Assembly (NCBI RefSeq): GCF_001261915.1
Contig: NZ_CVRT01000148.1
Location: forward strand, 1-64,000
Length of the DNA: 64,000 bases
Direction of reading: 5' to 3'
Source: Halorubrum sp. SD626R
GTDB lineage: Archaea > Halobacteriota > Halobacteria > Halobacteriales > Haloferacaceae
The notes under the pieces are model-generated. The model did no database searches and was not told the origin of the DNA. It saw only the letters and a list, made by a program, of their open reading frames with translations. How positions within the stretch are numbered: position 1 is the stretch's first letter; each line of letters starts with the position of its first letter. The translations under genes and the position numbers were made by a program. Positions 1 to 64,000 of this stretch are shown in pieces.

Positions 1-85
1 CGGTGAGCGCTCGGAGAGCGCGAGCGACGAGGCTGGGGAGGCATGAGGCTGCGGTGCTGTGCGGCCGGGGTGGGTCTCAAAGGGG

Positions 86-183
86 CAGCCGCGAGGACGG
101 CGCAGGCGACGCCAAGCACCGCAGCGAAGGAGCGGTAGCGACTGAGCGAGGAGCGCAGCGAGCGTGCGCCGTCCTCGCGGCTG
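86..183. repeat. Long inverted repeat in noncoding DNA
   Basis: A 19-base arm at 86-104 (begins CAGCCGCGAGG) is repeated as its exact reverse complement at 165-183. The arms continue imperfectly outward into AAAGGGGC and GGGGCTTT. The 60-base spacer is filled with GAGCG/CAGCG short repeats. No convincing gene covers positions 1-322: an open frame at 3-326 has repeat-like, arginine-rich content. The element may be a dispersed haloarchaeal intergenic repeat or a transcript end for a gene left of the window; which one cannot be told here. Confidence 0.6.
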
Positions 184-322
184 GGGCTTTGGAGATGTTC
201 ACCGCCGATCCGGAGTCGGCGGTTTATAAGCAATCGACGTCGTCGATGTTCTCAGACTTAATCCCGTATACCGCGACGTATAGGCCGAAGCTATTCGGGC
301 GTCGCCCTCCAATCCCGATTCG

Positions 323-994
323 ATGAAAGTGGGGCTCATCTCGGACGTCCACGCGAACCTCCCGGCGCTCGAAGCCGTCCTCGACGACATGCCCGCGGTC
401 GACCGGATCGTCTGCGCCGGGGACGTGATCGGGTACAATCCGTGGCCGGCAGAGTGCGTCGATCGCGTGCGCGAGGTCGCCGCCATGACCGTCCGCGGGA
501 ACCACGACCGCACGGTCGAGACTCCCGAGCGCTACCGCGCCAACCGCATGGCGGAGGCCGGGCTCGAACACGCGAAGGAGTCGCTCTCCGAGGACCGGCT
601 CGCGTGGCTCCGCGGGCTCCCCCGCGCTGAGACGTTCGCGGGCGGCCGATACCTCCTCGTCCACTCGCACCCCGCGGCCGAGCGCGAGGACGCCTACGTC
701 TATCCCGAGGAGTTCCCGAATTTGGACCGGCACATGGGCGAGTTCGACGGAATCGTCCTCGGCCACACGCACGTGCAGGGGAAGCGGTCCGTCGCGGGCG
801 GCGTCGTCGTCAACCCCGGGAGCGTCGGGCAGCCGCGCGACGGCGACCCGGAGGCCGGGTACGCCGTGCTCGACGCGGCCACCGACGAAGTGACCCTCAA
901 ACGGGTCGCGTACGACATCGACCGCGTGCGCGAAGCGGTCGCCGAGGCGGGGCTCCCGGAGCGTACCGCCGATCGTCTCTACAGAGGTGAGTGA
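323..994 (+). CDS. Metallophosphoesterase (YfcE/MJ0936-like phosphodiesterase)
   Basis: Predicted cytoplasmic metal-dependent phosphoesterase of 223 residues. The calcineurin-like metal-site motifs are all present in order: D8-x-H10, GD at 33-34, GNHD at 59-62, H114-x-H116 and GHTH at 147-150. The length fits the small YfcE/MJ0936 family, whose members cleave phosphodiester or phosphomonoester bonds; the physiological substrate is unknown. The ATG at 323 is the first start giving the canonical MKVGLISDVH beginning. The gene stands alone and converges on a small membrane-protein gene with only three bases between the stop codons. Family assignment is firm, substrate is not. Confidence 0.9.
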   Translation: MKVGLISDVHANLPALEAVLDDMPAVDRIVCAGDVIGYNPWPAECVDRVREVAAMTVRGNHDRTVETPERYRANRMAEAGLEHAKESLSEDRLAWLRGLPRAETFAGGRYLLVHSHPAAEREDAYVYPEEFPNLDRHMGEFDGIVLGHTHVQGKRSVAGGVVVNPGSVGQPRDGDPEAGYAVLDAATDEVTLKRVAYDIDRVREAVAEAGLPERTADRLYRGE

Positions 995-997
995 GCC

Positions 998-1315
998 TCA
1001 CGGCCAGAGCCCGAGGAGGAGCAGGACGTTGCGCGCGGCGGTCGCCAGCGAGAGCAGGCCGATACCGGCGCACATCAGCGTTGCGACGAGGCGCCGCGTT
1101 CCGCCCGCGACCGCGACGGGGATCCCGATGAGGAGCATGCCGGCGGCCTTGGTGAGGAGCATTCCGGGGACGAGCCCGAACGCGGCGATGAATGCGCTGC
1201 CGACGGGGGAGCCTTCGACGTACTGCCCGCCCCCGATCGCGACGTACGTGGAGGCGATGTCGGCGACCGCGCCGACGAGGAGGAGCGCGACGGCGGCGGC
1301 GAGACGCGAGGGCAC
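998..1315 (-). CDS. Small integral membrane protein, DUF5658-like
   Basis: About 105 residues with three or four hydrophobic segments. It contains the pattern D-x2-STY...EGSP...K-x-AG that I associate with DUF5658-type haloarchaeal membrane proteins; no function is known. The frame is open further upstream to 1426, but that extension is charged and proline-rich. A TATA-like CTTATTA lies on this strand at about 1340-1347, some 28 bases before a GTG at 1315 that begins directly with the first hydrophobic helix (PSRLAAAVALLLVG). I therefore chose the leaderless GTG start. Convergent with the metallophosphoesterase gene. Confidence 0.65.
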   Translation of the reverse strand: MPSRLAAAVALLLVGAVADIASTYVAIGGGQYVEGSPVGSAFIAAFGLVPGMLLTKAAGMLLIGIPVAVAGGTRRLVATLMCAGIGLLSLATAARNVLLLLGLWP

Positions 1316-1464
1316 TGGCAGTGCCGAGGCGATGAACCGTAATAAGCTTCCGGGGGTGCGCCGGACCGGGGGACCCGAGGCGGGTATCCCGTCCCTACCG
1401 GGCTGGCCGCGACTCGCGCACATCACGGCTCCATTTAAACCGATGCGTCGCCTACGATCCGGTA

Positions 1465-2544
1465 ATGAGTTCGGTAGACGACGAGTACGAGATCGCGGTC
1501 GTCGGCGGGGGGCCGGCCGGACTGACGACCGCCCTGTACGGGGCCCGCCTGGGACACGAGACGGCGCTCATCGACCGCGGCGGCGGCCGCGCGGCGATGA
1601 TGGCCGACACGCACAACGTGATCGGCGTCACCGAGGACGTCTCCGGCAACGAGTTCCTCGCGACCGGCCGCGAGCAGGTGGAGTCGTACGGCGGAACCTT
1701 CGAGCGCGGCTTCGTCACCGACGTGACCGAGACCGAGGACGGTCGCTTCCGGCTGACGACGAGCGACGCCGAGTTCCTCGCGGACCGCGTCGTGCTCGCG
1801 ACCGGCTTCTCCGACGAGCGCCCGGACCCGCCGCTCCCCAGGAACGCGAGGGGGCTCCACTGGTGTCTCCACTGCGACGCCTACATGTTCGTCGACGAGC
1901 CGGTGTACGTGATGGGCCACGGCGAGGCCGCCGCCCACGTCGCGATGATCATGCTGAACCTGACCGACGACGTGGACCTCCTGACTCGGGGCGCGGAGCC
2001 GACGTGGAGCGAGGAGACGGCGGCCCGGCTGGAGGCGCACCCCGTCGATATCGTCCACGAGGACGTGGCCGGCGTCGAGAACGATTCCGACTCCGGCTGG
2101 CTGGAGGCGATGGAGTTCGAAGACGGGACGCGCCGCGAGTACCGCGGCGGCTTCCCGATGTACGGCTCCGACTACAACACCGCACTGGCCGAGGGACTCG
2201 GCTGCGATCTCACGGAGGGCGGCGAGATCGACGTCGACGACCACGGCCGCACGAGCGTCGACGGCGTGTACGCCGTCGGCGACGTGACGCCCGGCCACAA
2301 CCAGGTGCCGGTCGCGCTGGGGCAGGGCGCCAAGGCCGGGATCGCGCTACATAAGGACCTCCGCGAGTTCCCCCGCTCCACCGAGGAGATCGCGCGGGAC
2401 GGGCCCGTTTCCGAGGAGGACGTGCCCGCGATCTCGCCCGAACTACTGGCGACCGCGGTCGCTCACGAGGGCCACGCCGGCGGTCCGCGGACCGACGCGA
2501 GCGCCGACTCGGAGGCAGAGCAGCCCGCGGCCGACGACGACTGA
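1465..2544 (+). CDS. Thioredoxin-reductase-like FAD/NAD(P)-dependent oxidoreductase
   Basis: A 359-residue flavoprotein. It has an N-terminal FAD-binding GGGPAG at residues 15-20, a Cys pair C134-L-H-C137 at the place of the thioredoxin reductase redox CxxC, and a C-terminal second FAD motif (GVYAVGDVTPGHNQ) near residue 265. The redox motif is WCLHCDAY rather than the classical CATCDG. A proline- and acid-rich tail of about 45 residues follows the catalytic part. A TATA box (ATTTAAAC, 1433-1440) precedes the ATG by about 28 bases, so the mRNA is nearly leaderless. It probably reduces a thioredoxin-like partner with NAD(P)H. No partner gene is adjacent. Confidence 0.85.
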   Translation: MSSVDDEYEIAVVGGGPAGLTTALYGARLGHETALIDRGGGRAAMMADTHNVIGVTEDVSGNEFLATGREQVESYGGTFERGFVTDVTETEDGRFRLTTSDAEFLADRVVLATGFSDERPDPPLPRNARGLHWCLHCDAYMFVDEPVYVMGHGEAAAHVAMIMLNLTDDVDLLTRGAEPTWSEETAARLEAHPVDIVHEDVAGVENDSDSGWLEAMEFEDGTRREYRGGFPMYGSDYNTALAEGLGCDLTEGGEIDVDDHGRTSVDGVYAVGDVTPGHNQVPVALGQGAKAGIALHKDLREFPRSTEEIARDGPVSEEDVPAISPELLATAVAHEGHAGGPRTDASADSEAEQPAADDD

Positions 2545-2634
2545 ACCGAACCGGATCGGAGTCCGAGGCGGGTCAACCCGGCTCGCGGGACCGCGAGACC
2601 GACCTTTTTTGATCCGCTGCGTCCGAGCGTCGGT

Positions 2635-3408
2635 ATGGGGACCATCAGCGCGGACTTCTCCGACGAGACGGTCGTGGTCACGGGCGGATCGAGCGGGATC
2701 GGTCGCGCGGTCGCGATCGGATTCGGCGACGCGGGCGCGACCGTGATCAACGCCGACATCCGGGCGGAACCGAAGGACGTCAGCGCCGAGACCCCCACGC
2801 ACGAGGTCGTCGAGGAGCGCGGCGGGACCGCCGTCTTCGTCGAGACCGACGCCTCGGAGCCGAGTCAGATCGAGTCGGTGATCGAGGCGGCCCGCGAGTT
2901 CGGCGGGGTCGACGTGATGGTGAACAACGCGGGCGTCCACCGGAGCCTCGAGTTCCTCGACGTCGAGCCCGAGGACTTCGATTACGTTCACGGCGTCAAC
3001 CTCAGGGGCACCTTCTTCGGCACGCAGCTGGCCGCGAAGGACATGATCGACCGCGGCGTCGAGGGCGCGATCGTGAACACGTCGTCGACGACGGCCGAGC
3101 GCGCGGAGCAGGATCACTCCCACTACGCCGCGACGAAGGGCGGGGTCCAGATGCTCACCCGGAGCGCGGCGCTCGAACTCGACGAACACGGAGTCCGGGT
3201 GAACGCGGTCGCTCCCGGACCGATCGCAACCGAGATCCGAGAGGGGTGGGCCGACGAGGCGAGGGGCGCTATCGAGGAGTCCGACGGTCTCCCCTCCAGA
3301 GCCGGTATCCCCGCGGACCTGCGCGACGCGTACCTCTACCTCGCCTCCGAGGGCGCGAGTTACGTGACGGGTGAGACGGTGTGGGTCGACGGCGGGGCGA
3401 GTCTATAG
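2635..3408 (+). CDS. Short-chain dehydrogenase/reductase (SDR) family oxidoreductase
   Basis: A classical SDR of 257 residues. It shows the Rossmann motif TGGSSGIG near residue 15, the NNAG segment near residue 98, and the catalytic Y164-x3-K168 in SHYAATKGG with the serines of NTSST before it. The C-terminus keeps the typical YVTGETVWVDGG. Such enzymes oxidise or reduce hydroxyl/keto groups with NAD(P); many are called 3-oxoacyl-ACP reductase (FabG), but the substrate cannot be read from the sequence. A T-rich TATA-like box (2605-2610) lies about 27 bases before the ATG, consistent with a leaderless transcript. Monocistronic. Confidence 0.88.
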   Translation: MGTISADFSDETVVVTGGSSGIGRAVAIGFGDAGATVINADIRAEPKDVSAETPTHEVVEERGGTAVFVETDASEPSQIESVIEAAREFGGVDVMVNNAGVHRSLEFLDVEPEDFDYVHGVNLRGTFFGTQLAAKDMIDRGVEGAIVNTSSTTAERAEQDHSHYAATKGGVQMLTRSAALELDEHGVRVNAVAPGPIATEIREGWADEARGAIEESDGLPSRAGIPADLRDAYLYLASEGASYVTGETVWVDGGASL

Positions 3409-3643
3409 GCGGCGGTCACGAGCCGGGCGGAGCGACAGGTTCGACGACTAATACGGACCTTCCAGAGATTCGCCGACTGGAGAATCAAACGTGCTCGCTC
3501 GCGTCGCTCGTTGCGCGCGACTGATTGGATCCAAAACCCTTCTCAGTATTTTCCGAGCGAAGCGAGGAAAATCGCCGGCCGGGACTCCCGCGAGCGAGCG
3601 TAGCGAGCGAGCGGGAGGTCGGCCGGCGCACGACCGAAGGGAG
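3409..3643. other. Intergenic region with short repeats behind tRNA-Gly
   Basis: No gene seen. It holds the inverted repeat ATTTTCC-(11 nt)-GGAAAAT at 3548-3572. Next is a 12-base copy (CGCCGGCCGGGA, 3573-3584) of the 3' end of the adjacent tRNA-Gly as read on this strand (3647-3658). After that comes a GAGCGAGCGTAGCGAGCGAGCG block. Similar pieces follow the tRNA-Leu at 21,760. Confidence 0.6.
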
Positions 3644-3714
3644 TGCGCCGGCCGGGATTTGAACCCGGGCCATGAGCTTGGAAGGCTCAGGTCCTACCAC
3701 TAGACCACCGGCGC
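3644..3714 (-). tRNA. tRNA-Gly (anticodon TCC)
   Basis: A complete cloverleaf on the minus strand. The acceptor GCGCCGG (3714-3708) pairs with CCGGCGC (3651-3645), followed by discriminator A at 3644. The anticodon stem is TGAGC/GCTCA with loop CTTCCAA, giving anticodon TCC (3682-3680). The T arm reads CCGGG-TTCAAAT-CCCGG. There is no intron and no encoded CCA. It decodes glycine GGA codons. Confidence 0.96.
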
Positions 3715-3910
3715 GCACGGATGCGTCCGTCGTCGACGCGTGTAGACGTAGGCCCAACGAATCCAATAAACGTTCCGTGTTTCCGACGGCCGACCGGTCG
3801 GTCGGGATGGCAAGACCCTCCGAGCGGCCGGAGACGTATTTAAAGTGCCACAGTATCGCGGGCCGTTCCCGTACGCTTAGAACGCTTTTCAGCCGTTTAG
3901 AAGGCGGTCG

Positions 3911-3955
3911 TGTACATATACGGGTGGGTGGCCAACGTTCACCCGTGAGGTGAAC
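3911..3955 (+). promoter_or_regulatory. DoxX promoter and hairpin covering its Shine-Dalgarno
   Basis: TATA-like TACATATA lies at 3913-3920. A perfect inverted repeat GTTCACC-CGTGA-GGTGAAC occupies 3937-3955, and its right arm holds the Shine-Dalgarno GAGGTG (3947-3952) of the DoxX gene. If the transcript starts near 3940 the hairpin could form in the leader and hide the ribosome-binding site; as DNA it could also be an operator. Confidence 0.55.
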
Positions 3956-3958
3956 ACG

Positions 3959-4483
3959 ATGTCATACCAATCGAGCAATCCCCTGGTCGACGAGGTCGAG
4001 TTCGCGCTTGACGGCCCGTGGGCGGCGTACTGGATCGCCTTCCTGCGCGTCGTCACCGGCTGGTGGTTCTTCCACGCCGGGATCACGAAGATCATCGAGA
4101 GCGGGTTCGCGTTTACCTCCGGACCGGCGTACATGAATGGGATGACGGGCACGGCGCTCGGCGGGATCCCCGTCTGGATGGGGAACAACCTCGCGTGGCT
4201 TATCGAGCCAGGGGTCCCGCTGTTCGAGACTCTGATCGGCCTCGCGCTGATCGCGGGGGCGTTCACCCGGCTCGCCGCCTTCGGCGGAGTCATCTTCATG
4301 ACCCTGTTCTGGGTCGGTAACGCCGGCTTCGGCCACGGGCTGGTCAACAGCGACTTCATGGGGCTCTTGCTGTTCGTCACCATGATCATGCTGTCAGCCG
4401 GTCGGTACTACGGCCTCGACGCAGTCATCGAGAAGCTATCGTTCGTGCAGGCGCACCCGAAGCTCCGCTACCTGCTCGGTTAA
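3959..4483 (+). CDS. DoxX family membrane protein
   Basis: About 174 residues, four hydrophobic segments, matching the DoxX fold: YWIAFLRVVTGWWFFHAG at the start, then LFETLIGLALIAGAFTRLAAFGG, and a final helix near residue 135. DoxX-type proteins are integral membrane proteins; some are tied to quinone or thiosulfate oxidation and redox control, but many have no known role. I chose the ATG at 3959 over the in-frame GTG at 3950 because the Shine-Dalgarno GAGGTG at 3947-3952 sits seven bases before it. It forms a two-gene operon with the next small membrane protein, which also has a GAGGTG site. Confidence 0.85.
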   Translation: MSYQSSNPLVDEVEFALDGPWAAYWIAFLRVVTGWWFFHAGITKIIESGFAFTSGPAYMNGMTGTALGGIPVWMGNNLAWLIEPGVPLFETLIGLALIAGAFTRLAAFGGVIFMTLFWVGNAGFGHGLVNSDFMGLLLFVTMIMLSAGRYYGLDAVIEKLSFVQAHPKLRYLLG

Positions 4484-4496
4484 GAGGTGACACCAA

Positions 4497-4781
4497 ATGA
4501 CGAACATCATCGACAAGGCGGCGATGGCGCTGAGTGCGGGACTGATGCTGCTCGGACTGGTCGGCATGGGGATCCTAGAGATCCTCGCCGGACAGCCGTA
4601 CAGCCCGGTCCCGATGACCAACGACGCGGGCGAAGTCGTGGCGACGCCGCTGATCTCGCCGCAGATCCGGACCGGCGTCGTGCTGGCCGGGGTCGCGGTG
4701 CTCGGCCTCTACGCGGCGTACAAGGTCGTGACGCCGCTCGCGGACGACGCGCAGACCGGCCACGAGACCGTGGCCGACTGA
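4497..4781 (+). CDS. Small two-helix membrane protein linked to DoxX
   Basis: A 94-residue protein with hydrophobic helices at about residues 8-30 and 55-78, joined by a polar loop (PYSPVPMTNDAGEVVATP) probably outside the membrane. I do not recognise a named family. It starts 13 bases after the DoxX stop and has its own Shine-Dalgarno (GAGGTG, 4485-4490), so it is co-transcribed and probably works with DoxX. The start codon is well supported by that site. Function unknown. Confidence 0.75.
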   Translation: MTNIIDKAAMALSAGLMLLGLVGMGILEILAGQPYSPVPMTNDAGEVVATPLISPQIRTGVVLAGVAVLGLYAAYKVVTPLADDAQTGHETVAD

Positions 4782-4815
4782 GGTCGCGACCCGACCGCCG
4801 CGGGAGGCGGCGCGG

Positions 4816-7248
4816 CTACTTTTCCGCGTCCGACGACTCGTCGACGGGCCCCGCGTCCGGCTCCCGGTCGACTCCGCCGTCGGCGCTCATCGAGCCCTCA
4901 GCGTCGTTCGAGCCGAAATTGAGGCCGGTGTCGGCGTCGTCGCCGTCAGCCTCCGTTTCTCCGAGCCCGCCGAGGTCCCTCCCGCCACCGACCGCTCGCC
5001 CGGCGTTCACCTCGAACCCCTCGGTCAGCCGACGCAGGTTCCTCGCGCGCTCGGTGAGCGCGTGGGCCTGGTCGGAGACCTCGCCCAGGCTGGCGGCCTG
5101 TTCCTCTGCGGTCGAGGCGACCGTGGTCGCCTCCGCGGTGGTCTGCTGGCTCACGCCGGCCAGGTCGTCGACGGCGCCGGTCACCGCGTTCACCGACGAC
5201 GCCTGCGCGTCCATCGCTCCGGAGATCTCCTGGACGCCGTCGTCGGCCTCGGCTACCCGCTCGGCGACCTCGCTCAGGGCGTCGTCGGCGGTCTCGACGG
5301 TGTCGACGCCGGCGTCGACCCCCTCGCGGATCCGCGCCATCTCCGCGACGCTCTCGTCGGTGCGCTCGCGCAGCCCCTCGATCAGCGCCTCGACCTCGGC
5401 GGCGGACGACTGGGTCTCCTCCGCGAGCGATTTCACCTCCTCGGCGACGACGGCGAACCCGGAGCCCGCCTCGCCCGCCCGCGCCGCCTCGATCGAGGCG
5501 TTCAGCGCCAGCAGGTTCGTCTGATCGGCGATCTCCGAGATCGTCTCGACGATCGCGTCCACCTCGGCCATCTCCGCCTCAAGCCGCTCGATGGTCTCGG
5601 TCGCCGACGCCGAGCGCGACTCGACGTCGTGCAGTTCGTCGACCGCCGCGGTCGTGGCCTCGCGGCCCTCCTCGGTGACCGCCTTCGCCTCGCGGGAGGT
5701 GGTCGCGACCTCGTCGGCCGAGGCGGCGACCTCCTCGACGGTCGCGGACATGTCCTCCATCTCGCCGGCGACCTCGGACAGCCGCCGGCTCTGCCGCTCC
5801 GCGCCGGCGGATATCTCGTCGACGGCGTCGCTCGTCTCCCGCCCCGCCGCCGCGACCTCGTCGGCGCCGTCGGTGACCGCTTCGCTGCGCTCGGCGACCT
5901 GCGCGGCGAAGGCGTCGACCTCCGCGATCGCGGCCTCCAGCTCGTCCATCGCGCCGTTGAACCCGGCGGCGATGTCGGCGAGCGCGTCCGGGTCGTCGGG
6001 TTCGACGTCGAGCCGAGCCGTGAGGTCGCCGTCGGCGCAGTCGTTCATCGTCGCGCCGAACGTCGTCGCCCGCGCCTCCAGCCGCTCCGCGAACGCCTCG
6101 CTCTCGGCCTTTGCTTCCTCGGCGCGCCGCCGCTGCGTCTCGGCCGACTCGATCTGCTCGCCGAGCGAGTCGCGCATCGTCGAGAACGCGCCGTGGAGGT
6201 CGCCGAACTCGTCGCGGCGCTCGGTGCCGAACTCGACGTCGAGGTCGCCGGCCTCCAGCGCCCGCGCCTTCCGGGTGAGCCGGTTCAGCTCCGCGACCGT
6301 GCCGCGCCCGAGCGTCGCGCCGAGCAGCCCGAGCCCGACGACCGCGACGCCGACGATGAGCAGCAGGTTCCGACCGATCACTCCGGAGAGCGCGTACGCC
6401 TCCGAGAGCGGGACGTGAACGGCGACGTGCCACCCCTCGGAGGGGACCGGAGCGTACGCGACGAAGTACTCGGCGTCCCGGTCGAAGCCGAACGTCGTCG
6501 CCGCGACGTGCCCCACGGCCGCTTCGCCGTCGGACATCGCGTCGAGGACCGCGCCCTCCTCGTACCGCTCGCCGGTGACTCCGTCGCGGTCGCTGGCGCC
6601 GATCGTCCCGTCGGCGTGGACGACCGTGGTGAACGCGCTCGCCGTCGGCTGCCGGAAGTCGGCCACGACCGGCGCGATTGCGACTTCCATAACCACGTAT
6701 TCACTGAGCGGCGTGTGAGCGACGTACGCGACCCGTCGCTCGCCGTCGACCTCGTACATCGGCGAGGTGAACACCTGATCGCCGAGCAACAGGTTGTCGT
6801 CGAACCACTCCCTCGACGTGACGGTCTCGCCGCGGTCGACTCCCTCCTCGCCCGTCTGACTGGACGCGATGACCTCGCCGCTCGTCCGCTCGACGAAGTG
6901 GAGGGCGACGACCTCGTCCGCGATCAGGGACAGCTGCCCGGAGAGGTAGTTCTCGACTCCGGCCGCGCTTCGCGAGAACGCGTTGCTGTCGGCGATTCCG
7001 GCGGCGGTCGCCCGACGCTCGGTGGTCCACCGGTCGAGCTCCGTCGCGCTCAGCTCGGCCACGGCGGTGTAGTCCTCCCTGGCGGTCGATTCGAGGTGGT
7101 CAGTGGTCTCCGCGTACGTGATCGCGCCCACGCCGCCGATACCGGCGACGATGAGGAGGACGGCGACGAGGAACTTCGCGAGGTAACTCCGGACGACGGG
7201 CTCGGGCGTCGCCCGACGCATGAGGCGCTCAAGCCGACTCGAACTCAT
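4816..7248 (-). CDS. Methyl-accepting transducer (halobacterial transducer protein)
   Basis: An 810-residue chemotaxis-type receptor. A cytoplasmic start is followed by TM1 (about residues 27-47) and an extracytoplasmic Cache-like sensor (about 48-290). TM2 (about 293-313) leads to a HAMP domain rich in [23 protein letters not shown], a second HAMP-like unit (about 395-450), and the coiled-coil signalling domain. The highly conserved hairpin tip reads [20 protein letters not shown] (about 575-594). The C-terminus is acidic. It should pass ligand binding outside the cell to CheA/CheW and thereby to archaellum rotation. The ligand is unknown, and no che gene lies nearby. Monocistronic. Confidence 0.93.
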
Positions 7249-7308
7249 TACCTCGACGGGGTCGGCGGGGTCCCTTCAATGCTCCCACGCCGGTATCGCC
7301 ACTGATAA

Positions 7309-7947
7309 TCAGCTGTCAGGCGCGGCGACCACAGCGTAGCAGTTCCCGCTGGAGACGTCGAAATCGACGGGATCGAGGGCGCTCTCGGCGAGGTCGCGCT
7401 CGAACTCGCTGGGCGAGTAGATGTGGTAATAACGGGGGACGACCTCGCCGTCGGGAAGCGTCCAGTCGACGGTCGTGTCGAACCCCGCCTCCCGGTCGAA
7501 GCGGTCGTGGGCGGTGCTCCACGCGCTCACGAGCGCGGTGCCGCCGGGCGCGAGGACCCGTGCGAGCTCGTCGAGGCTCTGCACGCGGGCGGCGCGCGGC
7601 GAGAGGTGGTGGAGCGCGGCGACGTAGACCGCGAGCCCGACCGCGTCGTCGGCGACCGGGAGGGCGGCGGCGTCGCCGTGGACCGGGTCGAACGACCGGG
7701 CGTAGCCGCGCTCGCGGGCGCGAGCCGTCGCTTCGCGCAGGAGTTCGCGGCTCAGGTCGACGCCGACGACCGACTCGGCGCGCTCCGCGAGCGGCTCCGC
7801 GTGGCGCCCGTTCCCGCAGCCGACGTCGAGCGCGCGTTCCGCCGACCGCTCCTGCAAGAACGACTCGACCTCGGGCCACGCGTGCTCGCGGGTCTTCGCG
7901 AAGTGCGCGGCGATGCGGTCGTACGTCGTCTGCGGGTCCGACTCCAT
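7309..7947 (-). CDS. Class I SAM-dependent methyltransferase (Trm9/ALKBH8-like)
   Basis: A 212-residue methyltransferase. SAM-binding motif I is ALDVGCGNGRHAEPLA (about residues 39-54), motif II is VVGVDLSRELL, and HHLSPRAARVQSLDELARVL precedes LAPGGTALVSAWS. The HHLS...R...ELARVL...GG...AW pattern resembles the Trm9/ALKBH8 group that methylates the wobble uridine side chain of tRNA, and that is my best guess. Related enzymes act on small molecules, so substrate is open. It is 96 bases downstream of the PilC-like gene, on the same strand, but probably a separate unit. Confidence 0.82.
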   Translation of the reverse strand: MESDPQTTYDRIAAHFAKTREHAWPEVESFLQERSAERALDVGCGNGRHAEPLAERAESVVGVDLSRELLREATARARERGYARSFDPVHGDAAALPVADDAVGLAVYVAALHHLSPRAARVQSLDELARVLAPGGTALVSAWSTAHDRFDREAGFDTTVDWTLPDGEVVPRYYHIYSPSEFERDLAESALDPVDFDVSSGNCYAVVAAPDS

Positions 7948-8043
7948 GCCGGACGGTCGGCGCCGAGCGACATAGCTCCGGTGGACGGCGACCGCGGCGG
8001 ACCGGTGAGACCCGCGACGGCGGTTCCCGAGCCGCGCGCGCCG

Positions 8044-10194
8044 TCACACCAGGTCGATGACGGCGAAGGTGAGGAGCGTCAACGCGAGGAGGACGACCAC
8101 GTGTTTCGCGCCGTCCGCCACCGACCCCTCGCCGAGCTGGCCGGCGACGAGCCCGGAGCAAACGGCCTGCACGGACGCGGCGTGGAAGAACAGCTGCTCG
8201 TAGGCGGACGCGTCGATATCGCCGAGCCCCTCGGTGATCCCGGAGGGGCCGCCGGGCGCGCCGGGGACGCCGCCGGTGTCGCCCCCGGCGCTCGGGATGG
8301 CGGCCTGCTCGATGGCCGGGATGAAGGAGACGGACAGGGAGGCGATGATCCCGAGGAAGACGAGGAAGGAGATGTAGATCACGATGAGGTACGTCAACAT
8401 CACCTGCCGGCGCTCCCTGCGGAGCGACCACGTCGCGCGCGACTCGTCGGCCGCGATCCGGAGCACGGGACCGATGTCGCCGCTGGCGTGCATCGCGTTC
8501 GTCACGAGCGCCACCGCCCGGGAGGTCATCGGCGACCGGACCCGGCGCTCCAGCCGGCGGAGCGCGGTGCTCACGTCGGCGCCCCAGTCGATGTCGCGTC
8601 GGGTGCGCTTCAGGTCGGCCGTCAGCGCCTCCAGGTTGGAGTCGGCGACCCGCCTGACGCTGCCGACGACGGAGGTGCCGGCCTCGTTGACGCTCGCGAG
8701 CCGGTCGAGGAAGTCCGGCACGGACGACTCGACCCGGCGGGTGCGGCGCTTCCCGACCTCGTAGACGACCGCGTAGACCGCGAGGACGAGCGCCGTCGCG
8801 ACGACGACTGGGGTCTCCACCTGCGCGACCATCTCGGTCGCCGGGCCGAGCGTGACCGGGAAGGCGAAGACGAGCAGGCCGAGGAGCGCGCGCGGCACGG
8901 TCGCGAGGAACGACGTCGCCGGGGCCCGAACCGCGTTCTCGACCGGCGACGCGGCCCAGCGGCGCAGCCGCCGGACCCGGTCGTACGCCCGGAGCCGCTC
9001 CCGGCTGGCGGTCCAGCGGTCTCGGCGGGTCCCGTCCGCGACGCCCCCGTCGGCCGCGACGCCCGGGGCGTCGCCGGTCGAGCCGCCCGCTCTCTCGCCT
9101 CTCCCGCTGCCCGTCTCGTCGTCGGCCGCCTCGGAGAGGTCGACGCTCTCCGTCCCGCCGACCCCCTGCGTCACGCTGTCGACGTAGACGACGAACCCGA
9201 ACGTCGCGAGCGGGACGCCGAGGTAGACGACGACGCGGAGCAGCGGGAGCGTGTCCTCCAGGACGAGCCCGATGACGACGAGGATGGTGATAAAAAAGAG
9301 CGGGCCGGCGACCAGCGCCGTGACGTACGCCTCCGCGAACGTCGAGAGCAGATCGAGGTAGCGCTCCTGTTTCGACTCGGCCTCCTCCTGGTACAGCTCG
9401 TACTGGTCGGCGAGGAACGTCGAGATCGACTGGCCGGTGCCGAGGACCGAGGCGAGGTTCTCCGAGAAGTCGGCCAGGTCGTCGCTCGGCGTCCGACGCG
9501 CGGTGCGCTGGAGCGCGGTCAGCGCGTCCGTGCCGAAGGCGTTCATGTCGCGGACGGCGACCGACAGCTCCGTGGCCGCCTCGCCGTACACCGCCTCGTT
9601 CTCCGCGAGGGTGTCCATCACCCGCGGGAACGCCATCCCCGACCGCGAGAGCGCGTACATGAACGCGACCGTCCGCGGGAGGGTGGCGTCGATCTCGGCC
9701 GCCCTGGCGTGCGCGCGCTGGCTCAGCAGCTCCCATCGCCCGTAGTACGTCCCGGCCGCGAGCGCGGAGCCGAGCGTCGCCGAGGCGAACGTCAGGAGGA
9801 GGAACAGCCGCGGGAGGGAGAGCGACGCGAGCCCCGCGAGCCCGGCGAGGAAGGAGAGCGCGGCCGGGAGGAACGCGCGGATCGCCGCCTCGCCGACGTC
9901 GAGCGCGGAGAGGAGCGCGCCGGCCGCGTACACGCCGAGAACGCTGCCCGCGACGCCGAGGACGCCGGCGTACAGCAGGGTCCGCGAGGCGTACGCCCGG
10001 TGGGTGGCGTCGACGTGGGCGGCGTGCAACAGGTCGCGCTGGCGCCGTCGCCGGGAGTCGTCCTCGGCGACGTAGTCCCCGAACAGCGACAGCGCGATCC
10101 GGGTGACCAGCAGGTCGGCGCGGTCGGAGACGGCCGGCAGCAACAGCGCCAGACAGAGCCCGAGCGCGGCGAAGAGAGGGATCGAGGCGATCAT
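8044..10194 (-). CDS. Type II secretion/pilus assembly membrane protein (PilC/TadC-like)
   Basis: A 716-residue polytopic membrane protein with two copies of the T2SS-F type module. The first is a cytoplasmic domain followed by ALVAGPLFFITILVVIGLVL; the second is near the C-terminus and includes MLTYLIVIYISFLVFLGIIA. The acidic, glycine-rich linker (SEAADDETGSGRGERAGG) separates the halves. It anchors a type IV pilus or secretion system in the membrane and works with the ATPase encoded directly upstream. The start codon overlaps the ATPase stop (ATGA), a sign of translational coupling. No pilin or prepilin peptidase is seen in the window, so the exported substrate is unknown. Confidence 0.88.
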   Translation of the reverse strand: MIASIPLFAALGLCLALLLPAVSDRADLLVTRIALSLFGDYVAEDDSRRRRQRDLLHAAHVDATHRAYASRTLLYAGVLGVAGSVLGVYAAGALLSALDVGEAAIRAFLPAALSFLAGLAGLASLSLPRLFLLLTFASATLGSALAAGTYYGRWELLSQRAHARAAEIDATLPRTVAFMYALSRSGMAFPRVMDTLAENEAVYGEAATELSVAVRDMNAFGTDALTALQRTARRTPSDDLADFSENLASVLGTGQSISTFLADQYELYQEEAESKQERYLDLLSTFAEAYVTALVAGPLFFITILVVIGLVLEDTLPLLRVVVYLGVPLATFGFVVYVDSVTQGVGGTESVDLSEAADDETGSGRGERAGGSTGDAPGVAADGGVADGTRRDRWTASRERLRAYDRVRRLRRWAASPVENAVRAPATSFLATVPRALLGLLVFAFPVTLGPATEMVAQVETPVVVATALVLAVYAVVYEVGKRRTRRVESSVPDFLDRLASVNEAGTSVVGSVRRVADSNLEALTADLKRTRRDIDWGADVSTALRRLERRVRSPMTSRAVALVTNAMHASGDIGPVLRIAADESRATWSLRRERRQVMLTYLIVIYISFLVFLGIIASLSVSFIPAIEQAAIPSAGGDTGGVPGAPGGPSGITEGLGDIDASAYEQLFFHAASVQAVCSGLVAGQLGEGSVADGAKHVVVLLALTLLTFAVIDLV

Positions 10195-11915
10195 TCCGGC
10201 GTCTCTCCGGCCCCCGACGAGGCCGCCTCACCGCGGGTCGGGCCCGACCCGTCGGCCCCGTCGCCCGGCGTGGGCTCCTCCGCCGGGACCTCGACGCCGT
10301 CGGCGTCGGCCGCCCGCGCTTCGAGCCGGTCCATCACGCGCTCGGGGTCGGCGTAGTACTCGTTGACGAGGGCCGTGAACGTCCGGTAGTCGGTGATGCC
10401 GAGCCCGCGGAGCAGCTCTAAGAAGCGCTCGCGGCGCCGGATCTCGCGGAGCAGCTCGGAGCGGGACCAGCCGCGCTCGTCGGCGATCTCGTCCATGAGC
10501 GACGAGTCGTTGCGGCGGAACTCGTCGCTCTCGGCGTCCCACTCGAACGCGGACGAGTAGTCGAGCTCGCCGGTGCGCTGGTCGATGCCGCCGATCTCGC
10601 CGATCGTCTTCGCGCGTCGGACGCGCTGGTCGCCCGAGCGCGTCAGCGTCTGGATCGAGAGCATGTCGAGCGACTGCACCATCGCGCGCGGCACGTTGAT
10701 CGGCTCGTTCTCCAGCCGGTTGATCACCGTCTCGATCGAGTCGGCGTGCATCGTCGAGAAGGTGGTGTGACCGGTGTTCATCGCCTGGAACAGGGTGATC
10801 GCCTCGTCGCCGCGCACCTCGCCGACGATGATATACTCCGGGCGGTGGCGCAGCGCCGAGCGGAGCAGGTCGTACATGTCGATGTCGGCCCCTTCGTACC
10901 GCTGTTCGCGGGTGATAGAGGAGAGCCAGTTGTCGTGGTATAAGGAGAGCTCGCGGGTGTCCTCGATCGAGAGGACCTTCGCGCGCGGCGGGACGAACAT
11001 CGACACCGCGTTCATCGAGGTGGTCTTTCCGGAAGCGGTCCCGCCCGCGAAGATGAGGCTCTTGTTGTGCTCGATACAGAGCCAGAAGTACGCCATCTGT
11101 TCGACCGAGAACGTGCCGTACTCCACGAGGTCGATCGGCGTGAACGGGTCCTCGGCGTACTGCCGGATCGTGAACGCGGAGCCACGGGGGGTGACCTCCT
11201 CCCCGAGCGAGAGCTCGGCGAGCGAGCCGTCCGGCAGCGTCGTCCCCACGATCGGGTCGCCGACGGAGACGTGGCGCCCGGACTGCTGGGCCAGTCGGAT
11301 GACGTAGTTGTCGAGCTCCCCCTTCGGGAACGAGACGTTCGTCTCGATGTCCGTGTAGTCGTCGTGGTAGACGAAGATGGGGAGGTCGTAGCCGTCACAG
11401 GAGATATCCTCGATGTGACGGTCGTTCAGGAGCGGATCGACCTTCCCGTAGCCGCGGAAGTCGCGGTAGAGGTAGTAGGCGAGCGCGTGGAACGTCGCCA
11501 TCCCGGCGTCGACGCCGTACCCCTCCAAGAGCCCCTTCAGCTCCTCGCGGAGCGTCTCCTCGTCTGTCTTGCCGGATCCCTCTCGGTAGAGCAGGGGGTC
11601 CCGGATGTCGTCGACGACGCGGTCGAGGAGGTCGCGTTCGAACTCGTCGAGGTCCGGCTCGACCGCGTAGTACCGGTGTTCGCTCTCGGCCTCGTCGTAG
11701 GTGATGACGACGTACGCGTACGGGGCGTTCACCCAGTAGCGGTCGACCTCGCGCTCGCCGTCCGGCACGGCGAAGGAGGCGAGCGGGCCGTCCTCGTCCG
11801 GGCGGAAGGGGCGGACGTCGAGCTCCGACCCCCGCAGCATCTCCAGCGTTCGCGAGAGCCGTCGCCGGAGGGCCGCGACGCGGTCTCCGCCGTCCTCGCT
11901 CGCCTCGCTCGCCAT
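10191..11915 (-). CDS. Type II/IV secretion system ATPase (PilB/VirB11 family)
   Basis: About 574 residues. The C-terminal RecA-like motor has Walker A GGTASGKTT (about residue 290), an Asp box VLSIEDTREL, the segment ALRHRPEYIIVGEVRGDEA (Walker B region) and the His box GHTTFSTMHADS. The N-terminal part carries the archaeal GspE-type domain (YLYRDFRGYGKVDPLLNDRHIEDISCDGYDLP). It powers assembly of a type IV pilus-like filament. The frame stays open to 12,089, but TATA-like TTTAAAC at 11,946-11,952 lies about 33 bases before the ATG at 11,915, where an acidic, family-like N-terminus begins. The PilC-like gene follows with a four-base overlap. Confidence 0.92.
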   Translation of the reverse strand: MASEASEDGGDRVAALRRRLSRTLEMLRGSELDVRPFRPDEDGPLASFAVPDGEREVDRYWVNAPYAYVVITYDEAESEHRYYAVEPDLDEFERDLLDRVVDDIRDPLLYREGSGKTDEETLREELKGLLEGYGVDAGMATFHALAYYLYRDFRGYGKVDPLLNDRHIEDISCDGYDLPIFVYHDDYTDIETNVSFPKGELDNYVIRLAQQSGRHVSVGDPIVGTTLPDGSLAELSLGEEVTPRGSAFTIRQYAEDPFTPIDLVEYGTFSVEQMAYFWLCIEHNKSLIFAGGTASGKTTSMNAVSMFVPPRAKVLSIEDTRELSLYHDNWLSSITREQRYEGADIDMYDLLRSALRHRPEYIIVGEVRGDEAITLFQAMNTGHTTFSTMHADSIETVINRLENEPINVPRAMVQSLDMLSIQTLTRSGDQRVRRAKTIGEIGGIDQRTGELDYSSAFEWDAESDEFRRNDSSLMDEIADERGWSRSELLREIRRRERFLELLRGLGITDYRTFTALVNEYYADPERVMDRLEARAADADGVEVPAEEPTPGDGADGSGPTRGEAASSGAGETPE

Positions 11916-12088
11916 ACGGTTACGAGGGCGTATGCGACGTGGCCGTTTAAATTCCACCGGGCGAGTATCGGCCGTGAGACTGGGGGTGCCCGCGATCCGA
12001 GCGCGCGGCGATCGCCCCGTCTGACCCGTCCGTTCCGGGCGTCGCCCGTTACGTTGATAGGTGCCGACCGCAAAGGACCTAACAGGCA

Positions 12089-12550
12089 ATGCGGCGTGAC
12101 TACTTCGAACTGACCGTCGAGGGCGTCGGCGACGACGCCGACGACCGGGCGACGCCCCTGGTCCGGATCGACTTCCACGGGCCGGAGGGACTCCTGCGCG
12201 ACCGGCTCTCGGACACGGACGGAGAGCTGCTGGCGGCCGCCGAGGTCGACGTGGCGTTCCGGCTCCGAGAGCCGCTCTCGGACGCCGCCGACCCGGAGGG
12301 CGTGGTCGGCGTGACGAACCGGTACACCGGGGACTTCGTGTTGGAGCTCAACGAGACCGCCACGGACGTCCTCCCGTTCATCCACGCCGCGCGCGACTCG
12401 GCCGGCGACGAGGACGCCCGCTACCGGGTCGAGATCGACGTCGAGGGCGAGCGGCTCGTCGCCTACGACAAGGACACGTTCCTCGTGTACGACCACGAGG
12501 GGAATCTCCTCCGCAGCGAGAGCCTGATCCCCTCCGGCGTGGAGCTGTAG
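12089..12550 (+). CDS. Conserved haloarchaeal protein, DUF5793-like
   Basis: A 153-residue acidic soluble protein without membrane segments. The sequence from MRRDYFELTVEG to a C-terminus with YDKDTFLVYDHEGNLLRSESLIPSGVEL matches my memory of the DUF5793 haloarchaeal family. No enzyme motif is visible; the predicted pattern is mostly beta strands. It is divergent from the pilus ATPase gene. Function unknown. Confidence 0.7.
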   Translation: MRRDYFELTVEGVGDDADDRATPLVRIDFHGPEGLLRDRLSDTDGELLAAAEVDVAFRLREPLSDAADPEGVVGVTNRYTGDFVLELNETATDVLPFIHAARDSAGDEDARYRVEIDVEGERLVAYDKDTFLVYDHEGNLLRSESLIPSGVEL

Positions 12551-12585
12551 GCCGGTCTCGGCCGCTCCGCGTTCCCCGCGACTAT

Positions 12586-13419
12586 TTAAATACTCACGTT
12601 GTCGCCGACCAGCCGCACCTCGTCGCCCGGCCGCAGGTCGAACGCGCCGTCGCCGCGGCCGTCGTTGACGTCGCACTCCACGTAGCCGTGGCTCCCGACG
12701 GTGACAAGCCGGTCGCCGGGTTCGACCGCGCCGAACGTCTCCGCGACCGGCGTGAGCTCGCCGTCGACGCGGATCCAGTCGCTGCCGCGGACCAGCTCGC
12801 CCGGGACGTTCGTGACGACGTTGCCGAACCGGTCGATCACGAGCACCTCGCCGTCGACGGCGACGGGGTCGCCGTCGTCGTCGCGCTCGACGGTCGGCTC
12901 GGGGAACGCGATGTCGACGGGGTCGGCCGCGGGCGAGAGTTCGTCCATCGCGTCGAGCGCGGCCGCGACCCCCTCGGGCCCCGCGGCCGCCGGCCCACCG
13001 TCGAGCGCCGCGCGGATCCGCGCCGCCACCGGCGCGAACACGTCGCGGCCGTGGAACGTCTGGCTCGCGGGCTCCTCGACGTCGACGACGAACGCCTCGG
13101 TCTCGGCCCCCGCGTCCCCTCCCGCGAGCGCCCGCGCCGGCGGCATCGCGAGCCCGTTGTCGGGCGCGACGAGGACGTGCGCGCCGGCGCGGACGACGAG
13201 CGCGTCGCGGTCGGTGCCGACGCCCGGGTCGACGACGGCGCAGTGGACGGCGGGCGGGAACTCCGGGAGGACGAAGCGCAGCCAGAAGGCGGCCGCCCGC
13301 GGGTCCCCGCGCGGGAGGTCGTGAGCGACGTCGATCATCTCGGCGTCCGTGTGGCGCCGGACGACCCCCTTCATCGCGGCCGGGTACGGCGAGCCGAAGT
13401 CCGACGTGAGCGTTATCAT
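12586..13419 (-). CDS. SAM hydroxide adenosyltransferase (DUF62/SAM hydrolase family)
   Basis: A 277-residue DUF62 protein. It starts with the signature ITLTSDFGSPYPAAMKG, continues with VVDPGVGTDRDALVVRAG and APDNGLAMP (about residues 85-93), and carries the C-terminal DRFGNVVTNVP and GSHGYVECDVNDG segments. Archaeal and bacterial members hydrolyse S-adenosylmethionine to adenosine and methionine using an activated water, by relation to the fluorinase/chlorinase fold. The biological purpose is debated; it may limit SAM levels. The gene is followed upstream in the same direction by nadM (70-base gap), so both could be on one transcript. Confidence 0.88.
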   Translation of the reverse strand: MITLTSDFGSPYPAAMKGVVRRHTDAEMIDVAHDLPRGDPRAAAFWLRFVLPEFPPAVHCAVVDPGVGTDRDALVVRAGAHVLVAPDNGLAMPPARALAGGDAGAETEAFVVDVEEPASQTFHGRDVFAPVAARIRAALDGGPAAAGPEGVAAALDAMDELSPAADPVDIAFPEPTVERDDDGDPVAVDGEVLVIDRFGNVVTNVPGELVRGSDWIRVDGELTPVAETFGAVEPGDRLVTVGSHGYVECDVNDGRGDGAFDLRPGDEVRLVGDNVSI

Positions 13420-13489
13420 GAGCGATCCGCAGGGCGGCCGACGCTTAAAAGGCGGCGACTGCGCCTCCGGGGGAGTCGGACGGCGGCGA

Positions 13490-14020
13490 CTACGCGTCCA
13501 TCGGCGGCTCGCCGTTCGTGTCGGTCTCGGCGATCCGGCGGATGCGCTCGACGCCGTCGACCTCCTCGATCACGTCGATCACGGTCTCCGGGACGAGCGC
13601 CTGCCAGTCGTGGCCGTGGATCATCCGCTCGCGCAGCTCCGTCCCCTCCAGGACGTCGCGGCGGAACATGGGGGAGCCGCGCACCTCGACGCCGGCCTCC
13701 TCGAACAAACGGACGACGAGGGGGTTGTTCGAGTAGGCCACGTCGAACCGCGGAGTCATGCTCTGGACGTGGCTCACCCAGACCGAGTTGCGGTCGAGGT
13801 CCTCGATGGGAACGACGTAGGTGGTGACGTCGAGGTGTTCCACCGCCTTCGTCACCATCATCACGCGCTCGCCGGCCGTGAACGGGTTCCGGGTGGTGTG
13901 GGAGTCGCCGGCGGAGCCGATCCCTAAGACGAGCTCGTCGACCTCCCCGGCGATCTCCTCGACCATGTGCCGGTGGCCGTCGTGAAACGGCTGATACCGC
14001 CCGATGTAGAACCCGCGCAT
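13490..14020 (-). CDS. nadM: Archaeal nicotinamide-nucleotide adenylyltransferase
   Basis: About 176 residues. The nucleotidyltransferase signature GRYQPFHDGHRHMV begins at residue 6, and the rest of the fold follows, including VLGIGSAGDSHTTRNPFTAGER. It adenylates nicotinamide mononucleotide (or the nicotinate form) with ATP to make NAD, in the cytoplasm. The frame is open to 14,041, but the TATA box TTTATAAATA occupies 14,042-14,051. The ATG at 14,020 lies exactly where a transcript from that box should begin, so the gene is leaderless and starts MRGFYIGRYQPF. Divergent from lonB. Confidence 0.95.
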   Translation of the reverse strand: MRGFYIGRYQPFHDGHRHMVEEIAGEVDELVLGIGSAGDSHTTRNPFTAGERVMMVTKAVEHLDVTTYVVPIEDLDRNSVWVSHVQSMTPRFDVAYSNNPLVVRLFEEAGVEVRGSPMFRRDVLEGTELRERMIHGHDWQALVPETVIDVIEEVDGVERIRRIAETDTNGEPPMDA

Positions 14021-14041
14021 GGGTTCACGTTGGGCGGCCAC

Positions 14042-14051
14042 TATTTATAAA
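14042..14051 (-). promoter_or_regulatory. TATA box of nadM
   Basis: TTTATAAATA read on the minus strand, about 26 bases before the chosen ATG (14,020). It rules out the longer reading from 14,041, whose codons would abut the box. Confidence 0.8.
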
Positions 14052-14190
14052 CCCCGCGGGACTGCTCGAACGGCAATATCGGTGTCCATACCCGCTCTCA
14101 GCGGCGTTTCGCTGGATCCCGGCGAACCCGCTGCGGGGAGAAAGTATATCAGTAGCCGACCCTTCGTTTTTACTAGCGATACCCGATTCT

Positions 14191-16452
14191 ATGAGCAACG
14201 AAAAGGACGCGAACGACCCGCCGACCGACGACCCCGAGGAGCCCGACGAGACGGGCTCGGAGGGCTCGGATCCGGCGGGGAACGGCGAGGACGCCCCCGA
14301 CGACGTCGCTCCCGACGACGGCGCGCGCGCGCCGGACGAGGCCGGCGAGGCCGAGGAGTCGGCGCCCGGCGAGGAGCCGGACGAGGTCTGGGACGACGGG
14401 ATCGTCGTCGACGATCCCGTCCCGGACGGCGCCGGCGTGGGCCGCGGGGACGAGAACGGCGTCACCCCCGAGGGTGTCACCGAAGAGACCGAGAACGGCG
14501 ACATCGACGAGCTCGGGAGCTCCGTCGAGGTCGAGGGTGCCGAGATCGATGAGGACCCGGACGAGGACGACCTCCTCGGCGGGCTCAAGATCGACACCAC
14601 CGCCGAACTCGAGATTCCCGATCGGCTCGTCGACCAGGTGATCGGGCAGGAGCACGCCCGCGACGTGATCATCAAGGCGGCGAAGCAGCGCCGCCACGTG
14701 ATGATGATCGGCTCGCCCGGGACGGGGAAGTCGATGCTCGCGAAGGCGATGTCGGAGCTGCTCCCGAAGGAGGAGCTGCAGGACGTCCTCGTCTATCACA
14801 ACCCGGACGACGGCAACAAGCCGAAGGTCCGGACCGTGCCGGCGGGGAAGGGCGACCAGATCGTCGACGCGCACCGCGAGGAGGCGCGCAAGCGCAACCA
14901 GATGCGGTCGCTGCTGATGTGGATCATCATCGCCGTCGTGCTGGGCTACGCGCTCATCATCGTCGGCCAGATCCTCGTCGGCATCATCGCGGCCGGGGTC
15001 GTCTACCTCGTCTTCCGCTACCTCAACCGCGGCTCCGACGCGATGATCCCGAACCTGCTGGTGAACAACGGCGACACGAAGACGGCGCCGTTCCGCGACG
15101 CGACCGGCGCGCACGCCGGCGCACTGCTCGGCGACGTCCGGCACGACCCGTTCCAGTCCGGCGGGATGGAGACGCCCAGCCACGACCGCGTCGAGGCGGG
15201 CGCCATCCACAAGGCAAACAAGGGCGTGCTGTTCATCGACGAGATCAACACGCTCGACATCCGCAGCCAGCAGCACCTCATGACGGCGATCCAGGAGGGC
15301 GAGTTCTCGATCACGGGCCAGTCCGAGCGCTCCTCGGGCGCGATGGTCCAGACCGAGCCCGTCCCGACCGACTTCGTCATGATCGCGGCGGGGAACCTCG
15401 ACGCGATGGAGAACATGCACCCGGCGCTCCGGAGCCGCATCAAGGGGTACGGCTACGAGGTGTACATGGAGGACACCATCGAGGACACCCCGGAGATGCG
15501 CCGGAAGTACGTCCGGTTCATCGCCCAGGAGGTCGCGAAGGACGGCCGCCTGCCGGAGTTCTCGGCAGAGGCCGTCGAGGAGATCATCCTCGAAGCCAAG
15601 CGCCGCTCCGGCCGGAAGGGCCACCTCACGCTGAAGATGCGGAACCTCGGCGGGATGGTCCGCGTCGCCGGCGACATCGCGCGCGGCGAGGACGCCGAGA
15701 TGACCACCCGCGACCACGTGCTGCAGGCGAAGGGGCGCTCGCGCTCCATCGAGCAGCAGCTCGCGGACGACTTCATCGAGCGGCGGAAGGACTACGAGCT
15801 GCAGGTCTCCGAGGGGTACGTCGTGGGCCGCGTCAACGGGCTCGCCGTGATGGGCGAGGACTCCGGGATCATGCTCCCGGTGATGGCCGAGGTCGCCCCC
15901 TCGCAGGGCCCCGGCGAAGTGATCGCCACGGGCCAACTGAAGGAGATGGCCCAGGAGTCGGTGTCGAACGTCTCCGCGATCATCAAGAAGTTCTCCGACG
16001 AGAACATCTCGGAGATGGACATCCACATCCAGTTCGTGCAGGCGGGCCAGCAGGGCGTCGACGGGGATAGCGCGTCCATCACGGTCGCGACCGCCGTCAT
16101 CTCCGCGCTGGAGGACGTCGGCGTCGACCAGAGCCTCGCGATGACCGGGTCGCTGTCGGTGCGGGGCGACGTGCTCCCCGTCGGCGGCGTCACGCACAAG
16201 ATCGAGGCAGCCGCGAAGGCCGGCTGCACCCGCGTCATCATCCCGCAGGCGAACGAGCAGGACGTGATGATCGAAGACGAGTACGAGGAGATGATCGAGA
16301 TCATCCCGGTCTCGCACATCAGCGAGGTGCTCGACATCGCGCTGGAGGGCGAGGCCGAGAAGGACTCGCTCGTCTCCCGGCTCAAGTCGATCACCGGCTC
16401 GGCCCTGAAGGAGGGGAGCGTCTCCGGTCCCTCCAGCCCGAGCCCGCAGTAG
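14191..16452 (+). CDS. lonB: Membrane-bound ATP-dependent protease LonB
   Basis: A 753-residue archaeal-type Lon protease. An acidic low-complexity N-terminus (about 1-115) precedes the AAA+ domain with Walker A GSPGTGKS (174-181). Two transmembrane helices follow at about 240-275, inserted within the ATPase domain as in archaeal LonB, then Walker B LFIDEIN (about 347). The C-terminal protease domain has the Ser-Lys dyad S627 (in GDSAS) and K670 (in THKIEAA). It degrades membrane and soluble proteins and is known to be essential in haloarchaea, controlling for example carotenoid synthesis. The ATG at 14,191 follows a T-rich box at 14,166-14,172. Monocistronic. Confidence 0.97.
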   Translation: MSNEKDANDPPTDDPEEPDETGSEGSDPAGNGEDAPDDVAPDDGARAPDEAGEAEESAPGEEPDEVWDDGIVVDDPVPDGAGVGRGDENGVTPEGVTEETENGDIDELGSSVEVEGAEIDEDPDEDDLLGGLKIDTTAELEIPDRLVDQVIGQEHARDVIIKAAKQRRHVMMIGSPGTGKSMLAKAMSELLPKEELQDVLVYHNPDDGNKPKVRTVPAGKGDQIVDAHREEARKRNQMRSLLMWIIIAVVLGYALIIVGQILVGIIAAGVVYLVFRYLNRGSDAMIPNLLVNNGDTKTAPFRDATGAHAGALLGDVRHDPFQSGGMETPSHDRVEAGAIHKANKGVLFIDEINTLDIRSQQHLMTAIQEGEFSITGQSERSSGAMVQTEPVPTDFVMIAAGNLDAMENMHPALRSRIKGYGYEVYMEDTIEDTPEMRRKYVRFIAQEVAKDGRLPEFSAEAVEEIILEAKRRSGRKGHLTLKMRNLGGMVRVAGDIARGEDAEMTTRDHVLQAKGRSRSIEQQLADDFIERRKDYELQVSEGYVVGRVNGLAVMGEDSGIMLPVMAEVAPSQGPGEVIATGQLKEMAQESVSNVSAIIKKFSDENISEMDIHIQFVQAGQQGVDGDSASITVATAVISALEDVGVDQSLAMTGSLSVRGDVLPVGGVTHKIEAAAKAGCTRVIIPQANEQDVMIEDEYEEMIEIIPVSHISEVLDIALEGEAEKDSLVSRLKSITGSALKEGSVSGPSSPSPQ

Positions 16453-16631
16453 GACCGCCTCGGGACCGCGTCCGACGGCCGACTGGGCGGCGTCCGCGCT
16501 CGCAACCGCCGCCCCCACGCTGCTTCTGTATCTCACCCGTCGCTCTCGGCGACCGCTGGAGCGGGCGCGGGTCGTCGACTCGCGGATGAGCGCCCGCAGC
16601 ACCGCTTCCGGAGAGAGCGCGCCCCGCCCCC

Positions 16632-16639
16632 TTTTTATT
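16632..16639 (+). promoter_or_regulatory. TATA box of the CBS-ParB gene
   Basis: TTTTTATT, centred about 26 bases before the ATG at 16,662, gives a leaderless transcript and fixes that start. Confidence 0.7.
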
Positions 16640-16661
16640 CCGCCGGGACTAACGGCGCACG

Positions 16662-17444
16662 ATGAGCGGGAAACCGACCGTCGGCGAGTACATGACCCGC
16701 GACGTCGAGACCGTCAGTCCCGAGGAGACGGTCGACGACGTCGCGCGGCGGATGGTCGAGAGCGACGGCCACAACGGGTTCCCCGTCACGCAGGGCCGGA
16801 CGGTCGAGGGGTTCGTCTCGGCCGCCGACCTGCTGCTCGCAGACGACGAGGCGCCCGTCTTCACCGTGATGTCCGACGACCTCATCGTCGCGCACCCGGA
16901 CATGAAGGTGACCGACGCCGCCCGGGTCATCCTCCGGTCCGGGATCCAGCGGCTCCCCGTGGTCGACGACGCCGACAACCTCGTGGGGATCATCTCGAAC
17001 ACGGACGTGGTCCGTTCGCAGATCGAACGCGCCACGCCGAGCAAGGTCGGGAAGCTGATGCGGACGCTCGAACAGATCCACGGCGTGAGCCTCACCGAGG
17101 AGCGCCGCGAGGTGCACCTCACCGATCTCATCCCGACGCAGGCGCGGGTGTACGCAGACGAGCTGGAGGGCCGCCAGTACGAGCTCGAACGCGGGCTCGC
17201 GGAGCCGCTCGTCGTCATCGACAACGACGGCACCCTCCACCTCGCAGACGGTCACCACCGGGTGATGGCCGCCCACGAGGCGGGCATCGAGACGATGGAG
17301 GCGTACGTGATCGTCCCGGAGCGCGCGGTCGACCTCGGGATGGCCAAGACCGCCGAGAAGGAGGGACTGAGCGACATCACCGACATCGAGATCGTCGACT
17401 ACGCGCGCCACCCCCTCGTGGAGACGACGAAGCGCCTACAGTGA
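16662..17444 (+). CDS. CBS-domain protein with ParB/Srx-like C-terminal domain
   Basis: A 260-residue cytoplasmic protein. Residues 1-120 are a CBS pair (MTRDVETVSPEETVDDVARRM and VMSDDLIVAHPDMKVTDAARV), which usually senses adenine nucleotides. A ParB/sulfiredoxin-like domain follows at about 145-260, with LVVIDNDGTLHLADGHHRVMAA, the DGHHR motif typical of that nucleotide-binding fold. The combination is seen in archaea but no reaction is established. ParB/Srx-fold enzymes bind CTP or ATP, and one archaeal branch phosphorylates serine. The start is leaderless. A T-run at 17,489-17,494 likely ends the transcript. Confidence 0.85.
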   Translation: MSGKPTVGEYMTRDVETVSPEETVDDVARRMVESDGHNGFPVTQGRTVEGFVSAADLLLADDEAPVFTVMSDDLIVAHPDMKVTDAARVILRSGIQRLPVVDDADNLVGIISNTDVVRSQIERATPSKVGKLMRTLEQIHGVSLTEERREVHLTDLIPTQARVYADELEGRQYELERGLAEPLVVIDNDGTLHLADGHHRVMAAHEAGIETMEAYVIVPERAVDLGMAKTAEKEGLSDITDIEIVDYARHPLVETTKRLQ

Positions 17445-17488
17445 GCGGGAGACGCGCGCGACGGTGAGGACGGCCGACGGCCGGCGGC

Positions 17489-17540
17489 TTTTTTGTAACC
17501 GAACGGAAACGTGTGGGGTTTTTTGTAATCAGACCGAGAC
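17489..17540 (+). repeat. 30-bp tandem duplication carrying T-runs
   Basis: TTTTTTGTAA starts at 17,489 and again at 17,519; 19 of 24 aligned bases agree between the two units. The first T-run sits where the CBS-ParB transcript should end. The second lies about 26 bases before the ATG at 17,550 and can serve as the promoter box of the next gene. Confidence 0.55.
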
Positions 17541-17549
17541 GTATCCGGC

Positions 17550-17807
17550 ATGGCTTCACGCATTCGACGCGCGCTCTCTCGGGCGGCACTGGCCGCGGTC
17601 GGCGCCGCCGTCGGCGCCGCGATCGGCGGGCTGATCGGTCGACAGGCCGCGTCCAGCGGCGGCGCCCTCGGCGCGCTCGCGGGCGCGACGGTCGCCGACG
17701 TGTGCTCCGATCCGGGCGGCTTCCTCGCCGCGCTCCGGTCCGACGAGGACGAGGAGACGCTCGACGCGGGCGAGGGCGCGGCCGGCGACGCGGCGGCCGC
17801 CGAGTGA
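17550..17807 (+). CDS. Small glycine-zipper hypothetical protein
   Basis: An 85-residue protein. A basic start (MASRIRRALSR) is followed by an alanine/glycine-rich helix (AALAAVGAAVGAAIGGLIG) of glycine-zipper type and a second AG-rich segment, then an acidic tail ending AAAAE. The hydrophobic part could insert into or associate with the membrane. No family is recognised. The ATG lies about 26 bases after a T-rich box, in line with a leaderless gene. Coding potential is supported by GC-biased third positions but not by homology. Confidence 0.6.
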   Translation: MASRIRRALSRAALAAVGAAVGAAIGGLIGRQAASSGGALGALAGATVADVCSDPGGFLAALRSDEDEETLDAGEGAAGDAAAAE

Positions 17808-17881
17808 GGCGCCGTCGGGGTCGCGAAGCGCCCGCGACCGTTCGGGAACGCCTATACGACGGGAACGAGTAGCCGCCGTTA

Positions 17882-18796
17882 ATGACCGACACCGACGCCG
17901 ACGCGGGCTGGTTCGCGGGCCGCGACGCGGACGAGGCCGCCGGACGCGACGCGGTCGACGCCGCCCGCGACCGAATCGCGGACGGCGAAACCGACGAGCC
18001 CCGAGACTGGCCGACGCTCGCCGTCGACGCCGGGTTCGCCGACTCGACCGACGACTACTACGACCGACTCCGCGAGGCGACCGTGACGGCGACGCGCGCG
18101 ACGGTCCGCGAGCGCGAGCGCGCCGACGACCAGCAGCTGATCCACTCCGTGCGGGCGATGGAGGACTCCGAGCGCACGGCCAACGAGCTGGCCGAGCGCG
18201 CCGCCGAGTGGGCGGGGAGCCTGTTCGACGACGCCGAGCCGGGGATCGAGGGCGCCCGCGCCGTGGCGGCCCGCAAGCCCGAGGGCGAACTGGAGCGCCG
18301 GGCCGTGTCGCTCGCGGCGCGGGTCGTCGACTTGGCGGCCGAGCGCGACGCGCTCGCGGAGACCATCGACCGGACCGCGCCCGCGGTCGCGCCGAACCTC
18401 GTCGAGATGGCCGGGCCGGAGCTCGCGGCGCGGCTCATCGCGCTCGCCGGCGGGCTGGAGCCGCTCGCGAAGAAGCCTTCCGGCACCGTGCAGGTGCTCG
18501 GCGCGGAGGACGCGCTGTTCGCCCACCTCTCCGGGCGCGCGCCCTCGCCGAAACACGGGATCATCTACACCCACGACTACGTCCGGAACACCCGGCCCGA
18601 GGACCGGGGCTCGGCCGCGCGGGCGCTCGCCGGGAAGCTGACGCTCGCGGCCCGCGTCGACCACTACTCGGGCGAGCGCCGGGCGACCCTCCACGAGGAG
18701 CTCCGCGAACGGATGGCGACGATCCGGGCGCGGGCCGAGACGGGTGACGGGGAAATCAACGGCGGTGCCGATCCCGACGCGGAGGGCGACGCGTGA
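17882..18796 (+). CDS. nop5: Nop5/Nop56-Nop58 family C/D box RNP core protein
   Basis: A 304-residue archaeal Nop5. It has an acidic haloarchaeal N-terminal domain, a coiled-coil region (about 130-165), and the Nop domain with NLVEMAGPELAARLIALAGGLEPLAKKPSG split across residues 178-207. TVQVLGAEDALFAHLSGRAPSPKHG comes next (about 203-227). It binds L7Ae-bound C/D guide RNA and tethers fibrillarin for 2'-O-methylation of rRNA and tRNA. The downstream gene encodes fibrillarin and overlaps by four bases (GTGA), the standard archaeal arrangement. Lysine is rare, as expected in a haloarchaeon. Confidence 0.95.
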   Translation: MTDTDADAGWFAGRDADEAAGRDAVDAARDRIADGETDEPRDWPTLAVDAGFADSTDDYYDRLREATVTATRATVRERERADDQQLIHSVRAMEDSERTANELAERAAEWAGSLFDDAEPGIEGARAVAARKPEGELERRAVSLAARVVDLAAERDALAETIDRTAPAVAPNLVEMAGPELAARLIALAGGLEPLAKKPSGTVQVLGAEDALFAHLSGRAPSPKHGIIYTHDYVRNTRPEDRGSAARALAGKLTLAARVDHYSGERRATLHEELRERMATIRARAETGDGEINGGADPDAEGDA

Positions 18797-19431
18797 GCGA
18801 CCCCGACCTGCCCGCGGGCGTCGAGCGCCGCGAGATCGCCGGCGAGACGCGGCTGGCGACGCGCGGCGACCCCGTCTACGGCGAGCCGACCGCCGACGGC
18901 TGGCGGGCGTGGGACCCCGAGCGGTCGAAGCTCGGCGGGATGCTCGAACTCGGGTTCGACACCGGCCTGACCGGCGGCGAGACGGTGCTGTACCTCGGCG
19001 CCGCGAGCGGGACGACCGTCAGTCACGTCGCCGACTTCGCGGGGCCGACGTACGCGGTCGAGTTCGCCCCCCGACCCGCCCGTGACCTCCTCGACGCCGC
19101 GGAGCCGCGCGACCGGCTGTTTCCCCTACTCAAAGACGCCCGGAAGCCGGAGACGTACGCGCACGTCGTCGAGGCCGACATCGACGCCGTCGTCCAAGAC
19201 GTGGCGACGCGGGGACAGGCGACCGTGGCGGCGCGAAACGCCCGGTTCCTCGCCGAGGACGGGCGACTCCTGCTCGCGGTGAAGGCGCGCAGCGAGGACG
19301 CCACCGCGGACCCCGACGAGGTGTTCGAGACCGCACTCGACGAGCTCCGCGAGACGTACGAGGTATTGGAGACGAGTCGGCTCGACCGGTATCACGAGGA
19401 CCACCTCGGCGTCGTGGCGACGCCGCGGTGA
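18793..19431 (+). CDS. flpA: Fibrillarin-like rRNA/tRNA 2'-O-methyltransferase
   Basis: A 212-residue fibrillarin homologue. The SAM site is VLYLGAASGTTVSHVADFAG split over about residues 65-84; the family segments YAVEFAPRPARDLL and LFPLLKDARKPETY follow. It is the catalytic subunit of the C/D box RNP, methylating ribose 2'-OH at guide-selected positions. It starts with GTG inside the stop region of nop5 (GTGA overlap), so translation is coupled. The N-terminus PAGVERREIAGETRLATRGDPVYGE matches the family and supports this start. Confidence 0.96.
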   Translation: MSDPDLPAGVERREIAGETRLATRGDPVYGEPTADGWRAWDPERSKLGGMLELGFDTGLTGGETVLYLGAASGTTVSHVADFAGPTYAVEFAPRPARDLLDAAEPRDRLFPLLKDARKPETYAHVVEADIDAVVQDVATRGQATVAARNARFLAEDGRLLLAVKARSEDATADPDEVFETALDELRETYEVLETSRLDRYHEDHLGVVATPR

Positions 19432-19478
19432 GGGCGGAGGGCCCCCCTTGCGACCGATCTCACCCGGGCGATCACCGC

Positions 19479-19829
19479 TCAGTCGCAGAGTCGGATGTAG
19501 GCCGCGCCGGCGCGCTGGAGCCGCGTCAACTCCCCGACGCCGGAGGCGACGACCTCGACGCGCTCAGGCTCGCTGACGGCATCGACGGGCGATCCGGACA
19601 GCGCGTTTCGACAGACCGCGATCTCGACGATTTCGGGGAGCGACGCCAGCGCGGCCGCCAGCGACTCGTTCCGGTCGAACTCGGCGATCGTCTCGCCGTC
19701 GTCGACGACGATCCGGATCCGGTCGATTTCGACCGTGTCGTCCGCGAGGAGGTTCCGAGCTTTCCGTTCGACGACGCCGAGCGAGCGCGGCGATGAGACG
19801 TGGAACACCGTCGTCTTCGAGTCGGTCAT
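19479..19829 (-). CDS. DsrE-family protein
   Basis: A 116-residue protein with the DsrE/DsrF-like layout: a beta-alpha start, then IVEIAVCRNAL with the conserved cysteine near residue 72, and the ending VASGVGELTRLQRAGAAYIR typical of the family. DsrE-type proteins can move sulfur to partners or act as small redox or regulatory proteins; no sulfur gene is adjacent, so the role is unassigned. It is convergent with flpA (47-base gap) and followed upstream by the TFB-like gene on the same strand. Confidence 0.8.
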   Translation of the reverse strand: MTDSKTTVFHVSSPRSLGVVERKARNLLADDTVEIDRIRIVVDDGETIAEFDRNESLAAALASLPEIVEIAVCRNALSGSPVDAVSEPERVEVVASGVGELTRLQRAGAAYIRLCD

Positions 19830-19924
19830 GTCCCGATCAGCGCGCGCTCGGTAGTGAATCCCCCGCCGCGCACTCGCCCGACGAGAGCCGGGTCAACGCG
19901 GAACGCGGGCGAGACTGCCGACTC

Positions 19925-20233
19925 CTACCACGTCGGCGGCGAGAAGCCGGCGTCCTCCAGGATCGGCTTCCACCGCTTCTGCACGGAGAGCCGGGAGACG
20001 CCCATCGCGTCGGCGACGGCGGACTGCGACCGCTCCTGACCGCGGATCAGCGCCGCGGCGTAGAGGCTGGCGGCGGCGGCGACGCGCTTCCCGCGGTCGT
20101 CGTCGGGCGCCCGGGACAGGAACAGGTCCGTCGCCGTCGAGAGCGCCTCCTCGTCGAGGTCGAGCGTCGCGCACGCGTCGTCGAGCCGCTCGATCCACGC
20201 CGCGTTGTCGACGCGATCGCTCGCTCGGTACAT
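19925..20233 (-). CDS. One-domain TFB-like (TFIIB cyclin fold) protein
   Basis: About 102 residues resembling one cyclin repeat of transcription factor B: WIERLDDACATLDLDEEALSTA, then KRVAAAASLYAAALIRGQERSQ, then an HTH-like SAVADAMGVSRLSVQKRWKPIL. The zinc ribbon, B-finger and second cyclin repeat of a normal TFB (about 300 residues) are absent. The start at 20,233 follows a perfect TATA box (TTTTTATAC, 20,255-20,263), so the short form is the real gene product, not a truncation of a longer frame. It might act as a regulator or competitor of full TFBs; that is inference. Confidence 0.82.
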   Translation of the reverse strand: MYRASDRVDNAAWIERLDDACATLDLDEEALSTATDLFLSRAPDDDRGKRVAAAASLYAAALIRGQERSQSAVADAMGVSRLSVQKRWKPILEDAGFSPPTW

Positions 20234-20254
20234 GCCCGACCGTTGGGCGGTACG

Positions 20255-20263
20255 GTATAAAAA
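20255..20263 (-). promoter_or_regulatory. TATA box of the TFB-like gene
   Basis: TTTTTATAC on the minus strand, about 26 bases before the ATG at 20,233; a strong archaeal box that defines a leaderless start. Confidence 0.8.
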
Positions 20264-20368
20264 GGCCGCGCGGAGGGGCGGCGGCGCGAGGTCGCCGGGA
20301 GCCGATCGAGAGGCGGTCCGGGTCGCCCCGGCCGTCGCGCTAAAGTCGGTGTCGACCGTACCGCGGAT

Positions 20369-21070
20369 ATGTCCACGCAAGCGTGGGACGAGACGCGGGT
20401 GCGCGAGCTGCACGACGACCTGGTGTCGCTGTACAAGCCGGTGGATCGGGTCGCCGAGCACGGCGCCGACCCGACCGCAGAGCCCGGTGAGGGCGTGCGA
20501 CAGCTGGTGACGACGATCCTCTCGCAGAACGTCGCCGACGAGAACACGCGGCGGGCCTCCGAGTCATTGTTCGACCGGTACGACGACTTCGCGGCGATCG
20601 AGGCGGCCGACCACGAGGAGCTGAAGGAGACGATCCGGGTGGCGGGGCTCCCGGACCAGAAGGCCGCCCGGATCCAGCGCGCGCTCGCCGCGATCCGCGA
20701 GGAGACCGGGGGCGCCTACTCGCTCGCGTTCCTCGACGCGATGACGACCGACGACGCGAAGGCGTGGCTCACGGATATCAAGGGCGTCGGTCCGAAGACC
20801 GCCAGCGTCGTCCTGAACTTCCACTTCGGGAAGCCGACGATGGCGGTCGACACCCACGTCGAGCGCGTCTCCAAGCGGTTCGGACTCGTTCCGGAGTCGG
20901 CCTCGAACCAGGCCGCCCACGACGCCCTCGACGACATCGTGCCCGACGAGCTGACCTATCCGCTCCACGTGCTGTTGATCCGGCACGGACGGGAGCGCTG
21001 TTCCGCTCGCGGCGCCGACTGCGACAACCCCGTCTGCGCCGCGTACTGCGACTGCGAGTTCTGCGCGTGA
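20369..21070 (+). CDS. nth: Endonuclease III family DNA glycosylase/AP lyase
   Basis: A 233-residue HhH-GPD protein. It holds TTILSQNVADENTRRASESL near residue 50, the helix-hairpin-helix LTDIKGVGPKTASVVLNF with the catalytic lysine (about 147), and the catalytic aspartate in MAVDTHVERVS. The C-terminal cluster region is CSARGADCDNPVCAAYCDC. It removes oxidised pyrimidines and cuts the strand at the abasic site. The cysteine spacing (C-x6-C-x4-C-x3-C) differs from the bacterial C-x6-C-x2-C-x5-C and may be a haloarchaeal variant. The protein begins some 20 residues before the core domain. Confidence 0.93.
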   Translation: MSTQAWDETRVRELHDDLVSLYKPVDRVAEHGADPTAEPGEGVRQLVTTILSQNVADENTRRASESLFDRYDDFAAIEAADHEELKETIRVAGLPDQKAARIQRALAAIREETGGAYSLAFLDAMTTDDAKAWLTDIKGVGPKTASVVLNFHFGKPTMAVDTHVERVSKRFGLVPESASNQAAHDALDDIVPDELTYPLHVLLIRHGRERCSARGADCDNPVCAAYCDCEFCA

Positions 21071-21112
21071 ACGGGACCCCTATGGTCGTCCGGCCGATAG
21101 GATCGGCCACGA

Positions 21113-21685
21113 ATGTACGCGCTGATCGGTGAGGTCCTGAACTACGTCCACTGGATCGATCGGCTCGGCGTCGAGTTCGTCGGGGCGATCCGCACGGGGA
21201 TGCTGACGGTGATGATGACGTCGATGACCGGTCTCGGCTCCGTCACGGCCGGCGTCGTGTTCGTCGGGCTGTTCTACCTCGCCGGCTGGCGCGAGGAGTT
21301 CGTCAAGAGCGTCGTCGCGCTGTCGCTGCTCGGCGTCGTCGTCTGGGGGCTGATGTCGCTCGTCGAGCGCCCGTTTCCCCCGGATCCGGTGTGTATCACC
21401 GAGGGCGACACCGGCGTGACGAGCTCGTTCCCCTCCGGACACGCGGCCGCCGTGACCGCGTACGCGACGATCGCGCGGGACTCCGACGTGCTGCCTTTCG
21501 CCGTCACCGCCGGCTTCGCCGGGCTGATCTCCTTCTCGCGGATCTACCTCGGCACCCACTACCTCTCCGACACGCTCTTCGGGATCGGCCTCGGGATCGC
21601 CGCGGTCCTGTTCGCGGAGCGGCTCATCGACCGAGTGGGCGAGGAGGCGGTGCTCGACCTGCTGCCGTTCGAGACCGACCTCTGA
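21113..21685 (+). CDS. PAP2-superfamily membrane phosphatase
   Basis: A 190-residue protein with about five transmembrane helices. The phosphatase signature is present: SSFPSGHAAAVTAYA (conserved SGH, about residues 104-108), then FSRIYLGTHYLSDTLFGIGLG with the catalytic H near residue 147. The first KxxxxxxRP motif is weak: VERPFPPDP is the likely counterpart. Such enzymes remove phosphate from lipid phosphates, for example polyprenyl diphosphate or phosphatidate. Start codon by homology length. 42 bases separate it from nth; the two may be co-transcribed. Confidence 0.87.
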   Translation: MYALIGEVLNYVHWIDRLGVEFVGAIRTGMLTVMMTSMTGLGSVTAGVVFVGLFYLAGWREEFVKSVVALSLLGVVVWGLMSLVERPFPPDPVCITEGDTGVTSSFPSGHAAAVTAYATIARDSDVLPFAVTAGFAGLISFSRIYLGTHYLSDTLFGIGLGIAAVLFAERLIDRVGEEAVLDLLPFETDL

Positions 21686-21759
21686 GGGCAGGGGGCGAGC
21701 CGAGCGTCGCGGGACGGTAGCGACAACTATTTTTGAGGCACTCGGGTACGATAGCCCGC

Positions 21760-21844
21760 GCGCGGGTTGCCGAGCCAGGCCAAAGGCGTAGCGCTTAGGA
21801 CGCTATCCCGTAGGGGTCCGCCGGTTCGAATCCGGTCCCGCGCA
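21760..21844 (+). tRNA. tRNA-Leu (anticodon TAG)
   Basis: Class II tRNA of 85 bases. The acceptor GCGCGGG (21,760-21,766) pairs with CCCGCGC (21,837-21,843), with discriminator A at 21,844. The anticodon stem is TAGCG/CGCTA with loop CTTAGGA, giving anticodon TAG. A long variable arm (TCCCGTAGGGGT) and a GGTTCGAATCC T arm follow. TATA-like CTATTTTT lies at 21,727-21,734, about 29 bases before the tRNA. No intron and no encoded CCA. Confidence 0.96.
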
Positions 21845-21852
21845 CTGACTGA

Positions 21853-21875
21853 GTTTTCGAGCGCAGCGAGAAAAC
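21853..21875. repeat. GTTTTC-(11 nt)-GAAAAC inverted repeat behind tRNA-Leu
   Basis: Arms at 21,853-21,858 and 21,870-21,875 with the spacer GAGCGCAGCGA. The same design, ATTTTCC-GAGCGAAGCGA-GGAAAAT, lies behind tRNA-Gly at 3548-3572. It may be a termination or processing structure, or a mobile-repeat trace. Confidence 0.6.
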
Positions 21876-21952
21876 GAAGGAGGGAGCAGGAGCGGATTCC
21901 GAACCCTGGAAGTCGCGCGCAACGAGCGAAAGCGAGTGAGCACGTCTTCCTT

Positions 21953-21975
21953 CGGTTCGAATCCGGTCCCGCGCA
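21953..21975 (+). repeat. Copy of the tRNA-Leu 3' end (first)
   Basis: Twenty-three bases identical to the T arm and acceptor 3' strand of tRNA-Leu (21,822-21,844), from CGGTTCGAATCC to the discriminator. It begins 131 bases downstream of the original. No other tRNA part accompanies it, so it is a tRNA fragment of the sort left by integration at attachment sites. Confidence 0.8.
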
Positions 21976-22054
21976 TTTCGCGGCGAACAGTTCGTGAGCC
22001 GCGAATGGGTGCTGAGGATTCGAAGCAGGGAACGGAGCGAAGTGGAGTGACTGA

Positions 22055-22075
22055 GGTTCGAATCCGGTCCCGCGC
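22055..22075 (+). repeat. Copy of the tRNA-Leu 3' end (second)
   Basis: Twenty-one bases identical to the tRNA-Leu 3' part (21,823-21,843), 101 bases after the first copy. Three direct repeats therefore flank two short spacers of low-complexity DNA (21,845-21,952 and 21,976-22,054) with no gene in either. Confidence 0.8.
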
Positions 22076-22178
22076 GAGTTACGGTGATGGGCCGGCCCGT
22101 ATCGCGGGACCGACGCGACCGACGCGACCGACCCGACGAGCCGAAAGGATAACGCCGATCGCCGACGAACGTGGATGT

Positions 22179-22847
22179 GTGACAACTGGCACCACGGACC
22201 CGTCGGAGCTGTACGTCGTCCGGAACGAGGTCGACCCCGACTGCGAGTACCACTGCGACGCGCTCGCGGCGGCGTTCCCGGACGCCGAGGAGATCGACTT
22301 CGTCGCCGGCGAGCGGGTGCCGCTCGACGAGGCCGACGGCGTCGTCCTGACCGGTAGCACGGCCGCCGTCTACGAGGCCGAGCGCCGTCCGTGGATCGCC
22401 GAGCAGGAGGCGCTCGTCCGCGAGCTGGTCGAGCGGGAGATCCCGACGCTCGGCGTCTGTTTCGGGCATCAGGTGATCAACGCGGCGCTCGGCGGGAGCG
22501 TCGAGGCGGTCGGGACGACCGCGGCGCTCGTCGAGGCGACCCTCGACGACGACCCGCTGTTCGAGGGGGTCGACCCGGTCGTCGTGTCGCTGCACGGCGA
22601 CGCCGTGACGGACCTCGGCGAGGGGATGGAGGTGATCGCGTCGGCGCCCCACGCCCGCGTGTTCGGCACGCGGCACCGGACGGCGCCCCTGTGGACGGTC
22701 CAGTTCCACCCGGAGATCACGGCCGCACACCGCGACCGGCTCGTCGAGGACTTCGACTGGGAGTCGGACGGCCACTCGTTCGAGGATGTCAGCGCCGGGC
22801 GGGTGTTAGAGAACTTCCGAGCGCTCACTCGCCGAGCGGAGGCCTGA
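22179..22847 (+). CDS. Class I glutamine amidotransferase domain protein
   Basis: About 222 residues with the GATase1 triad: nucleophile C in GVCFGHQVI (about residue 90), and H and E in VQFHPEIT (about 175). It resembles the glutaminase part of GMP synthase or the YfeJ-type stand-alone proteins; no synthetase domain is attached, so the acceptor is unknown. The frame is open upstream through the tRNA-derived repeats, which cannot be coding. The GTG at 22,179 gives MTTGTTDPSELYVVRNEV and follows a TATA-like AAAGGATAA near 22,144. A gene of the catabolic island starts 122 bases further on. Confidence 0.8.
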   Translation: MTTGTTDPSELYVVRNEVDPDCEYHCDALAAAFPDAEEIDFVAGERVPLDEADGVVLTGSTAAVYEAERRPWIAEQEALVRELVEREIPTLGVCFGHQVINAALGGSVEAVGTTAALVEATLDDDPLFEGVDPVVVSLHGDAVTDLGEGMEVIASAPHARVFGTRHRTAPLWTVQFHPEITAAHRDRLVEDFDWESDGHSFEDVSAGRVLENFRALTRRAEA

Positions 22848-22969
22848 TCCGGTCGCGGCGTCGCGGCGATCCGACGGCGACTGCCGCGAACTGAAAACGA
22901 ATTCCGTATACACTGTCATTGATTGCTGGTTGCACCAATTCTATGTGGGCGGATCGTATCGGTTAGGGC
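22848..22969. promoter_or_regulatory. Promoter region of the first aminotransferase with GTATACAC
   Basis: AT-richer than its surroundings. GTATACAC lies at 22,906-22,913, similar to elements before other genes of the 22,970-36,304 island. It may be part of the promoter itself or a regulator site. Confidence 0.4.
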
Positions 22970-24394
22970 ATGCCAGGACCGCCGATCCACGACCTGCACT
23001 TCGCGGAGGAGCCGAGCGTCGACCAAGTCCCCGGTCCGGAGTCGCGGCGGCTCCTGAAGAAACAGGAGGAGATCGACAGCAGCGCGGTCGCGTACCCCGA
23101 CGACATTCCGGTCGCGTTCAAGGAGGCGAAGGGGGCGACGCTCCGAGACGCCGACGGCAACACGTACATCGACATGTTCGCCGGCATCGGCGTGTTGAAC
23201 GTCGGCCACTCGAACCCGTACGTGCTGGAGGCCGTCCGCGAGCAGACCGAGGAGATCGTCCACACGATCGACTTCCCGACCGAGGCCCGACTGGACCTGA
23301 TCGAGAAGCTCGACGAGATCGCCCCGCCCGGCCTCCGCGGGGAGAACCGGGTCGTCTTCGGCGGGCCGACCGGCAGCGACGCGGTCGAGGCCGCGATCAA
23401 ACTCGCGAAGTACAACACCGGGGGCGACGGGCTGATCGCGTTCCGCGGGAGCTACCACGGCGCGACCTCCGGCGCGATGGCGCTCACCTCGAACAAGGGG
23501 TTCAAGGACGACTACACGCCGCTCCTCCCCGAGGTCGTCCACGCCAAGTACCCCTCGCCGTTCATCGACCGCGACGAGTCGGGCGACGCGGCGTCGGTCT
23601 GTCCGCGCCCCGCGAGCGAGTGCTGCGGCGCCCCCTCGTGTGCGCGCGCGCTCAAGGAGGTCCAAGAGATCATCGAGGACCCCTACGGGGGGCTCGCGAA
23701 CCCCGCCGGGATCTTCGTCGAGCCGATCCAGGGCGAGAGCGGCGTTATCGTTCCGCCGTCGGGCTTCCTGAAGGGGCTTCGGGAGATCGCCACCGAGAAC
23801 GACATCCCGCTGATGTTCGACGAGATCCAGAGCGGGCTCGGTCGGTCCGGGCAGTGGTGGGCGAGCGAGTGGGACGGCGTCACGCCCGACATCATGACGA
23901 CGGCGAAGGCGCTCGGCGGCGTCGGCTTCCCGCTGTCGGCGACGATCTACCACGAGGACCTCGACACGTGGGACGCCGGCGGCCACGCCGGTACCTATCG
24001 CGGCCACGTGGTCGCGATGCGCGCCGGTACCCGCGCCATCGAATACATCCAGGATCACGACCTCCTAGCGCACGCCCGCGACCTCGGCGAGTACATCCGT
24101 GACCGCCTCCGGGCCGCCGGCGAGGGGACGGGCCGCATCGGCGAGGTCCGCGGCCGCGGGCTCTTCATCGGCGCGGAGTTCGTCGACGAGGACGGCGACC
24201 CCGACGGCGACGTCGTCGACGCGATCCAACAGTACTGCTTCGAACACGGCGTCCTCGTCTGGAAGGCCGGCCGCCACGGCAACGTGTTGCGACTGCTGCC
24301 GCCGCTCGTGCTGACCGAGCGACAGGCCGAGGTCGCCACCGATATCATCGCGGACGCCATCGCGGCGACCACGGAAGGACGGCGGCCGGCGTAG
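22970..24394 (+). CDS. Class III (omega) aminotransferase, DoeD/GABA-transaminase type
   Basis: A 474-residue PLP enzyme of fold type [18 protein letters not shown] binds the phosphate, [17 protein letters not shown] follows, [15 protein letters not shown] carries the PLP-binding Asp, and the Schiff-base lysine is in [14 protein letters not shown] (about residue 310). An unusual Cys-rich insertion ([14 protein letters not shown]) sits near residue 208; a comparable one is in the second aminotransferase at 30,748. These enzymes transfer a terminal amino group to 2-oxoglutarate or pyruvate, giving an aldehyde. Beside an ectoine-hydrolase-like gene, diaminobutyrate is a reasonable substrate; 4-aminobutyrate or ornithine are alternatives. 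Confidence 0.88.
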
Positions 24395-24491
24395 GCGGCG
24401 TCGACTCTTTTAATCGGATTTCGCGTCGGTTGCGACGTATCCACGTTCCAGTTTAGCTCGATCGGGACGGGATCCGCACGGCCTAGGAGCG

Positions 24492-26159
24492 CTACGCCGG
24501 CAGCGCCGACTCGGGCACCGTGCCGTCGTCGTTCCACCCGCGGAGCTCGTAGTACGAGTCGATGGCGTCGTCGAGGCCGGGGAGCTCCGCCTCGTACGGG
24601 AGGCGGTCGTCGTCGCCGTCGAGGCCGCGCCGGTTGTTGAAGTGGCGCTCCAGCGTCACCGTGCGCGCGCCCGCCGCGAGCAGCTCCTCGAAGTCGGCGT
24701 CGAACAGCAGTTCGTAGCGCTCCGGCGTCATGAAGTCGCGGGAGAACTTGCAGACGACGCCGCTGTCGTTGAGCGCCATCAGGTTCTCACGCTCGACGAG
24801 GCGCTGTGCCTTCCCCTCGAACCCCGCGGGCGCCATCGCCTCTCCCTCCTCGACCAGGGGGTATTCCACGGAGTAGAACGTCGCGTACATGTGGTCGGCG
24901 CCGCGGTTCGCGACCGCGTACGAGAGCGCCTGCCCGTGGAGCAGTCGCCCCTCGTGGGCCGCGAAGTCCATGTTCTTCACCGACCAGTTCTCCACGCCGA
25001 GGTCGTCGTGGATCCGACCGATACCCTCCGCGAGCCGGTCGCCAACGCCCTCGCGCCGGGCGGTCTGCTCGACGAGGTCCCAGATGAGCTCGCGGTTGCC
25101 GAACTCGTCTTCGGCGGCGAGGTAGGCGGCGATCGTGTTCCCCATGGAGATGGCGTCGAGCCCGTACTCGTCGCACAGGCGGTTCGACTCCATCACGTCG
25201 ACGATGTCGTCGACGCCCGAGTTCGAGCCGAACGCCATCGCCACCTCGAACTCGGGGCCCTCGGTCTCGACGCCGCGCGCCTCGTCGCGGGTCGGGAGCT
25301 TGCAGGCGAACGCGCAGGCCGAGCAGGTCCCCTTCTTGTACTTCTTCTCCGCGACGGCGGCGCCGTTGATCCCCTCGACGCCCTCGAAGGAGCGCTCGGA
25401 GAAGTAGTACGACGGGAGCCCGTCCATCTCGTTGGCCAGGTCCATCACGGCCACCGTCCCCTGCTCTTTCATGATGTGGTCCTCGGTGGCGGCCTCGCGG
25501 TGGACGTCGGTCGCGGTCGCGTCGATCGAGACCTCGGGCGCGGAGTCGCCGTCGAACGTGAGGGCCTTGACGTTCTTCGAGCCGAGCACCGCGCCCAGCC
25601 CGCCGCGGCCGAACGCGCGCTCCTCGGTCGTCATGATCGACGCGAAGCGGACCTCGTTCTCGCCGGCGGGGCCGATCACGGCCGTCTGCTCCTTGGAGAC
25701 GTCGTGTTCGTCCTCCAGATAGCCCGTCGTCTCGGGGACGGTCGCTCCCGCGAGGTCCGGCACCGCCTCGAACTCGACGCCGTCGTCGCGCACGTGAACG
25801 ACGACCAGCTCGTCGCTCGCGCCCGCCAGCTCGATCGCCCCGTACCCCGTCGCCGCGAGGTGACGAGACACGAAGCCGCCGGCGTTCGACGAGAGGAGCC
25901 CGTCGGTCAGCGGCGACAGCGCGGTGCAGTTCGTCCGGCCCGTGAAGCTCATCTGGGACGCCTGCATCGGCCCGGTGGTGAAGACGGCCCGATTCTCGGG
26001 ACCGAGCGGGTCCGCGTCGAACGGGACCCGCTCGTGCGCGAGCCGCGTCGCCACGCCCCGTCCGCCGATATACCGCTCTTGAACCTCCGTGATGTCCGTC
26101 TCTGACGTGGTCCGCTCGCTGACGTCGATCGACAGCAGCGGCCCGGTGCTGTGTAGCAT
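24492..26159 (-). CDS. Aldehyde ferredoxin oxidoreductase (tungsten AOR family)
   Basis: About 555 residues. The N-terminal half binds the tungsto-bispyranopterin (YIGGRGVATRLAHERV, FTTGPMQASQMSFTGR, FGRGGLGAVLGSKNVKA). The [4Fe-4S] cysteines are C-S-A-C-A-F-A-C at about residues 276-283, with the fourth in GVVCKFSR near 468. AOR enzymes oxidise aldehydes to acids and reduce ferredoxin. The ATG at 26,159 follows a GGAGG Shine-Dalgarno at 26,168-26,172, which decides it against the start at 26,198. It is divergent from the M24 hydrolase and shares its control region. It may oxidise the aldehyde produced by the aminotransferases. Confidence 0.92.
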   Translation of the reverse strand: MLHSTGPLLSIDVSERTTSETDITEVQERYIGGRGVATRLAHERVPFDADPLGPENRAVFTTGPMQASQMSFTGRTNCTALSPLTDGLLSSNAGGFVSRHLAATGYGAIELAGASDELVVVHVRDDGVEFEAVPDLAGATVPETTGYLEDEHDVSKEQTAVIGPAGENEVRFASIMTTEERAFGRGGLGAVLGSKNVKALTFDGDSAPEVSIDATATDVHREAATEDHIMKEQGTVAVMDLANEMDGLPSYYFSERSFEGVEGINGAAVAEKKYKKGTCSACAFACKLPTRDEARGVETEGPEFEVAMAFGSNSGVDDIVDVMESNRLCDEYGLDAISMGNTIAAYLAAEDEFGNRELIWDLVEQTARREGVGDRLAEGIGRIHDDLGVENWSVKNMDFAAHEGRLLHGQALSYAVANRGADHMYATFYSVEYPLVEEGEAMAPAGFEGKAQRLVERENLMALNDSGVVCKFSRDFMTPERYELLFDADFEELLAAGARTVTLERHFNNRRGLDGDDDRLPYEAELPGLDDAIDSYYELRGWNDDGTVPESALPA

Positions 26160-26385
26160 GGTCGATCCTCCGTGGACGAGACACAAAAAACCGAGCAAGC
26201 CGGACGAACTGCGGGCGTTACCTCCTCTCGACCGCTCTCTCGGTATCGCTCGGAGGGCGCCTCAGCGGCGCTTCGGAGCGAATTTCCGGGGAGCGCCGGT
26301 GAACATGTACACAGAATCCGTTTGTAATATACACGGTGAATTTATGCCGCTGCTCCCGGATTCCCTTCGTAGACGCCCTGTTATT
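26160..26385. promoter_or_regulatory. Divergent control region AOR / M24 hydrolase
   Basis: TGTACAC at 26,306-26,312 and TATACAC at 26,328-26,334, spaced 22 bases apart, lie between the two divergent genes near the M24 side. They belong to the group of GTGTACAC/GTATAC-like elements found before several genes of this island. A single regulator could set both genes. Confidence 0.5.
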
Positions 26386-27567
26386 ATGCCACGCGAACAC
26401 GTCTTCGACGAGGCCGAGTACGAGCGGCGGGTCGCCCGGACGAAAGAGCGGCTGCGCGAGCGCGACCTCGACGCGATCGTCGTCAGCGACCCGGCGAACA
26501 TGAACTACCTGACCGGCTACGACGGCTGGTCCTTCTACGTCCATCAGGCGGTCGTGGTCACCCCCGACCGCGACGAGCCCGTCTGGATCGGCCGCGACAT
26601 GGACGGCGACGGCGCGCGGGCGACGACGCACCTCGCCGAGGAGAGCATTCGCGCGTACAGCGACGACCACGTGCAGTCGCCGAAGGACCTCCACCCGATG
26701 GACTACGTCGCGGGGGTCCTCGAGGAGCTGGGCGTCGCCGACGGACGCGTCGGGCTGGAGATGGACGCCGCCTACTTCACCGCGAAGTCGTACACCCGGC
26801 TCCAACAGAATCTCCCGGACGCCGACTTCGAGGACGCGACGCTGCTCGTCGGCTGGATCCGGATCAAGAAGTCCGAACAGGAGCTGGCGTACATGGAGCA
26901 GGCCGCCAGGATCTCCGAGAACGCGATGCAGGCCGGTCTCGACGCCGTCGGCGAGGGTGTCCCCGAGTACGAGGTCGCCTCCGCCATCTACCAGCAGCTG
27001 ATCGACGGGACCGACGAGTTCGGCGGTGACTACCCGGCGATCGTCCCGCTGATGCCGTCGGGCGACCACACCGGCACGCCGCACCTCACGTGGACGGACC
27101 GGCGGTACGAGGACGGCGACCCGGTGATCATCGAGCTCTCCGGCTGTCGGCACCGCTACCACTCGCCGCTGGCCCGGACGACCTTCGTCGGCGACCCGCC
27201 GGCCGAGCTCGAGGAGACCGCGGATATCGTCGTCGAGGGACTGGAGGCGGCGCTCGACGCCGCGGAGCCCGGCGTCACGTGCGAGACCGTCGAGAAGGCG
27301 TGGCGGACCACCATCGAGCGGTACGGGGTCGAGAAGGAGGACCGCATCGGCTACTCGATGGGGCTCGGCTACCCGCCGGACTGGGGCGAGCACACGGCGA
27401 GCATCCGCCCCGGCGACGAGACGGTCCTGGAGGAGAACATGACGTTCCACATGATCCCCGGTATCTGGACCCCCGACGTCGGCATGGAGATCAGCGAGAC
27501 GTTCCGCGTTACCTCCACCGGCGCGGAGACGCTGGCCGACTTCCCGCGGGAGCTGTTCACGACCTGA
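26386..27567 (+). CDS. M24-family hydrolase, ectoine-hydrolase-like (DoeA/EutD)
   Basis: About 393 residues with the creatinase/prolidase fold. Many segments match what I know of bacterial ectoine hydrolases: NYLTGYDGWSFYVHQ, HPMDYVAGVL, GGDYPAIVPLMPSGDHTGTP, HLTWTDRRYEDGD, SMGLGYPPDWGEH and MTFHMIPGIW. The usual M24 metal ligands are missing: the first two Asp positions read E-L-S-G and YHSPLART instead of D-x-G and YxSDxTRT. So it is likely a metal-free hydrolase of the creatinase/EutD type, opening the ectoine ring to N-acetyl-diaminobutyrate. Creatinase or another amidohydrolase role is possible. The ATG at 26,386 gives the family N-terminus; the frame upstream is not protein-like. Confidence 0.85.
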   Translation: MPREHVFDEAEYERRVARTKERLRERDLDAIVVSDPANMNYLTGYDGWSFYVHQAVVVTPDRDEPVWIGRDMDGDGARATTHLAEESIRAYSDDHVQSPKDLHPMDYVAGVLEELGVADGRVGLEMDAAYFTAKSYTRLQQNLPDADFEDATLLVGWIRIKKSEQELAYMEQAARISENAMQAGLDAVGEGVPEYEVASAIYQQLIDGTDEFGGDYPAIVPLMPSGDHTGTPHLTWTDRRYEDGDPVIIELSGCRHRYHSPLARTTFVGDPPAELEETADIVVEGLEAALDAAEPGVTCETVEKAWRTTIERYGVEKEDRIGYSMGLGYPPDWGEHTASIRPGDETVLEENMTFHMIPGIWTPDVGMEISETFRVTSTGAETLADFPRELFTT

Positions 27568-27585
27568 GCGGTGACGAGAGGCGCC

Positions 27586-27909
27586 TCACAGGAACTGAAT
27601 CGAGCGATCGCTCTCGGGCCTGTGCTGTAGGTGCTCGTCGACGACTTTCACCACCTCGCCGATCTGTCGTCCGGCCTGTCGCACGTAGATCAGGCCTGCG
27701 TGTTCCAGCCCCTGGCCTTCGACGAGTGAGAGGATGTCTTCGTCGAACGTCAGGAGGAGCCAGTCGTTGTCGACCGCGTACCGCAACTGGTCACGGTCGG
27801 GGTCACCGAGGGTCCCCGCGTCTCGGGCGGTACGGACCGTCCATCCGCGTCGGCGAAGTCCTTCGGCGACTGGGATCCAGATGCTCTCGTCACAGTACAG
27901 CGGTCGCAT
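27586..27909 (-). CDS. DUF5615 PIN-like toxin
   Basis: A 107-residue protein of the Mut7-C/DUF5615 PIN-like class. The core is MRPLYCDESIWIPVAEGLRRRGWTVRTARDAG with early acidic residues, then DQLRYAVDNDWLLLTFDED and AGLIYVRQAGRQIGEVV. The fold resembles RNase toxins. Its ATG overlaps the stop of the DUF433 gene upstream by one base (TAATG), the usual order antitoxin-toxin. Predicted to cut RNA when free of its partner. Sits between an island gene and the D-2-hydroxyacid dehydrogenase. Confidence 0.8.
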   Translation of the reverse strand: MRPLYCDESIWIPVAEGLRRRGWTVRTARDAGTLGDPDRDQLRYAVDNDWLLLTFDEDILSLVEGQGLEHAGLIYVRQAGRQIGEVVKVVDEHLQHRPESDRSIQFL

Positions 27910-28139
27910 TACGCCGAGGCCGGTTCGGACGAGGACGACCGGAATTCGTCGATGTGGTCGTAGTAGTACGCGAGCGCCCGATGGACATCACCGAGACTGA
28001 GATCGGGGTACAACTGCGTGATCTCGTCGGGACCGTAGCCGCTGTGTTCGTACGCAGAGGCGACATCTCTGACGCGGATCCCCGTTCCTTCGATCGTCGG
28101 CGCACCGTCGCTGTGTTCCGAATCCCGGACGATTCCCAT
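27909..28139 (-). CDS. DUF433 antitoxin
   Basis: A 76-residue protein with the DUF433 core: GAPTIEGTGIRVRDVASAYEHSGYGPDEITQLYP, followed by LSLGDVHRALAYYYDHIDEF. It is a small HTH-like antitoxin that should bind the DUF5615 protein encoded immediately downstream and repress the pair. A second, diverged pair of the same type is at 37,703-38,343. Confidence 0.82.
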   Translation of the reverse strand: MGIVRDSEHSDGAPTIEGTGIRVRDVASAYEHSGYGPDEITQLYPDLSLGDVHRALAYYYDHIDEFRSSSSEPASA

Positions 28140-28250
28140 ACGTCGAGTTGGCCGTTCACCGACTTAAACACCGGGTCCGGCGATTGAGCTCCTCTCCCCG
28201 GCGAGATGCGCGCCTCGCACGGCGGTCCGTCTCCGCCGAGCGCGACGAAG

Positions 28251-29228
28251 TCAGTCGGGCGTGACGACCGCGTTCTCCAACTCGCCGTTACCGTCCAGCG
28301 CCGCGACGTTGTCCGCGACGATGTCGGCCAGCCGGTCCCAGTGTTTTGGCGTGTGACCGCCGGTGTGCGGGGTGATGAGGCAGTTCTCCAAGTCCCAGAG
28401 GACGTGGTCCGACGGGAGCGGCTCGGGGTCGGTGACATCGAGCGCGGCGCCGCGGATCCCCTCGGTCTGGAGCGCGGACATCAGGGCGTCGGTGTCGACG
28501 AGCCCGCCGCGGGCCGCGTTGACGACGACCGCGTTCGGCGGGAGCGTCGCCAGCTCTTCTTCGCCGACCATCCCGCGGGTCAGGTCGTTGAGCGGGCACG
28601 CGAGCACGACGTAGTCGCTCCGAGCGAACGCCGCGTGGACGTCGTCGTCGTCGAAGCCGAGCACCTCGTCGGTGGGGCCGCCCTTCTCGGGCGTGTAGCG
28701 GATCCCGATCGTCTCCACCTCGAAGCCGGCGAGCCGCTGGACGACGGCCTGCCCGATCGAGCCGAGCCCCACGACGGTGACCGTGCTGTCGGTGAACTCG
28801 TGGGATTGGAAGTGGCGCCACTCGCCGTTCGCCTTCCGGCGGAACCCCTCGTGGAGGTTCCGCGCGAACACCAGCATGTTGGCGATCGACTGCTCGGCGA
28901 TGCCCGGCGCGTGGATCCCGCCCGCGTTCGTCACGGTGACGCCGTGGTCGCGGAGCGCGTCGGTCGGGACGTGGTCGGTGCCGGCGAAGGTGCACGCGAA
29001 CAGCTCCAGCCGGTCGGCGCGGTCGAGGAGGTCGGCGTCAAGCGTGATACCGGTCGCGACCCGGGCCCGTGACACGAGGTCGCGTTCCTCGGCCGGCGTC
29101 CGCGCGAGCGCGACCGTTCGGTCCGGGAGCCGCTCGCGGAGCGCGTCCGCGTACGACGCCATCGACAGGCCTTCCGTTCCCTCGCGCAACACGACGATGT
29201 CGGGGTCAGCGGTCTGGTCTGAGCTCAT
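28251..29228 (-). CDS. D-2-hydroxyacid dehydrogenase (NAD-dependent)
   Basis: About 325 residues. The NAD-binding fingerprint is VVGLGSIGQAVVQRL (about residues 150-164). The catalytic Arg is in NAARGGLVDTDAL, the Glu in DVTDPEPLP and the His in ITPHTGGHTP. Family members reduce or oxidise 2-keto/2-hydroxy acids such as glyoxylate, hydroxypyruvate or phosphoglycerate. The ATG at 29,228 (MSSDQTADPD) fits; the 13-residue extension to 29,267 is unlikely. It is divergent from the first M20 gene and shares the GTGTACAC-bearing region, so it belongs to the island; which keto acid it handles is unknown. Confidence 0.88.
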   Translation of the reverse strand: MSSDQTADPDIVVLREGTEGLSMASYADALRERLPDRTVALARTPAEERDLVSRARVATGITLDADLLDRADRLELFACTFAGTDHVPTDALRDHGVTVTNAGGIHAPGIAEQSIANMLVFARNLHEGFRRKANGEWRHFQSHEFTDSTVTVVGLGSIGQAVVQRLAGFEVETIGIRYTPEKGGPTDEVLGFDDDDVHAAFARSDYVVLACPLNDLTRGMVGEEELATLPPNAVVVNAARGGLVDTDALMSALQTEGIRGAALDVTDPEPLPSDHVLWDLENCLITPHTGGHTPKHWDRLADIVADNVAALDGNGELENAVVTPD

Positions 29229-29363
29229 GAGCGGTGAGCGCGTCGGAACGACGCGTTGACGGATCAACGCGAGGGGGTTTCTTATCTTTTCGTGTATCCC
29301 GTGTACACGACAATCGTGTACAACGGGCCACGCTTAAGACGGTCGAGCGAGAGAGCCACTCGC
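29229..29363. promoter_or_regulatory. Divergent control region with repeated GTGTACA elements
   Basis: GTGTAT (29,292-29,297), the perfect palindrome GTGTACAC (29,301-29,308) and GTGTACA (29,316-29,322) are packed within 31 bases. They lie before the TATA-like CTTAAG of the M20 gene (about 29,333). This is the densest example of the element in the island and is a candidate operator shared by both divergent genes. Confidence 0.55.
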
Positions 29364-30707
29364 ATGAACGAACCGATCCGCGATCGGCTCGCCAGCGTCC
29401 GCCGACGATTCCACCGCCACCCGGAGCCCGCGTGGCGCGAGTTCCTCACGACGGCGACGCTCGTCGACGAGATCCGGTCGATCGGCGTCGACGAGCTCGC
29501 GATCGGTCCGGACGCGTACGACCCGGCCGACCGGATGGCGGTCCCCGACGCCGACCTGGAGCCGTGGATCGAGCGCGCCCGGGAACACGGCGCGGACGGC
29601 GAGCTGCTCGACCGCATGACCGGAGGGAACACCGGATGCGTCGCCGTCCTCGACCGCGGCGAGGGGCCCGCGATCGGCCTGCGCGTCGACATCGACGGGC
29701 TGTTCATCGAGGAGTCGACCGCCCCCGACCACGAGCCCGTCGACGAGGGGTTCCGCTCCGAGATCGACGGGACGATGCACGCCTGCGGCCACGACGTGCA
29801 CATGACGTGGGGGCTCGCGGTCCTCGAAGCGATCGCCGAGAGCGACTTCGCCGGGCGGCTGGTCGTCTTCTTCCAACCGGCCGAGGAGACCGGCGGGGGC
29901 GGCCACCCGATGGCCGAGAGCCGGTTCGCGGACGACCTCGACTACCTGCTCGCGGTCCACGTCGGCCTCGATCACCCGACCGGCGAGGTGGTCGCGGGGA
30001 TCGAGAAGCCACTGGCGATGGCGCACCTCGACGCGACGATCGAGGGCACGTCGGCGCACGCCGGCAAGGCCCCGAACGAGGGCGACAACGCGATGCAGGC
30101 GATGGGGACGGCGATCCAGAACGCGTACGGGATCGCCCGTCACGCCGACGGCATGACGCGGGTCAACGTCGGGTGGGCCGAGGCCGGCAGCGCGAGCAAC
30201 GTCATCGCCGAGCGCGCGGAGATGGAGGCCGAGGCGCGCGGGGAGACGACCGAGCTGATGGAGTATATGAAACGGCGGTTCGAGACCACCGTGCGCGCCG
30301 CGGCGACGATGCACGGCTGTCGCGGGACCGTCGACGTGGTGAGCGAGTCGCCGCGCGCGGACAGCGACCCGGAGCTGCAGGCGCTGGTGACCGAGGTCGC
30401 CGAGGGCGTCGACGGGGTCGACAGCGTGCGCCCGGCGGCGGACTTCGGCGCGAGCGAGGACGCGACGTTCCTGATGGAGCGCGTCCAGGAGGAGGGCGGG
30501 CTGGCGACGTACCTCATCGTCGGCACCGACCACCCGACGAGCCACCACACGCCGACGTTCGACGTCGACGAGCGGAGCATCCGCCACGGGGTGGATGTCC
30601 TCGTCGGCGCGATCCGGGACCTCGAACGGCGACACCCGGTGCCGCACACCGGGGGCCACGCCACCGTCCGGTCGGGGGCGACCGGTGACGGGTCCGGACG
30701 CGAGTGA
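29364..30707 (+). CDS. M20 family amidohydrolase/deacylase (copy 1)
   Basis: About 447 residues. It has RFHRHPEPAWREF at the start, the metal-ligand region GLRVDIDGLFIEES, MHACGHDVHMTWGLAV with the HxCGHD motif, a lid domain with GTSAHAGKAPNEGDNAMQA, and GASEDATFLMERV near the C-terminus. It belongs to the amidohydrolase (AbgA/N-acylamino acid) branch, which cleaves N-acyl amino acids. Beside an ectoine-hydrolase-like gene it is a candidate N-acetyl-diaminobutyrate deacetylase, the step done in bacteria by the unrelated DoeB/EutE. The ATG at 29,364 begins the conserved N-terminus; the upstream frame crosses the operator region. Confidence 0.87.
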   Translation: MNEPIRDRLASVRRRFHRHPEPAWREFLTTATLVDEIRSIGVDELAIGPDAYDPADRMAVPDADLEPWIERAREHGADGELLDRMTGGNTGCVAVLDRGEGPAIGLRVDIDGLFIEESTAPDHEPVDEGFRSEIDGTMHACGHDVHMTWGLAVLEAIAESDFAGRLVVFFQPAEETGGGGHPMAESRFADDLDYLLAVHVGLDHPTGEVVAGIEKPLAMAHLDATIEGTSAHAGKAPNEGDNAMQAMGTAIQNAYGIARHADGMTRVNVGWAEAGSASNVIAERAEMEAEARGETTELMEYMKRRFETTVRAAATMHGCRGTVDVVSESPRADSDPELQALVTEVAEGVDGVDSVRPAADFGASEDATFLMERVQEEGGLATYLIVGTDHPTSHHTPTFDVDERSIRHGVDVLVGAIRDLERRHPVPHTGGHATVRSGATGDGSGRE

Positions 30708-30747
30708 GTCGCGACGGATCGTAACGGCGAGAAGACGACGAAGGCCG

Positions 30748-32109
30748 TCAGTTGACCGCCGCGCTCGCGCTGACGGCGTCGACCGCGTCGAGGAAGAGCC
30801 CGGTTCCGAGCGCGATCTCGCGTTCGGTCGCGTCGAGCGGGGGGAGGAGCCGGATCGTCTTCTTCCCGCAGCCGAGCGTCAGGAGGCCGCGGTCGAGGGC
30901 GGCCTCGACGACGGCGTCCCGTCGCTCGGGCGCGTCGAACTCCACCGCGAGCATCAGCCCCTTGCCGCGGACGTCGACGACGGTCTCGGGCGCGTCGTCG
31001 CGGAGGAGCTCCCTCGCCTGCCGGCCCCGCCGGGTCGCGTTGTCGAGCAGGTCGTGTTCCTCGATCGCCTCCAGCGTGAACGTGCCCATCATCGAGCCGA
31101 GGATGTCGCCGCCGCCGAACGTCGATCCGAGGCGGTTCTTCTCCGAGGGGAAGACGTCCGACCGGGAGATCGTCGCGCCGACGCGCAGCGCCTTCGCGGC
31201 CGCGATCACGTCCGGCTCGATCGCGTAGTGGTCGGACGCCCAGATCTCTCCGGTCCGGCCGACGCCGGACTGGATCTCGTCGACGACGAGCGGGATGTCG
31301 TACTCGTCGGTGACGGCCGCGACCTCGTCCATGAACGCCTCGCTCGGGAAGCGGTAGCCGCCGACGCCCTGGACCGGTTCGAGCGTCAGGAAGGCGATCT
31401 CCGCGGGGTCGACGTGCCCGCCCTCGGGCGCGAGCATGTTCCGGAGCCGCGAGCCGCCGCCCGCGAAGAAGCCGCAGTCGCAGGTCTCGGCGTCGCAGCC
31501 GCGGTCCGCGCAGAACGGGACCGTCTCGATCCCGCTGATCTCGGGGTACTGGCGCGTGTACACGTCCTTCGATTTCGTCAGCGAGAGCGTGCCGAGCGTG
31601 CGACCGTGGAAGCTCCCGTCGAAGGCGACGCCGTACTTCGCGGGCGAGCGGTGGTCGTGGGTGATCTTCATCGCGTTCTCCATCGCCTCGGCGCCCGAGT
31701 TCGAGAGGAAGACGGTGTCCATCCCGTACTGGCCCGAGACGTCTGTGAGCCGGTCCATGAGGTGACTCGATCCCGGGAAGTCGGCCTCCTCCGGGGTCGG
31801 TCCGGAGCCGAAGTACATGTCTTGGCCCGCGATCTTCAGCGGCTCGACGAGGTCGAACTCCCGCAGCTTCGAGAGCACCTTCTCGTTGTTGTAGCCGAGC
31901 GGGGCCGCGCCGATGTGACAGGTGAAATCGAGGAGGACATTGCCGTCGACGTCGGTGACGAAGGGGCCGTCCGCCTCGCGGGTCACGTCCCAGACGAACT
32001 CGTGGGAGTACTCGCTGGGCGCGGAGTGCGACTGGTGGAAGTCGACCCAGCGCCGCGCGTTCGGCCCGGGGAACGCATCCGCGGCCGGTTCGGCCGTATC
32101 CCTATCCAT
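30748..32109 (-). CDS. Class III aminotransferase (second)
   Basis: A 453-residue PLP enzyme. LSNSGAEAMENAMKITHDH, FDGSFHGRTLGTLSLTKSK, LVVDEIQSGVGRTGEIW and the lysine in AAAKALRVGATISR identify the family. As in the first aminotransferase there is a Cys-rich insertion (CADRGCDAETCDCG) near residue 208. Both therefore probably hold an extra metal or disulfide site. It may share the transamination step or take a different amine. TATA-like TTTTAAT at 32,134-32,140 lies about 26 bases before the ATG, so the transcript is leaderless, and GTATAC sits between them. Confidence 0.88.
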   Translation of the reverse strand: MDRDTAEPAADAFPGPNARRWVDFHQSHSAPSEYSHEFVWDVTREADGPFVTDVDGNVLLDFTCHIGAAPLGYNNEKVLSKLREFDLVEPLKIAGQDMYFGSGPTPEEADFPGSSHLMDRLTDVSGQYGMDTVFLSNSGAEAMENAMKITHDHRSPAKYGVAFDGSFHGRTLGTLSLTKSKDVYTRQYPEISGIETVPFCADRGCDAETCDCGFFAGGGSRLRNMLAPEGGHVDPAEIAFLTLEPVQGVGGYRFPSEAFMDEVAAVTDEYDIPLVVDEIQSGVGRTGEIWASDHYAIEPDVIAAAKALRVGATISRSDVFPSEKNRLGSTFGGGDILGSMMGTFTLEAIEEHDLLDNATRRGRQARELLRDDAPETVVDVRGKGLMLAVEFDAPERRDAVVEAALDRGLLTLGCGKKTIRLLPPLDATEREIALGTGLFLDAVDAVSASAAVN

Positions 32110-32140
32110 ACACAGATTATGTATACTACGTACATTAAAA
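32108..32140 (-). promoter_or_regulatory. Promoter of aminotransferase 2 with GTATAC/ACGTACA elements
   Basis: ATACAC (32,108-32,113), GTATAC (32,121-32,126) and ACGTACA (32,128-32,134) fill the space between the TATA box TTTTAAT (32,134-32,140, minus strand) and the ATG at 32,109. A protein bound here would block initiation, so repression is the likelier mode. Confidence 0.5.
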
Positions 32141-32178
32141 CTTGGTATAGCGGCGCCGCGAATCGGACGCGACCCGCG

Positions 32179-33876
32179 TCAGTCGTCGTCCGATCCGGCG
32201 GACTCGACCGGTCTCGTCGGTGAGTCGGCGTCGTCGCGCGACCCCCACAGCACGGTGTCGCGCTGGAACAGCACCTGGTCGTAGTTCCCGCCGAAGTCCT
32301 TGATCAGCGACAGCATCGCGAGGAAACAGACCAGGGCGAACGGCGTCCCGGTGATGATCGCCGCCTGCTGGAGCGTGTTCGCGCTGCCGCTGCCGCCGAG
32401 GATCATCAGGATCGCCGCGGTCATCCCGAGGACGACGCCCCAGAAGATCCGGTTGATGTTCGACGGCTCGGCCTTCCCCCCGGTGGTCATCATCGAGACG
32501 GCCAGCGTCGAGGAGTCCGCCGACGTGACGAAGAAGGTCGTCACGAGTATCATGAACGCGTAGATCAGCACGGAGCCGACCGGGATCGTCATCGACGCGC
32601 CCCCGACGTTCAGCGAGAAGTTCAACGCCTCGAAGAGGATGAATCCGGACACCTCGGGGCCGGCCTCGCCGGCGATCACCGCGCCGAAGTCGGCGATGCC
32701 GTTGTGCTGGGCCCACACCGCCGTGCCGCCGACGAAGGTGAACCACGGGATGGTGGCGCCGGAGGTCGCGACGATCCCCGTGAACGCGACCTCGCGGACG
32801 GTCCGTCCCTTGGAGATCCGGGCGATGAACAGCCCCGCGAACGGCGACCACGAGAGCGCCCACGCCCAGTAGAACACGGTCCACGCGTTCATCCAGCTGG
32901 TCGCGCTCCCGTCGCCGCCGCCCATCGCTCCGGCGCCGGTGAAGAGGCTCATCGAGACGAACTCGCTGACCATCCCGCCGAACGCCTGCGTGCCGAGCAG
33001 CACGAGGAACAGCGTCGGGCCCACGACGAACGTCACGAGCATGAGCGCGACGAACAGGATCATGTTGAAGTTCGAGAGCCGCCGGATCCCCTTGTCGACC
33101 CCGAGCACCATCGAGGTCGTGAACAGCAGGGTCATCATGGTGACGACGAGCAGGATGCCCAGGTCGCCCATGCTGATCCCCCACTGGTAGTCGAGGCCGG
33201 TGACGAACTGGCTCCCGATGAAGCCGAGCGAGGTGGCGACGCCGCCGATCGTCGCGAAGACGGCGAGGATGTCGACGACCTTCGCGGCCGGGCCGTCGAG
33301 GTTATCCGCGCCGAGGATCGGCGTGAGCGCCGAGGAGACGCGCAGCGGGACGTTGTCGTAGTTGTACGCGAAGTAGCCGATGGCGATGCCCATGATGGTG
33401 AACACCGCGAGCTGCGGCAGCGCCCAGTGGAACAGCGTCTGCTGGACGGCGACCGTCATCGCCTCGGCCGACCCGCCCTCGACCCCGCTAAACAGCGGCG
33501 AGGGGTTGTTGTAGTAGAACAGCGCCTCGGTCGGGCCCCAGAAGACGACGCCGGCCGCGAAGCCCGCGGAGTACAGCATCGCGAAGAAGGAGAGGAAGCT
33601 GTACTCGGGCGGCTCGTCGCCGAGCTTGATCCCTCCCCACGGCCCGACGATCAGGAAGAGGAGGAAGAGGACGATCAGGAAGACGATGAGCAGCAGCGCC
33701 CAGTTGAACGCGCCGAGCAGCTGACTGTTCAGCGACGAGATGCCGCTCTCGACGGCGGACGGGCTGATGAAGAACGCGACGATCACGCCGAGGGTGATCA
33801 GCGCGCCGAACGCGAAGACGATCGGGTCGATCTCCTCGCGGAACTCCGCGAAGAGGCCTCCCTCTGAGCCGCTCAC
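32179..33876 (-). CDS. BCCT-family compatible-solute transporter
   Basis: About 565 residues with twelve predicted membrane helices. It begins EFREEIDPIVFAFGALITLG; the family-defining tryptophan-rich stretch is MNAWTVFYWAWALSWSPFAG with the following ARISKGRTVREV. The FWGPTEALFYY segment is also typical. BCCT carriers take up glycine betaine, choline, carnitine or ectoine with sodium or protons. The GTG at 33,876 follows a GGGGGTG Shine-Dalgarno; the frame continues to 33,996 without a good signal. It is the likely entry point for the island's substrate. Confidence 0.9.
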   Translation of the reverse strand: MSGSEGGLFAEFREEIDPIVFAFGALITLGVIVAFFISPSAVESGISSLNSQLLGAFNWALLLIVFLIVLFLLFLIVGPWGGIKLGDEPPEYSFLSFFAMLYSAGFAAGVVFWGPTEALFYYNNPSPLFSGVEGGSAEAMTVAVQQTLFHWALPQLAVFTIMGIAIGYFAYNYDNVPLRVSSALTPILGADNLDGPAAKVVDILAVFATIGGVATSLGFIGSQFVTGLDYQWGISMGDLGILLVVTMMTLLFTTSMVLGVDKGIRRLSNFNMILFVALMLVTFVVGPTLFLVLLGTQAFGGMVSEFVSMSLFTGAGAMGGGDGSATSWMNAWTVFYWAWALSWSPFAGLFIARISKGRTVREVAFTGIVATSGATIPWFTFVGGTAVWAQHNGIADFGAVIAGEAGPEVSGFILFEALNFSLNVGGASMTIPVGSVLIYAFMILVTTFFVTSADSSTLAVSMMTTGGKAEPSNINRIFWGVVLGMTAAILMILGGSGSANTLQQAAIITGTPFALVCFLAMLSLIKDFGGNYDQVLFQRDTVLWGSRDDADSPTRPVESAGSDDD

Positions 33877-34284
33877 GAGGCGACACCCCCGTCGCGGCGA
33901 CGACTGCTTACTCCCCGTTGCCTCCGCCGGTCGAGTACCATGCCACGTGCTGGCATGCACGGTGGATCGAAATTGTACACAATAAGTGTTTCTCAATATG
34001 CCGCTTCATAACCGTATTATGAAGTATGTATATACATTCAACGAGAACCGTATAATCCGCGAACGAAGCGATATCGACAACAAATCACGAGAAATTCTGG
34101 ACAATCAGCGGGAGGTAAACAATATAACCGAAGAGGTCGCATCGAACTGCGCCGAGACCCGAACGACGCCCGGTCGGTCCGAAACGGGATCGCGTAGAGA
34201 GGCGGGTCGCTGACGGGGAGGCGTGTCACCGATATTCGTTACCGACCGGGGCCGGACCGTCGGCGCCGGTCGGCCGTCAGCGCG
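33877..34284. other. Intergenic region with palindromes upstream of the BCCT gene
   Basis: No gene seen; the open frame at 33,986-34,213 lacks haloarchaeal codon bias. The AT-rich DNA holds the palindrome ATGCCACGTGCTGGCAT (33,940-33,956), TGTACAC (33,974-33,980) and the perfect palindrome ATGTATATACAT (34,026-34,037). These are candidate binding sites for the regulator of the transporter. Confidence 0.5.
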
Positions 34285-34932
34285 TCAGTTCGTCAGCTCC
34301 TCGAGCGTGCGCTCGTGGGTGGCGGCGCTCTCCGTCAGTCGCTCGGCGAACTCGTCGACGCGGTCTTTGATCTCTTCGCCGGCCTCCTCCGGCGAGAAGG
34401 AGTCCGACATGGTCAGCAGGCGGACGAACGCGCGCAGCTCCTCGTCGGTGAGCTCCGCGAACTCGTCGTCTTCGAGCTTCCCGACCACCTCGTCGACGTC
34501 GATCTGGCCGACCGGGTCGACGTTGAACTCTACGTTGACCATGCGGTAGTTCGACCCGGCGAGCCGCTGTTCCGCCTTGCCGACCCCCTCCGAGAGCATG
34601 TCCTTGAACGGCGTGTGGTACCCCATCGTCCCGAGGTGGAGGAACGCGAGCATGTCCGTGATCCCCTGCGTGTACGCCTCGCGGTCCTCGTCGTCCGGGT
34701 CGAACACCGTCTTCCGGTCGCGCTCCTCTAGGCACTCGAAGAGGATGCTGAAATCGAGGATGGCGTTCCGGACGCGGCGCCGGATCCGGTTCCGCTTCTG
34801 CTTCCGGGAGTGGTCCGTGTAGTCCGTCTTCCGGCCGAGCAGAAAGTCGCGGTCGGAGGGGGTGAGGATACCGCGAGGCCGGTCCGACTCGGCCGCCGCC
34901 TCGAGCGACTCCGGCACGTCGTTCTGGCTCAT
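34285..34932 (-). CDS. Conserved haloarchaeal protein of unknown function
   Basis: About 215 residues, charged and soluble. The start contains RGILTPSDRDFLLG and KQKRNRIRRRVRNAILDF, a basic helix-rich pattern I remember from a widespread haloarchaeal family without a known function; the middle holds FDPDDEDREAYTQGITDMLAFLHLGTMG and the end is helical and acidic. The ATG at 34,932 lies about 28 bases after a TATA-like CTGTTAAT (about 34,958-34,965), which decides against 34,953. A DNA- or RNA-binding role is only a guess from the basic helix. Confidence 0.68.
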   Translation of the reverse strand: MSQNDVPESLEAAAESDRPRGILTPSDRDFLLGRKTDYTDHSRKQKRNRIRRRVRNAILDFSILFECLEERDRKTVFDPDDEDREAYTQGITDMLAFLHLGTMGYHTPFKDMLSEGVGKAEQRLAGSNYRMVNVEFNVDPVGQIDVDEVVGKLEDDEFAELTDEELRAFVRLLTMSDSFSPEEAGEEIKDRVDEFAERLTESAATHERTLEELTN

Positions 34933-35023
34933 GGCCGAAACACCGGGTGCCACGGGATTAACAGTACTGGTCTCGCAGACGCGTCCGGGCTCGTCCGAGT
35001 CGCGGAGGCTCGCTCGGAGCCCG

Positions 35024-36304
35024 CTACGGCCGCCGGCGCGAGAGCTCGACGAAGGCGTCCGACAGCAGGTCGACGCCGATCCCGAGACTCTTCTCGTCGA
35101 CGTCGAACGTCGGCGTGTGGTGACTCGTCGGGTGGTCGGTGCCGACGAGGACGTACGACGCGAGCCCGCCCGCCTCCTGGACCCGCCCCATCAGATACGT
35201 GCCGTCCTCGCTCACGCCGAACTCCTCGGTCGGGATCACGCGGTCGACGCCGTCGACGTCCCACGCCACGTTGCCGATGACCTCCCGGAGCGCCGGGTGG
35301 CTGTCGACGCACGGCGACTCGCTGATCACGCGGGGCGTCACGTCGCAATCGTGGAGCTCCGCGGCGGCGTAGAGGACCCGTTCGAGCTCGGTGCGCGCGT
35401 ACGTCATCAGCGCGGTCGTCTCGCCGCGGACCTCGGCGTCGATCGTCACCGCCTCCGCGATGACGTTGCTCGCGGAGCCGCCCTCGATCCGGCCGACGTT
35501 CACCCGCGTCGCCCCGTCCGCGTGGCGGGCGATCGCGTACGCGTTCTGGATCGCGGTCGCGGCCGCCTGCATGGCGTTGGCTCCCTCGTTTGGCGCCTTC
35601 CCGGCGTGGGCGCTCGCCCCCTCGAAGGTGGCCGTCAGGTGCGCCATCGCCAGGGGACTCTCCGCGCCGGCGACGATCTCGCCCGTCGGGTGCCCGAGCC
35701 CGACGTGGAGCGCGAAGAGGTAGTCGACGCCGTCGAGGTGGCCGCTCTCGGCCATCGCCTTCCCGCCGCCGGAGACCTCCTCGGCGGGCTGGAAGAACAC
35801 CTTCAGCGTCCCCTCGAACGCGCTCTCCGCGACCGCCTCCAGCGTCCCGAGCGCGATCGCGAGGTGCGCGTCGTGGCCGCAGGCGTGCATGTAGCCGTCG
35901 TGTTCGGAGCGGAACCCCTCCGCGGTCGGCCGGTGGTCGGGGTCGGTCGACTCCCGGATCGAGATCGCGTCGAGGTCGACGCGCAGGCCGATACACGGCC
36001 CCTCGCCCCGTGCGAGCGTCGCGACGACCCCCGTGTGACCGCCCGCGGTCCGTTCGAGCCGGTCCTCGTCGACCCCGGCGTCGCGCGCCCGGTCGAGCCA
36101 CGGCCGGATCTCGTCGTCGTCGGGGACGGCCATCCGCTCGTCGGTCGCGAGCGCATCGCGGCCGACGGCGATATCGTCGACGCCGATGCGTTCGAGCTCC
36201 TCGACGACGCGGGCGGTCGTCCGGAACTCCCGCCACCCCGGCTCCGGGTGGCGGTGGAACGCCCGCCGGAGATCGCTCAGTCTGGCTCGCGCGTCGTGGG
36301 ACAT
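35024..36304 (-). CDS. M20 family amidohydrolase/deacylase (copy 2)
   Basis: About 426 residues and clearly a paralogue of the gene at 29,364. It shares AFHRHPEPGWREFRTTARVV, MHACGHDAHLAIALGTLEAV, GASAHAGKAPNEGANAMQA and EFGVSEDGTYLMGRVQEAGG. The metal-binding HxCGHD and lid motifs are intact. It probably cleaves a related N-acyl compound. The ATG at 36,304 lies about 30 bases after TATA-like TTAAAT (36,331-36,336); the longer frame to 36,568 runs through noncoding DNA. Its promoter does not show the GTGTACAC element, so it may lie outside the shared control. Confidence 0.87.
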   Translation of the reverse strand: MSHDARARLSDLRRAFHRHPEPGWREFRTTARVVEELERIGVDDIAVGRDALATDERMAVPDDDEIRPWLDRARDAGVDEDRLERTAGGHTGVVATLARGEGPCIGLRVDLDAISIRESTDPDHRPTAEGFRSEHDGYMHACGHDAHLAIALGTLEAVAESAFEGTLKVFFQPAEEVSGGGKAMAESGHLDGVDYLFALHVGLGHPTGEIVAGAESPLAMAHLTATFEGASAHAGKAPNEGANAMQAAATAIQNAYAIARHADGATRVNVGRIEGGSASNVIAEAVTIDAEVRGETTALMTYARTELERVLYAAAELHDCDVTPRVISESPCVDSHPALREVIGNVAWDVDGVDRVIPTEEFGVSEDGTYLMGRVQEAGGLASYVLVGTDHPTSHHTPTFDVDEKSLGIGVDLLSDAFVELSRRRP

Positions 36305-36378
36305 CTGTCCGGAAGGGAAGGGGTCAGGGTATTTAACATAGCCGCCGGACGGGCGAGAGATCGGAGCGAAAGGGGGTG

Positions 36379-36834
36379 TCACTCTTGGGGCGACCCGGAC
36401 CAGACCGCCTCGATCCGCCGCTCGATCGCATCGAGTACGGTCGCGTAGACTTCGAGCGGATGGAGCGACGGCAGGTCGAGATCCGAGACCGTGGCGCCCG
36501 TCGGCGGCTCGTGAAAGTGTACCCGGCTGTTGTGCGCGTTCGGGTGCCGGTCCCAGCGACACTCCCACCGGCCGTCGTCACGGGTTTCGACGTAGTGTAT
36601 CGAGAAGTCACCCGTCACGAACCACCGAACGTCGATTCGCGCCGTGGTCGCCGTATCCGGGTAGCGGTCAGCGGCGAGCAGCGCACGGAGGAGCCGCGGT
36701 TCGTGCGGGTCCGGTTTGAACCGAATCTCGGCGACCAGCGGATCGGCCGTCAGTTGCCGCTCGATCAACCGTAACGTCTGTCGATCGGGAGGGCCGGTCG
36801 ATCCGGATGCCGAATCGCCCGAAGGTGGGTCCAT
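36379..36834 (-). CDS. TumE-like (DUF6516-type) toxin
   Basis: About 151 residues. The region FVTGDFSIHYVETRDDGRW, followed by CRWDRHPNAHNSRVHFHEPP and LHPLEVYATVLDAIERR, has the layout of TumE/DUF6516 proteins, where an RWD...PH...H motif ends a small nuclease-like fold. I assign it as a likely toxin. The ATG at 36,834 is two bases behind the stop of the upstream HTH gene (36,837), so the two form an operon with the regulator first. Confidence 0.62.
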   Translation of the reverse strand: MDPPSGDSASGSTGPPDRQTLRLIERQLTADPLVAEIRFKPDPHEPRLLRALLAADRYPDTATTARIDVRWFVTGDFSIHYVETRDDGRWECRWDRHPNAHNSRVHFHEPPTGATVSDLDLPSLHPLEVYATVLDAIERRIEAVWSGSPQE

Positions 36835-36836
36835 CT

Positions 36837-37364
36837 TCAGGCAGGAATTAGGTGACCGTCGTTCTCCGAGAGCCGGCGGGCCAGTTCGTAGAGCCGGATA
36901 TTCCGAATCACGCCCTTCCACTCGCTCACCGCGGTCATTCGGTCGTGAATCGTCTCGTGGTCGGCGGCTTCGAACGCCGTGACGGCGTTCGGATCGGCGG
37001 TCTCGAACCGATCTTCGTATTCGGCTCGCCGCTCTTCGAGGGCCGCGACGCGATCGAGGATCTCGTCGATGGAGAGATCCGCGGCGATCCGGCTCGCGTC
37101 CTGCCATTCGAGATAGCCGTCGTGTCGCTCGTACGTCGCGGGGCGGTGCTCTCGGTTCGCGCGAGCGACGCCCATCTCTGCCAGTCGGTCGAGGTGCTTC
37201 TTCGCCGCGTTCGGAGAGCAGTCCGCGAGCTCGGCGACCTCGGTGTACGCCGTCGGCGACGTGACTCCGAGTACCACGTCGTAGACGCGCCCGAACGTGT
37301 CGGTTCCCTCCTGCCATCGAGACGCTTCAGTCCCGTGTTCGGGGGCCGGATCGAACTCGGTCAT
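36837..37364 (-). CDS. HTH-domain regulator, likely antitoxin of the TumE-like protein
   Basis: About 175 residues. The N-terminal winged helix-turn-helix (YDVVLGVTSPTAYTEVAELADCSPNAAKKHLDRL) is followed by a helical C-terminal part that includes IDEILDRVAALEERRAEYEDRF and WKGVIRNIRLYELARRL. Such regulators precede TumE/DUF6516 genes in haloarchaea and probably act as antitoxin and repressor. The ATG at 37,364 (MTEFDPAPEHG) is preceded by AT-rich DNA with several possible TATA boxes (37,385-37,420); an upstream in-frame ATG at 37,427 is less likely. Confidence 0.7.
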   Translation of the reverse strand: MTEFDPAPEHGTEASRWQEGTDTFGRVYDVVLGVTSPTAYTEVAELADCSPNAAKKHLDRLAEMGVARANREHRPATYERHDGYLEWQDASRIAADLSIDEILDRVAALEERRAEYEDRFETADPNAVTAFEAADHETIHDRMTAVSEWKGVIRNIRLYELARRLSENDGHLIPA

Positions 37365-37463
37365 ACCGTCGTGTACGCACTGTGTTTCAATATATCTTCG
37401 TATTTTGCAAATATATGAGTCAGGCAACGAAGATGCTCGGCAACGTATCCGAGGGTCGGTCCG

Positions 37464-37650
37464 CTACGCCCCGTCCGCCGCCGACACCCGCACCACCAGC
37501 TTGCCGATGTTGTCGCCGGCGAAAAGTCCGAAGGAGGCGTCGGGCGCGTTTTCGAGTTCGTCGACAATCTTCTCGCAGTGTTCGAGTTCGCCATTGGCAG
37601 CCCACTAGGCCGGCCGCTCGCTGGCCTCACTGAACCGGCTCCAAGTCACA
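37464..37650 (-). pseudogene. Truncated 3' copy of the NADP-dependent oxidoreductase gene
   Basis: Read on the minus strand it encodes NGELEHCEKIVDELENAP, then DASFGLFAGDNIGKLVVRVSAADGA and a stop. This matches the last about 45 residues of the intact gene at 38,440-39,462 (LEHRETVVKGLEHAPDAF, LGLFAGDNIGKQVVRVSA). DNA similarity continues to about 37,650, where CGCTCGCTGGCCTC is shared. There is no start and the rest of the gene is absent. The DUF433/DUF5615 pair lies between this piece and the intact gene. Confidence 0.8.
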
Positions 37651-37702
37651 GTGTGCATTACGAGTCGCTCAACTACGGTTTAGCATTCAAATATGGCATC
37701 CG

Positions 37703-38071
37703 TCAGTCGTGGAGCCACTCGTACCACTCCCCGAGGTCGACTAGGTGGTTTTTGACTCCTTCAGACCCGTACTGATTGAACACCGAATCGACCGTTCGAG
37801 CGAGTCCTTCCGGGTCGGTGTCGGGGAGCTCTTGATCGTAGTAGAGCAGGATCCCCGCGTGATCGTATTCGTGATGCAGTGACTCGAAGTCTTTCGCGTT
37901 GTTCGTCACCAGAACGGTCCCCGACTCACCACACCGCGACACCAGTTCGGCGTCGGTCGTGTGTTCTCCGAACCGGTCTTTGGCCTGTTCGACATCGTAT
38001 CCACGCTCTCTGAGGATGCGTTCGAAGACACGTCCGACGTGCTCATCGAGCAGAATCTGAACCCCCGTCAC
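37703..38071 (-). CDS. DUF5615 PIN-like toxin (second pair)
   Basis: A 122-residue PIN-like toxin: VQILLDEHVGRVFERILRERGYDVEQAKD with the acidic DEH site, VSRCGESGTVLVTNNAKDF, and HAGILLYYDQEL. Starts with GTG that overlaps the stop of the DUF433 gene (TAGTG). It differs a great deal from the 27,586 protein, so the pairs were not copied from each other recently. Expected to be an RNase neutralised by the DUF433 partner. Confidence 0.8.
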   Translation of the reverse strand: MTGVQILLDEHVGRVFERILRERGYDVEQAKDRFGEHTTDAELVSRCGESGTVLVTNNAKDFESLHHEYDHAGILLYYDQELPDTDPEGLARTVDSVFNQYGSEGVKNHLVDLGEWYEWLHD

Positions 38072-38343
38072 TACGCGGTCTCTTTGGGTTTCAGCGACGA
38101 ATCCCGAACGCGCTCGAATGCCGCTTCGTTCTCGCGTTCCAGCTCACGCATCTCGTCAATATGAGCATAGTAGTAGGAGAGAGATTCGTACACCGCTGCG
38201 AGAGATACGTCAAGCTGGTCTGCGACGTGAGCGGGGGACAGTCCGCTATCGATCACCCGTGCAGCAATGTGGCGAACACCGATACGTGTCCCGGCAATAC
38301 GTGGCTCGCCGCCGAGCACATCATCGTCATGGGTAATACTCAT
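38071..38343 (-). CDS. DUF433 antitoxin (second pair)
   Basis: A 90-residue protein with the DUF433 core: DDVLGGEPRIAGTRIGVRHIAARV, then SPAHVADQLDVSLAAVYESLSYYYAHIDEM. An additional charged C-terminal helix (RELERENEAAFERV) may contact the toxin. First gene of the pair; overlaps the toxin start by one base. The AT-rich DNA to its right holds the promoter. Confidence 0.82.
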   Translation of the reverse strand: MSITHDDDVLGGEPRIAGTRIGVRHIAARVIDSGLSPAHVADQLDVSLAAVYESLSYYYAHIDEMRELERENEAAFERVRDSSLKPKETA

Positions 38344-38439
38344 ATAAACTGATAGAATCTCTCGTCAATTATTCTTTCCGGCGACATTCCGGTTTCACCA
38401 GAGCCCTAACTCGGGATCAGGGATCCGCCCGACATCATA

Positions 38440-39462
38440 CTACTCCCCGTCTGCTGCCGACACCCGCACCACCTGCTTCCCGATGTTGTCGCCGGCGAAG
38501 AGCCCGAGGAAAGCGTCGGGCGCGTGCTCTAACCCCTTCACGACCGTCTCGCGGTGTTCGAGATCGCCGCTCGCGACCCAACGACCCAGTCGCTCGCTGG
38601 CCTCGCCGAACCGTGTCGCGAAGTCGCTGACGAGCAGGCCCTGCACGCGCGCTCGCACCGGGATGAGCCCGTGAAGCTTCCGCGGCCCGGTCGGCGTCTC
38701 CTCGTCGTTGTAGTGGGCGATCTGGCCGCAGACGGCGACGCGCGCGTCGAGGTTCAGATCGGTGAAGACGGCGTCCGTGATCGGGCCGCCGACGTTGTCG
38801 AAGTACACGTCCACGCCGTCGGGCGCGGCCTCGTCGAGCGCGGCGCGGTAGTCGTCGGTCGTCTTGTAATTGATCGCGGCGTCGAAGCCGAGGTCGTCCG
38901 TGAGCCACGTCGTCTTCTCGTCGGAGCCGGCGAAGCCGACGACGCGACAGCCGGCGCGCTTCGCGATCTGGCCGACGACCGATCCGACCGCGCCCGCGGC
39001 GCCGGAGACGACGACCGTGTCGCCCGGCTTGGGCTCGCCGACCTCCAGCAGTCCGAAGTAGGCGGTCCGGCCGGGCATCCCGAGGACGCCGAGGTAGGCC
39101 TCCGGATCGGCGACGGTCGGATCGACCGGAGCGACGTCGTCGCCGTCGAGCGTCGCGTAGTCGGCCCACCGTCCCTCGCCGGTCACGAGGTCGCCCGGAT
39201 CGTATGCGTCGTGGTCGCTCTCGACCACCTCGCCGACGATTCCGCCCTTGAGGGGGTCGCCGACGGCCCACGGCTCGGCGTACGACTCCGCGTCGCGCAT
39301 CCGTCCGCGCATGTACGGGTCGACCGAGAGGAACCGGGTGCGGACGAGGAGTTCGCTGGGGTCGGGAACGGGGACCTCCGTCTCGCGCAGTTCGAAGCAG
39401 TCCAGGTCGGGCTCGCCGGTCGGCCGCTCGGCGAGCAGCCACTCGCGGTTGATGTCCGTCAC
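38440..39462 (-). CDS. NADP-dependent medium-chain oxidoreductase (CurA/LTB4-DH type)
   Basis: About 340 residues, zinc-free MDR family. It has the N-terminal PVPDPSELLVRTRFLSVDPYMRGRM, the Rossmann segment PGDTVVVSGAAGAVGSVVGQIAK (about residues 145-167), and YKTTDDYRAALDEAAPDGVDVYFDNVGG. These enzymes reduce activated double bonds with NADPH. The in-frame GTG at 39,462 gives MTDINREWLLAERPTGEPD, the family N-terminus, against a longer frame to 39,615. Its 3' end exists a second time at 37,464-37,650 as a broken copy. Confidence 0.9.
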   Translation of the reverse strand: MTDINREWLLAERPTGEPDLDCFELRETEVPVPDPSELLVRTRFLSVDPYMRGRMRDAESYAEPWAVGDPLKGGIVGEVVESDHDAYDPGDLVTGEGRWADYATLDGDDVAPVDPTVADPEAYLGVLGMPGRTAYFGLLEVGEPKPGDTVVVSGAAGAVGSVVGQIAKRAGCRVVGFAGSDEKTTWLTDDLGFDAAINYKTTDDYRAALDEAAPDGVDVYFDNVGGPITDAVFTDLNLDARVAVCGQIAHYNDEETPTGPRKLHGLIPVRARVQGLLVSDFATRFGEASERLGRWVASGDLEHRETVVKGLEHAPDAFLGLFAGDNIGKQVVRVSAADGE

Positions 39463-39578
39463 GGGCCCCGTTGACGACCGGGCCCTAACAGGGTTTGGAC
39501 CCCGGCGGGGAGCGAGGGCGAAGCGGACGGGTCGTCTGACCGCTTCCGCCGGCAGGCTCGGGGTTCCATCCGGCGCCG

Positions 39579-39692
39579 TCAGTCCGGGTCTCGATACAGC
39601 ACGGACAGGGCCCACGCCGCGGCGAGCACCAGGCTCACGATCATGATCGTCGGTAGCAGGACTTCCAGCTGCGCCGTGCTCAGACCGAACAT
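39579..39692 (-). CDS. 37-residue single-helix membrane protein
   Basis: A short gene starting ATG at 39,692 and ending TGA at 39,581-39,579. It begins MFGLSTAQLEVLLPTIM and then forms a transmembrane helix rich in I, V, L and A (about residues 12-31) before the ending LYRDPD. A TATA-like TTCAAATG on the minus strand (about 39,714-39,721) is about 26 bases from the start. No family is recognised; small one-helix proteins of this size often stabilise membrane complexes. Support is the promoter position, codon use and the clean helix. Confidence 0.55.
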   Translation of the reverse strand: MFGLSTAQLEVLLPTIMIVSLVLAAAWALSVLYRDPD

Positions 39693-39777
39693 ACCTGATC
39701 TAACGGACGAACCCATTTGAACCTGACCGGCCGGAGGACCGTTCGAGCCGACCGAATTCCCTCGTCGTCAGCCGGCC

Positions 39778-40905
39778 TCAGTCGTCTCTCAACGGAATTG
39801 ACAGTCCACCCTCCGCGCGCTCGATATCGGTTCCGAACGCCGCGGAGCGCTCGGCGACGGTGTCGCGCACCCACGCGGCGACCTCGTCGTCCGCCAGCGT
39901 CGCCGCCTCGTCGACGATCGCGGTCGGCTCGACGCGGAGTTCGTCGGGATCGCCGTCGCGGACGACCAGTTCGAACAGCGCACTCCGCTTGTTGCGGACG
40001 CCTTGGCGATCCTGATAGCTGACGTAGTCGTCGACGAAGTCGCCCGCGTCGTAGACGATCGGGCGGCCCTCGTACACCTCGACACCCTGGAGGACGTGTG
40101 CGCTGTGTCCATGGACGACGTCGACGCCCCGATCGACGAGCCACCGCCCGAACCGCTCGTGGACCCGACGCGGTTCGGTCTCCCAGTTCGGGCCCCAATG
40201 CAGGGAGGCGACGACGAGGTCCGGGTCGTGCGACCGCGCGGCGTCGAGAATTCCCTCGACGAGCGACCGCGTCTCGGGGACGGCCGGATCGAGCGTCGCG
40301 AAGGCGGTCCCCGAAGACGACTCCCCGGCGGCGAACGCCGCGGACTGGTCGGTGAGGCCGAACGCGGCGGCCGTAACGTAGCCCGCCTCGAAGACCGCGG
40401 GTTCGAGCGCAGCCGTCAGGTCGGTGCCGGCGCCGGCGTGGGCGATGCCGGCGTCGTTGAGGTGGGTTCGGGTGTCCTGGAGGGCCGGCTCTTGAAAATC
40501 GAGGATGTGGTTGTTCGCGAGCGAGACGAACGAGGCGCCGGCGGCTTCTAGTGCCGGAATCGCGAACGAGGGATCCGACCGGAAGTAGTACCCCTTGTCG
40601 GGCCACCGCGTGCCGCGGTCGGAGACGCAACACTCCAGGTTGGCGACAAGCCCGTCGAGCGCGTCGAGGCGCGGCAGGGTTGATCCCCAGACGCCAGCGG
40701 GGTCGTCGTCGGCCCACCGCTCGTTGACGCTGCGGCCGAGCATGAGATCGCCGACGAAGCCGAGTCGGGCGTCGACGGCGGCGGTCTTCGGGCCGTCGCG
40801 GTCGCTTCCGGCTTCCGTCCATCGACCGGACGGGAGCGCGGCGCAGCCGGCGGCGCCGGCCAGTCCGGCGGCGCCTGACGCCAACAGGTCTCGGCGCGTT
40901 CGCAT
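39778..40905 (-). CDS. CapA-family lipoprotein (metallophosphatase-like)
   Basis: About 375 residues. The N-terminus MRTRRDLLASGAAGLAGAAG followed by CAALP has a twin arginine and a lipobox-like AGC, so it is a Tat-exported lipoprotein on the outside of the cell. The CapA/PGA_cap core follows: FVGDLMLGRSVNERW, DGLVANLECCVSDRG, SLANNHILDFQEPALQDT, DLVVASLHWGPNWETEP and VVHGHSAHVLQGVEVYEG. This fold is related to calcineurin-type phosphoesterases; bacterial CapA serves poly-gamma-glutamate capsule synthesis. No capB/capC genes are seen. The start at 40,905 is chosen because it begins with the signal sequence. Confidence 0.88.
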   Translation of the reverse strand: MRTRRDLLASGAAGLAGAAGCAALPSGRWTEAGSDRDGPKTAAVDARLGFVGDLMLGRSVNERWADDDPAGVWGSTLPRLDALDGLVANLECCVSDRGTRWPDKGYYFRSDPSFAIPALEAAGASFVSLANNHILDFQEPALQDTRTHLNDAGIAHAGAGTDLTAALEPAVFEAGYVTAAAFGLTDQSAAFAAGESSSGTAFATLDPAVPETRSLVEGILDAARSHDPDLVVASLHWGPNWETEPRRVHERFGRWLVDRGVDVVHGHSAHVLQGVEVYEGRPIVYDAGDFVDDYVSYQDRQGVRNKRSALFELVVRDGDPDELRVEPTAIVDEAATLADDEVAAWVRDTVAERSAAFGTDIERAEGGLSIPLRDD

Positions 40906-41089
40906 CGCGTGTGGTTTCGCTGAGAGGGAAGTTGAACCCTCCGACAAGGCAGGGGTTCGGCGTAGTGATACTTAGAATACAAGATCTATACGCTATAAGT
41001 TCATCAGAACTGCGTGTCGAGCATCAACGGTCCGTGTGAGATGGTAGGTCTCCCGAAGCGTTTTTCCTCTCGCCGGGGTATCACTAGAC

Positions 41090-41365
41090 ATGGCACGAGC
41101 CGATTCTGGTAATTCAGACTCTCCTGAACGGGAAATCCGCTTAGTGAAGAATCCGGATGGTCAATGGACGGCTCGTGATCTCCGTGTCGGAGTGACTGCT
41201 CAAGGGAAGAGCCGGGACGTAGCACTTGACAATCTTGATGCCGTTATTGAGGCGGTCAAAGGCGATGGCGGGCGATCTCCAACCGACGAGGAGATACGTG
41301 ACCTCGGTGTTGATCCTGAAGTCGCTCAGTCACAGAGCGATGATCTTCCCGATGTCTTACAATAG
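41090..41365 (+). CDS. hicB: HicB-family antitoxin
   Basis: A 91-residue protein. The strand pattern EIRLVKNPDGQWTARDLRVGVTAQGKSRDVALDNLDAVIEAV (residues about 14-56) is the partial RNase-H-like HicB fold. The C-terminal tail is acidic; no separate DNA-binding domain is clear. It is followed two bases later by hicA, so the order is antitoxin first. It should bind HicA and repress the operon. T-rich CGTTTTTC near 41,059 can serve as promoter. Confidence 0.8.
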   Translation: MARADSGNSDSPEREIRLVKNPDGQWTARDLRVGVTAQGKSRDVALDNLDAVIEAVKGDGGRSPTDEEIRDLGVDPEVAQSQSDDLPDVLQ

Positions 41366-41367
41366 CG

Positions 41368-41625
41368 ATGGTGAAGCGGGATTTTTCGGGTGAAGAGGTG
41401 TACAAGGTGCTGGTGAACGTCGGTGGGTTTCAGCACGTTCGTACCACAGGAGATCACCTGATTCTTCGATGGGACCCACCAGAAGACCATGAGAACGCAG
41501 ATACCCGTACCGTGACTGTCCCAGCCCACGACTCAATCAGCATTGGAACGCTCCATGACATTGCTGATGACGCCGGTGCGAAGAACTTCGAAGCATTCTG
41601 CGAGTGGATCGACGAGAATCGGTGA
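41368..41625 (+). CDS. hicA: HicA-family mRNA interferase toxin
   Basis: An 85-residue HicA-type double-stranded-RNA-binding-like fold: FSGEEVYKVLVNVGGFQHVRTTGDHLILRWDPP, with the catalytic His in TTGDHLILRW (about residue 32), and TVPAHDSISIGTLHDIADDAG. It cuts mRNA when HicB is degraded. The HicB stop is two bases upstream. Longer than minimal HicA by an insertion DHENADTRT. Confidence 0.85.
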   Translation: MVKRDFSGEEVYKVLVNVGGFQHVRTTGDHLILRWDPPEDHENADTRTVTVPAHDSISIGTLHDIADDAGAKNFEAFCEWIDENR

Positions 41626-41784
41626 TGACCGATATCGGTCCCTGAGCCGCCTGTATTGAACAAAATAAGCCAGGATATCTCATCTTCTGAGGATTTCAAC
41701 AGAGCCAATTTCGGAACGTCACCATGCACGTCGCCCGCTTCCTCTAAGAGATCGCTCAGCTCTCCACAATTGAGTAGATAATCG
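41626..41784. other. Spacer between hicA and the HTH gene
   Basis: No gene assigned. On the minus strand an open reading covers this spacer and could spell GIDYLLNCGELSDLLEEAG and SSEDEISWLILFNTG, which looks more protein-like than chance, but no start or family is recognised. It may be a remnant. Confidence 0.3.
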
Positions 41785-42237
41785 ATGCCTGAACTCATCG
41801 ACGACGGCTGGCCGGAAAAGTACCGTGACCCTCGTGACCGCCCGCAGCCAAGCGTGCTTCGCGTCACTGTGGAGTCATTCGAGGGGATACGTGAAGAGAC
41901 CCGTAATGCCATCGAAACAGTCAGTGAGGGCGACGAACAGCCCGCGATCGTCTCGTTCGCGACAGTCGGTGAATTGCGAACGATCCTCACCGACCGCCGC
42001 ATCGAACTGCTACGGACGCTCCTCGCGATCGGTGGCGCGGCTGAGAGTATCTCAGTACTCGCAGACGATCTCGACCGTGATTATCGAGCGGTTCACAACG
42101 ATGTGTCGCTGCTCGTCGACCACGGCTTGCTGTTCGTCGTCGAGGAGAGCCGGTCGAAACGGCCGTACCTTCCATACGAACGCATCCATCTTGACGTCGA
42201 ACTCGTCGGGGGGACCCCTGCGAAGAGCACACTCTAG
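41785..42237 (+). CDS. HVO_A0114-type HTH DNA-binding protein
   Basis: A 150-residue regulator. The middle FATVGELRTILTDRRIELLRTLLAIGG is followed by a winged helix (SVLADDLDRDYRAVHNDVSLLVDHGLLFV). This matches haloarchaeal HVO_A0114-type proteins that are usually encoded with a TumE/DUF6516 toxin. No such toxin is next to it, so it looks like an orphan antitoxin-like regulator. Its use of AT-ending codons is higher than in the core genes to the left. Confidence 0.72.
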   Translation: MPELIDDGWPEKYRDPRDRPQPSVLRVTVESFEGIREETRNAIETVSEGDEQPAIVSFATVGELRTILTDRRIELLRTLLAIGGAAESISVLADDLDRDYRAVHNDVSLLVDHGLLFVVEESRSKRPYLPYERIHLDVELVGGTPAKSTL

Positions 42238-42297
42238 AACGCTAACCCAGCGCTGTACTTTATTTATGACTAATCTAACGTATTGGTACAGAACCCT

Positions 42298-42510
42298 ATG
42301 AGTGGAACGGAATCTGAAAAGGCGGAGTCTATGTCGTCGCGGGGGAAGGCCACCATCCCGAAAGAGTTTCGCGAGGAGTTGGGTATCAGTACACCCGGTT
42401 GTGTGAAGTTCGTTCGGACCGCAGAGGGCGAGATTGTCATTCGTCCTGTCCACTCGGTGACGGACCTGCGTGGGATTCTGGGAGGGAAAACAGACGACCA
42501 GGGGCGCTAG
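42298..42510 (+). CDS. AbrB/SpoVT-type antitoxin, orphan
   Basis: A 70-residue AbrB/MazE-fold protein: SSRGKATIPKEFREELGI with the swapped-hairpin signature, then CVKFVRTAEGEIVIRPVHS. Such proteins repress and neutralise PIN-type (VapC) toxins encoded directly downstream. Here the following 270 bases contain no toxin but an IS-end-like sequence, so the partner may have been lost. TATA-like CTTTATTTA at 42,258-42,266 supports the ATG at 42,298. Confidence 0.75.
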   Translation: MSGTESEKAESMSSRGKATIPKEFREELGISTPGCVKFVRTAEGEIVIRPVHSVTDLRGILGGKTDDQGR

Positions 42511-42645
42511 GCAACCAAGCGGCTTAAAAAAGAACGCGCTGTTGGCTCCGGTAGCGACGAGAGTAACGTGTGACAATGGAACTGATATTCCCGATTATAC
42601 CGTTCTTCATGCCGAACCGGTCTTCGTGTCCTTCTGTCGAATTGC

Positions 42646-42666
42646 TCCCACGCTGAAATTGTGGGC
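42646..42666 (+). mobile_element. Possible IS200/IS605-type right-end remnant
   Basis: CCCAC (42,647-42,651) and GTGGG (42,661-42,665) form a hairpin with a nine-base loop. The flanks GAATTGCT before it and CTTCCGCTTTCTCG after it resemble right ends of haloarchaeal IS200/IS605 elements carrying tnpB. No tnpA or tnpB is readable nearby, so at most a short relic remains. Confidence 0.3.
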
Positions 42667-42785
42667 TTCCGCTTTCTCGCTCCGTGATCCCGCGTCAGGG
42701 GATCTATTCTAGGGCAGGCATCTTGTGCCGGCGGTACACGATCCAGAATACGTCACCCAAAATATGCTCTCGCTCAATTCCGGGA

Positions 42786-43730
42786 TCAGTACTCGATTGC
42801 CGCGGAGTAGCGGTCCAACACGAACACAAACGCCGCACCGAAGAGTGCCGCGAGCACGAATCGCGGCGCGGCGGCCCGCCACGATTCGCCACTCGCCGCC
42901 AGCCGGATCGACACCTCGGCGATCGGTGCTCGGAGCGCGCCGACGACCAGACTCACCAGAAAGGCGAGCGTCGCAGCCCGGGCCCGCGCGAGCGCGTAGC
43001 GGATGGCGTGAGCGACCGTGAACAGGCCGACGACGCCGCCGGCGAGGAACGTCGCGACCGGCGGGACGGTCGCGAGGAGCGCGCCGCTGCCGTCGCCGGT
43101 GGCGAACGCGACGAGACCGTCGACCGCCCGGCTCACGGTGCCAGACATGTACTCGTACTGGCCGAGCACGACGAGCAGCAGCGACCCAGAGATCCCCGGG
43201 AGCACCATCGCGCTGACCGCGACCGCGCCGGCGGCGAAGACGACCGGCAGCGAGCTCCCGAGCCCGGTCGAGGCGTACCCGGAGGCGAGGAACGCGAGCA
43301 GGAAGCCGGCGACCGCCGCCGCCGTGCGCCGCGGCGTGTCGAGCGCGACGCCGCGGAGCAGCACCGCCGCGCTCGCGGCGATCAGCCCGAAGAAGAAGCC
43401 GTACGTCGCGACCGGCCGCGTCGCGAGTAGGTAGTTGACCCCGCTCAACACGACCACGACCGCCGTGCCGATGCCCGCGCCGAGGACGAGGAGGAAGGCG
43501 CCGTCGATCTCGTGGAACGCCGCGCGAGCGTCCGGGAGGTTCGCGGGACGGACGCCCGCGATCACGCGGCGGATCCGTGCGGGGTCGATCGCGGTTACGG
43601 CCGCGATCAGTCGTTCGTATATGCCGACGATCAGCGCGATGGTGCCGCCAGAGACGCCGGGGACCGCATCCGCGCTCCCCATCGCGATCCCCTTCAGATA
43701 GATGGCGATCCACGCGCGGAGGTCGGGCAT
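42786..43730 (-). CDS. DUF368 polyprenyl-phosphate transporter family protein
   Basis: A 314-residue membrane protein with about eight helices and two related GSADAVPGVSGGTIALIVGIYE / AMVLPGISGSLLLVVLGQYE motifs, the signature of DUF368. Bacterial DUF368 proteins have been shown to return undecaprenyl phosphate across the membrane. The gene starts six bases after aglB ends, so it is co-transcribed with the oligosaccharyltransferase. I infer that it flips dolichol phosphate back to the cytoplasmic face after glycan transfer. Confidence 0.9.
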   Translation of the reverse strand: MPDLRAWIAIYLKGIAMGSADAVPGVSGGTIALIVGIYERLIAAVTAIDPARIRRVIAGVRPANLPDARAAFHEIDGAFLLVLGAGIGTAVVVVLSGVNYLLATRPVATYGFFFGLIAASAAVLLRGVALDTPRRTAAAVAGFLLAFLASGYASTGLGSSLPVVFAAGAVAVSAMVLPGISGSLLLVVLGQYEYMSGTVSRAVDGLVAFATGDGSGALLATVPPVATFLAGGVVGLFTVAHAIRYALARARAATLAFLVSLVVGALRAPIAEVSIRLAASGESWRAAAPRFVLAALFGAAFVFVLDRYSAAIEY

Positions 43731-43736
43731 GAGGCG

Positions 43737-46700
43737 TTACGCGCCGACGGGGACGAAAGCGGTGAGCGATGCGGTCGCGCCGCGTGCCACCGCCGCATCG
43801 GGTGCGGAAGACGGCGGCGCGTCGGGTGCGAGCGAGTGGGAGACGGGCGCATCGAGGGCGGACGCATCGAGGGCGTTCGCGTCGGCGACGGACGCGTCGG
43901 GGGTGTCGGGCGTGCCGATCGCCGCCGTCGTGTTCGCGTCGTCGGTGGTGCCGTCGGTCGTTCCCGAGCCGTCGTCGGCCGAGCCGGACTCGCCGTCGCT
44001 CTCACTTCCACCGCCGAGCGTCGTTTCCTCGAGTTCGACCGTGGCGGCCGCGTCGTCTGCGCCGACGACCTGCGCCTCGGTCACGTTCACCGTGCCGGTC
44101 CGGGAGGTCGGCGTGCCGTTGGCGATCGAGAGGCCGGTCGAGAGCTGGTACGGTCCCGTCGCGCGGACGCTGGTGTTCGTGTAGCCGTTCTCCGGGCCGA
44201 ACTCGTCATAGCCGGTCGTCGAGTACGGCACCGTGAGCTCGAAGTTGCCGTTCGCGTCGGCCTCGGCGTACTGCGTGTACCGGAACGTCCCGCCGTTGGG
44301 CTTCTGCATCCGGACCGTGGCGCGCACTTCCTGGCCGGCCTCGGCGCCCGACCCCTCGATCGTCGCACCGGGCACCCGTTCGAACGTCTTCACGAAGTCG
44401 TCCTGGAACGCCCGGAGGAACGATTCGCCAAGGAGGTCCTCGACGCTGGTGTCCTCCGGAATCAGCTGCTGGAGGACGCGGACCTGAAGCGCCGAGGGCG
44501 ACTGCCCCCGCGCCTGCGAGGCGTGGACGAGCCGGTGGTGCTCTAGGGCTTCCACGCGCTCGGAAGGCAGGCTTCCGACGCCGCCGATCTGGGCGCTGCC
44601 GTCTTCCGCGACGTACTCGCGTGCCGCGGTCATGTTGTCGAACTGCCGAATCGTCGTCGTCCGCTCGCTCGGGATGACGCTGACCTCGATCTGCTCGCCG
44701 CCCTGGGTCTGGGCCGTCCGGGTCTCCCAGTCGACGACGACCGGTTCAGGCTCGACCGCACTACCATAGTGTTCGTAGAGGCGGATCATCTGGCTCTCGT
44801 GGTAGCGCTGGGTGTTCACCTGCATCACCGTCCGGAACCCGCCCTGCTCCGTCTGCTGGTAGAGGACGCGGTTGAAGTCCTCGCGCGTCTCGTTGCCCGA
44901 GTAGAACGTGACGGGGGCGCTGAACTTGGAGTTCGGCGACGCCATCTGGGAGTCGACCATCACGTAGCGGGTGTTCGCGCCCTCGTCGCTCTGGCTCGCG
45001 AGGACTTCGCGAGCTTCCGCCTCGCTCGGCGCGAGGAGGTAGTCGGCCGCCTCGCCCGCGTTCTGCTGGAACGGGTTCGCGTTCGGGATGCGCTCGGCGC
45101 GCGTGGTGATCCAGTGGCCGTAGTCCCACCACGACTGCACGCCGTAGGCGCCCTCCGGGTAGTCGAAGTCGCCGCCGGGGGGGCGCTCGTAGGTGCCGTA
45201 CAGCTCCATGGGGTTGTCCGCGCCTTCGAGCTCGCCCGGCGTGGGCGTCTCGTCGTTCATCCACTGGAGGCTCCCGTCCCACTGAGTGACGCTGCCGGGG
45301 TTACTGGAGTTGCCTGCCTGCCAGACTGGGGTGGCGACGCCGACGAGCGGGACGATCAGCACCGCGACCACCGCGAGCGCGGTCATCACCTGCCACCCCT
45401 CGATGTCGCGGAGCGCGGCGAGGGAGGTGAGGTCGATCGCGTCGAGCGTCACCTGCAGGAAGTACGCCGCGCCGACCGCGACGATCACCGCGAGGTAGTA
45501 GTTGAAGCGGGTCTGGGTGAACGCGGCGCTCCCGATGAACGCCGCCCAGACGACGAAGTAGAGCTCCTCGGCGTCGTACTCGACGAGGAACGTCGCGCCG
45601 ACGAGGAAGGCGGCGGCGATGACGAGGCCGACCACCTGCCAGTCGAGGCCGACGACGCCGCCGATGGCGCCGTAGAGCTGTGGGACCGCGTAGACGGAGC
45701 CGATCACGGCGAGTGCGGAGACGATGTAGACGGAGTCGGAGAAGTCGTCGGAGCGGTAGAGGGGACGCGCGAGGATGTAGAGGACCGCGGCGAGCGCGAG
45801 GAAGAACGCGAAGCCGTACTGGGAGAGGACGAAGTCAGAGAAGGCGGCCCCCTGAAGCGGAGGTTGCGCCTCACCGATAGTACGGGCTCCTGCTCCTGCA
45901 CTGAATCCGACGAAGCCGAGGAGGTTGCTTGTGAGCGTTGTCCACAGCGAAGGAATCACGAGCCAGACGACGCCAGCAGAGGCGAAAATAAGCCCACCGA
46001 CAACCGGGGGAAAGGTTGCAGCGTCGAGATCGCGCACCTCCCACTGGCGAGCGAGCCAAGCGAGGAAGACAGCACCGACGGCGACGCCGAATGGGAGGAT
46101 GACTTGAAGAAGGGAGTACTGAGTGGGTGAGAACGAGAACGTGTCGAGCGGTATCAACTGCATCAGGGTAGTGACGCCCATCGCGACCGCGCCGACGAAT
46201 GCGATCGGTTCGGGGCTCCGACCGTGGAAGGTATCATTCGTGAGCTTGATCGCGAGGTAGACGCCGGTAAAACCGACCATGAGGACAGCGGGCGGCCACG
46301 TCCAGAGATAGAGACCGAGAGCGATCCCAGCGCTGATCGCGTAGACTGCTGGGCGCTTGAGTGCGGTCCAGTTGCGGTCGACGATCAACTCCCAGACGGG
46401 TGCCTCGCGCTCGGCGATGGCAAAGGCGACGAGGAACGCAAGGACGGCAATACTTTGGAAAAGGACCTCGGCTGCGCTGTGGTCCGGGAAGCCAACGAGA
46501 CTGTAGCTGAAGAAGGTTCCCGGTAGGAGCGCGAGCACAACGACGGCAACGAGTGCAACAAATCGGTCGACGAACCGACGTGCGATGAAGTAGGTCGGAA
46601 TCGCGACAAGCGTACCGGCGATGGGGGCCATGACGAGCATGACCTCCTCGGCGCTGCCCATAACCGGACGAGCGATCCAGATCCCGACCACCATGATATG

Positions 46701-46997
46701 GTCCCAGAGGGTACCGAACTGGCCTGCCTGATATCCAACTGGGAAACCAGTCCAAACATCGTATGGCATTCGACTGGGCCAGTTCTCCATGATATACGAT
46801 GTCTCACGGAGATGATACCAGGGGTCGTTCCCGCGGAAATACACCCTGCCGTCGAGAACGAAGTTTCCGTATGACCGGAGACGTGTCCACAACATGAAGC
46901 TCAATGCGGCGAAAAGAACCGGAACGTGATGCCACCGTGCGAGGAGATCAGCGGGGGACTGATCCGACTCTGCCGGTGGGTCATTTGAGTCACTCAT
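43737..46997 (-). CDS. aglB: Archaeal oligosaccharyltransferase AglB (STT3)
   Basis: A 1086-residue N-glycosylation enzyme. About thirteen membrane helices (residues about 20-560) include the first catalytic loop (YFRGNDPWYHLRETSYIM). The catalytic WWDYGHW follows at about 621-627, then a periplasm-like beta-rich domain, and a low-complexity Ala/Asp tail. It moves lipid-linked glycans to Asn in S-layer and archaellum proteins outside the cell. Codon use is GC-biased from the C-terminus to about residue 372, and looser in the N-terminal third (45,880-46,997), which suggests a recombined gene. The ATG at 46,997 matches the family. Confidence 0.97.
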   Translation of the reverse strand: MSDSNDPPAESDQSPADLLARWHHVPVLFAALSFMLWTRLRSYGNFVLDGRVYFRGNDPWYHLRETSYIMENWPSRMPYDVWTGFPVGYQAGQFGTLWDHIMVVGIWIARPVMGSAEEVMLVMAPIAGTLVAIPTYFIARRFVDRFVALVAVVVLALLPGTFFSYSLVGFPDHSAAEVLFQSIAVLAFLVAFAIAEREAPVWELIVDRNWTALKRPAVYAISAGIALGLYLWTWPPAVLMVGFTGVYLAIKLTNDTFHGRSPEPIAFVGAVAMGVTTLMQLIPLDTFSFSPTQYSLLQVILPFGVAVGAVFLAWLARQWEVRDLDAATFPPVVGGLIFASAGVVWLVIPSLWTTLTSNLLGFVGFSAGAGARTIGEAQPPLQGAAFSDFVLSQYGFAFFLALAAVLYILARPLYRSDDFSDSVYIVSALAVIGSVYAVPQLYGAIGGVVGLDWQVVGLVIAAAFLVGATFLVEYDAEELYFVVWAAFIGSAAFTQTRFNYYLAVIVAVGAAYFLQVTLDAIDLTSLAALRDIEGWQVMTALAVVAVLIVPLVGVATPVWQAGNSSNPGSVTQWDGSLQWMNDETPTPGELEGADNPMELYGTYERPPGGDFDYPEGAYGVQSWWDYGHWITTRAERIPNANPFQQNAGEAADYLLAPSEAEAREVLASQSDEGANTRYVMVDSQMASPNSKFSAPVTFYSGNETREDFNRVLYQQTEQGGFRTVMQVNTQRYHESQMIRLYEHYGSAVEPEPVVVDWETRTAQTQGGEQIEVSVIPSERTTTIRQFDNMTAAREYVAEDGSAQIGGVGSLPSERVEALEHHRLVHASQARGQSPSALQVRVLQQLIPEDTSVEDLLGESFLRAFQDDFVKTFERVPGATIEGSGAEAGQEVRATVRMQKPNGGTFRYTQYAEADANGNFELTVPYSTTGYDEFGPENGYTNTSVRATGPYQLSTGLSIANGTPTSRTGTVNVTEAQVVGADDAAATVELEETTLGGGSESDGESGSADDGSGTTDGTTDDANTTAAIGTPDTPDASVADANALDASALDAPVSHSLAPDAPPSSAPDAAVARGATASLTAFVPVGA

Positions 46998-47338
46998 TAC
47001 ATGGAGATGACTGGCAAAACGCGCATAAGGCTTATCATATACTCACGATAGCGTGAAACGGTTCTGGTGAATCGCCAGATAGTGTTTGAGTTTATTATTT
47101 CATGGCCCGCTCGATGTTGTGGAACATAGAAACGATCACGTGAAATTTGCGGCCCCTATGCTTGGCCATGGATTGCGTGGTCAATGGTACGCTCATCCGT
47201 CGAAAAGGCTGTTTCAGATGAGTCCTGTTAGCCGTATAGAGACCCATCGATGTGTGCGTCAGGCGTACAATCGATGGTTTATATATATGAACAGAGAATC
47301 ATAACATTCTCGTGGGACAGCGATATTACTATAGACAT
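46998..47338. other. Divergent intergenic region between aglB and the epimerase
   Basis: AT-richer DNA without a sure gene. A TATA box GTTTATATATA (47,277-47,287) serves the epimerase at 47,339, leaving a leader of about 25-30 bases. A minus-strand reading ending at 47,095 (GRKFHVIVSMFHNIERAMK) might be the tail of a decayed transposase or other gene; not confirmed. Confidence 0.4.
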
Positions 47339-48316
47339 ATGACCACACTCGTTACAGGCGGTGGTGGATTTATCGGTTCACATCTTGTTGATTTTCTTAT
47401 GGAAAATACGACAGAAGACGTTCGAGTTCTTGACGACTTCTCAACCGGTTCGCGGTCGAACCTCTCGCATCTCGATACCGACCGAGCCAGGATCATAAAC
47501 GGCGACATCCGTGAGAAGGCGACTGTTAAGCGTGCCGCCAAGGGTGTGGATACTATTTTTCATCTCGCAGCGGCAGTCGGCGTTCAGAACGTCGTCAACA
47601 ATCCACTCGAATCTCTCGAAATAAATCTCCACGGAACCGAACACGTGCTTGACGCCGCCGACAGCGAAATGGCTTCCACGTTCATCGCCTCCTCGTCTGA
47701 AGTGTACGGCAAGAGTGACGAGATACCGTTCAGCGAGGACGGTGATCGGGTACTGGGGCCGACAAACATTCCGCGGTGGGGATACGCCTCCGCCAAAGCA
47801 GTCGACGAGTTCCTCGGTCTGGCATATCAAGACGAACGAGATATCCCAGTGGTCGTCGGTAGGTACTTCAACATTGTCGGTCCTCGACAGACCGGCGAGT
47901 ACGGGATGGTTGTCCCGCGATTCATCGAACAGGCTCATAGTGATGAGGAGTTGACGGTCTACGGTGATGGCACGCAAAAGCGAAGCTTCACGCACGTGAA
48001 TGACGCCGTCAAGGCGACTTACGAACTTCTACAGATTGAGGAGGCACACGGTGAAGTATACAACATCGGGTCGCCGAATCCGACGAGAATAAACGATCTC
48101 GCCAAAGCCGTCATCGAAGCAACTGATTCTGACTCGACACCCACACATATTCCTTTTGAAGAAATATATGGAGAAAACTTTGAGGAACCTGAACGACGTG
48201 AACCAGATGTTTCGAAACTTCGGGAAACGCTCGGCTGGGTTCCCGACACGAGTCTAGAAAAAATCATCAGCGATATTCTCTCTCGGCGTCAACGCGGAGA
48301 GACAGACGATGAGTGA
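47339..48316 (+). CDS. NAD-dependent nucleotide-sugar epimerase/dehydratase
   Basis: A 325-residue extended SDR. NAD motif TGGGGFIGSHL (residues about 6-16), IFHLAAAVGVQNVVNNP, SSSEVYGKSDEIPFSEDG, catalytic Y-x3-K in YASAKAVDEF (about 153) and GRYFNIVGPRQ. It converts a UDP- or dTDP-sugar, as an epimerase, dehydratase or decarboxylase; the sugar cannot be read. The following dehydrogenase overlaps by eight bases, so both make precursors for one glycan. The ATG at 47,339 gives the canonical MTTLVTGGGGF. Confidence 0.87.
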   Translation: MTTLVTGGGGFIGSHLVDFLMENTTEDVRVLDDFSTGSRSNLSHLDTDRARIINGDIREKATVKRAAKGVDTIFHLAAAVGVQNVVNNPLESLEINLHGTEHVLDAADSEMASTFIASSSEVYGKSDEIPFSEDGDRVLGPTNIPRWGYASAKAVDEFLGLAYQDERDIPVVVGRYFNIVGPRQTGEYGMVVPRFIEQAHSDEELTVYGDGTQKRSFTHVNDAVKATYELLQIEEAHGEVYNIGSPNPTRINDLAKAVIEATDSDSTPTHIPFEEIYGENFEEPERREPDVSKLRETLGWVPDTSLEKIISDILSRRQRGETDDE

Positions 48317-49637
48317 AAATAACCGTCCCGAGCGTGAGAGCGATCAACTTGTTGACCGTCTCCGACGCGGTGAGGGGAAGGTTGGAGTCATCGGTCTGGG
48401 ATACGTTGGGCTCCCCCTATCGTTGAGTTTCACCGAGGCGGGCTTTCATGTTCGGGGATTTGATATAAATAAAGACCGCGTCAAACGCCTCCTAAACGCG
48501 GACAGTTACGTTGACGACATTACCGATGACAGACTAGAGACCGGTCTCAATAGCGGTTTTACGCCGTCAGCTGGGTCGGAGATCGTCGCCGACTGTGATG
48601 TCTACGTTATTACCGTCCCAACTGGAATGCGAGGGGACGGGCCAGACATGACCGCAATTAAATCGGCCGCGGAGACCGTCGGAGCACAGTCGGGTCCCGG
48701 TGAGACGCTGGTCGTCGTCTCCAGTACGGTCTACCCGGGAGCGACAGCAGAACTTGTTGCGCCTATTGTCAACGAGCGCCGAGACACGCCGGCCTACGTC
48801 GCGATGGTTCCCGAACGAATCAACCCCGGGGGAACCTATGATTTTGAGGATATCCCTCTCGTTGTTGGCGGGGACACTGAGACTGCTCGGAGGTCCGCAA
48901 GCATCCTCTTCGACAGGCTAGTCGTCGAGACCCATCCGGTCGACTCGACGGATACGGCTGAACTCACGAAGACACTCGAAAATACGTATCGAATGATTAA
49001 TATTGCACTCGTGAACGAACTCGTCACGCTCACCGAAGGTCTCAATGCAAACATCTGGGACGCCATTGACGCCGCGGCGACCAAGCCGTTCGGATTCCAG
49101 GCCTTCCGGCCGGGGCCGGGCGTCGGCGGACACTGTATCCCGGTCGACCCACAGTTCCTGAGCTGGCGGGCGAACGACATCGGCACAGACGTCTCGTTTA
49201 TCGACGACGCACATGAGGTCAACGAGCGAATGCCCACGCTGGTGGCTGACCGACTTCAGATGTTCCTCCGTGGTCGAGGGATCGACATCTCAGAGGCCTC
49301 GATTGTCGTTCTCGGACTCTCGTATAAGCCTAATATTGGTGACACCCGGAACTCGCCGGCTATGCGCATCCTTGAGAAACTACCCGAAACCGCGGCAGTG
49401 ACTGTAGTTGACCCACACGTAGATCAGGAGTCAAGTCCGTACAGTATCACACAGTGGCTAGCGGACGCAGACCTAGCCGGTGCCGATGTCGTTCTGTTAC
49501 TCGTCGATCACGACGATTTTGATCTCGATGCTGTCGGTGAGGCAGCCTCATTCGTCTTCGACACCCGCAATGCGATGCCCGAAGGTGTGCCAGCAGATGT
49601 TGTCACGCTCGGCGGCGCGGACAACAATGATAGGTAG
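48309..49637 (+). CDS. UDP-sugar 6-dehydrogenase (UDP-Glc/UDP-ManNAc dehydrogenase family)
   Basis: A 442-residue enzyme with NAD motif GLGYVGLPLSLSF (about residues 30-42), PERINPGGTYDFEDIPLVVGG, the central helix NTYRMINIALVNELVTL, and the catalytic cysteine in PGVGGHCIPVDPQFLSW (about 266). It oxidises C6 of a UDP-sugar to the uronic acid in two NAD-linked steps. With a glucuronosyltransferase-like gene next to it, UDP-glucose is the likely substrate; UDP-ManNAc is the alternative. Overlaps the epimerase gene by eight bases. Confidence 0.88.
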   Translation: MSENNRPERESDQLVDRLRRGEGKVGVIGLGYVGLPLSLSFTEAGFHVRGFDINKDRVKRLLNADSYVDDITDDRLETGLNSGFTPSAGSEIVADCDVYVITVPTGMRGDGPDMTAIKSAAETVGAQSGPGETLVVVSSTVYPGATAELVAPIVNERRDTPAYVAMVPERINPGGTYDFEDIPLVVGGDTETARRSASILFDRLVVETHPVDSTDTAELTKTLENTYRMINIALVNELVTLTEGLNANIWDAIDAAATKPFGFQAFRPGPGVGGHCIPVDPQFLSWRANDIGTDVSFIDDAHEVNERMPTLVADRLQMFLRGRGIDISEASIVVLGLSYKPNIGDTRNSPAMRILEKLPETAAVTVVDPHVDQESSPYSITQWLADADLAGADVVLLLVDHDDFDLDAVGEAASFVFDTRNAMPEGVPADVVTLGGADNNDR

Positions 49638-49682
49638 GGCGGATGGAAATGCTTATTCGCCAGCCCCGGCGGGTATCTGGTG

Positions 49683-50609
49683 ATGAAGGTCTCTGTCGTT
49701 ATCGCTACGTACTCGATGGACCGATTTGAGGACTTCTGCGATGCTGTCGACAGTGTTCTTGCTCAAACGTACAGCCCGGTCGAACTTGTTCTAGTCGTCG
49801 ACGGAGACGAGATGGTCTACGAACGCACGCTCGAGGCGTACGGCAGCCGAGACAATGTGGTAATTCATTGCAACAATGAGAACCGCGGCCTCTCGTATAG
49901 CAGGACTCAGGGAGTGAAACAGGCGTCAGGCGATATCGTCGCACTGTTCGACGATGACGCGGTCGCTGAACCTGACTGGATTGAGGAACTTGTCTCTACC
50001 TACCGGAGTACCGACGCTATCGCAGTTGGCGGGAAGATGATACCCGAGTGGGTCGTCGGAAAGCCCTGGTTTCTGCCGCCAGAGTTCTACTGGCTTGTGG
50101 GCGTGACTCCGCCTAGGTTTGCCGCGCCGGGTGAAGAGGTACGAAATACATACGGATCGAACATCTCGTTTCGCGCCGAAGTATTCGATCGCATTGGTGA
50201 ATTTAATGAGGATATCGGTCCACAGGCCGGCAAGGTCCTCCAGGGCGGCGAGACTGAGTTCTGTGCTAGAATGCGCGAGGATTTTGGCCAGGGTGTCATC
50301 TACAACCCCGGCGCACGAGTCAGCCACAAGGTGTTCGAGTACCGGACTGATCCCTGGTGGCTGCTCGTCCGTTCGTTCTGGCAGGGGTACTCCAAGCGCG
50401 TTATGGAAGGCGTAATCGAGGATTCGGGCGACAACGAGACGTTGTTTCTCAAACGCCTGCTCACTCACTCGATTCCAAACCATCTCACAGAGGGGCTTCG
50501 TGGTAGATCACTCAAGCCGCTCGGACAGCTCTTCTATCTCGTGCTCTTTACTATGGCCGTCGGATTCGGCTACCTCTATGGGATAGCTAGACATGGTCTA
50601 AACGAATAG
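49683..50609 (+). CDS. GT2 glycosyltransferase, AglG-like (glucuronosyltransferase)
   Basis: A 308-residue GT-A enzyme. MKVSVVIATYSMDRFEDFCDAVDSVLAQTY begins the fold, VALFDDDAVAEPDWIEEL has the metal-binding D-x-D (about 92-94), and VRNTYGSNISFRAEVF and ETEFCARM follow. A C-terminal membrane helix (LGQLFYLVLFTMAVGFGYLYG) anchors it. The pattern closely fits haloarchaeal AglG, which adds glucuronic acid to lipid-linked glycans. It is 45 bases behind the UDP-sugar dehydrogenase. The ATG at 49,683 was preferred to the GTG directly before it. An 11-T run follows the stop. Confidence 0.85.
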   Translation: MKVSVVIATYSMDRFEDFCDAVDSVLAQTYSPVELVLVVDGDEMVYERTLEAYGSRDNVVIHCNNENRGLSYSRTQGVKQASGDIVALFDDDAVAEPDWIEELVSTYRSTDAIAVGGKMIPEWVVGKPWFLPPEFYWLVGVTPPRFAAPGEEVRNTYGSNISFRAEVFDRIGEFNEDIGPQAGKVLQGGETEFCARMREDFGQGVIYNPGARVSHKVFEYRTDPWWLLVRSFWQGYSKRVMEGVIEDSGDNETLFLKRLLTHSIPNHLTEGLRGRSLKPLGQLFYLVLFTMAVGFGYLYGIARHGLNE

Positions 50610-50617
50610 CATATTTG

Positions 50618-50628
50618 TTTTTTTTTTT
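50618..50628 (+). terminator. T-run terminator of the 47,339-50,609 operon
   Basis: Eleven consecutive T residues nine bases after the AglG-like gene's stop; a typical archaeal T-tract terminator. Confidence 0.75.
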
Positions 50629-50701
50629 GATTACGTGACGTTTCCTCGGCCTTAGTGTACCGAAGCGACACACTCAATGTAGCTACACCTGAAGTGTAAG
50701 T

Positions 50702-51634
50702 ATGCCGACTGCACTCGTCACTGGCGTAGCAGGATTCATTGGGTCGCATCTCGCCGAAGGCCTGCTTGACCGCGGCTATACCGTCCGTGGCATCGACAAC
50801 TTTGACAGTGGAACCAAGGCGAATCTCGTCTCGCTCGAAGCGCACGACGCGTTCTCATTCACCAAGATGGACGTGCGTGATAAAACGGCGATCACTGAAC
50901 AGATCAACGGCGTCGATTACGTCTTTCACCAAGCCGCGGTTCCGTCGGTTCCCCAGAGTATCGAAGATCCGGTGACTACGACTGATATCAACTGCACTGG
51001 AACCGCGACAGTGCTCGACGCTGCACAGAAGGGAGATGTCGACACCGTTGTTGTCGCATCTACCTGTGCAGTCTATGGCTCAAGCGAGGGACTACCGAAA
51101 ATCGAGTCGATGGAACTCCAGCCTGAGTCACCCTACGCTCTCTCAAAATACTACACCGAACAGTTAGCCGTCCAGTTTAGCGAACACTACGATATTGATA
51201 CCGTCGCGCTCAGATACTTCAACGTCTTCGGGCCGCGCCAAGACCCCAGCGGTGCCTACGCAGCAGTCATCCCAAAGTTCATCGAATTGATGATCAACGG
51301 CGAACAGCCAGTGATCTTCGGAGACGGTGAGCAGTCGAGAGATTTCGTGTTCGTTGATGATGTTGTCGCAGCAAATATTCGTGCGGCGGAAGAAGATCAT
51401 ACGGGGGTTCTCAATATCGCAGGGGGAACTGCGGTGACAATCAACGAGTTGGTCACAGTTTTAAATAATACACTAGATCGAGACATTGAGCCGGTTCATG
51501 AAGATCCACGTCCGGGAGATATCCGTCACTCAGCCGCGGATATCTCAAAAGCCAACAAATCGATCGGATTCGAGCCCAATACGTCGTTCACGGAGGGTAT
51601 TAAACGAACGATTGAGTGGTTCCAGAATCAGTGA
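50702..51634 (+). CDS. NAD-dependent epimerase (UDP-glucose 4-epimerase-like)
   Basis: A 310-residue extended SDR. It shows TGVAGFIGSHLAEGLLDRG (about residues 7-25), FHQAAVPSVPQSIEDP, ASTCAVYGSSEGLP, catalytic YALSKYYTEQL (about 141-151) and RYFNVFGPRQDPSG, the layout of GalE/UDP-GlcNAc 4-epimerases. It interconverts UDP-hexoses such as glucose/galactose or the N-acetylated forms. It is distinct from the epimerase at 47,339. Stands alone after the T-run; the ATG is 73 bases after it. Confidence 0.88.
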   Translation: MPTALVTGVAGFIGSHLAEGLLDRGYTVRGIDNFDSGTKANLVSLEAHDAFSFTKMDVRDKTAITEQINGVDYVFHQAAVPSVPQSIEDPVTTTDINCTGTATVLDAAQKGDVDTVVVASTCAVYGSSEGLPKIESMELQPESPYALSKYYTEQLAVQFSEHYDIDTVALRYFNVFGPRQDPSGAYAAVIPKFIELMINGEQPVIFGDGEQSRDFVFVDDVVAANIRAAEEDHTGVLNIAGGTAVTINELVTVLNNTLDRDIEPVHEDPRPGDIRHSAADISKANKSIGFEPNTSFTEGIKRTIEWFQNQ

Positions 51635-51857
51635 GTATAATGTATCTCTGACATCTAGGGTAAAATATCGATATTCGATGAGCGCTGATTACAGAGAGAT
51701 GATTTCACAAATTACAGTCTATATTTTCGAATAATCAGAACTTTATAACCCTAGCAATGAATCTTCAACTACTCAGTAACCCATTGTGCAATTATGTACA
51801 GAAACAATCAATTAACACGAAAACCTTACGTAGTTCACGAGTCCTGGCATAGAGACA
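51635..51857. other. AT-rich intergenic region
   Basis: No gene seen. AT-rich with several possible TATA boxes (for example TTTATAACC near 51,741). It separates the epimerase from the GT4 gene and has the base composition of a recently acquired segment. Confidence 0.4.
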
Positions 51858-52874
51858 ATGAACATACTCTGGCTTCGGCCAACTGTCGGGACTCATATCA
51901 GCACCCGACGTGAGCGTATCCGAGAGGGACTATCCGATTATGAAGTGTCAATTAACATTGTAGACACGAGCGGGACAGATGCTATTAGGGCAATAAAAAC
52001 CGCTCTGACTGGTGATTATGACATTATTGTTGGAACCGTCCGTATTGGGCTTTATTTGGGATTCCCTCTTGCCCGACTGAAGGGAGTCCCGTTTGTGGCG
52101 GAGGTGACCGAACCTGTAGAGCGTGTCAAAGATGACCTTCCTCGCCCCATCTTCTTATTTCTCACTTGGTATGAGTGGAGGGTACTCAAACGGGCTGATG
52201 CTCGGTTTTTTGTCGAAGCTGAAGTACTTGAACGGGCACATAATCGTGGGCTTGATGGACACTTGGTACGTAACTCTGTTTGGTACAGAAAGTTCGCTGA
52301 TCCTGACCCGTCAGTCGTTGAAAATGCTCGAAAACAGTTGGAATCTATGGGGCTGAATTTCGATGCGCCTTTAGCCGTCTACATCGGTGCATTCACTAAA
52401 CAACAACATATTCTAGAGATACTGGCGGCAGTCCCCAAATGTCCTGAGTGGGAATTCTTGTTTCTTGGCGAGGAGGGTCAACACGCTAATGCAGTCACCG
52501 AGGTAGCTAAAACACACGAGAACGTCTACTTCCCAGGTGTCGTTCCTCACGAAGAAATTCCAGGCTATCTTTCATTTAGTGATGTCGGGTTTTCACTATC
52601 TAAGGGTGAACGACCGCTTAAATTGTTGGAGTACGGGGCCGCCGGTCTCACCGTGCTTGGCATGCCTGGACGACGGGAGCGTATCTTCTCTGCAGATGAA
52701 GTACATTTTATTGAGCCGACTACGCCGAATATTGTAAATGCATTGAACATGATTCAACAGGATCCGGATCAAGTTCCTGCGACAGGATCCGCACTCCAAG
52801 AGTATGCAAAAGAGAATTCTTGGAAAAAAATCAGCGAAAGATACTATAATGTTTTCCAAGACTTGACGAGCTGA
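51858..52874 (+). CDS. GT4-type glycosyltransferase (GT-B)
   Basis: A 338-residue GT-B enzyme. The N-terminal half (MNILWLRPTVGTHISTRRERI...VPFVAEVTEPVERV) is followed by a C-terminal nucleotide-binding half with LAVYIGAFTKQQHILEIL, FPGVVPHEEIPGYLSFSDVG and ERPLKLLEYGAAGLTVLGMP, where the E-x2-LEYGA-like motif binds the sugar nucleotide. It transfers an unknown sugar, probably in assembly of the surface glycan. Codons are AT-rich compared with the core, suggesting transfer. The next gene is convergent with four bases between. Confidence 0.85.
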   Translation: MNILWLRPTVGTHISTRRERIREGLSDYEVSINIVDTSGTDAIRAIKTALTGDYDIIVGTVRIGLYLGFPLARLKGVPFVAEVTEPVERVKDDLPRPIFLFLTWYEWRVLKRADARFFVEAEVLERAHNRGLDGHLVRNSVWYRKFADPDPSVVENARKQLESMGLNFDAPLAVYIGAFTKQQHILEILAAVPKCPEWEFLFLGEEGQHANAVTEVAKTHENVYFPGVVPHEEIPGYLSFSDVGFSLSKGERPLKLLEYGAAGLTVLGMPGRRERIFSADEVHFIEPTTPNIVNALNMIQQDPDQVPATGSALQEYAKENSWKKISERYYNVFQDLTS

Positions 52875-52878
52875 TATT

Positions 52879-53385
52879 TTATTTTATCCGCCGAACAAAG
52901 CTTTCTATTGATGTCTGGATAAGATCTGTATCAAACTGTAGTCCTCCGACTGGGACATCAACAACCTGTTCTAGTGTCGTAGCGGCAATGGGTCCGCACA
53001 ATAATCCGTCAATACCATCTTTTTCTGCTCGCACCCCTCTGATAATCTCCTCTTCAATTGATTGGGATGGAAGTGGTTTAATTCGATATTCAATATCATC
53101 AACCTGGATACGACTCGGTGCACGGTCGCACGCCCCCCGCGTAGTTATTAGTCCGATCATAGGTTGTGTATAGCCTTCCTCTTCTTGTAATCCGTGGATG
53201 ATTTTTTGGAGTGTTTCAACCCCAAAATTTGTGTGATTTCCACTCGTGATCTTATAAAGTGTACTCACAGGGATATTATGACGCTCCGCAAATTCTTCTA
53301 TGGTTAAATCCTGCTGTTGTAACGCTTCGGACAGACGTTCTTCAAACTCGTCCGTGACTACTCCATGGAGAACCTCGTTCCACAT
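52879..53385 (-). CDS. Cro/CI-type HTH regulator with C-terminal ligand-like domain
   Basis: About 168 residues. The HTH (EERLSEALQQQDLTIEEFAERHNIPVSTLYKITSG, about 15-50) resembles Xre/Cro type. The second domain contains IGLITTRGACDRAPSRIQVDDI and EKDGIDGLLCGPIAATTLEQVV, which looks like an effector-sensing domain, slightly like the PrpR_N sensor fold. It is divergent from tctC across 183 bases and is the natural candidate regulator of the transport genes. The ATG at 53,385 is chosen; a longer reading from 53,427 adds 14 unlikely residues. Confidence 0.7.
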   Translation of the reverse strand: MWNEVLHGVVTDEFEERLSEALQQQDLTIEEFAERHNIPVSTLYKITSGNHTNFGVETLQKIIHGLQEEEGYTQPMIGLITTRGACDRAPSRIQVDDIEYRIKPLPSQSIEEEIIRGVRAEKDGIDGLLCGPIAATTLEQVVDVPVGGLQFDTDLIQTSIESFVRRIK

Positions 53386-53568
53386 ATCTAGTGAGTTGAT
53401 AGGAGCATTGATAAATATCACTCTCAATACTGACAGATTTTTGATACATAAAACTCCGTCTTGAGAATAGGCTCAGGAAATAGAAATATAGAGAATTATT
53501 CTTCCATATCTTGATACCAGACTTCCACAAAGTAAAATATTTACCACAGCACTATGTAGACTTCTTAT

Positions 53569-54579
53569 ATGGACCGGAGAGCGTATCTCCGAGGGTTTGC
53601 TTCGGCCACCGCTATCGGAGTCGCCGGGTGTTCTGATACGCTGGGGGATCAAAGCTATCCCAGCCAATCGATAACAATCATTGTTCCTTGGGCGCAAGGT
53701 GGTGGAACCGATCGATCAACGCGTATCCTCGTATCTCCATGGAAAGAAGAGATCGGTGGCGAATTCGTGGTAGAGAATTATTCTGGTGGGTCGACACAAG
53801 TTGGTGGAGAGCAGTTATACAACGCTAAACCAGATGGATATACGGTTTCGATGTGGAACCTCCCACAAATGAATGCCACCCGGTTGTTCCAGGATGCTCC
53901 ATATACAATTGAAGATTTCGACTATATTGGAACAAATCATTTTGACCCAACCATGTGGTTCGCCGGCACACAAACTCCATACGAGAATATGACAGATCTT
54001 ATTGATGCCGCAAGGGACCAACCGGGTGAGATCACGGTTGGGCTTACCTCCGCAGTCGGGAATACTGCTCTCTCAGCTCTCCTGATACAAGAAACATACG
54101 ACGTTGAGTTTAATCTTGTAAACCTTGAAGGTGGATCGAGTGTCCGCCAGAGCGTTCTCGGCGGACAAGTTCCTGTTGTCGTCAACCAACCATGGGCGTT
54201 CAATCCCACGAACATCGGAGAAGTGACACCCCTCGGCTCACACACATCTGAGCGCCAGAGTCTTTGGCCAGATACCCCCTCGTTCGCTGAATTGAATCTC
54301 GGCGATGTCCCACTCGTTGACGAAGGGCTTGGGCAGTGGAAATTGATGATGGCCCCCGGTGGTCTTGAGGAGGAATATCCAGACCGATATCAAGCGCTTG
54401 TCGACAGCTACAAACGCGCCATGGAGACAGAAGAGTATCAAGAAAGAGCAGCTGAACAGGGAAGCCTTAACGAAATTCTCCGGTATAATAATCCCGAGGA
54501 CACATTTGAAATAGTACAGAATGTGAGTAACTCAATGCGAGAATTTGAGGGCCTCTTTGAGGCATTCCGTAACCAATGA
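53569..54579 (+). CDS. tctC: Tripartite tricarboxylate transporter substrate-binding lipoprotein TctC
   Basis: A 336-residue exported solute-binding protein. The N-terminus MDRRAYLRGFASATAIGVAG followed by CSD has a twin-arginine motif and lipobox, for a Tat lipoprotein. The TctC/BugE family core follows: SITIIVPWAQGGGTDRSTRIL, FVVENYSGGSTQVGGEQLY, LVNLEGGSSVRQSVLGGQVPV. It binds a carboxylate outside the membrane and delivers it to TctAB. First of three genes with overlapping ends: tctB starts four bases before this stop. AT-rich codons. Confidence 0.92.
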   Translation: MDRRAYLRGFASATAIGVAGCSDTLGDQSYPSQSITIIVPWAQGGGTDRSTRILVSPWKEEIGGEFVVENYSGGSTQVGGEQLYNAKPDGYTVSMWNLPQMNATRLFQDAPYTIEDFDYIGTNHFDPTMWFAGTQTPYENMTDLIDAARDQPGEITVGLTSAVGNTALSALLIQETYDVEFNLVNLEGGSSVRQSVLGGQVPVVVNQPWAFNPTNIGEVTPLGSHTSERQSLWPDTPSFAELNLGDVPLVDEGLGQWKLMMAPGGLEEEYPDRYQALVDSYKRAMETEEYQERAAEQGSLNEILRYNNPEDTFEIVQNVSNSMREFEGLFEAFRNQ

Positions 54580-55055
54580 CAACATTATCATTCCGTGGTC
54601 ATATATTCAAAATAAACGCTAAGGAGTTGATTTTTCCATTCCTCGTACTTATCTTCTGTGGGGCGTACTACGTTGATACAAGAGGCCTTCCAGACCGTTC
54701 TGTGTTGTACGCAGAACCAATTCTGTACACGACGGTTCTTTTTGCACTCGCCGTCATTTTTGATTTCGGTGTTCAGTTTAACCCGAACGGTACAGATCAG
54801 GGCGAATCTGTGAGCAGCATGACCGGTGTCACGACCGATAAGTGGCGGTCAAAAAACGCTCTCTACGTTATCCTATTAACCAGCGCGTATCTCGTGGGGA
54901 TGCGTATCCAATTCACGCTAGCTACCTTTCTGTTCCTAGGAGGGACCTTGTACACTTTAGGTGAACAAAATCGACAGGTTCTGATCCTGTACTCCACGGT
55001 GTTAACAGCAATTATTTACGCGGTATTCGTGTTTTGGCTCAGAATTCCACTATGA
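54576..55055 (+). CDS. tctB: TctB-family small membrane subunit
   Basis: A 159-residue protein with four predicted helices (FPFLVLIFCGAYYV near residue 20, ILYTTVLFALAVIFDFGV near 50, YVILLTSAYLVG and the pair at the end). It is the small membrane subunit of the tripartite tricarboxylate transporter. Starts inside the tctC stop (ATGA) and its own stop overlaps the tctA start (ATGA), so the three are translated together. Sequence conservation in TctB is low; the assignment rests on position, size and topology. Confidence 0.85.
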   Translation: MTTLSFRGHIFKINAKELIFPFLVLIFCGAYYVDTRGLPDRSVLYAEPILYTTVLFALAVIFDFGVQFNPNGTDQGESVSSMTGVTTDKWRSKNALYVILLTSAYLVGMRIQFTLATFLFLGGTLYTLGEQNRQVLILYSTVLTAIIYAVFVFWLRIPL

Positions 55056-56557
55056 CCGCTGTACTACTTCTTTTCCCAGGTGCACTCGGAACCGGACTTG
55101 GGCTATTGCTACAGCCTCCTGTCATCGCTGCGATTTTCATCGGGGTTGCGATTGGTATTATCTTTGGGGCCATACCTGGATTTTCCGCGACGATGACTCT
55201 TATTTTGTTCACGCCGGTCACAATTCCGTTTGACCCTTCAGTCGCGCTAGTTTTCCTAGTTTCAGCTTATGGAGGTGCTGTATACGCCGGATCAATCCCA
55301 GCCATCCTTATAAATACTCCTGGTGCACCTGGATCAGTTGTCACCTGTTGGGATGGGTACGAGCTCACGAAATCCGGGCGTGCGACATACGCACTTGCCG
55401 TGTCTGCCGTCGTATCAGGGCTCGCTGGAATTATTGCCGCCGTTGCTCTTCTTGCGACCGGTCCTATACTTGCAGACTTTGCGCTCGGTTTCGGTCCAGT
55501 TGAACTCTTTCTCCTCGCAATATTCGCGCTCACAATCATTCCTGCTGCGAAAGGCCAGTCACTATTAAAAGGGCTGTTAGGTGGGACATTTGGATTATTA
55601 GTCGCTACCGTTGGAAGTGATCCTCAGCTCGCACAGCCGCGAGCAATTTTTGATCAACCACTACTCAGAAGTGGTATTGATTTTGTCGTGGTACTCATTG
55701 GTCTGTTCGTATTCGCCGAGATGATTTTTCTTGCAGCACGTGGTGAGATACTGACTACGGATACTGACAGATCAGATGATCGGGCGCAAGTTTTTGAGGG
55801 GATCCGCGCTGTTATAGCCCGCCCTGTTGAGTTTTTACGCGGGACCTTCATTGGTATTTTTATTGGCTCTCTCCCGGGAGCTGGTGCGGACGTTGCGAAC
55901 TTTGTGGCGTACAACGAAGCGAAGCGATGGGCTTCGAATCCTGCAGAATTTGGAAAAGGCGCCATTGAGGGAATTATCGCTGCGGATTCATCGAACAACG
56001 CAACCCAGGGTGGCGCACTCATCCCCACACTGACTGTCGGGATCCCTGGAAGCGGCTCAACAGCAGCACTCTTGAGTGCTTTCGCAATTCATGGCCTCAA
56101 TCCGGGCCCTGGACTGTTCCAACGTTCCGGGGTTCTAGTATACGCCCTGATTTTTTCATTGTTCCTCGGTAATATCCTCATTTTAGTATACGGACTAAGT
56201 GGTGCACAGTACTTTGGAAAAATCTCTAGAATTCCGATTCGGTACATCATTCCCACAGTCATTGTTCTTGCGATCGTCGGTGCGTTTGCTGTTCGTAACT
56301 CCTATCTCGATATTTTTATTATGCTTCTTTTTGGATTAGTTGGCATTATTCTCGTCATAAGCGATTATCCGATGGTAAGCGTTGTTATCGGTGTTATCGT
56401 TGGTGGGTTCGCCGAAGAGGGATTTGTACAGGGGTGGACGATCAACCAAGGCGACGCCGTTCAGTTCCTTGCTGCAAGCAACATCTCTATCATTCTCCTC
56501 ATACTGATTGTCCTCTCACTTGTCATTACTGCGGTCCGAAACCGCCAATCTGAATGA
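55052..56557 (+). CDS. tctA: TctA-family large membrane subunit
   Basis: A 501-residue transporter with about eleven helices. Two family motifs are clear: GIIFGAIPGFSATMTLILFTPVTIPFDP, with YGGAVYAGSIPAILINTPGAPGS, and GSLPGAGADVANFVAYNEAKRW, with NNATQGGALIPTLTVGIPGSGSTAALL. It uses an ion gradient to import di- or tricarboxylates caught by TctC. The ATG at 55,052 overlaps the tctB stop. Rare in haloarchaea compared with bacteria; AT-rich DNA fits recent gain. T-rich DNA at 56,605 may end the transcript. Confidence 0.94.
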   Translation: MTAVLLLFPGALGTGLGLLLQPPVIAAIFIGVAIGIIFGAIPGFSATMTLILFTPVTIPFDPSVALVFLVSAYGGAVYAGSIPAILINTPGAPGSVVTCWDGYELTKSGRATYALAVSAVVSGLAGIIAAVALLATGPILADFALGFGPVELFLLAIFALTIIPAAKGQSLLKGLLGGTFGLLVATVGSDPQLAQPRAIFDQPLLRSGIDFVVVLIGLFVFAEMIFLAARGEILTTDTDRSDDRAQVFEGIRAVIARPVEFLRGTFIGIFIGSLPGAGADVANFVAYNEAKRWASNPAEFGKGAIEGIIAADSSNNATQGGALIPTLTVGIPGSGSTAALLSAFAIHGLNPGPGLFQRSGVLVYALIFSLFLGNILILVYGLSGAQYFGKISRIPIRYIIPTVIVLAIVGAFAVRNSYLDIFIMLLFGLVGIILVISDYPMVSVVIGVIVGGFAEEGFVQGWTINQGDAVQFLAASNISIILLILIVLSLVITAVRNRQSE

Positions 56558-56684
56558 GACTGTGAGTACCGATACGCGGCTCTGATCAGCCCCCCATATC
56601 CTCTTTTTGTGTGAAATGCAACTGTCTTCGTAACCGAATCGATTGATCTTCGTTTTAGATTGCTGTTATCGGGGTGTCAGTCCA

Positions 56685-57593
56685 TCAGTCAATAGGTCGT
56701 GCAGGTGAGCCGACGGCAAGCGTGTCCTCACTAATATCATCTAAAACAGTTGAGTTCGCGCCTACCTCCGCAGAATCACCGATGCTCGTATGACTACCAA
56801 CAACGACGTGTGGATGAATCCTGACCTCCTTTCCTGTTGTTGAACTCCCGGCAAAGTGACAGCCAGGACTCATCATGTTACGAGCGCCGATCTTGACGTT
56901 GTGTGCAAAGTTACACAGGTTGTGTATCTTTGATCCCTCACCGATTCGCGTCTCTTGGAAAGTAGCCCTGTCTACCGAGCAATTCACACCAAAGTGAACA
57001 TCATCCTCAATAACGACACTTCCTTCGTGAGGCTTGTTCATGACCCGATCGTCTGATGTGAGTTGATATCCAAATCCCGTTTGTCCAATAGAAGTTCCTG
57101 TACCGAGAATACAGCGGTCCCCTATCGAGACCTTCTCTCCGATTGTAACGCCCGGTCCTAACATACACTCGTCGCCGATAGTGACTGCAGGCCCAATAGT
57201 GACGCTGGGCCCAATCACACAGTTATCACCGAACGTCGCATCGGAAGAGATAGTCGCCGATGGATGGATCGACTGGTTCAACGGTCGTTCAATAAAAAAA
57301 TCGTGGACTGCCCTGACGAAATCCGACTGCGGCGTTGATGACGAAATCAGTGCGCAGTCGACAGGGGCATCGGGATGTACTTCAGTAATTACGGCACCAG
57401 CGTTTGACTCTAGCAATTCTTGTTCGTATCCTTCTTGGCAAAAAGAGAGCTTTGTTGCTGTCGCCTCGTCTAGTGGAGCAAATCCCGAAACTAGTTTTTC
57501 TTTTCCCCTGTGTTCTCTCGTTAGATGAGATGCAATTTCAGTCGATTTGACTTCCCTACCCGTATTTTTAAATCGGATATTGTTAGTTGACAT
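56685..57593 (-). CDS. LpxD-like acyltransferase with left-handed beta-helix
   Basis: A 302-residue protein. The N-terminal domain (FAPLDEATATKLSFCQEGYEQELLESNAGAVITEV) resembles the uridine-binding domain of LpxD. The hexapeptide repeat region from ATISSDATFGDNCVIGPSVTIGPAVTIGDECMLG includes the LpxD-like QTGFGYQL, INxxxDR-like VNCSVDRATFQETRIGEGS and FAHNVKIG. Bacterial LpxD adds an N-acyl chain to UDP-GlcN for lipid A, which archaea do not make. It more likely acylates an amino sugar for the surface glycan. It starts 23 bases after the CoA-transferase gene ends, on the same strand. Confidence 0.85.
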   Translation of the reverse strand: MSTNNIRFKNTGREVKSTEIASHLTREHRGKEKLVSGFAPLDEATATKLSFCQEGYEQELLESNAGAVITEVHPDAPVDCALISSSTPQSDFVRAVHDFFIERPLNQSIHPSATISSDATFGDNCVIGPSVTIGPAVTIGDECMLGPGVTIGEKVSIGDRCILGTGTSIGQTGFGYQLTSDDRVMNKPHEGSVVIEDDVHFGVNCSVDRATFQETRIGEGSKIHNLCNFAHNVKIGARNMMSPGCHFAGSSTTGKEVRIHPHVVVGSHTSIGDSAEVGANSTVLDDISEDTLAVGSPARPID

Positions 57594-57616
57594 TAATCTG
57601 TATCCGGTTTCGTTAT

Positions 57617-58801
57617 TTAGATGACGCCGTCCGAGCGGAGCTCTTCGATCTCTGTTTCGGAAAGCCCGAGCCGGGAATGGAGTACCTCTTCGTTGTGTTC
57701 CCCTTTCGTAGGTGACGGTTCTACCGCAACATCCGAACTCTCCGGGAACTTGATCGGTGACCCCGGAACTTTGATCTCACCCGCTTCTGGATGGTTAAGT
57801 TTGACAATAGAGTTTCGTTCCTGGAGGTGCGGATCATTCAGTACCTCCTGTATTGTCTGGACAGTTCCGCAGGGAATCCCGCGATCGAGTAGTCGTTCCT
57901 CTACAGTATCGGTCTCCAGATCCTCTGTCCACGATTTGACGAGTTCATCGACTTTGTCGATATTGTCCACGCGGTCTACGTTTGTTTCGAACCGCTTGTC
58001 ACCAAGCAAGTCTTCTCGACCAATCACTTTGAGTAGGTCCTGCCAGTGATCGTCGGAGGCACATATTATAGTAATGAATCCATCCTTCGTCTTATATGAG
58101 TTGTACGGTGCCTTTGCCATTGCACTGTGCCGATTTCCCGTCCGGGACGGTATCGACGGGTCTCGGTACTGAATGGCCAACTGGGACAGTAACGACGGCA
58201 CTACCGCATCATACATACCGACCTCAACAAGCTGTCCGCTTCCCGTCTGTTCTCTCGCGTAGAGCGCGGCTAATATACCGCTCACGAGATGGATTCCGCC
58301 AAAAAAATCTCCAGGAGCAATCCCTGTCTTCATGGGGTCTTGATCCGGATTCCCTGTTACGTCCATCACCCCGCTTGTTGCCTGAACGATGAGATCCATC
58401 GCAAGCCGATCTTTCTTCGGACCTGTACGGCCAAACCCGGTTCCCTGCGCGTATATCAGTTCGGGGTTAATTGAGGATAGTGTCTCGTATCCCAGTCCCA
58501 ATTTCTCCATCGTTCCGAGTGAAAAATTCTCAATGATGACATCAACGTCAGTGGCGAGGGATTTGAAGATATTTTTTCCCCGCTCAGATTTCAAATTGAG
58601 CGTGATTCCTTTCTTGTTGGAATTGAGCATCACCAGCTCTTCTGGTTCTCCTTCCTCAACACGCGAACGCAACGGTTCTCCGAATGGTGGCTCTACTTTT
58701 ATTACATCTGCTCCGAGATATGAGAGAATGAGTCCGCAGTACGGACCATTGTATATTTGCCCCACATCAAGAACCTCTATGTCTTCAAGTGGTTGTTCCA
58801 T
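57617..58801 (-). CDS. Family III (CaiB/BaiF) CoA-transferase
   Basis: About 394 residues. LEDIEVLDVGQIYNGPYCGLILSYLGADVIKVEPP, NKKGITLNLKSERG, AMDLIVQATSGVMDVTG (with the catalytic Asp of the family), and PYNSYKTKDGFITIICASDDHW are all typical. It moves CoA between carboxylic acids such as succinate and an accepting acid, by anhydride intermediates at the active-site Asp. The ATG at 58,801 follows the Shine-Dalgarno GGAGG (58,805-58,810). The LpxD-like gene follows in one operon; with the TctCBA transporter next door, it may activate an imported acid. Confidence 0.92.
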   Translation of the reverse strand: MEQPLEDIEVLDVGQIYNGPYCGLILSYLGADVIKVEPPFGEPLRSRVEEGEPEELVMLNSNKKGITLNLKSERGKNIFKSLATDVDVIIENFSLGTMEKLGLGYETLSSINPELIYAQGTGFGRTGPKKDRLAMDLIVQATSGVMDVTGNPDQDPMKTGIAPGDFFGGIHLVSGILAALYAREQTGSGQLVEVGMYDAVVPSLLSQLAIQYRDPSIPSRTGNRHSAMAKAPYNSYKTKDGFITIICASDDHWQDLLKVIGREDLLGDKRFETNVDRVDNIDKVDELVKSWTEDLETDTVEERLLDRGIPCGTVQTIQEVLNDPHLQERNSIVKLNHPEAGEIKVPGSPIKFPESSDVAVEPSPTKGEHNEEVLHSRLGLSETEIEELRSDGVI

Positions 58802-58894
58802 GTGCCTCCTCCGCAGTAAAACCAATTAAAAATTGCCATCGGCCTGACCGACACGTATCAATACAGTTTTGTAAATATAGTATTTATAACCTCT

Positions 58895-59632
58895 ATGACC
58901 TCGGCTGTTGATAGCGAACAGAATCTTGAGTTTACGTACGATACATATCGGGACCTGCTAGAACAGCTTCGGAGTCAGCGATATCAGTTCAAAACATTTG
59001 ACGATCAGATTGGGAACAATGAGATTGTCCTTCGGCATGATGTCGACTGGTCCCCAGCGAAAGCGCTTCGGATGGGGGAAATTGAACAAGAATACGACGT
59101 AAGCTCCACGTACTTTTTTATGCTTTCCTGTCCGCTCTATAATACGTTCTCAGATTCGGTCTTGGGTGCAGTCGAAGAGCTACAAACAATGGGGCATGAA
59201 GTTGGCCTCCACTTCAGTTCCTATCCGTACTGGGACGAGGATGTTGAACCATCGAAGCAGGCAATCGAGGCCCGTGTGCAGTCAGAACTCAATGCTATCG
59301 GAACCCGAATAGAGGGGTTGTCTTCGGCAGTATCGTTTCACATGCCACCTGACTGGGTATTCGGCGAGTCGTTCGATTCGTTCGTGAACACGTACGGCGA
59401 GCACTTTTTTAATCAGCTCGAGTATATCGCCGATTCGAGACAGCGGTGGCGGTCCGAGCATCCGTTCGCAGACGGGTATCCAGACCGCGCGCAGATTCTA
59501 GTACACCCAGGTTCGTGGGGAGATGAAGATGCGTCGTTTGGTACACGAATTGAACACGACATCGAGGCAAAGTTCGAAGATCTTCGGAGACAATTCCAGT
59601 CGGATTATCGAGTCGATTTTGACTCCACCTAA
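58895..59632 (+). CDS. NodB-like polysaccharide deacetylase family protein
   Basis: A 245-residue protein with polysaccharide-deacetylase motifs: EIVLRHDVDWSPAKALRM (Asp pair, about residue 47), GHEVGLHFSSYPYW (His, about 110), and ILVHPGSWG near the end. Enzymes of this family remove N- or O-acetyl groups from sugars of polysaccharides; some relatives are in O-antigen or capsule loci. Here it probably trims the lipid-linked glycan or its precursor. TATA-like AAATATA (58,873-58,879) lies about 20 bases before the ATG. Convergent with the next gene, two bases between stops. Confidence 0.8.
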   Translation: MTSAVDSEQNLEFTYDTYRDLLEQLRSQRYQFKTFDDQIGNNEIVLRHDVDWSPAKALRMGEIEQEYDVSSTYFFMLSCPLYNTFSDSVLGAVEELQTMGHEVGLHFSSYPYWDEDVEPSKQAIEARVQSELNAIGTRIEGLSSAVSFHMPPDWVFGESFDSFVNTYGEHFFNQLEYIADSRQRWRSEHPFADGYPDRAQILVHPGSWGDEDASFGTRIEHDIEAKFEDLRRQFQSDYRVDFDST

Positions 59633-59634
59633 GG

Positions 59635-60984
59635 TTACCTCCTCTGCCCTGACCCAATAGTGTACAGCCAGTGACGGTCGGTCTCGATATTAATAGCGTC
59701 CCGACCATCAACGATGACGAGATCATCGAATTTGTCCCACGCTATGTCTTCGAACGCTTCATGTGCGGTCACGAGTACAGCGGCGTCCAAACCGATATCA
59801 TAGAGCTCATCGACCGTCGTGGGCGTTGCGCCTTTGAACTCCGACAGATCCTCTATCACCGGATCGACCCCGTACACGTTCGCTCCTTGACCGGCTAGGC
59901 GTTCGATTATCGGTTTAGCAGGTGTGTGTCGGGTTTCTGGAATTCCCGAATCATAGGTAACGCCGAGCACAGCGATGGACGCGTTACTAAGCTGCGTATC
60001 TACAGCATTGAGCCCTTCAAGAAGTTTGTCGACCGTAAACGCCGGCATCGAGTCATTTATTTTTCTAGCCGTCCGCATCAGCTTTCCCGGAGTTTCGAAC
60101 TGTTCGATCAGGAAGTACGGGTAGTAGGGGATACAATGTCCCCCGACGCCAGCACCGGGGTTGTGAAGGTCAATATAAGGGGAGTCGTTTGCGACATCAA
60201 TTGCCTCAAGCACGTCAATACCGGTCTCGTCAACGAATCTCGCCAGTTCATTAACGAGAGCAATATTGACATCACGGTATACGCCCTCAAACAGTTTAAC
60301 CGCTTCAGCCGTTGTTATGTCAGAGACTGTAACGACATCGTTATCGGTTATTTCTTTGTAAATCGCTACCGCCGCATTCGTACTCATAGCATCGATTCCA
60401 CCGACAACTTTCGGGTAACTACCACGGATATCTTTGAGTGCGCGACCACTCTTGGTCCGTTCCGGACAGAAAGCGACACCGAACTCACCTTCGTTAAGAT
60501 CACTTTCTTTTTCAATGAGTGGTGCGACGACATCGGCACATGTGCGGGGTGGAACAGTTGATTCCACGATAACGAGGTCACCTGCGTCGATACCGGTAGC
60601 TATGTCGGAGACGACAGATCGAACAGTCGAGAGGTCGGGTTTGTTCTCTTTCGTCACTAGTGTCGGGACGATTATCACGTGGACCGCCGCTTCAGATGCC
60701 GCAGATTCCGAGTCAGTGGTTGCTCGCAGCGAACCGTTTGCGACTGTCTCCGCTACCAATTCATTCAGCCCGGGTTCGTGGACAAACGGAGACTGACCGT
60801 TGTTAACCGTCTCAACGACTTCGGGATCAATATCCACCCCTCGGACGTTCCCCGTTACATCGGCATAGACCGCAGTGAGAGGAAGGCCCATCTTTCCCAG
60901 ACCATAAACCGCGACTGGAATCTCACCTTCCAGTAGGGCTGTTCGCTTCGTGTTCTCCGATAAGTCTGAATCGTATATTTTCAT
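59635..60984 (-). CDS. UDP-N-acetylglucosamine/mannosamine 6-dehydrogenase (WbpA/WecC type)
   Basis: A 449-residue NAD enzyme. VYGLGKMGLPLTAVYADV (about residues 27-44), CPERTKSGRALKDIRGSYPKVVGG, LFEGVYRDVNIALVNELARF, and the catalytic cysteine in PGAGVGGHCIPYYPYFL (about 261). It oxidises C6 of a UDP-N-acetylhexosamine to its uronic acid. It is the last gene of a four-gene operon; the oxidoreductase gene ends 12 bases before it. Distinct from the dehydrogenase at 48,309, so the locus likely makes two uronic acids. Confidence 0.88.
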   Translation of the reverse strand: MKIYDSDLSENTKRTALLEGEIPVAVYGLGKMGLPLTAVYADVTGNVRGVDIDPEVVETVNNGQSPFVHEPGLNELVAETVANGSLRATTDSESAASEAAVHVIIVPTLVTKENKPDLSTVRSVVSDIATGIDAGDLVIVESTVPPRTCADVVAPLIEKESDLNEGEFGVAFCPERTKSGRALKDIRGSYPKVVGGIDAMSTNAAVAIYKEITDNDVVTVSDITTAEAVKLFEGVYRDVNIALVNELARFVDETGIDVLEAIDVANDSPYIDLHNPGAGVGGHCIPYYPYFLIEQFETPGKLMRTARKINDSMPAFTVDKLLEGLNAVDTQLSNASIAVLGVTYDSGIPETRHTPAKPIIERLAGQGANVYGVDPVIEDLSEFKGATPTTVDELYDIGLDAAVLVTAHEAFEDIAWDKFDDLVIVDGRDAINIETDRHWLYTIGSGQRR

Positions 60985-60996
60985 GATTTACTTCTC

Positions 60997-61941
60997 CTAG
61001 TTGTTAGGGAAGACTTCGTGTTCGACCGCCTGTGCGAGCCGTACCGCTGCAAGTCCATCCTCGGCTGTTACTGATGGCTCTCCCCCGCCAGATACAGTAT
61101 CAAGGAACGATTGGAGTTCTCGTTTTAGCGGTTCGATGTTTTCCACAAACGGCCGTTCGATAACGCTCTCGTGGCGATACCTTGTTTTGTCATCTCTGCT
61201 TACCATCTGTCGCATCGATCCGCGGTAGATTTCAATACGCCGGTCGAGGTAATCCACGCTCACGTATCCCTCGTCGGTGGCGATTCCGAGCTCCCGAATC
61301 TTCTGTTCAGTTACTCTGCTCGCCGTGAGTGTTGCTATCGCTTCCCCACTGAACGTGAGTGTCGACGTTGCGTGTCTGCCGTCTACACGGCCGACTCCGT
61401 CGATATGCTCTGGATCCTCTCCTACAAGGTTTCTGATAATATCAAGATCGTGGATCATCAGATCAGTAACGACCGAATCCTGGATATCACGCCCGGGATC
61501 TGGTCCGAGCCGACGCACTTCGTAGGCAAGCACTTCTTTACCAGCAAGCACGTCCTCAAGTGCGAGGACAGCGGGGTTGAATCGTTCGATGTGACCGACT
61601 TGAATACGGACACCCTCGCGGTCGGCCAATTCGACGAGCTCCTCGCCTCGTTCGGGATCATCTACAAACGGCTTCTCGACGAGGATATCGACACCTCCCT
61701 TGATACACTTACAACCAATTTCATAGTGGAACTGCGTGGGGACCGCGACTGAGACGGCGTCTACCCGTTCGATAAGGGCATCGAGACCCAGCGCCGCTGT
61801 GTCGTACCGCTCTGCGACTTCTGTGGCGCGTTCTTCATCCATATCGCTAACCCCAACGAGGTTGGCCTCGGGAAGTGTGTTGTACACCCTGCTGTGGTTG
61901 ATACCCATGCTTCCGACGCCAATGACGCCGACATCCGTCAT
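60997..61941 (-). CDS. Gfo/Idh/MocA oxidoreductase, WlbA/WbpB-like
   Basis: A 314-residue NAD-dependent sugar oxidoreductase: GVIGVGSMGINHSRVYNTLPE (about residues 4-24), then VDAVSVAVPTQFHYEIGCKCIKGGVDILVEKPF (EKP motif near 90) and HDLDIIRNLVG (His near 168). WlbA/WbpB enzymes oxidise C3 of UDP-GlcNAcA to the 3-keto sugar, the second step toward UDP-2,3-diacetamido-2,3-dideoxyglucuronic acid. Overlaps the aminotransferase gene by four bases. Confidence 0.87.
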   Translation of the reverse strand: MTDVGVIGVGSMGINHSRVYNTLPEANLVGVSDMDEERATEVAERYDTAALGLDALIERVDAVSVAVPTQFHYEIGCKCIKGGVDILVEKPFVDDPERGEELVELADREGVRIQVGHIERFNPAVLALEDVLAGKEVLAYEVRRLGPDPGRDIQDSVVTDLMIHDLDIIRNLVGEDPEHIDGVGRVDGRHATSTLTFSGEAIATLTASRVTEQKIRELGIATDEGYVSVDYLDRRIEIYRGSMRQMVSRDDKTRYRHESVIERPFVENIEPLKRELQSFLDTVSGGGEPSVTAEDGLAAVRLAQAVEHEVFPNN

Positions 61942-63032
61942 TTATTCCCCTCCATATACGATCGAACAGCATCGGCGATCGTCTCTATATCATCTACGTC
62001 TACATTAGGATGGATCGGCAGCGATACCACCTCGCGGCTCGCCCGCTCGGCGACAGGCGCCTTGTGGCTAACGTCGTCATATGCCGGCTGTTTGTGGATA
62101 CAGGTTGGGTAGTAGACTGCGCTTCCCACACCTTGTTCTTCGAGATAGTTCATCAGTTCGTCTCGCTTTTCGGAGCGTATCGTGTACTGGTGGTAGACAT
62201 GTGTCCGTCCAGCAGGTTCGACCGGAGTTGTGACTCCAGTTTCTTCGAGCTGCTCAGTCAATTTCTCGGCATTCTCCCGTCGTCGCTCTGTGTATTTTGG
62301 CAGGCGATCCAACTGTGCTCGTCCGAGTGCAGCCGCGATGCTCGTCATCCTGAAGTTGTGGCCGAGTCGGACGTGTTCGTAGCTCCCACCGTCCATGGAG
62401 CGGCCGTGGTTGATATACGAGGACGCGCGCGCAGCGATCCCCTCGTCGTCGGTGGTAATCATACCGCCCTCACCGGTGGTCATGTTCTTCGTTGGATAGA
62501 AAGAGAAACACCCGACATCACCGACGGAACCAACGCGGTTGCCGTCGACAGTCGCACCGTGGGCTTGTGCAGCGTCTTCGACGAGCGGCACATCGTGTTC
62601 GTCGGCGATGTCGGCTAGTGTGTTGAGGTCTGCCGGGAGGCCGTAGAGATGGACCGCGAGGATGGCGTCGACAGGCTCGGTTTCGAGCGTCTTACGTACC
62701 GAATCGGGGTCTAGATTGTACGTGTCCGGACGCACGTCGGCGAAGACTGGCTCCGCGCCCGCCAGTCGGATCGCGTTGGCGCTAGAGACGAACGAGAACG
62801 GCGTCGTTAGCACTCGGTCACCGTTGTCGATGCCGAGTGCTTCTAGCGCCGCGTGGAGAGCCGTCGTGCCGTTCGCCGTGGCGACCGCGTGGTCGACACC
62901 ACAGAACTCTGCAAACTCCTCCTCGAAGGCACGCACTTCTGGCCCGTCCGCCAACATCCCAGAATCGAGTACTTTGGCAACTCGGTCGTGTTCCTCGTCT
63001 CTCATCTGTGGGTTCGCTATCGGGATATTCAC
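61938..63032 (-). CDS. DegT/DnrJ/EryC1 aminotransferase, WlbC/WbpE-like
   Basis: A 364-residue sugar aminotransferase. NGTTALHAALEALGIDNGDRVLTTPFSFVSSANAI (PLP phosphate site), LVEDAAQAHGATVDGNRVGSVGDVGCFSFYPTKNMTTGEGG with the Schiff-base lysine in YPTKNMTTG (about residue 184), and GHNFRMTSIAAALGRAQL. In the pathway it puts an amino group on the C3 keto position with glutamate as donor (WbpE/WlbC). Overlaps both neighbours by four bases. Confidence 0.9.
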   Translation of the reverse strand: MNIPIANPQMRDEEHDRVAKVLDSGMLADGPEVRAFEEEFAEFCGVDHAVATANGTTALHAALEALGIDNGDRVLTTPFSFVSSANAIRLAGAEPVFADVRPDTYNLDPDSVRKTLETEPVDAILAVHLYGLPADLNTLADIADEHDVPLVEDAAQAHGATVDGNRVGSVGDVGCFSFYPTKNMTTGEGGMITTDDEGIAARASSYINHGRSMDGGSYEHVRLGHNFRMTSIAAALGRAQLDRLPKYTERRRENAEKLTEQLEETGVTTPVEPAGRTHVYHQYTIRSEKRDELMNYLEEQGVGSAVYYPTCIHKQPAYDDVSHKAPVAERASREVVSLPIHPNVDVDDIETIADAVRSYMEGNK

Positions 63033-63610
63033 AGGTCGTTCTTACCTTGGAGTTTATCCGGAAGCGGTTTAAACTCTGCTGGTACGCCGACAGCTAGTGT
63101 GTCAGCGGGTACGTCTTCAGTGACGACCGCACCAGAAGCAACGAACGAGCGTTCACCGACGGTAATCTCGGGATTGATTGTGGCATTTGCGCCAATCGAA
63201 GCCGACCTCTCTACTGTCGGCCCCTCTAGATCGACGTTTTGTCGGACGGGATACGGATCGTTCGTCAGTACCGCATTCGGTCCGATAAAAACCTCATCTT
63301 CAATGGTGGTGTGAGATGGAATATAGACACCAGTTTGGAGGCTCACTTTTTTCCCGATCTTGCTATATCCGTCAATAACGGTCTTCGTCCCGATGATTGA
63401 TTCTTTCCCTATTTCGGTTTGTTCACGAATAAGAACATCATGACCAGTTTGTACGTAGTCATGAATTTTAACATCTGCGTATATCGTGCTTCCCGCACGA
63501 ATCGTAACACTGTCACCGAGAATAGTGGGGTTGACTTTGGTGTCGTACTCGTATCCGACAGTAGTCCGTTCATCTATAGTACAATCTGAACCGCTGGAAA
63601 CATTGGACAT
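63029..63610 (-). CDS. Hexapeptide acetyltransferase, WlbB/WbpD-like
   Basis: A 193-residue left-handed beta-helix protein. Repeats such as DSVTIRAGSTIYADVKIHDYV and GPNAVLTNDPYPVRQN (catalytic-loop asparagine region) are followed by ERSFVASGAVVTEDVPADTLAVGVPAEF. It acetylates the 3-amino group with acetyl-CoA, the last step to UDP-GlcNAc3NAcA. The ATG at 63,610 is chosen; an ATG at 63,637 adds nine residues. First gene of the operon; AT-rich ATAATATATC at about 63,643-63,652 is the likely promoter. Confidence 0.85.
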   Translation of the reverse strand: MSNVSSGSDCTIDERTTVGYEYDTKVNPTILGDSVTIRAGSTIYADVKIHDYVQTGHDVLIREQTEIGKESIIGTKTVIDGYSKIGKKVSLQTGVYIPSHTTIEDEVFIGPNAVLTNDPYPVRQNVDLEGPTVERSASIGANATINPEITVGERSFVASGAVVTEDVPADTLAVGVPAEFKPLPDKLQGKNDL

Positions 63611-63873
63611 CTTCGAATTAGTGTTTAATCGGGACACACAGATATATTATGATCCTGTAATGCATTGTTGAACACAAGACGGCGTTGGGGTAGGGTCGAT
63701 AACTCACGATTTCACGGCGTCAAAGAGTGGTTCTTACACTCAGAAGATTTAGTAGTTGCCGCTAGCGGTAGTGGTCAAAGGGCCAAAACTATCGTATTCT
63801 ACTCCTTTGATCAGGTGACGACGGCGATGCCTCTCGCAAATATGTCCGGAGAAAGAAGAGCAGGTAGCGAGCT
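63611..63873. other. Intergenic region before the acetyltransferase operon
   Basis: No gene seen. AT-rich box ATAATATATC at about 63,643-63,652 probably drives the operon at 63,610. A plus-strand frame at 63,665-63,877 has no family features and is taken as chance. Confidence 0.5.
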
Positions 63874-64000
63874 CTAACTCACCACCTGCGTTAGCTTGTG
63901 GATGATACACTTCCGTGTGAGCTCTTGGAGCTTCTCGTCGTCGTCTTGCATCAACTGTGAGAAGCCTATTTCTCTCATCCAGCACTGGTTGTAGTCTTCG
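63874..64000 (-). CDS. Partial gene, C-terminal 41 residues
   Basis: The frame enters at the right edge and ends with TAG at 63,876-63,874. It reads EDYNQCWMREIGFSQLMQDD, then DEKLQELTRKCIIHKLTQVV and a serine before the stop. The charged, helical pattern is protein-like, but no family is recognised. It runs in the same direction as the acetyltransferase operon, 263 bases upstream of it. Confidence 0.45.
   Translation of the reverse strand, partial: EDYNQCWMREIGFSQLMQDDDEKLQELTRKCIIHKLTQVVS

Follow-up and report, generated by a model that had tools for sequence, protein, structure and literature searches.

A haloarchaeal glycosylation island with an LpxD-like acyltransferase gene inside a CoA-transferase and TctCBA module: possible acylation of an amino sugar with an imported organic acid

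The stretch of DNA analysed here (64,000 nucleotides, hereafter the window) belongs to contig C148 of a haloarchaeon, Halorubrum sp. SD626R, whose draft assembly spans 3.25 Mb and is 94.5% complete. On the minus strand, an LpxD-like N-acyltransferase of 302 aa (56685-57593) is encoded downstream of a family III (CaiB/BaiF) CoA-transferase of 394 aa (57617-58801). On the plus strand, the genes for the solute-binding protein TctC (53569-54579), for TctB (54576-55055) and for the permease TctA (55034-56557) converge on the LpxD-like gene and end 127 bp from it, while the gene of an HTH regulator (52879-53427, minus strand) diverges from tctCBA. The LpxD-like gene thus sits between tctA and the CoA-transferase gene, and the genes of this module are intact. 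Divergent from the CoA-transferase gene and 93 bp away from it lies a gene for a CE4/NodB-like (polysaccharide deacetylase-like) protein of 245 residues (58895-59632, plus strand). It is followed on the minus strand by four Wbp-type genes, identified at family level: a WbpA-type nucleotide-sugar (UDP-HexNAc) 6-dehydrogenase (59635-60984), a WbpB-type Gfo/Idh oxidoreductase (60997-61941; it scored highest, though under the cut-off, with the UDP-GlcNAc 3-dehydrogenase model), a WbpE-type DegT/DnrJ sugar aminotransferase (61938-63032) and a WbpD-type hexapeptide sugar N-acetyltransferase (63029-63637). Genes were called with a simple script, and overlapping or antisense frames were filtered by acidity.

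These genes are part of a region of low GC content (0.45-0.57, versus 0.55-0.72 across the preceding 10 kb) that contains AglB/STT3, sugar dehydrogenase, aminotransferase and glycosyltransferase genes, a glycosylation island. It is marked by a large AglB/STT3-like oligosaccharyltransferase (43737-46997, minus strand), which was identified by eye and not by a family scan. Further along the contig, at about 70.7-75.5 kb (L003:10760-15469), are a NeuB gene (above the cut-off of the N-acetylneuraminate synthase model), a NeuD gene and a NeuA-like gene, a set corresponding to a sialic/legionaminic-type acid pathway. By eye, positions 24492-37500 of the window look catabolic, with aminotransferases, M20-type peptidases, a BCCT-like transporter and an aldehyde:ferredoxin oxidoreductase-like protein.

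The initial annotation had described the protein encoded at 56685 as an LpxD-type N-terminal domain joined to a beta helix with an AHN region, and the profile searches bore this out. The LpxD N-terminal (uridine-binding) domain PF04613 was detected with 38.6 bits (E 9.7e-10, cut-off 30.8) and the Hexapep repeats of the left-handed beta helix with E 2.3e-28; the best PDB match was the LpxD of Chlamydia (2iu8, E 6e-34). The protein passed the LpxD subfamily model NF002060 (283.8 bits versus a cut-off of 207) and did not reach TIGR01853, the equivalog model of lipid A LpxD (219.3 versus 242.5); ten of its relatives were likewise below the latter cut-off. His231, the His of the AHN motif, aligned with the catalytic His of LpxD (H239 in E. 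coli), was invariant in all 22 haloarchaeal rows of the alignment and was kept in the bacterial rows. Phe51 and Tyr56 fell in columns that we take to be the uracil-stacking Phe and Tyr of LpxD, the Tyr column not being conserved among the relatives. Residues 142-159 form an extra beta-helix coil of 18 residues, common to bacterial LpxD and missing from the other 25 archaeal relatives. A single-sequence AlphaFold2 model of the protein was set aside (mean pLDDT 40), and no relative was found in the viral contigs searched.

The C-terminal tail of bacterial LpxD binds acyl carrier protein. This helical tail was missing from all 26 archaeal rows (the window protein and 25 others), the bacterial rows having a longer tail, and this suggests that acyl-CoA is the more likely donor of the LpxD-like enzymes. 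In the phylogenetic tree, the archaeal proteins formed a single clade separate from bacterial LpxD (100/100), within which the window protein grouped with that of the archaeal locus L030 (91/96). A close bacterial origin of the window gene was considered and is not supported by this tree.

Relatives of the LpxD-like protein at E<=1e-30 were present in 22 of 391 haloarchaeal genomes, including that of the window, and a fuller family search added four. The neighbourhoods of the 21 other loci, taken up to 20 kb each, are glycosylation clusters: a CE4-like gene was found in 18 of them, overlapping or abutting the LpxD-like gene in about 11, a family 2 glycosyltransferase in 17 and Wbp-type genes in about six. 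A role as a glycan-side N-acyltransferase is compatible with every LpxD-like locus examined. By analogy with the bacterial Wbp/Vim systems, the common job of the family is most likely the N-acylation of a UDP-amino sugar after its deacetylation.

In Porphyromonas gingivalis and Tannerella forsythia, the Wbp enzymes yield a di-N-acetylated uronic acid; the proposed next steps are removal of its C-2 acetyl group by the CE4 protein VimE and addition of serine or glycine by VimA, giving a 2-N-seryl-3-N-acetyl uronamide (PMC7468200). The window resembles these systems in having WbpA/B/E/D-type genes, a CE4-like deacetylase candidate and an N-acyltransferase; in the bacteria, the latter exchanges an acetyl group of a 2,3-diamino uronic acid for a different acyl group. 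The acyltransferases themselves differ: VimA is an N-acetyltransferase/FemAB-like protein that uses serine or glycine, whereas that of the window is LpxD-like and adjoins an importer and a CoA-transferase. The protein encoded at 58895-59632 is likely a deacetylase, although its identification is weak: it matched TIGR02764 with E 5e-4, a profile comparison with PDB deacetylases gave E 0.001, and a relative scored just under the Pfam cut-off. In addition, it has Tyr110 at a position within the likely metal motif where 17 of 19 sequences have His.

An operon with a CaiB-type CoA-transferase and an adjoining TctCBA importer had also been annotated; the CoA-transferase and importer genes were confirmed, and the operon is likely. 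CoA_transf_3 (PF02515) covered the full length of the 57617-58801 protein (386 bits, residues 5-370), whose gene ends 23 bp from the LpxD-like gene on the same strand. Its Asp136, in the motif LAMDLIVQ, is by motif the candidate catalytic Asp that would form the acyl anhydride. TctA, TctB and TctC (53569-56557) were all above their Pfam cut-offs (PF01970, PF07331 and PF03401). The closest relatives of the CoA-transferase were 60-65% identical to it, and a close CoA-transferase occurred together with TctCBA in nine other haloarchaea (G325, G242, G226, G339, G197, G256, G029, the MAG QS_3_64_16 and Halomarina sp. PSR21). TctA was 64-68% identical to the TctA of other haloarchaeal sulfoacetate/sulfur-linked loci. 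In trees, the window TctC nested in a clade otherwise made up of SauS-bearing genomes (100/99), and the CoA-transferase grouped with the SauS/Tct-linked clade (85/90), the moderate support for the latter being due to the long branches on which the island genes, TctC included, all lie. In the plasmid collection, no record was recognised that had both a CoA-transferase and an LpxD-like gene, and the HTH regulator was absent.

SauS, the acylating sulfoacetaldehyde dehydrogenase, was found in all nine of the other genomes with CoA-transferase and TctCBA, and was above the equivalog cut-off in both examples scanned. Xsc-like genes were present in at least four of the nine, above cut-off in Halomarina (L248) and G339 and near it in G325 and G029. 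In Halomarina, a stretch of about 10.5 kb holds SauS, Xsc, Pta, the CoA-transferase and TctABC; in Haloterrigena sp. KLK7, the order TctC-TctB-TctA-SauS-CoA-transferase forms a single run in one direction. The haloarchaeal set thus reads as a route in which sulfoacetate is taken up, activated to sulfoacetyl-CoA and then reduced by SauS; it is synteny that points to the CoA-transferase for the activation. The bacterial pathways reviewed in PMC12890257, in contrast, activate sulfoacetate with ligases (SauCD, SqwKL) and not with a family III CoA-transferase. Several loci (L248:3057-13511, L247:2554-8182, L101, L104 and L119) have the CoA-transferase in place of the known sulfoacetate-CoA ligases together with TctABC and SauS, and some of these sets also carry Xsc and Pta. 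We found no description of such a CoA-transferase-type haloarchaeal set in the literature searched, from which most subscription journals were missing. Two of the loci have ComA-like (phosphosulfolactate synthase) and ComB-like genes directly upstream of the Tct/SauS genes (L101:4383-6662 and L119:5392-7867), which might make sulfolactate from released sulfite. The same type of TctCBA was also seen near a PAPS reductase-like gene, and without CoA-transferase or SauS, in Natronococcus and relatives (L108, L115, L116, L117, L125 and L126).

The window shares with these sulfoacetate sets the lineage of its CoA-transferase and TctCBA, but its genome lacks SauS and Xsc. No SauS was matched in its genome at E<=1e-50 (best weak match E 2e-8), and the best Xsc match there had 263 bits against a cut-off of 676; since the genome is a draft, either gene may have been missed. 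None of the nine TctA-only or HTH-type genomes searched alongside had SauS, so SauS accompanies the CoA-transferase in every searched genome except that of the window. The position that SauS holds in the KLK7 run is occupied in the window by the LpxD-like gene. Sulfoacetate is the best candidate we can offer for the acid handled by the module.

The HTH regulator was found in only three of the 391 haloarchaeal genomes, that of the window and two of Natronomonas, including Natronomonas aquatica, and in all three it lies with TctC-TctA in a glycosylation island. Both Natronomonas islands (L113:3946-8779 in N. aquatica, G220:C63, and L110:6835-12526 in G036:C3) combine the regulator and TctC/TctA with a PylC-like ATP-grasp gene that adjoins TctA or lies one gene off. 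ATP-grasp enzymes link carboxylates to amines; the Natronomonas genes could therefore represent alternative solutions to the same task of joining an acid to an amine. A scan of 39 other loci with the two ATP-grasp proteins as queries and a limit of E<1e-6 gave no homologue. The HTH-linked TctA and TctC of Natronomonas did not form a clade with those of the window, so a single transfer of the HTH-Tct unit is not supported, and the association may have arisen by independent recruitment or regulator exchange. The L110 island additionally has a PIG-L deacetylase.

The initial annotation had proposed that an imported organic acid is turned into its CoA ester and attached to an amino sugar of the glycan. 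This scheme is plausible and has partial support; the deacetylase partner, the sulfoacetate connection and the regulator common to two other glycosylation islands were not foreseen in it. From gene content and homology we infer five reactions. The Wbp-type enzymes (59635-63637) would produce a UDP-2,3-diacetamido uronic acid, from which the CE4-like protein would take off one N-acetyl group, at C-2 by analogy with VimE. TctCBA, controlled by the HTH regulator, would bring in an organic acid, most likely sulfoacetate, and the CoA-transferase would convert it to the CoA ester, most likely sulfoacetyl-CoA. Finally, the LpxD-like enzyme would take the acyl group off CoA and, by means of His231, pass it to the amine exposed by the deacetylation. 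The model for this last step is LpxD itself, which shares the N-terminal domain, the beta helix and the catalytic His, and which likewise acts after a deacetylase (LpxC), with acyl-ACP at the C-2 amine of UDP-3-O-acyl-glucosamine. The predicted product is a surface glycan bearing an additional fixed negative charge.

We put the probability of this coupling of import, CoA activation and transfer to an amino sugar at roughly 0.45. It is favoured by the lineage of the module, by the presence of the LpxD-like gene at the SauS position and by the lack of SauS and Xsc. Against it, the trio of CoA-transferase, Tct and LpxD-like genes was found, among the genomes searched, in that of the window only. 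The recurrence elsewhere that had been put forward as a check was not observed: the CoA-transferase or TctABC was in none of the 21 other LpxD-like loci (within about 10 kb), and the LpxD-like gene in none of the nine other CoA-transferase and TctCBA loci. Because the trio occurs in one genome, where the catabolic enzymes are missing, the coupling is deduced, with indirect support, from a single case and not from a recurrent system. That the acid is specifically sulfoacetate and ends up on the glycan, giving N-sulfoacetyl glycans in which an environmental sulfonate is used for decoration instead of catabolism, is a bolder proposal, and we hold it to be doubtful. If true, archaeal surface glycans could bear an imported sulfonate as an amide, sulfonate cycling would be tied to cell-surface chemistry, an LpxD-type enzyme would have a role outside lipid A, and the deacetylate-then-reacylate logic of Wbp/Vim would reach the archaea. 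The literature searched, which left out most subscription journals, yielded no paper that deals with an LpxD-like enzyme of archaeal glycosylation or with sulfoacetyl-bearing glycans.

A serious contender, to which we grant a sizeable chance somewhat short of even, is that the LpxD-like protein is an ordinary sugar N-acyltransferase using acetyl-CoA or another common acyl-CoA, and that recombination brought the CoA-transferase and TctCBA into the island next to it, as a module for catabolism or as a relict. The mutual independence of the two units in all other loci fits this explanation, as do the low GC of the island and the case of G226, which carries the LpxD-like gene and the CoA-transferase/Tct module on different contigs; glycosylation islands swap genes readily, and the neighbourhood could therefore be chance. 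However, the LpxD-like gene is located inside the module, at the place of SauS and in a likely operon with the CoA-transferase, the module genes are intact in a genome without SauS, and the same regulator and transporter unit recurs in two other glycosylation islands. Ordinary catabolism, which the initial annotation had named as a refutation of the coupling, does account for the module at the SauS loci; in the window genome the catabolic enzymes for it are missing.

There is a small chance that the CoA-transferase and TctCBA handle an acid other than sulfoacetate, for example of the oxalate, itaconate, mesaconate or succinate type, in carbon metabolism, whether or not they also supply the LpxD-like enzyme. 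The best NCBIfam matches of the CoA-transferase were indeed mesaconate, formyl/oxalate and glutarate CoA-transferases, all under cut-off, and more distant haloarchaeal CoA-transferases adjoin CoA ester lyase and TRAP genes; the nearest relatives of both the CoA-transferase and TctC, on the other hand, all come from SauS genomes. Finally, a true lipid A-like acylation pathway was rejected as highly improbable despite the NF002060 score, since LpxC was above cut-off in none of 194 haloarchaeal genomes searched (that of the window among them), the ACP-binding tail is lacking, TIGR01853 was not reached and the archaeal clade stands apart from bacterial LpxD.

Two of the other LpxD-like loci touch on the pseudaminic/legionaminic pathways (PseB/C/H/G/I). 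The clusters at L042:9529-14731 and L049:7799-14812 have PseB-, PseC- and NeuB-like genes next to the LpxD-like one; the pathway needs an N-acyltransferase, and no other acyltransferase was recognised by eye in either cluster. It is possible that the LpxD-like protein substitutes there for the acetyltransferase PseH. Such a PseH/LegH-like role, assigned here from gene neighbourhood, would differ from the published archaeal case, in which LegH is annotated as a different type of protein (PMC6137143).
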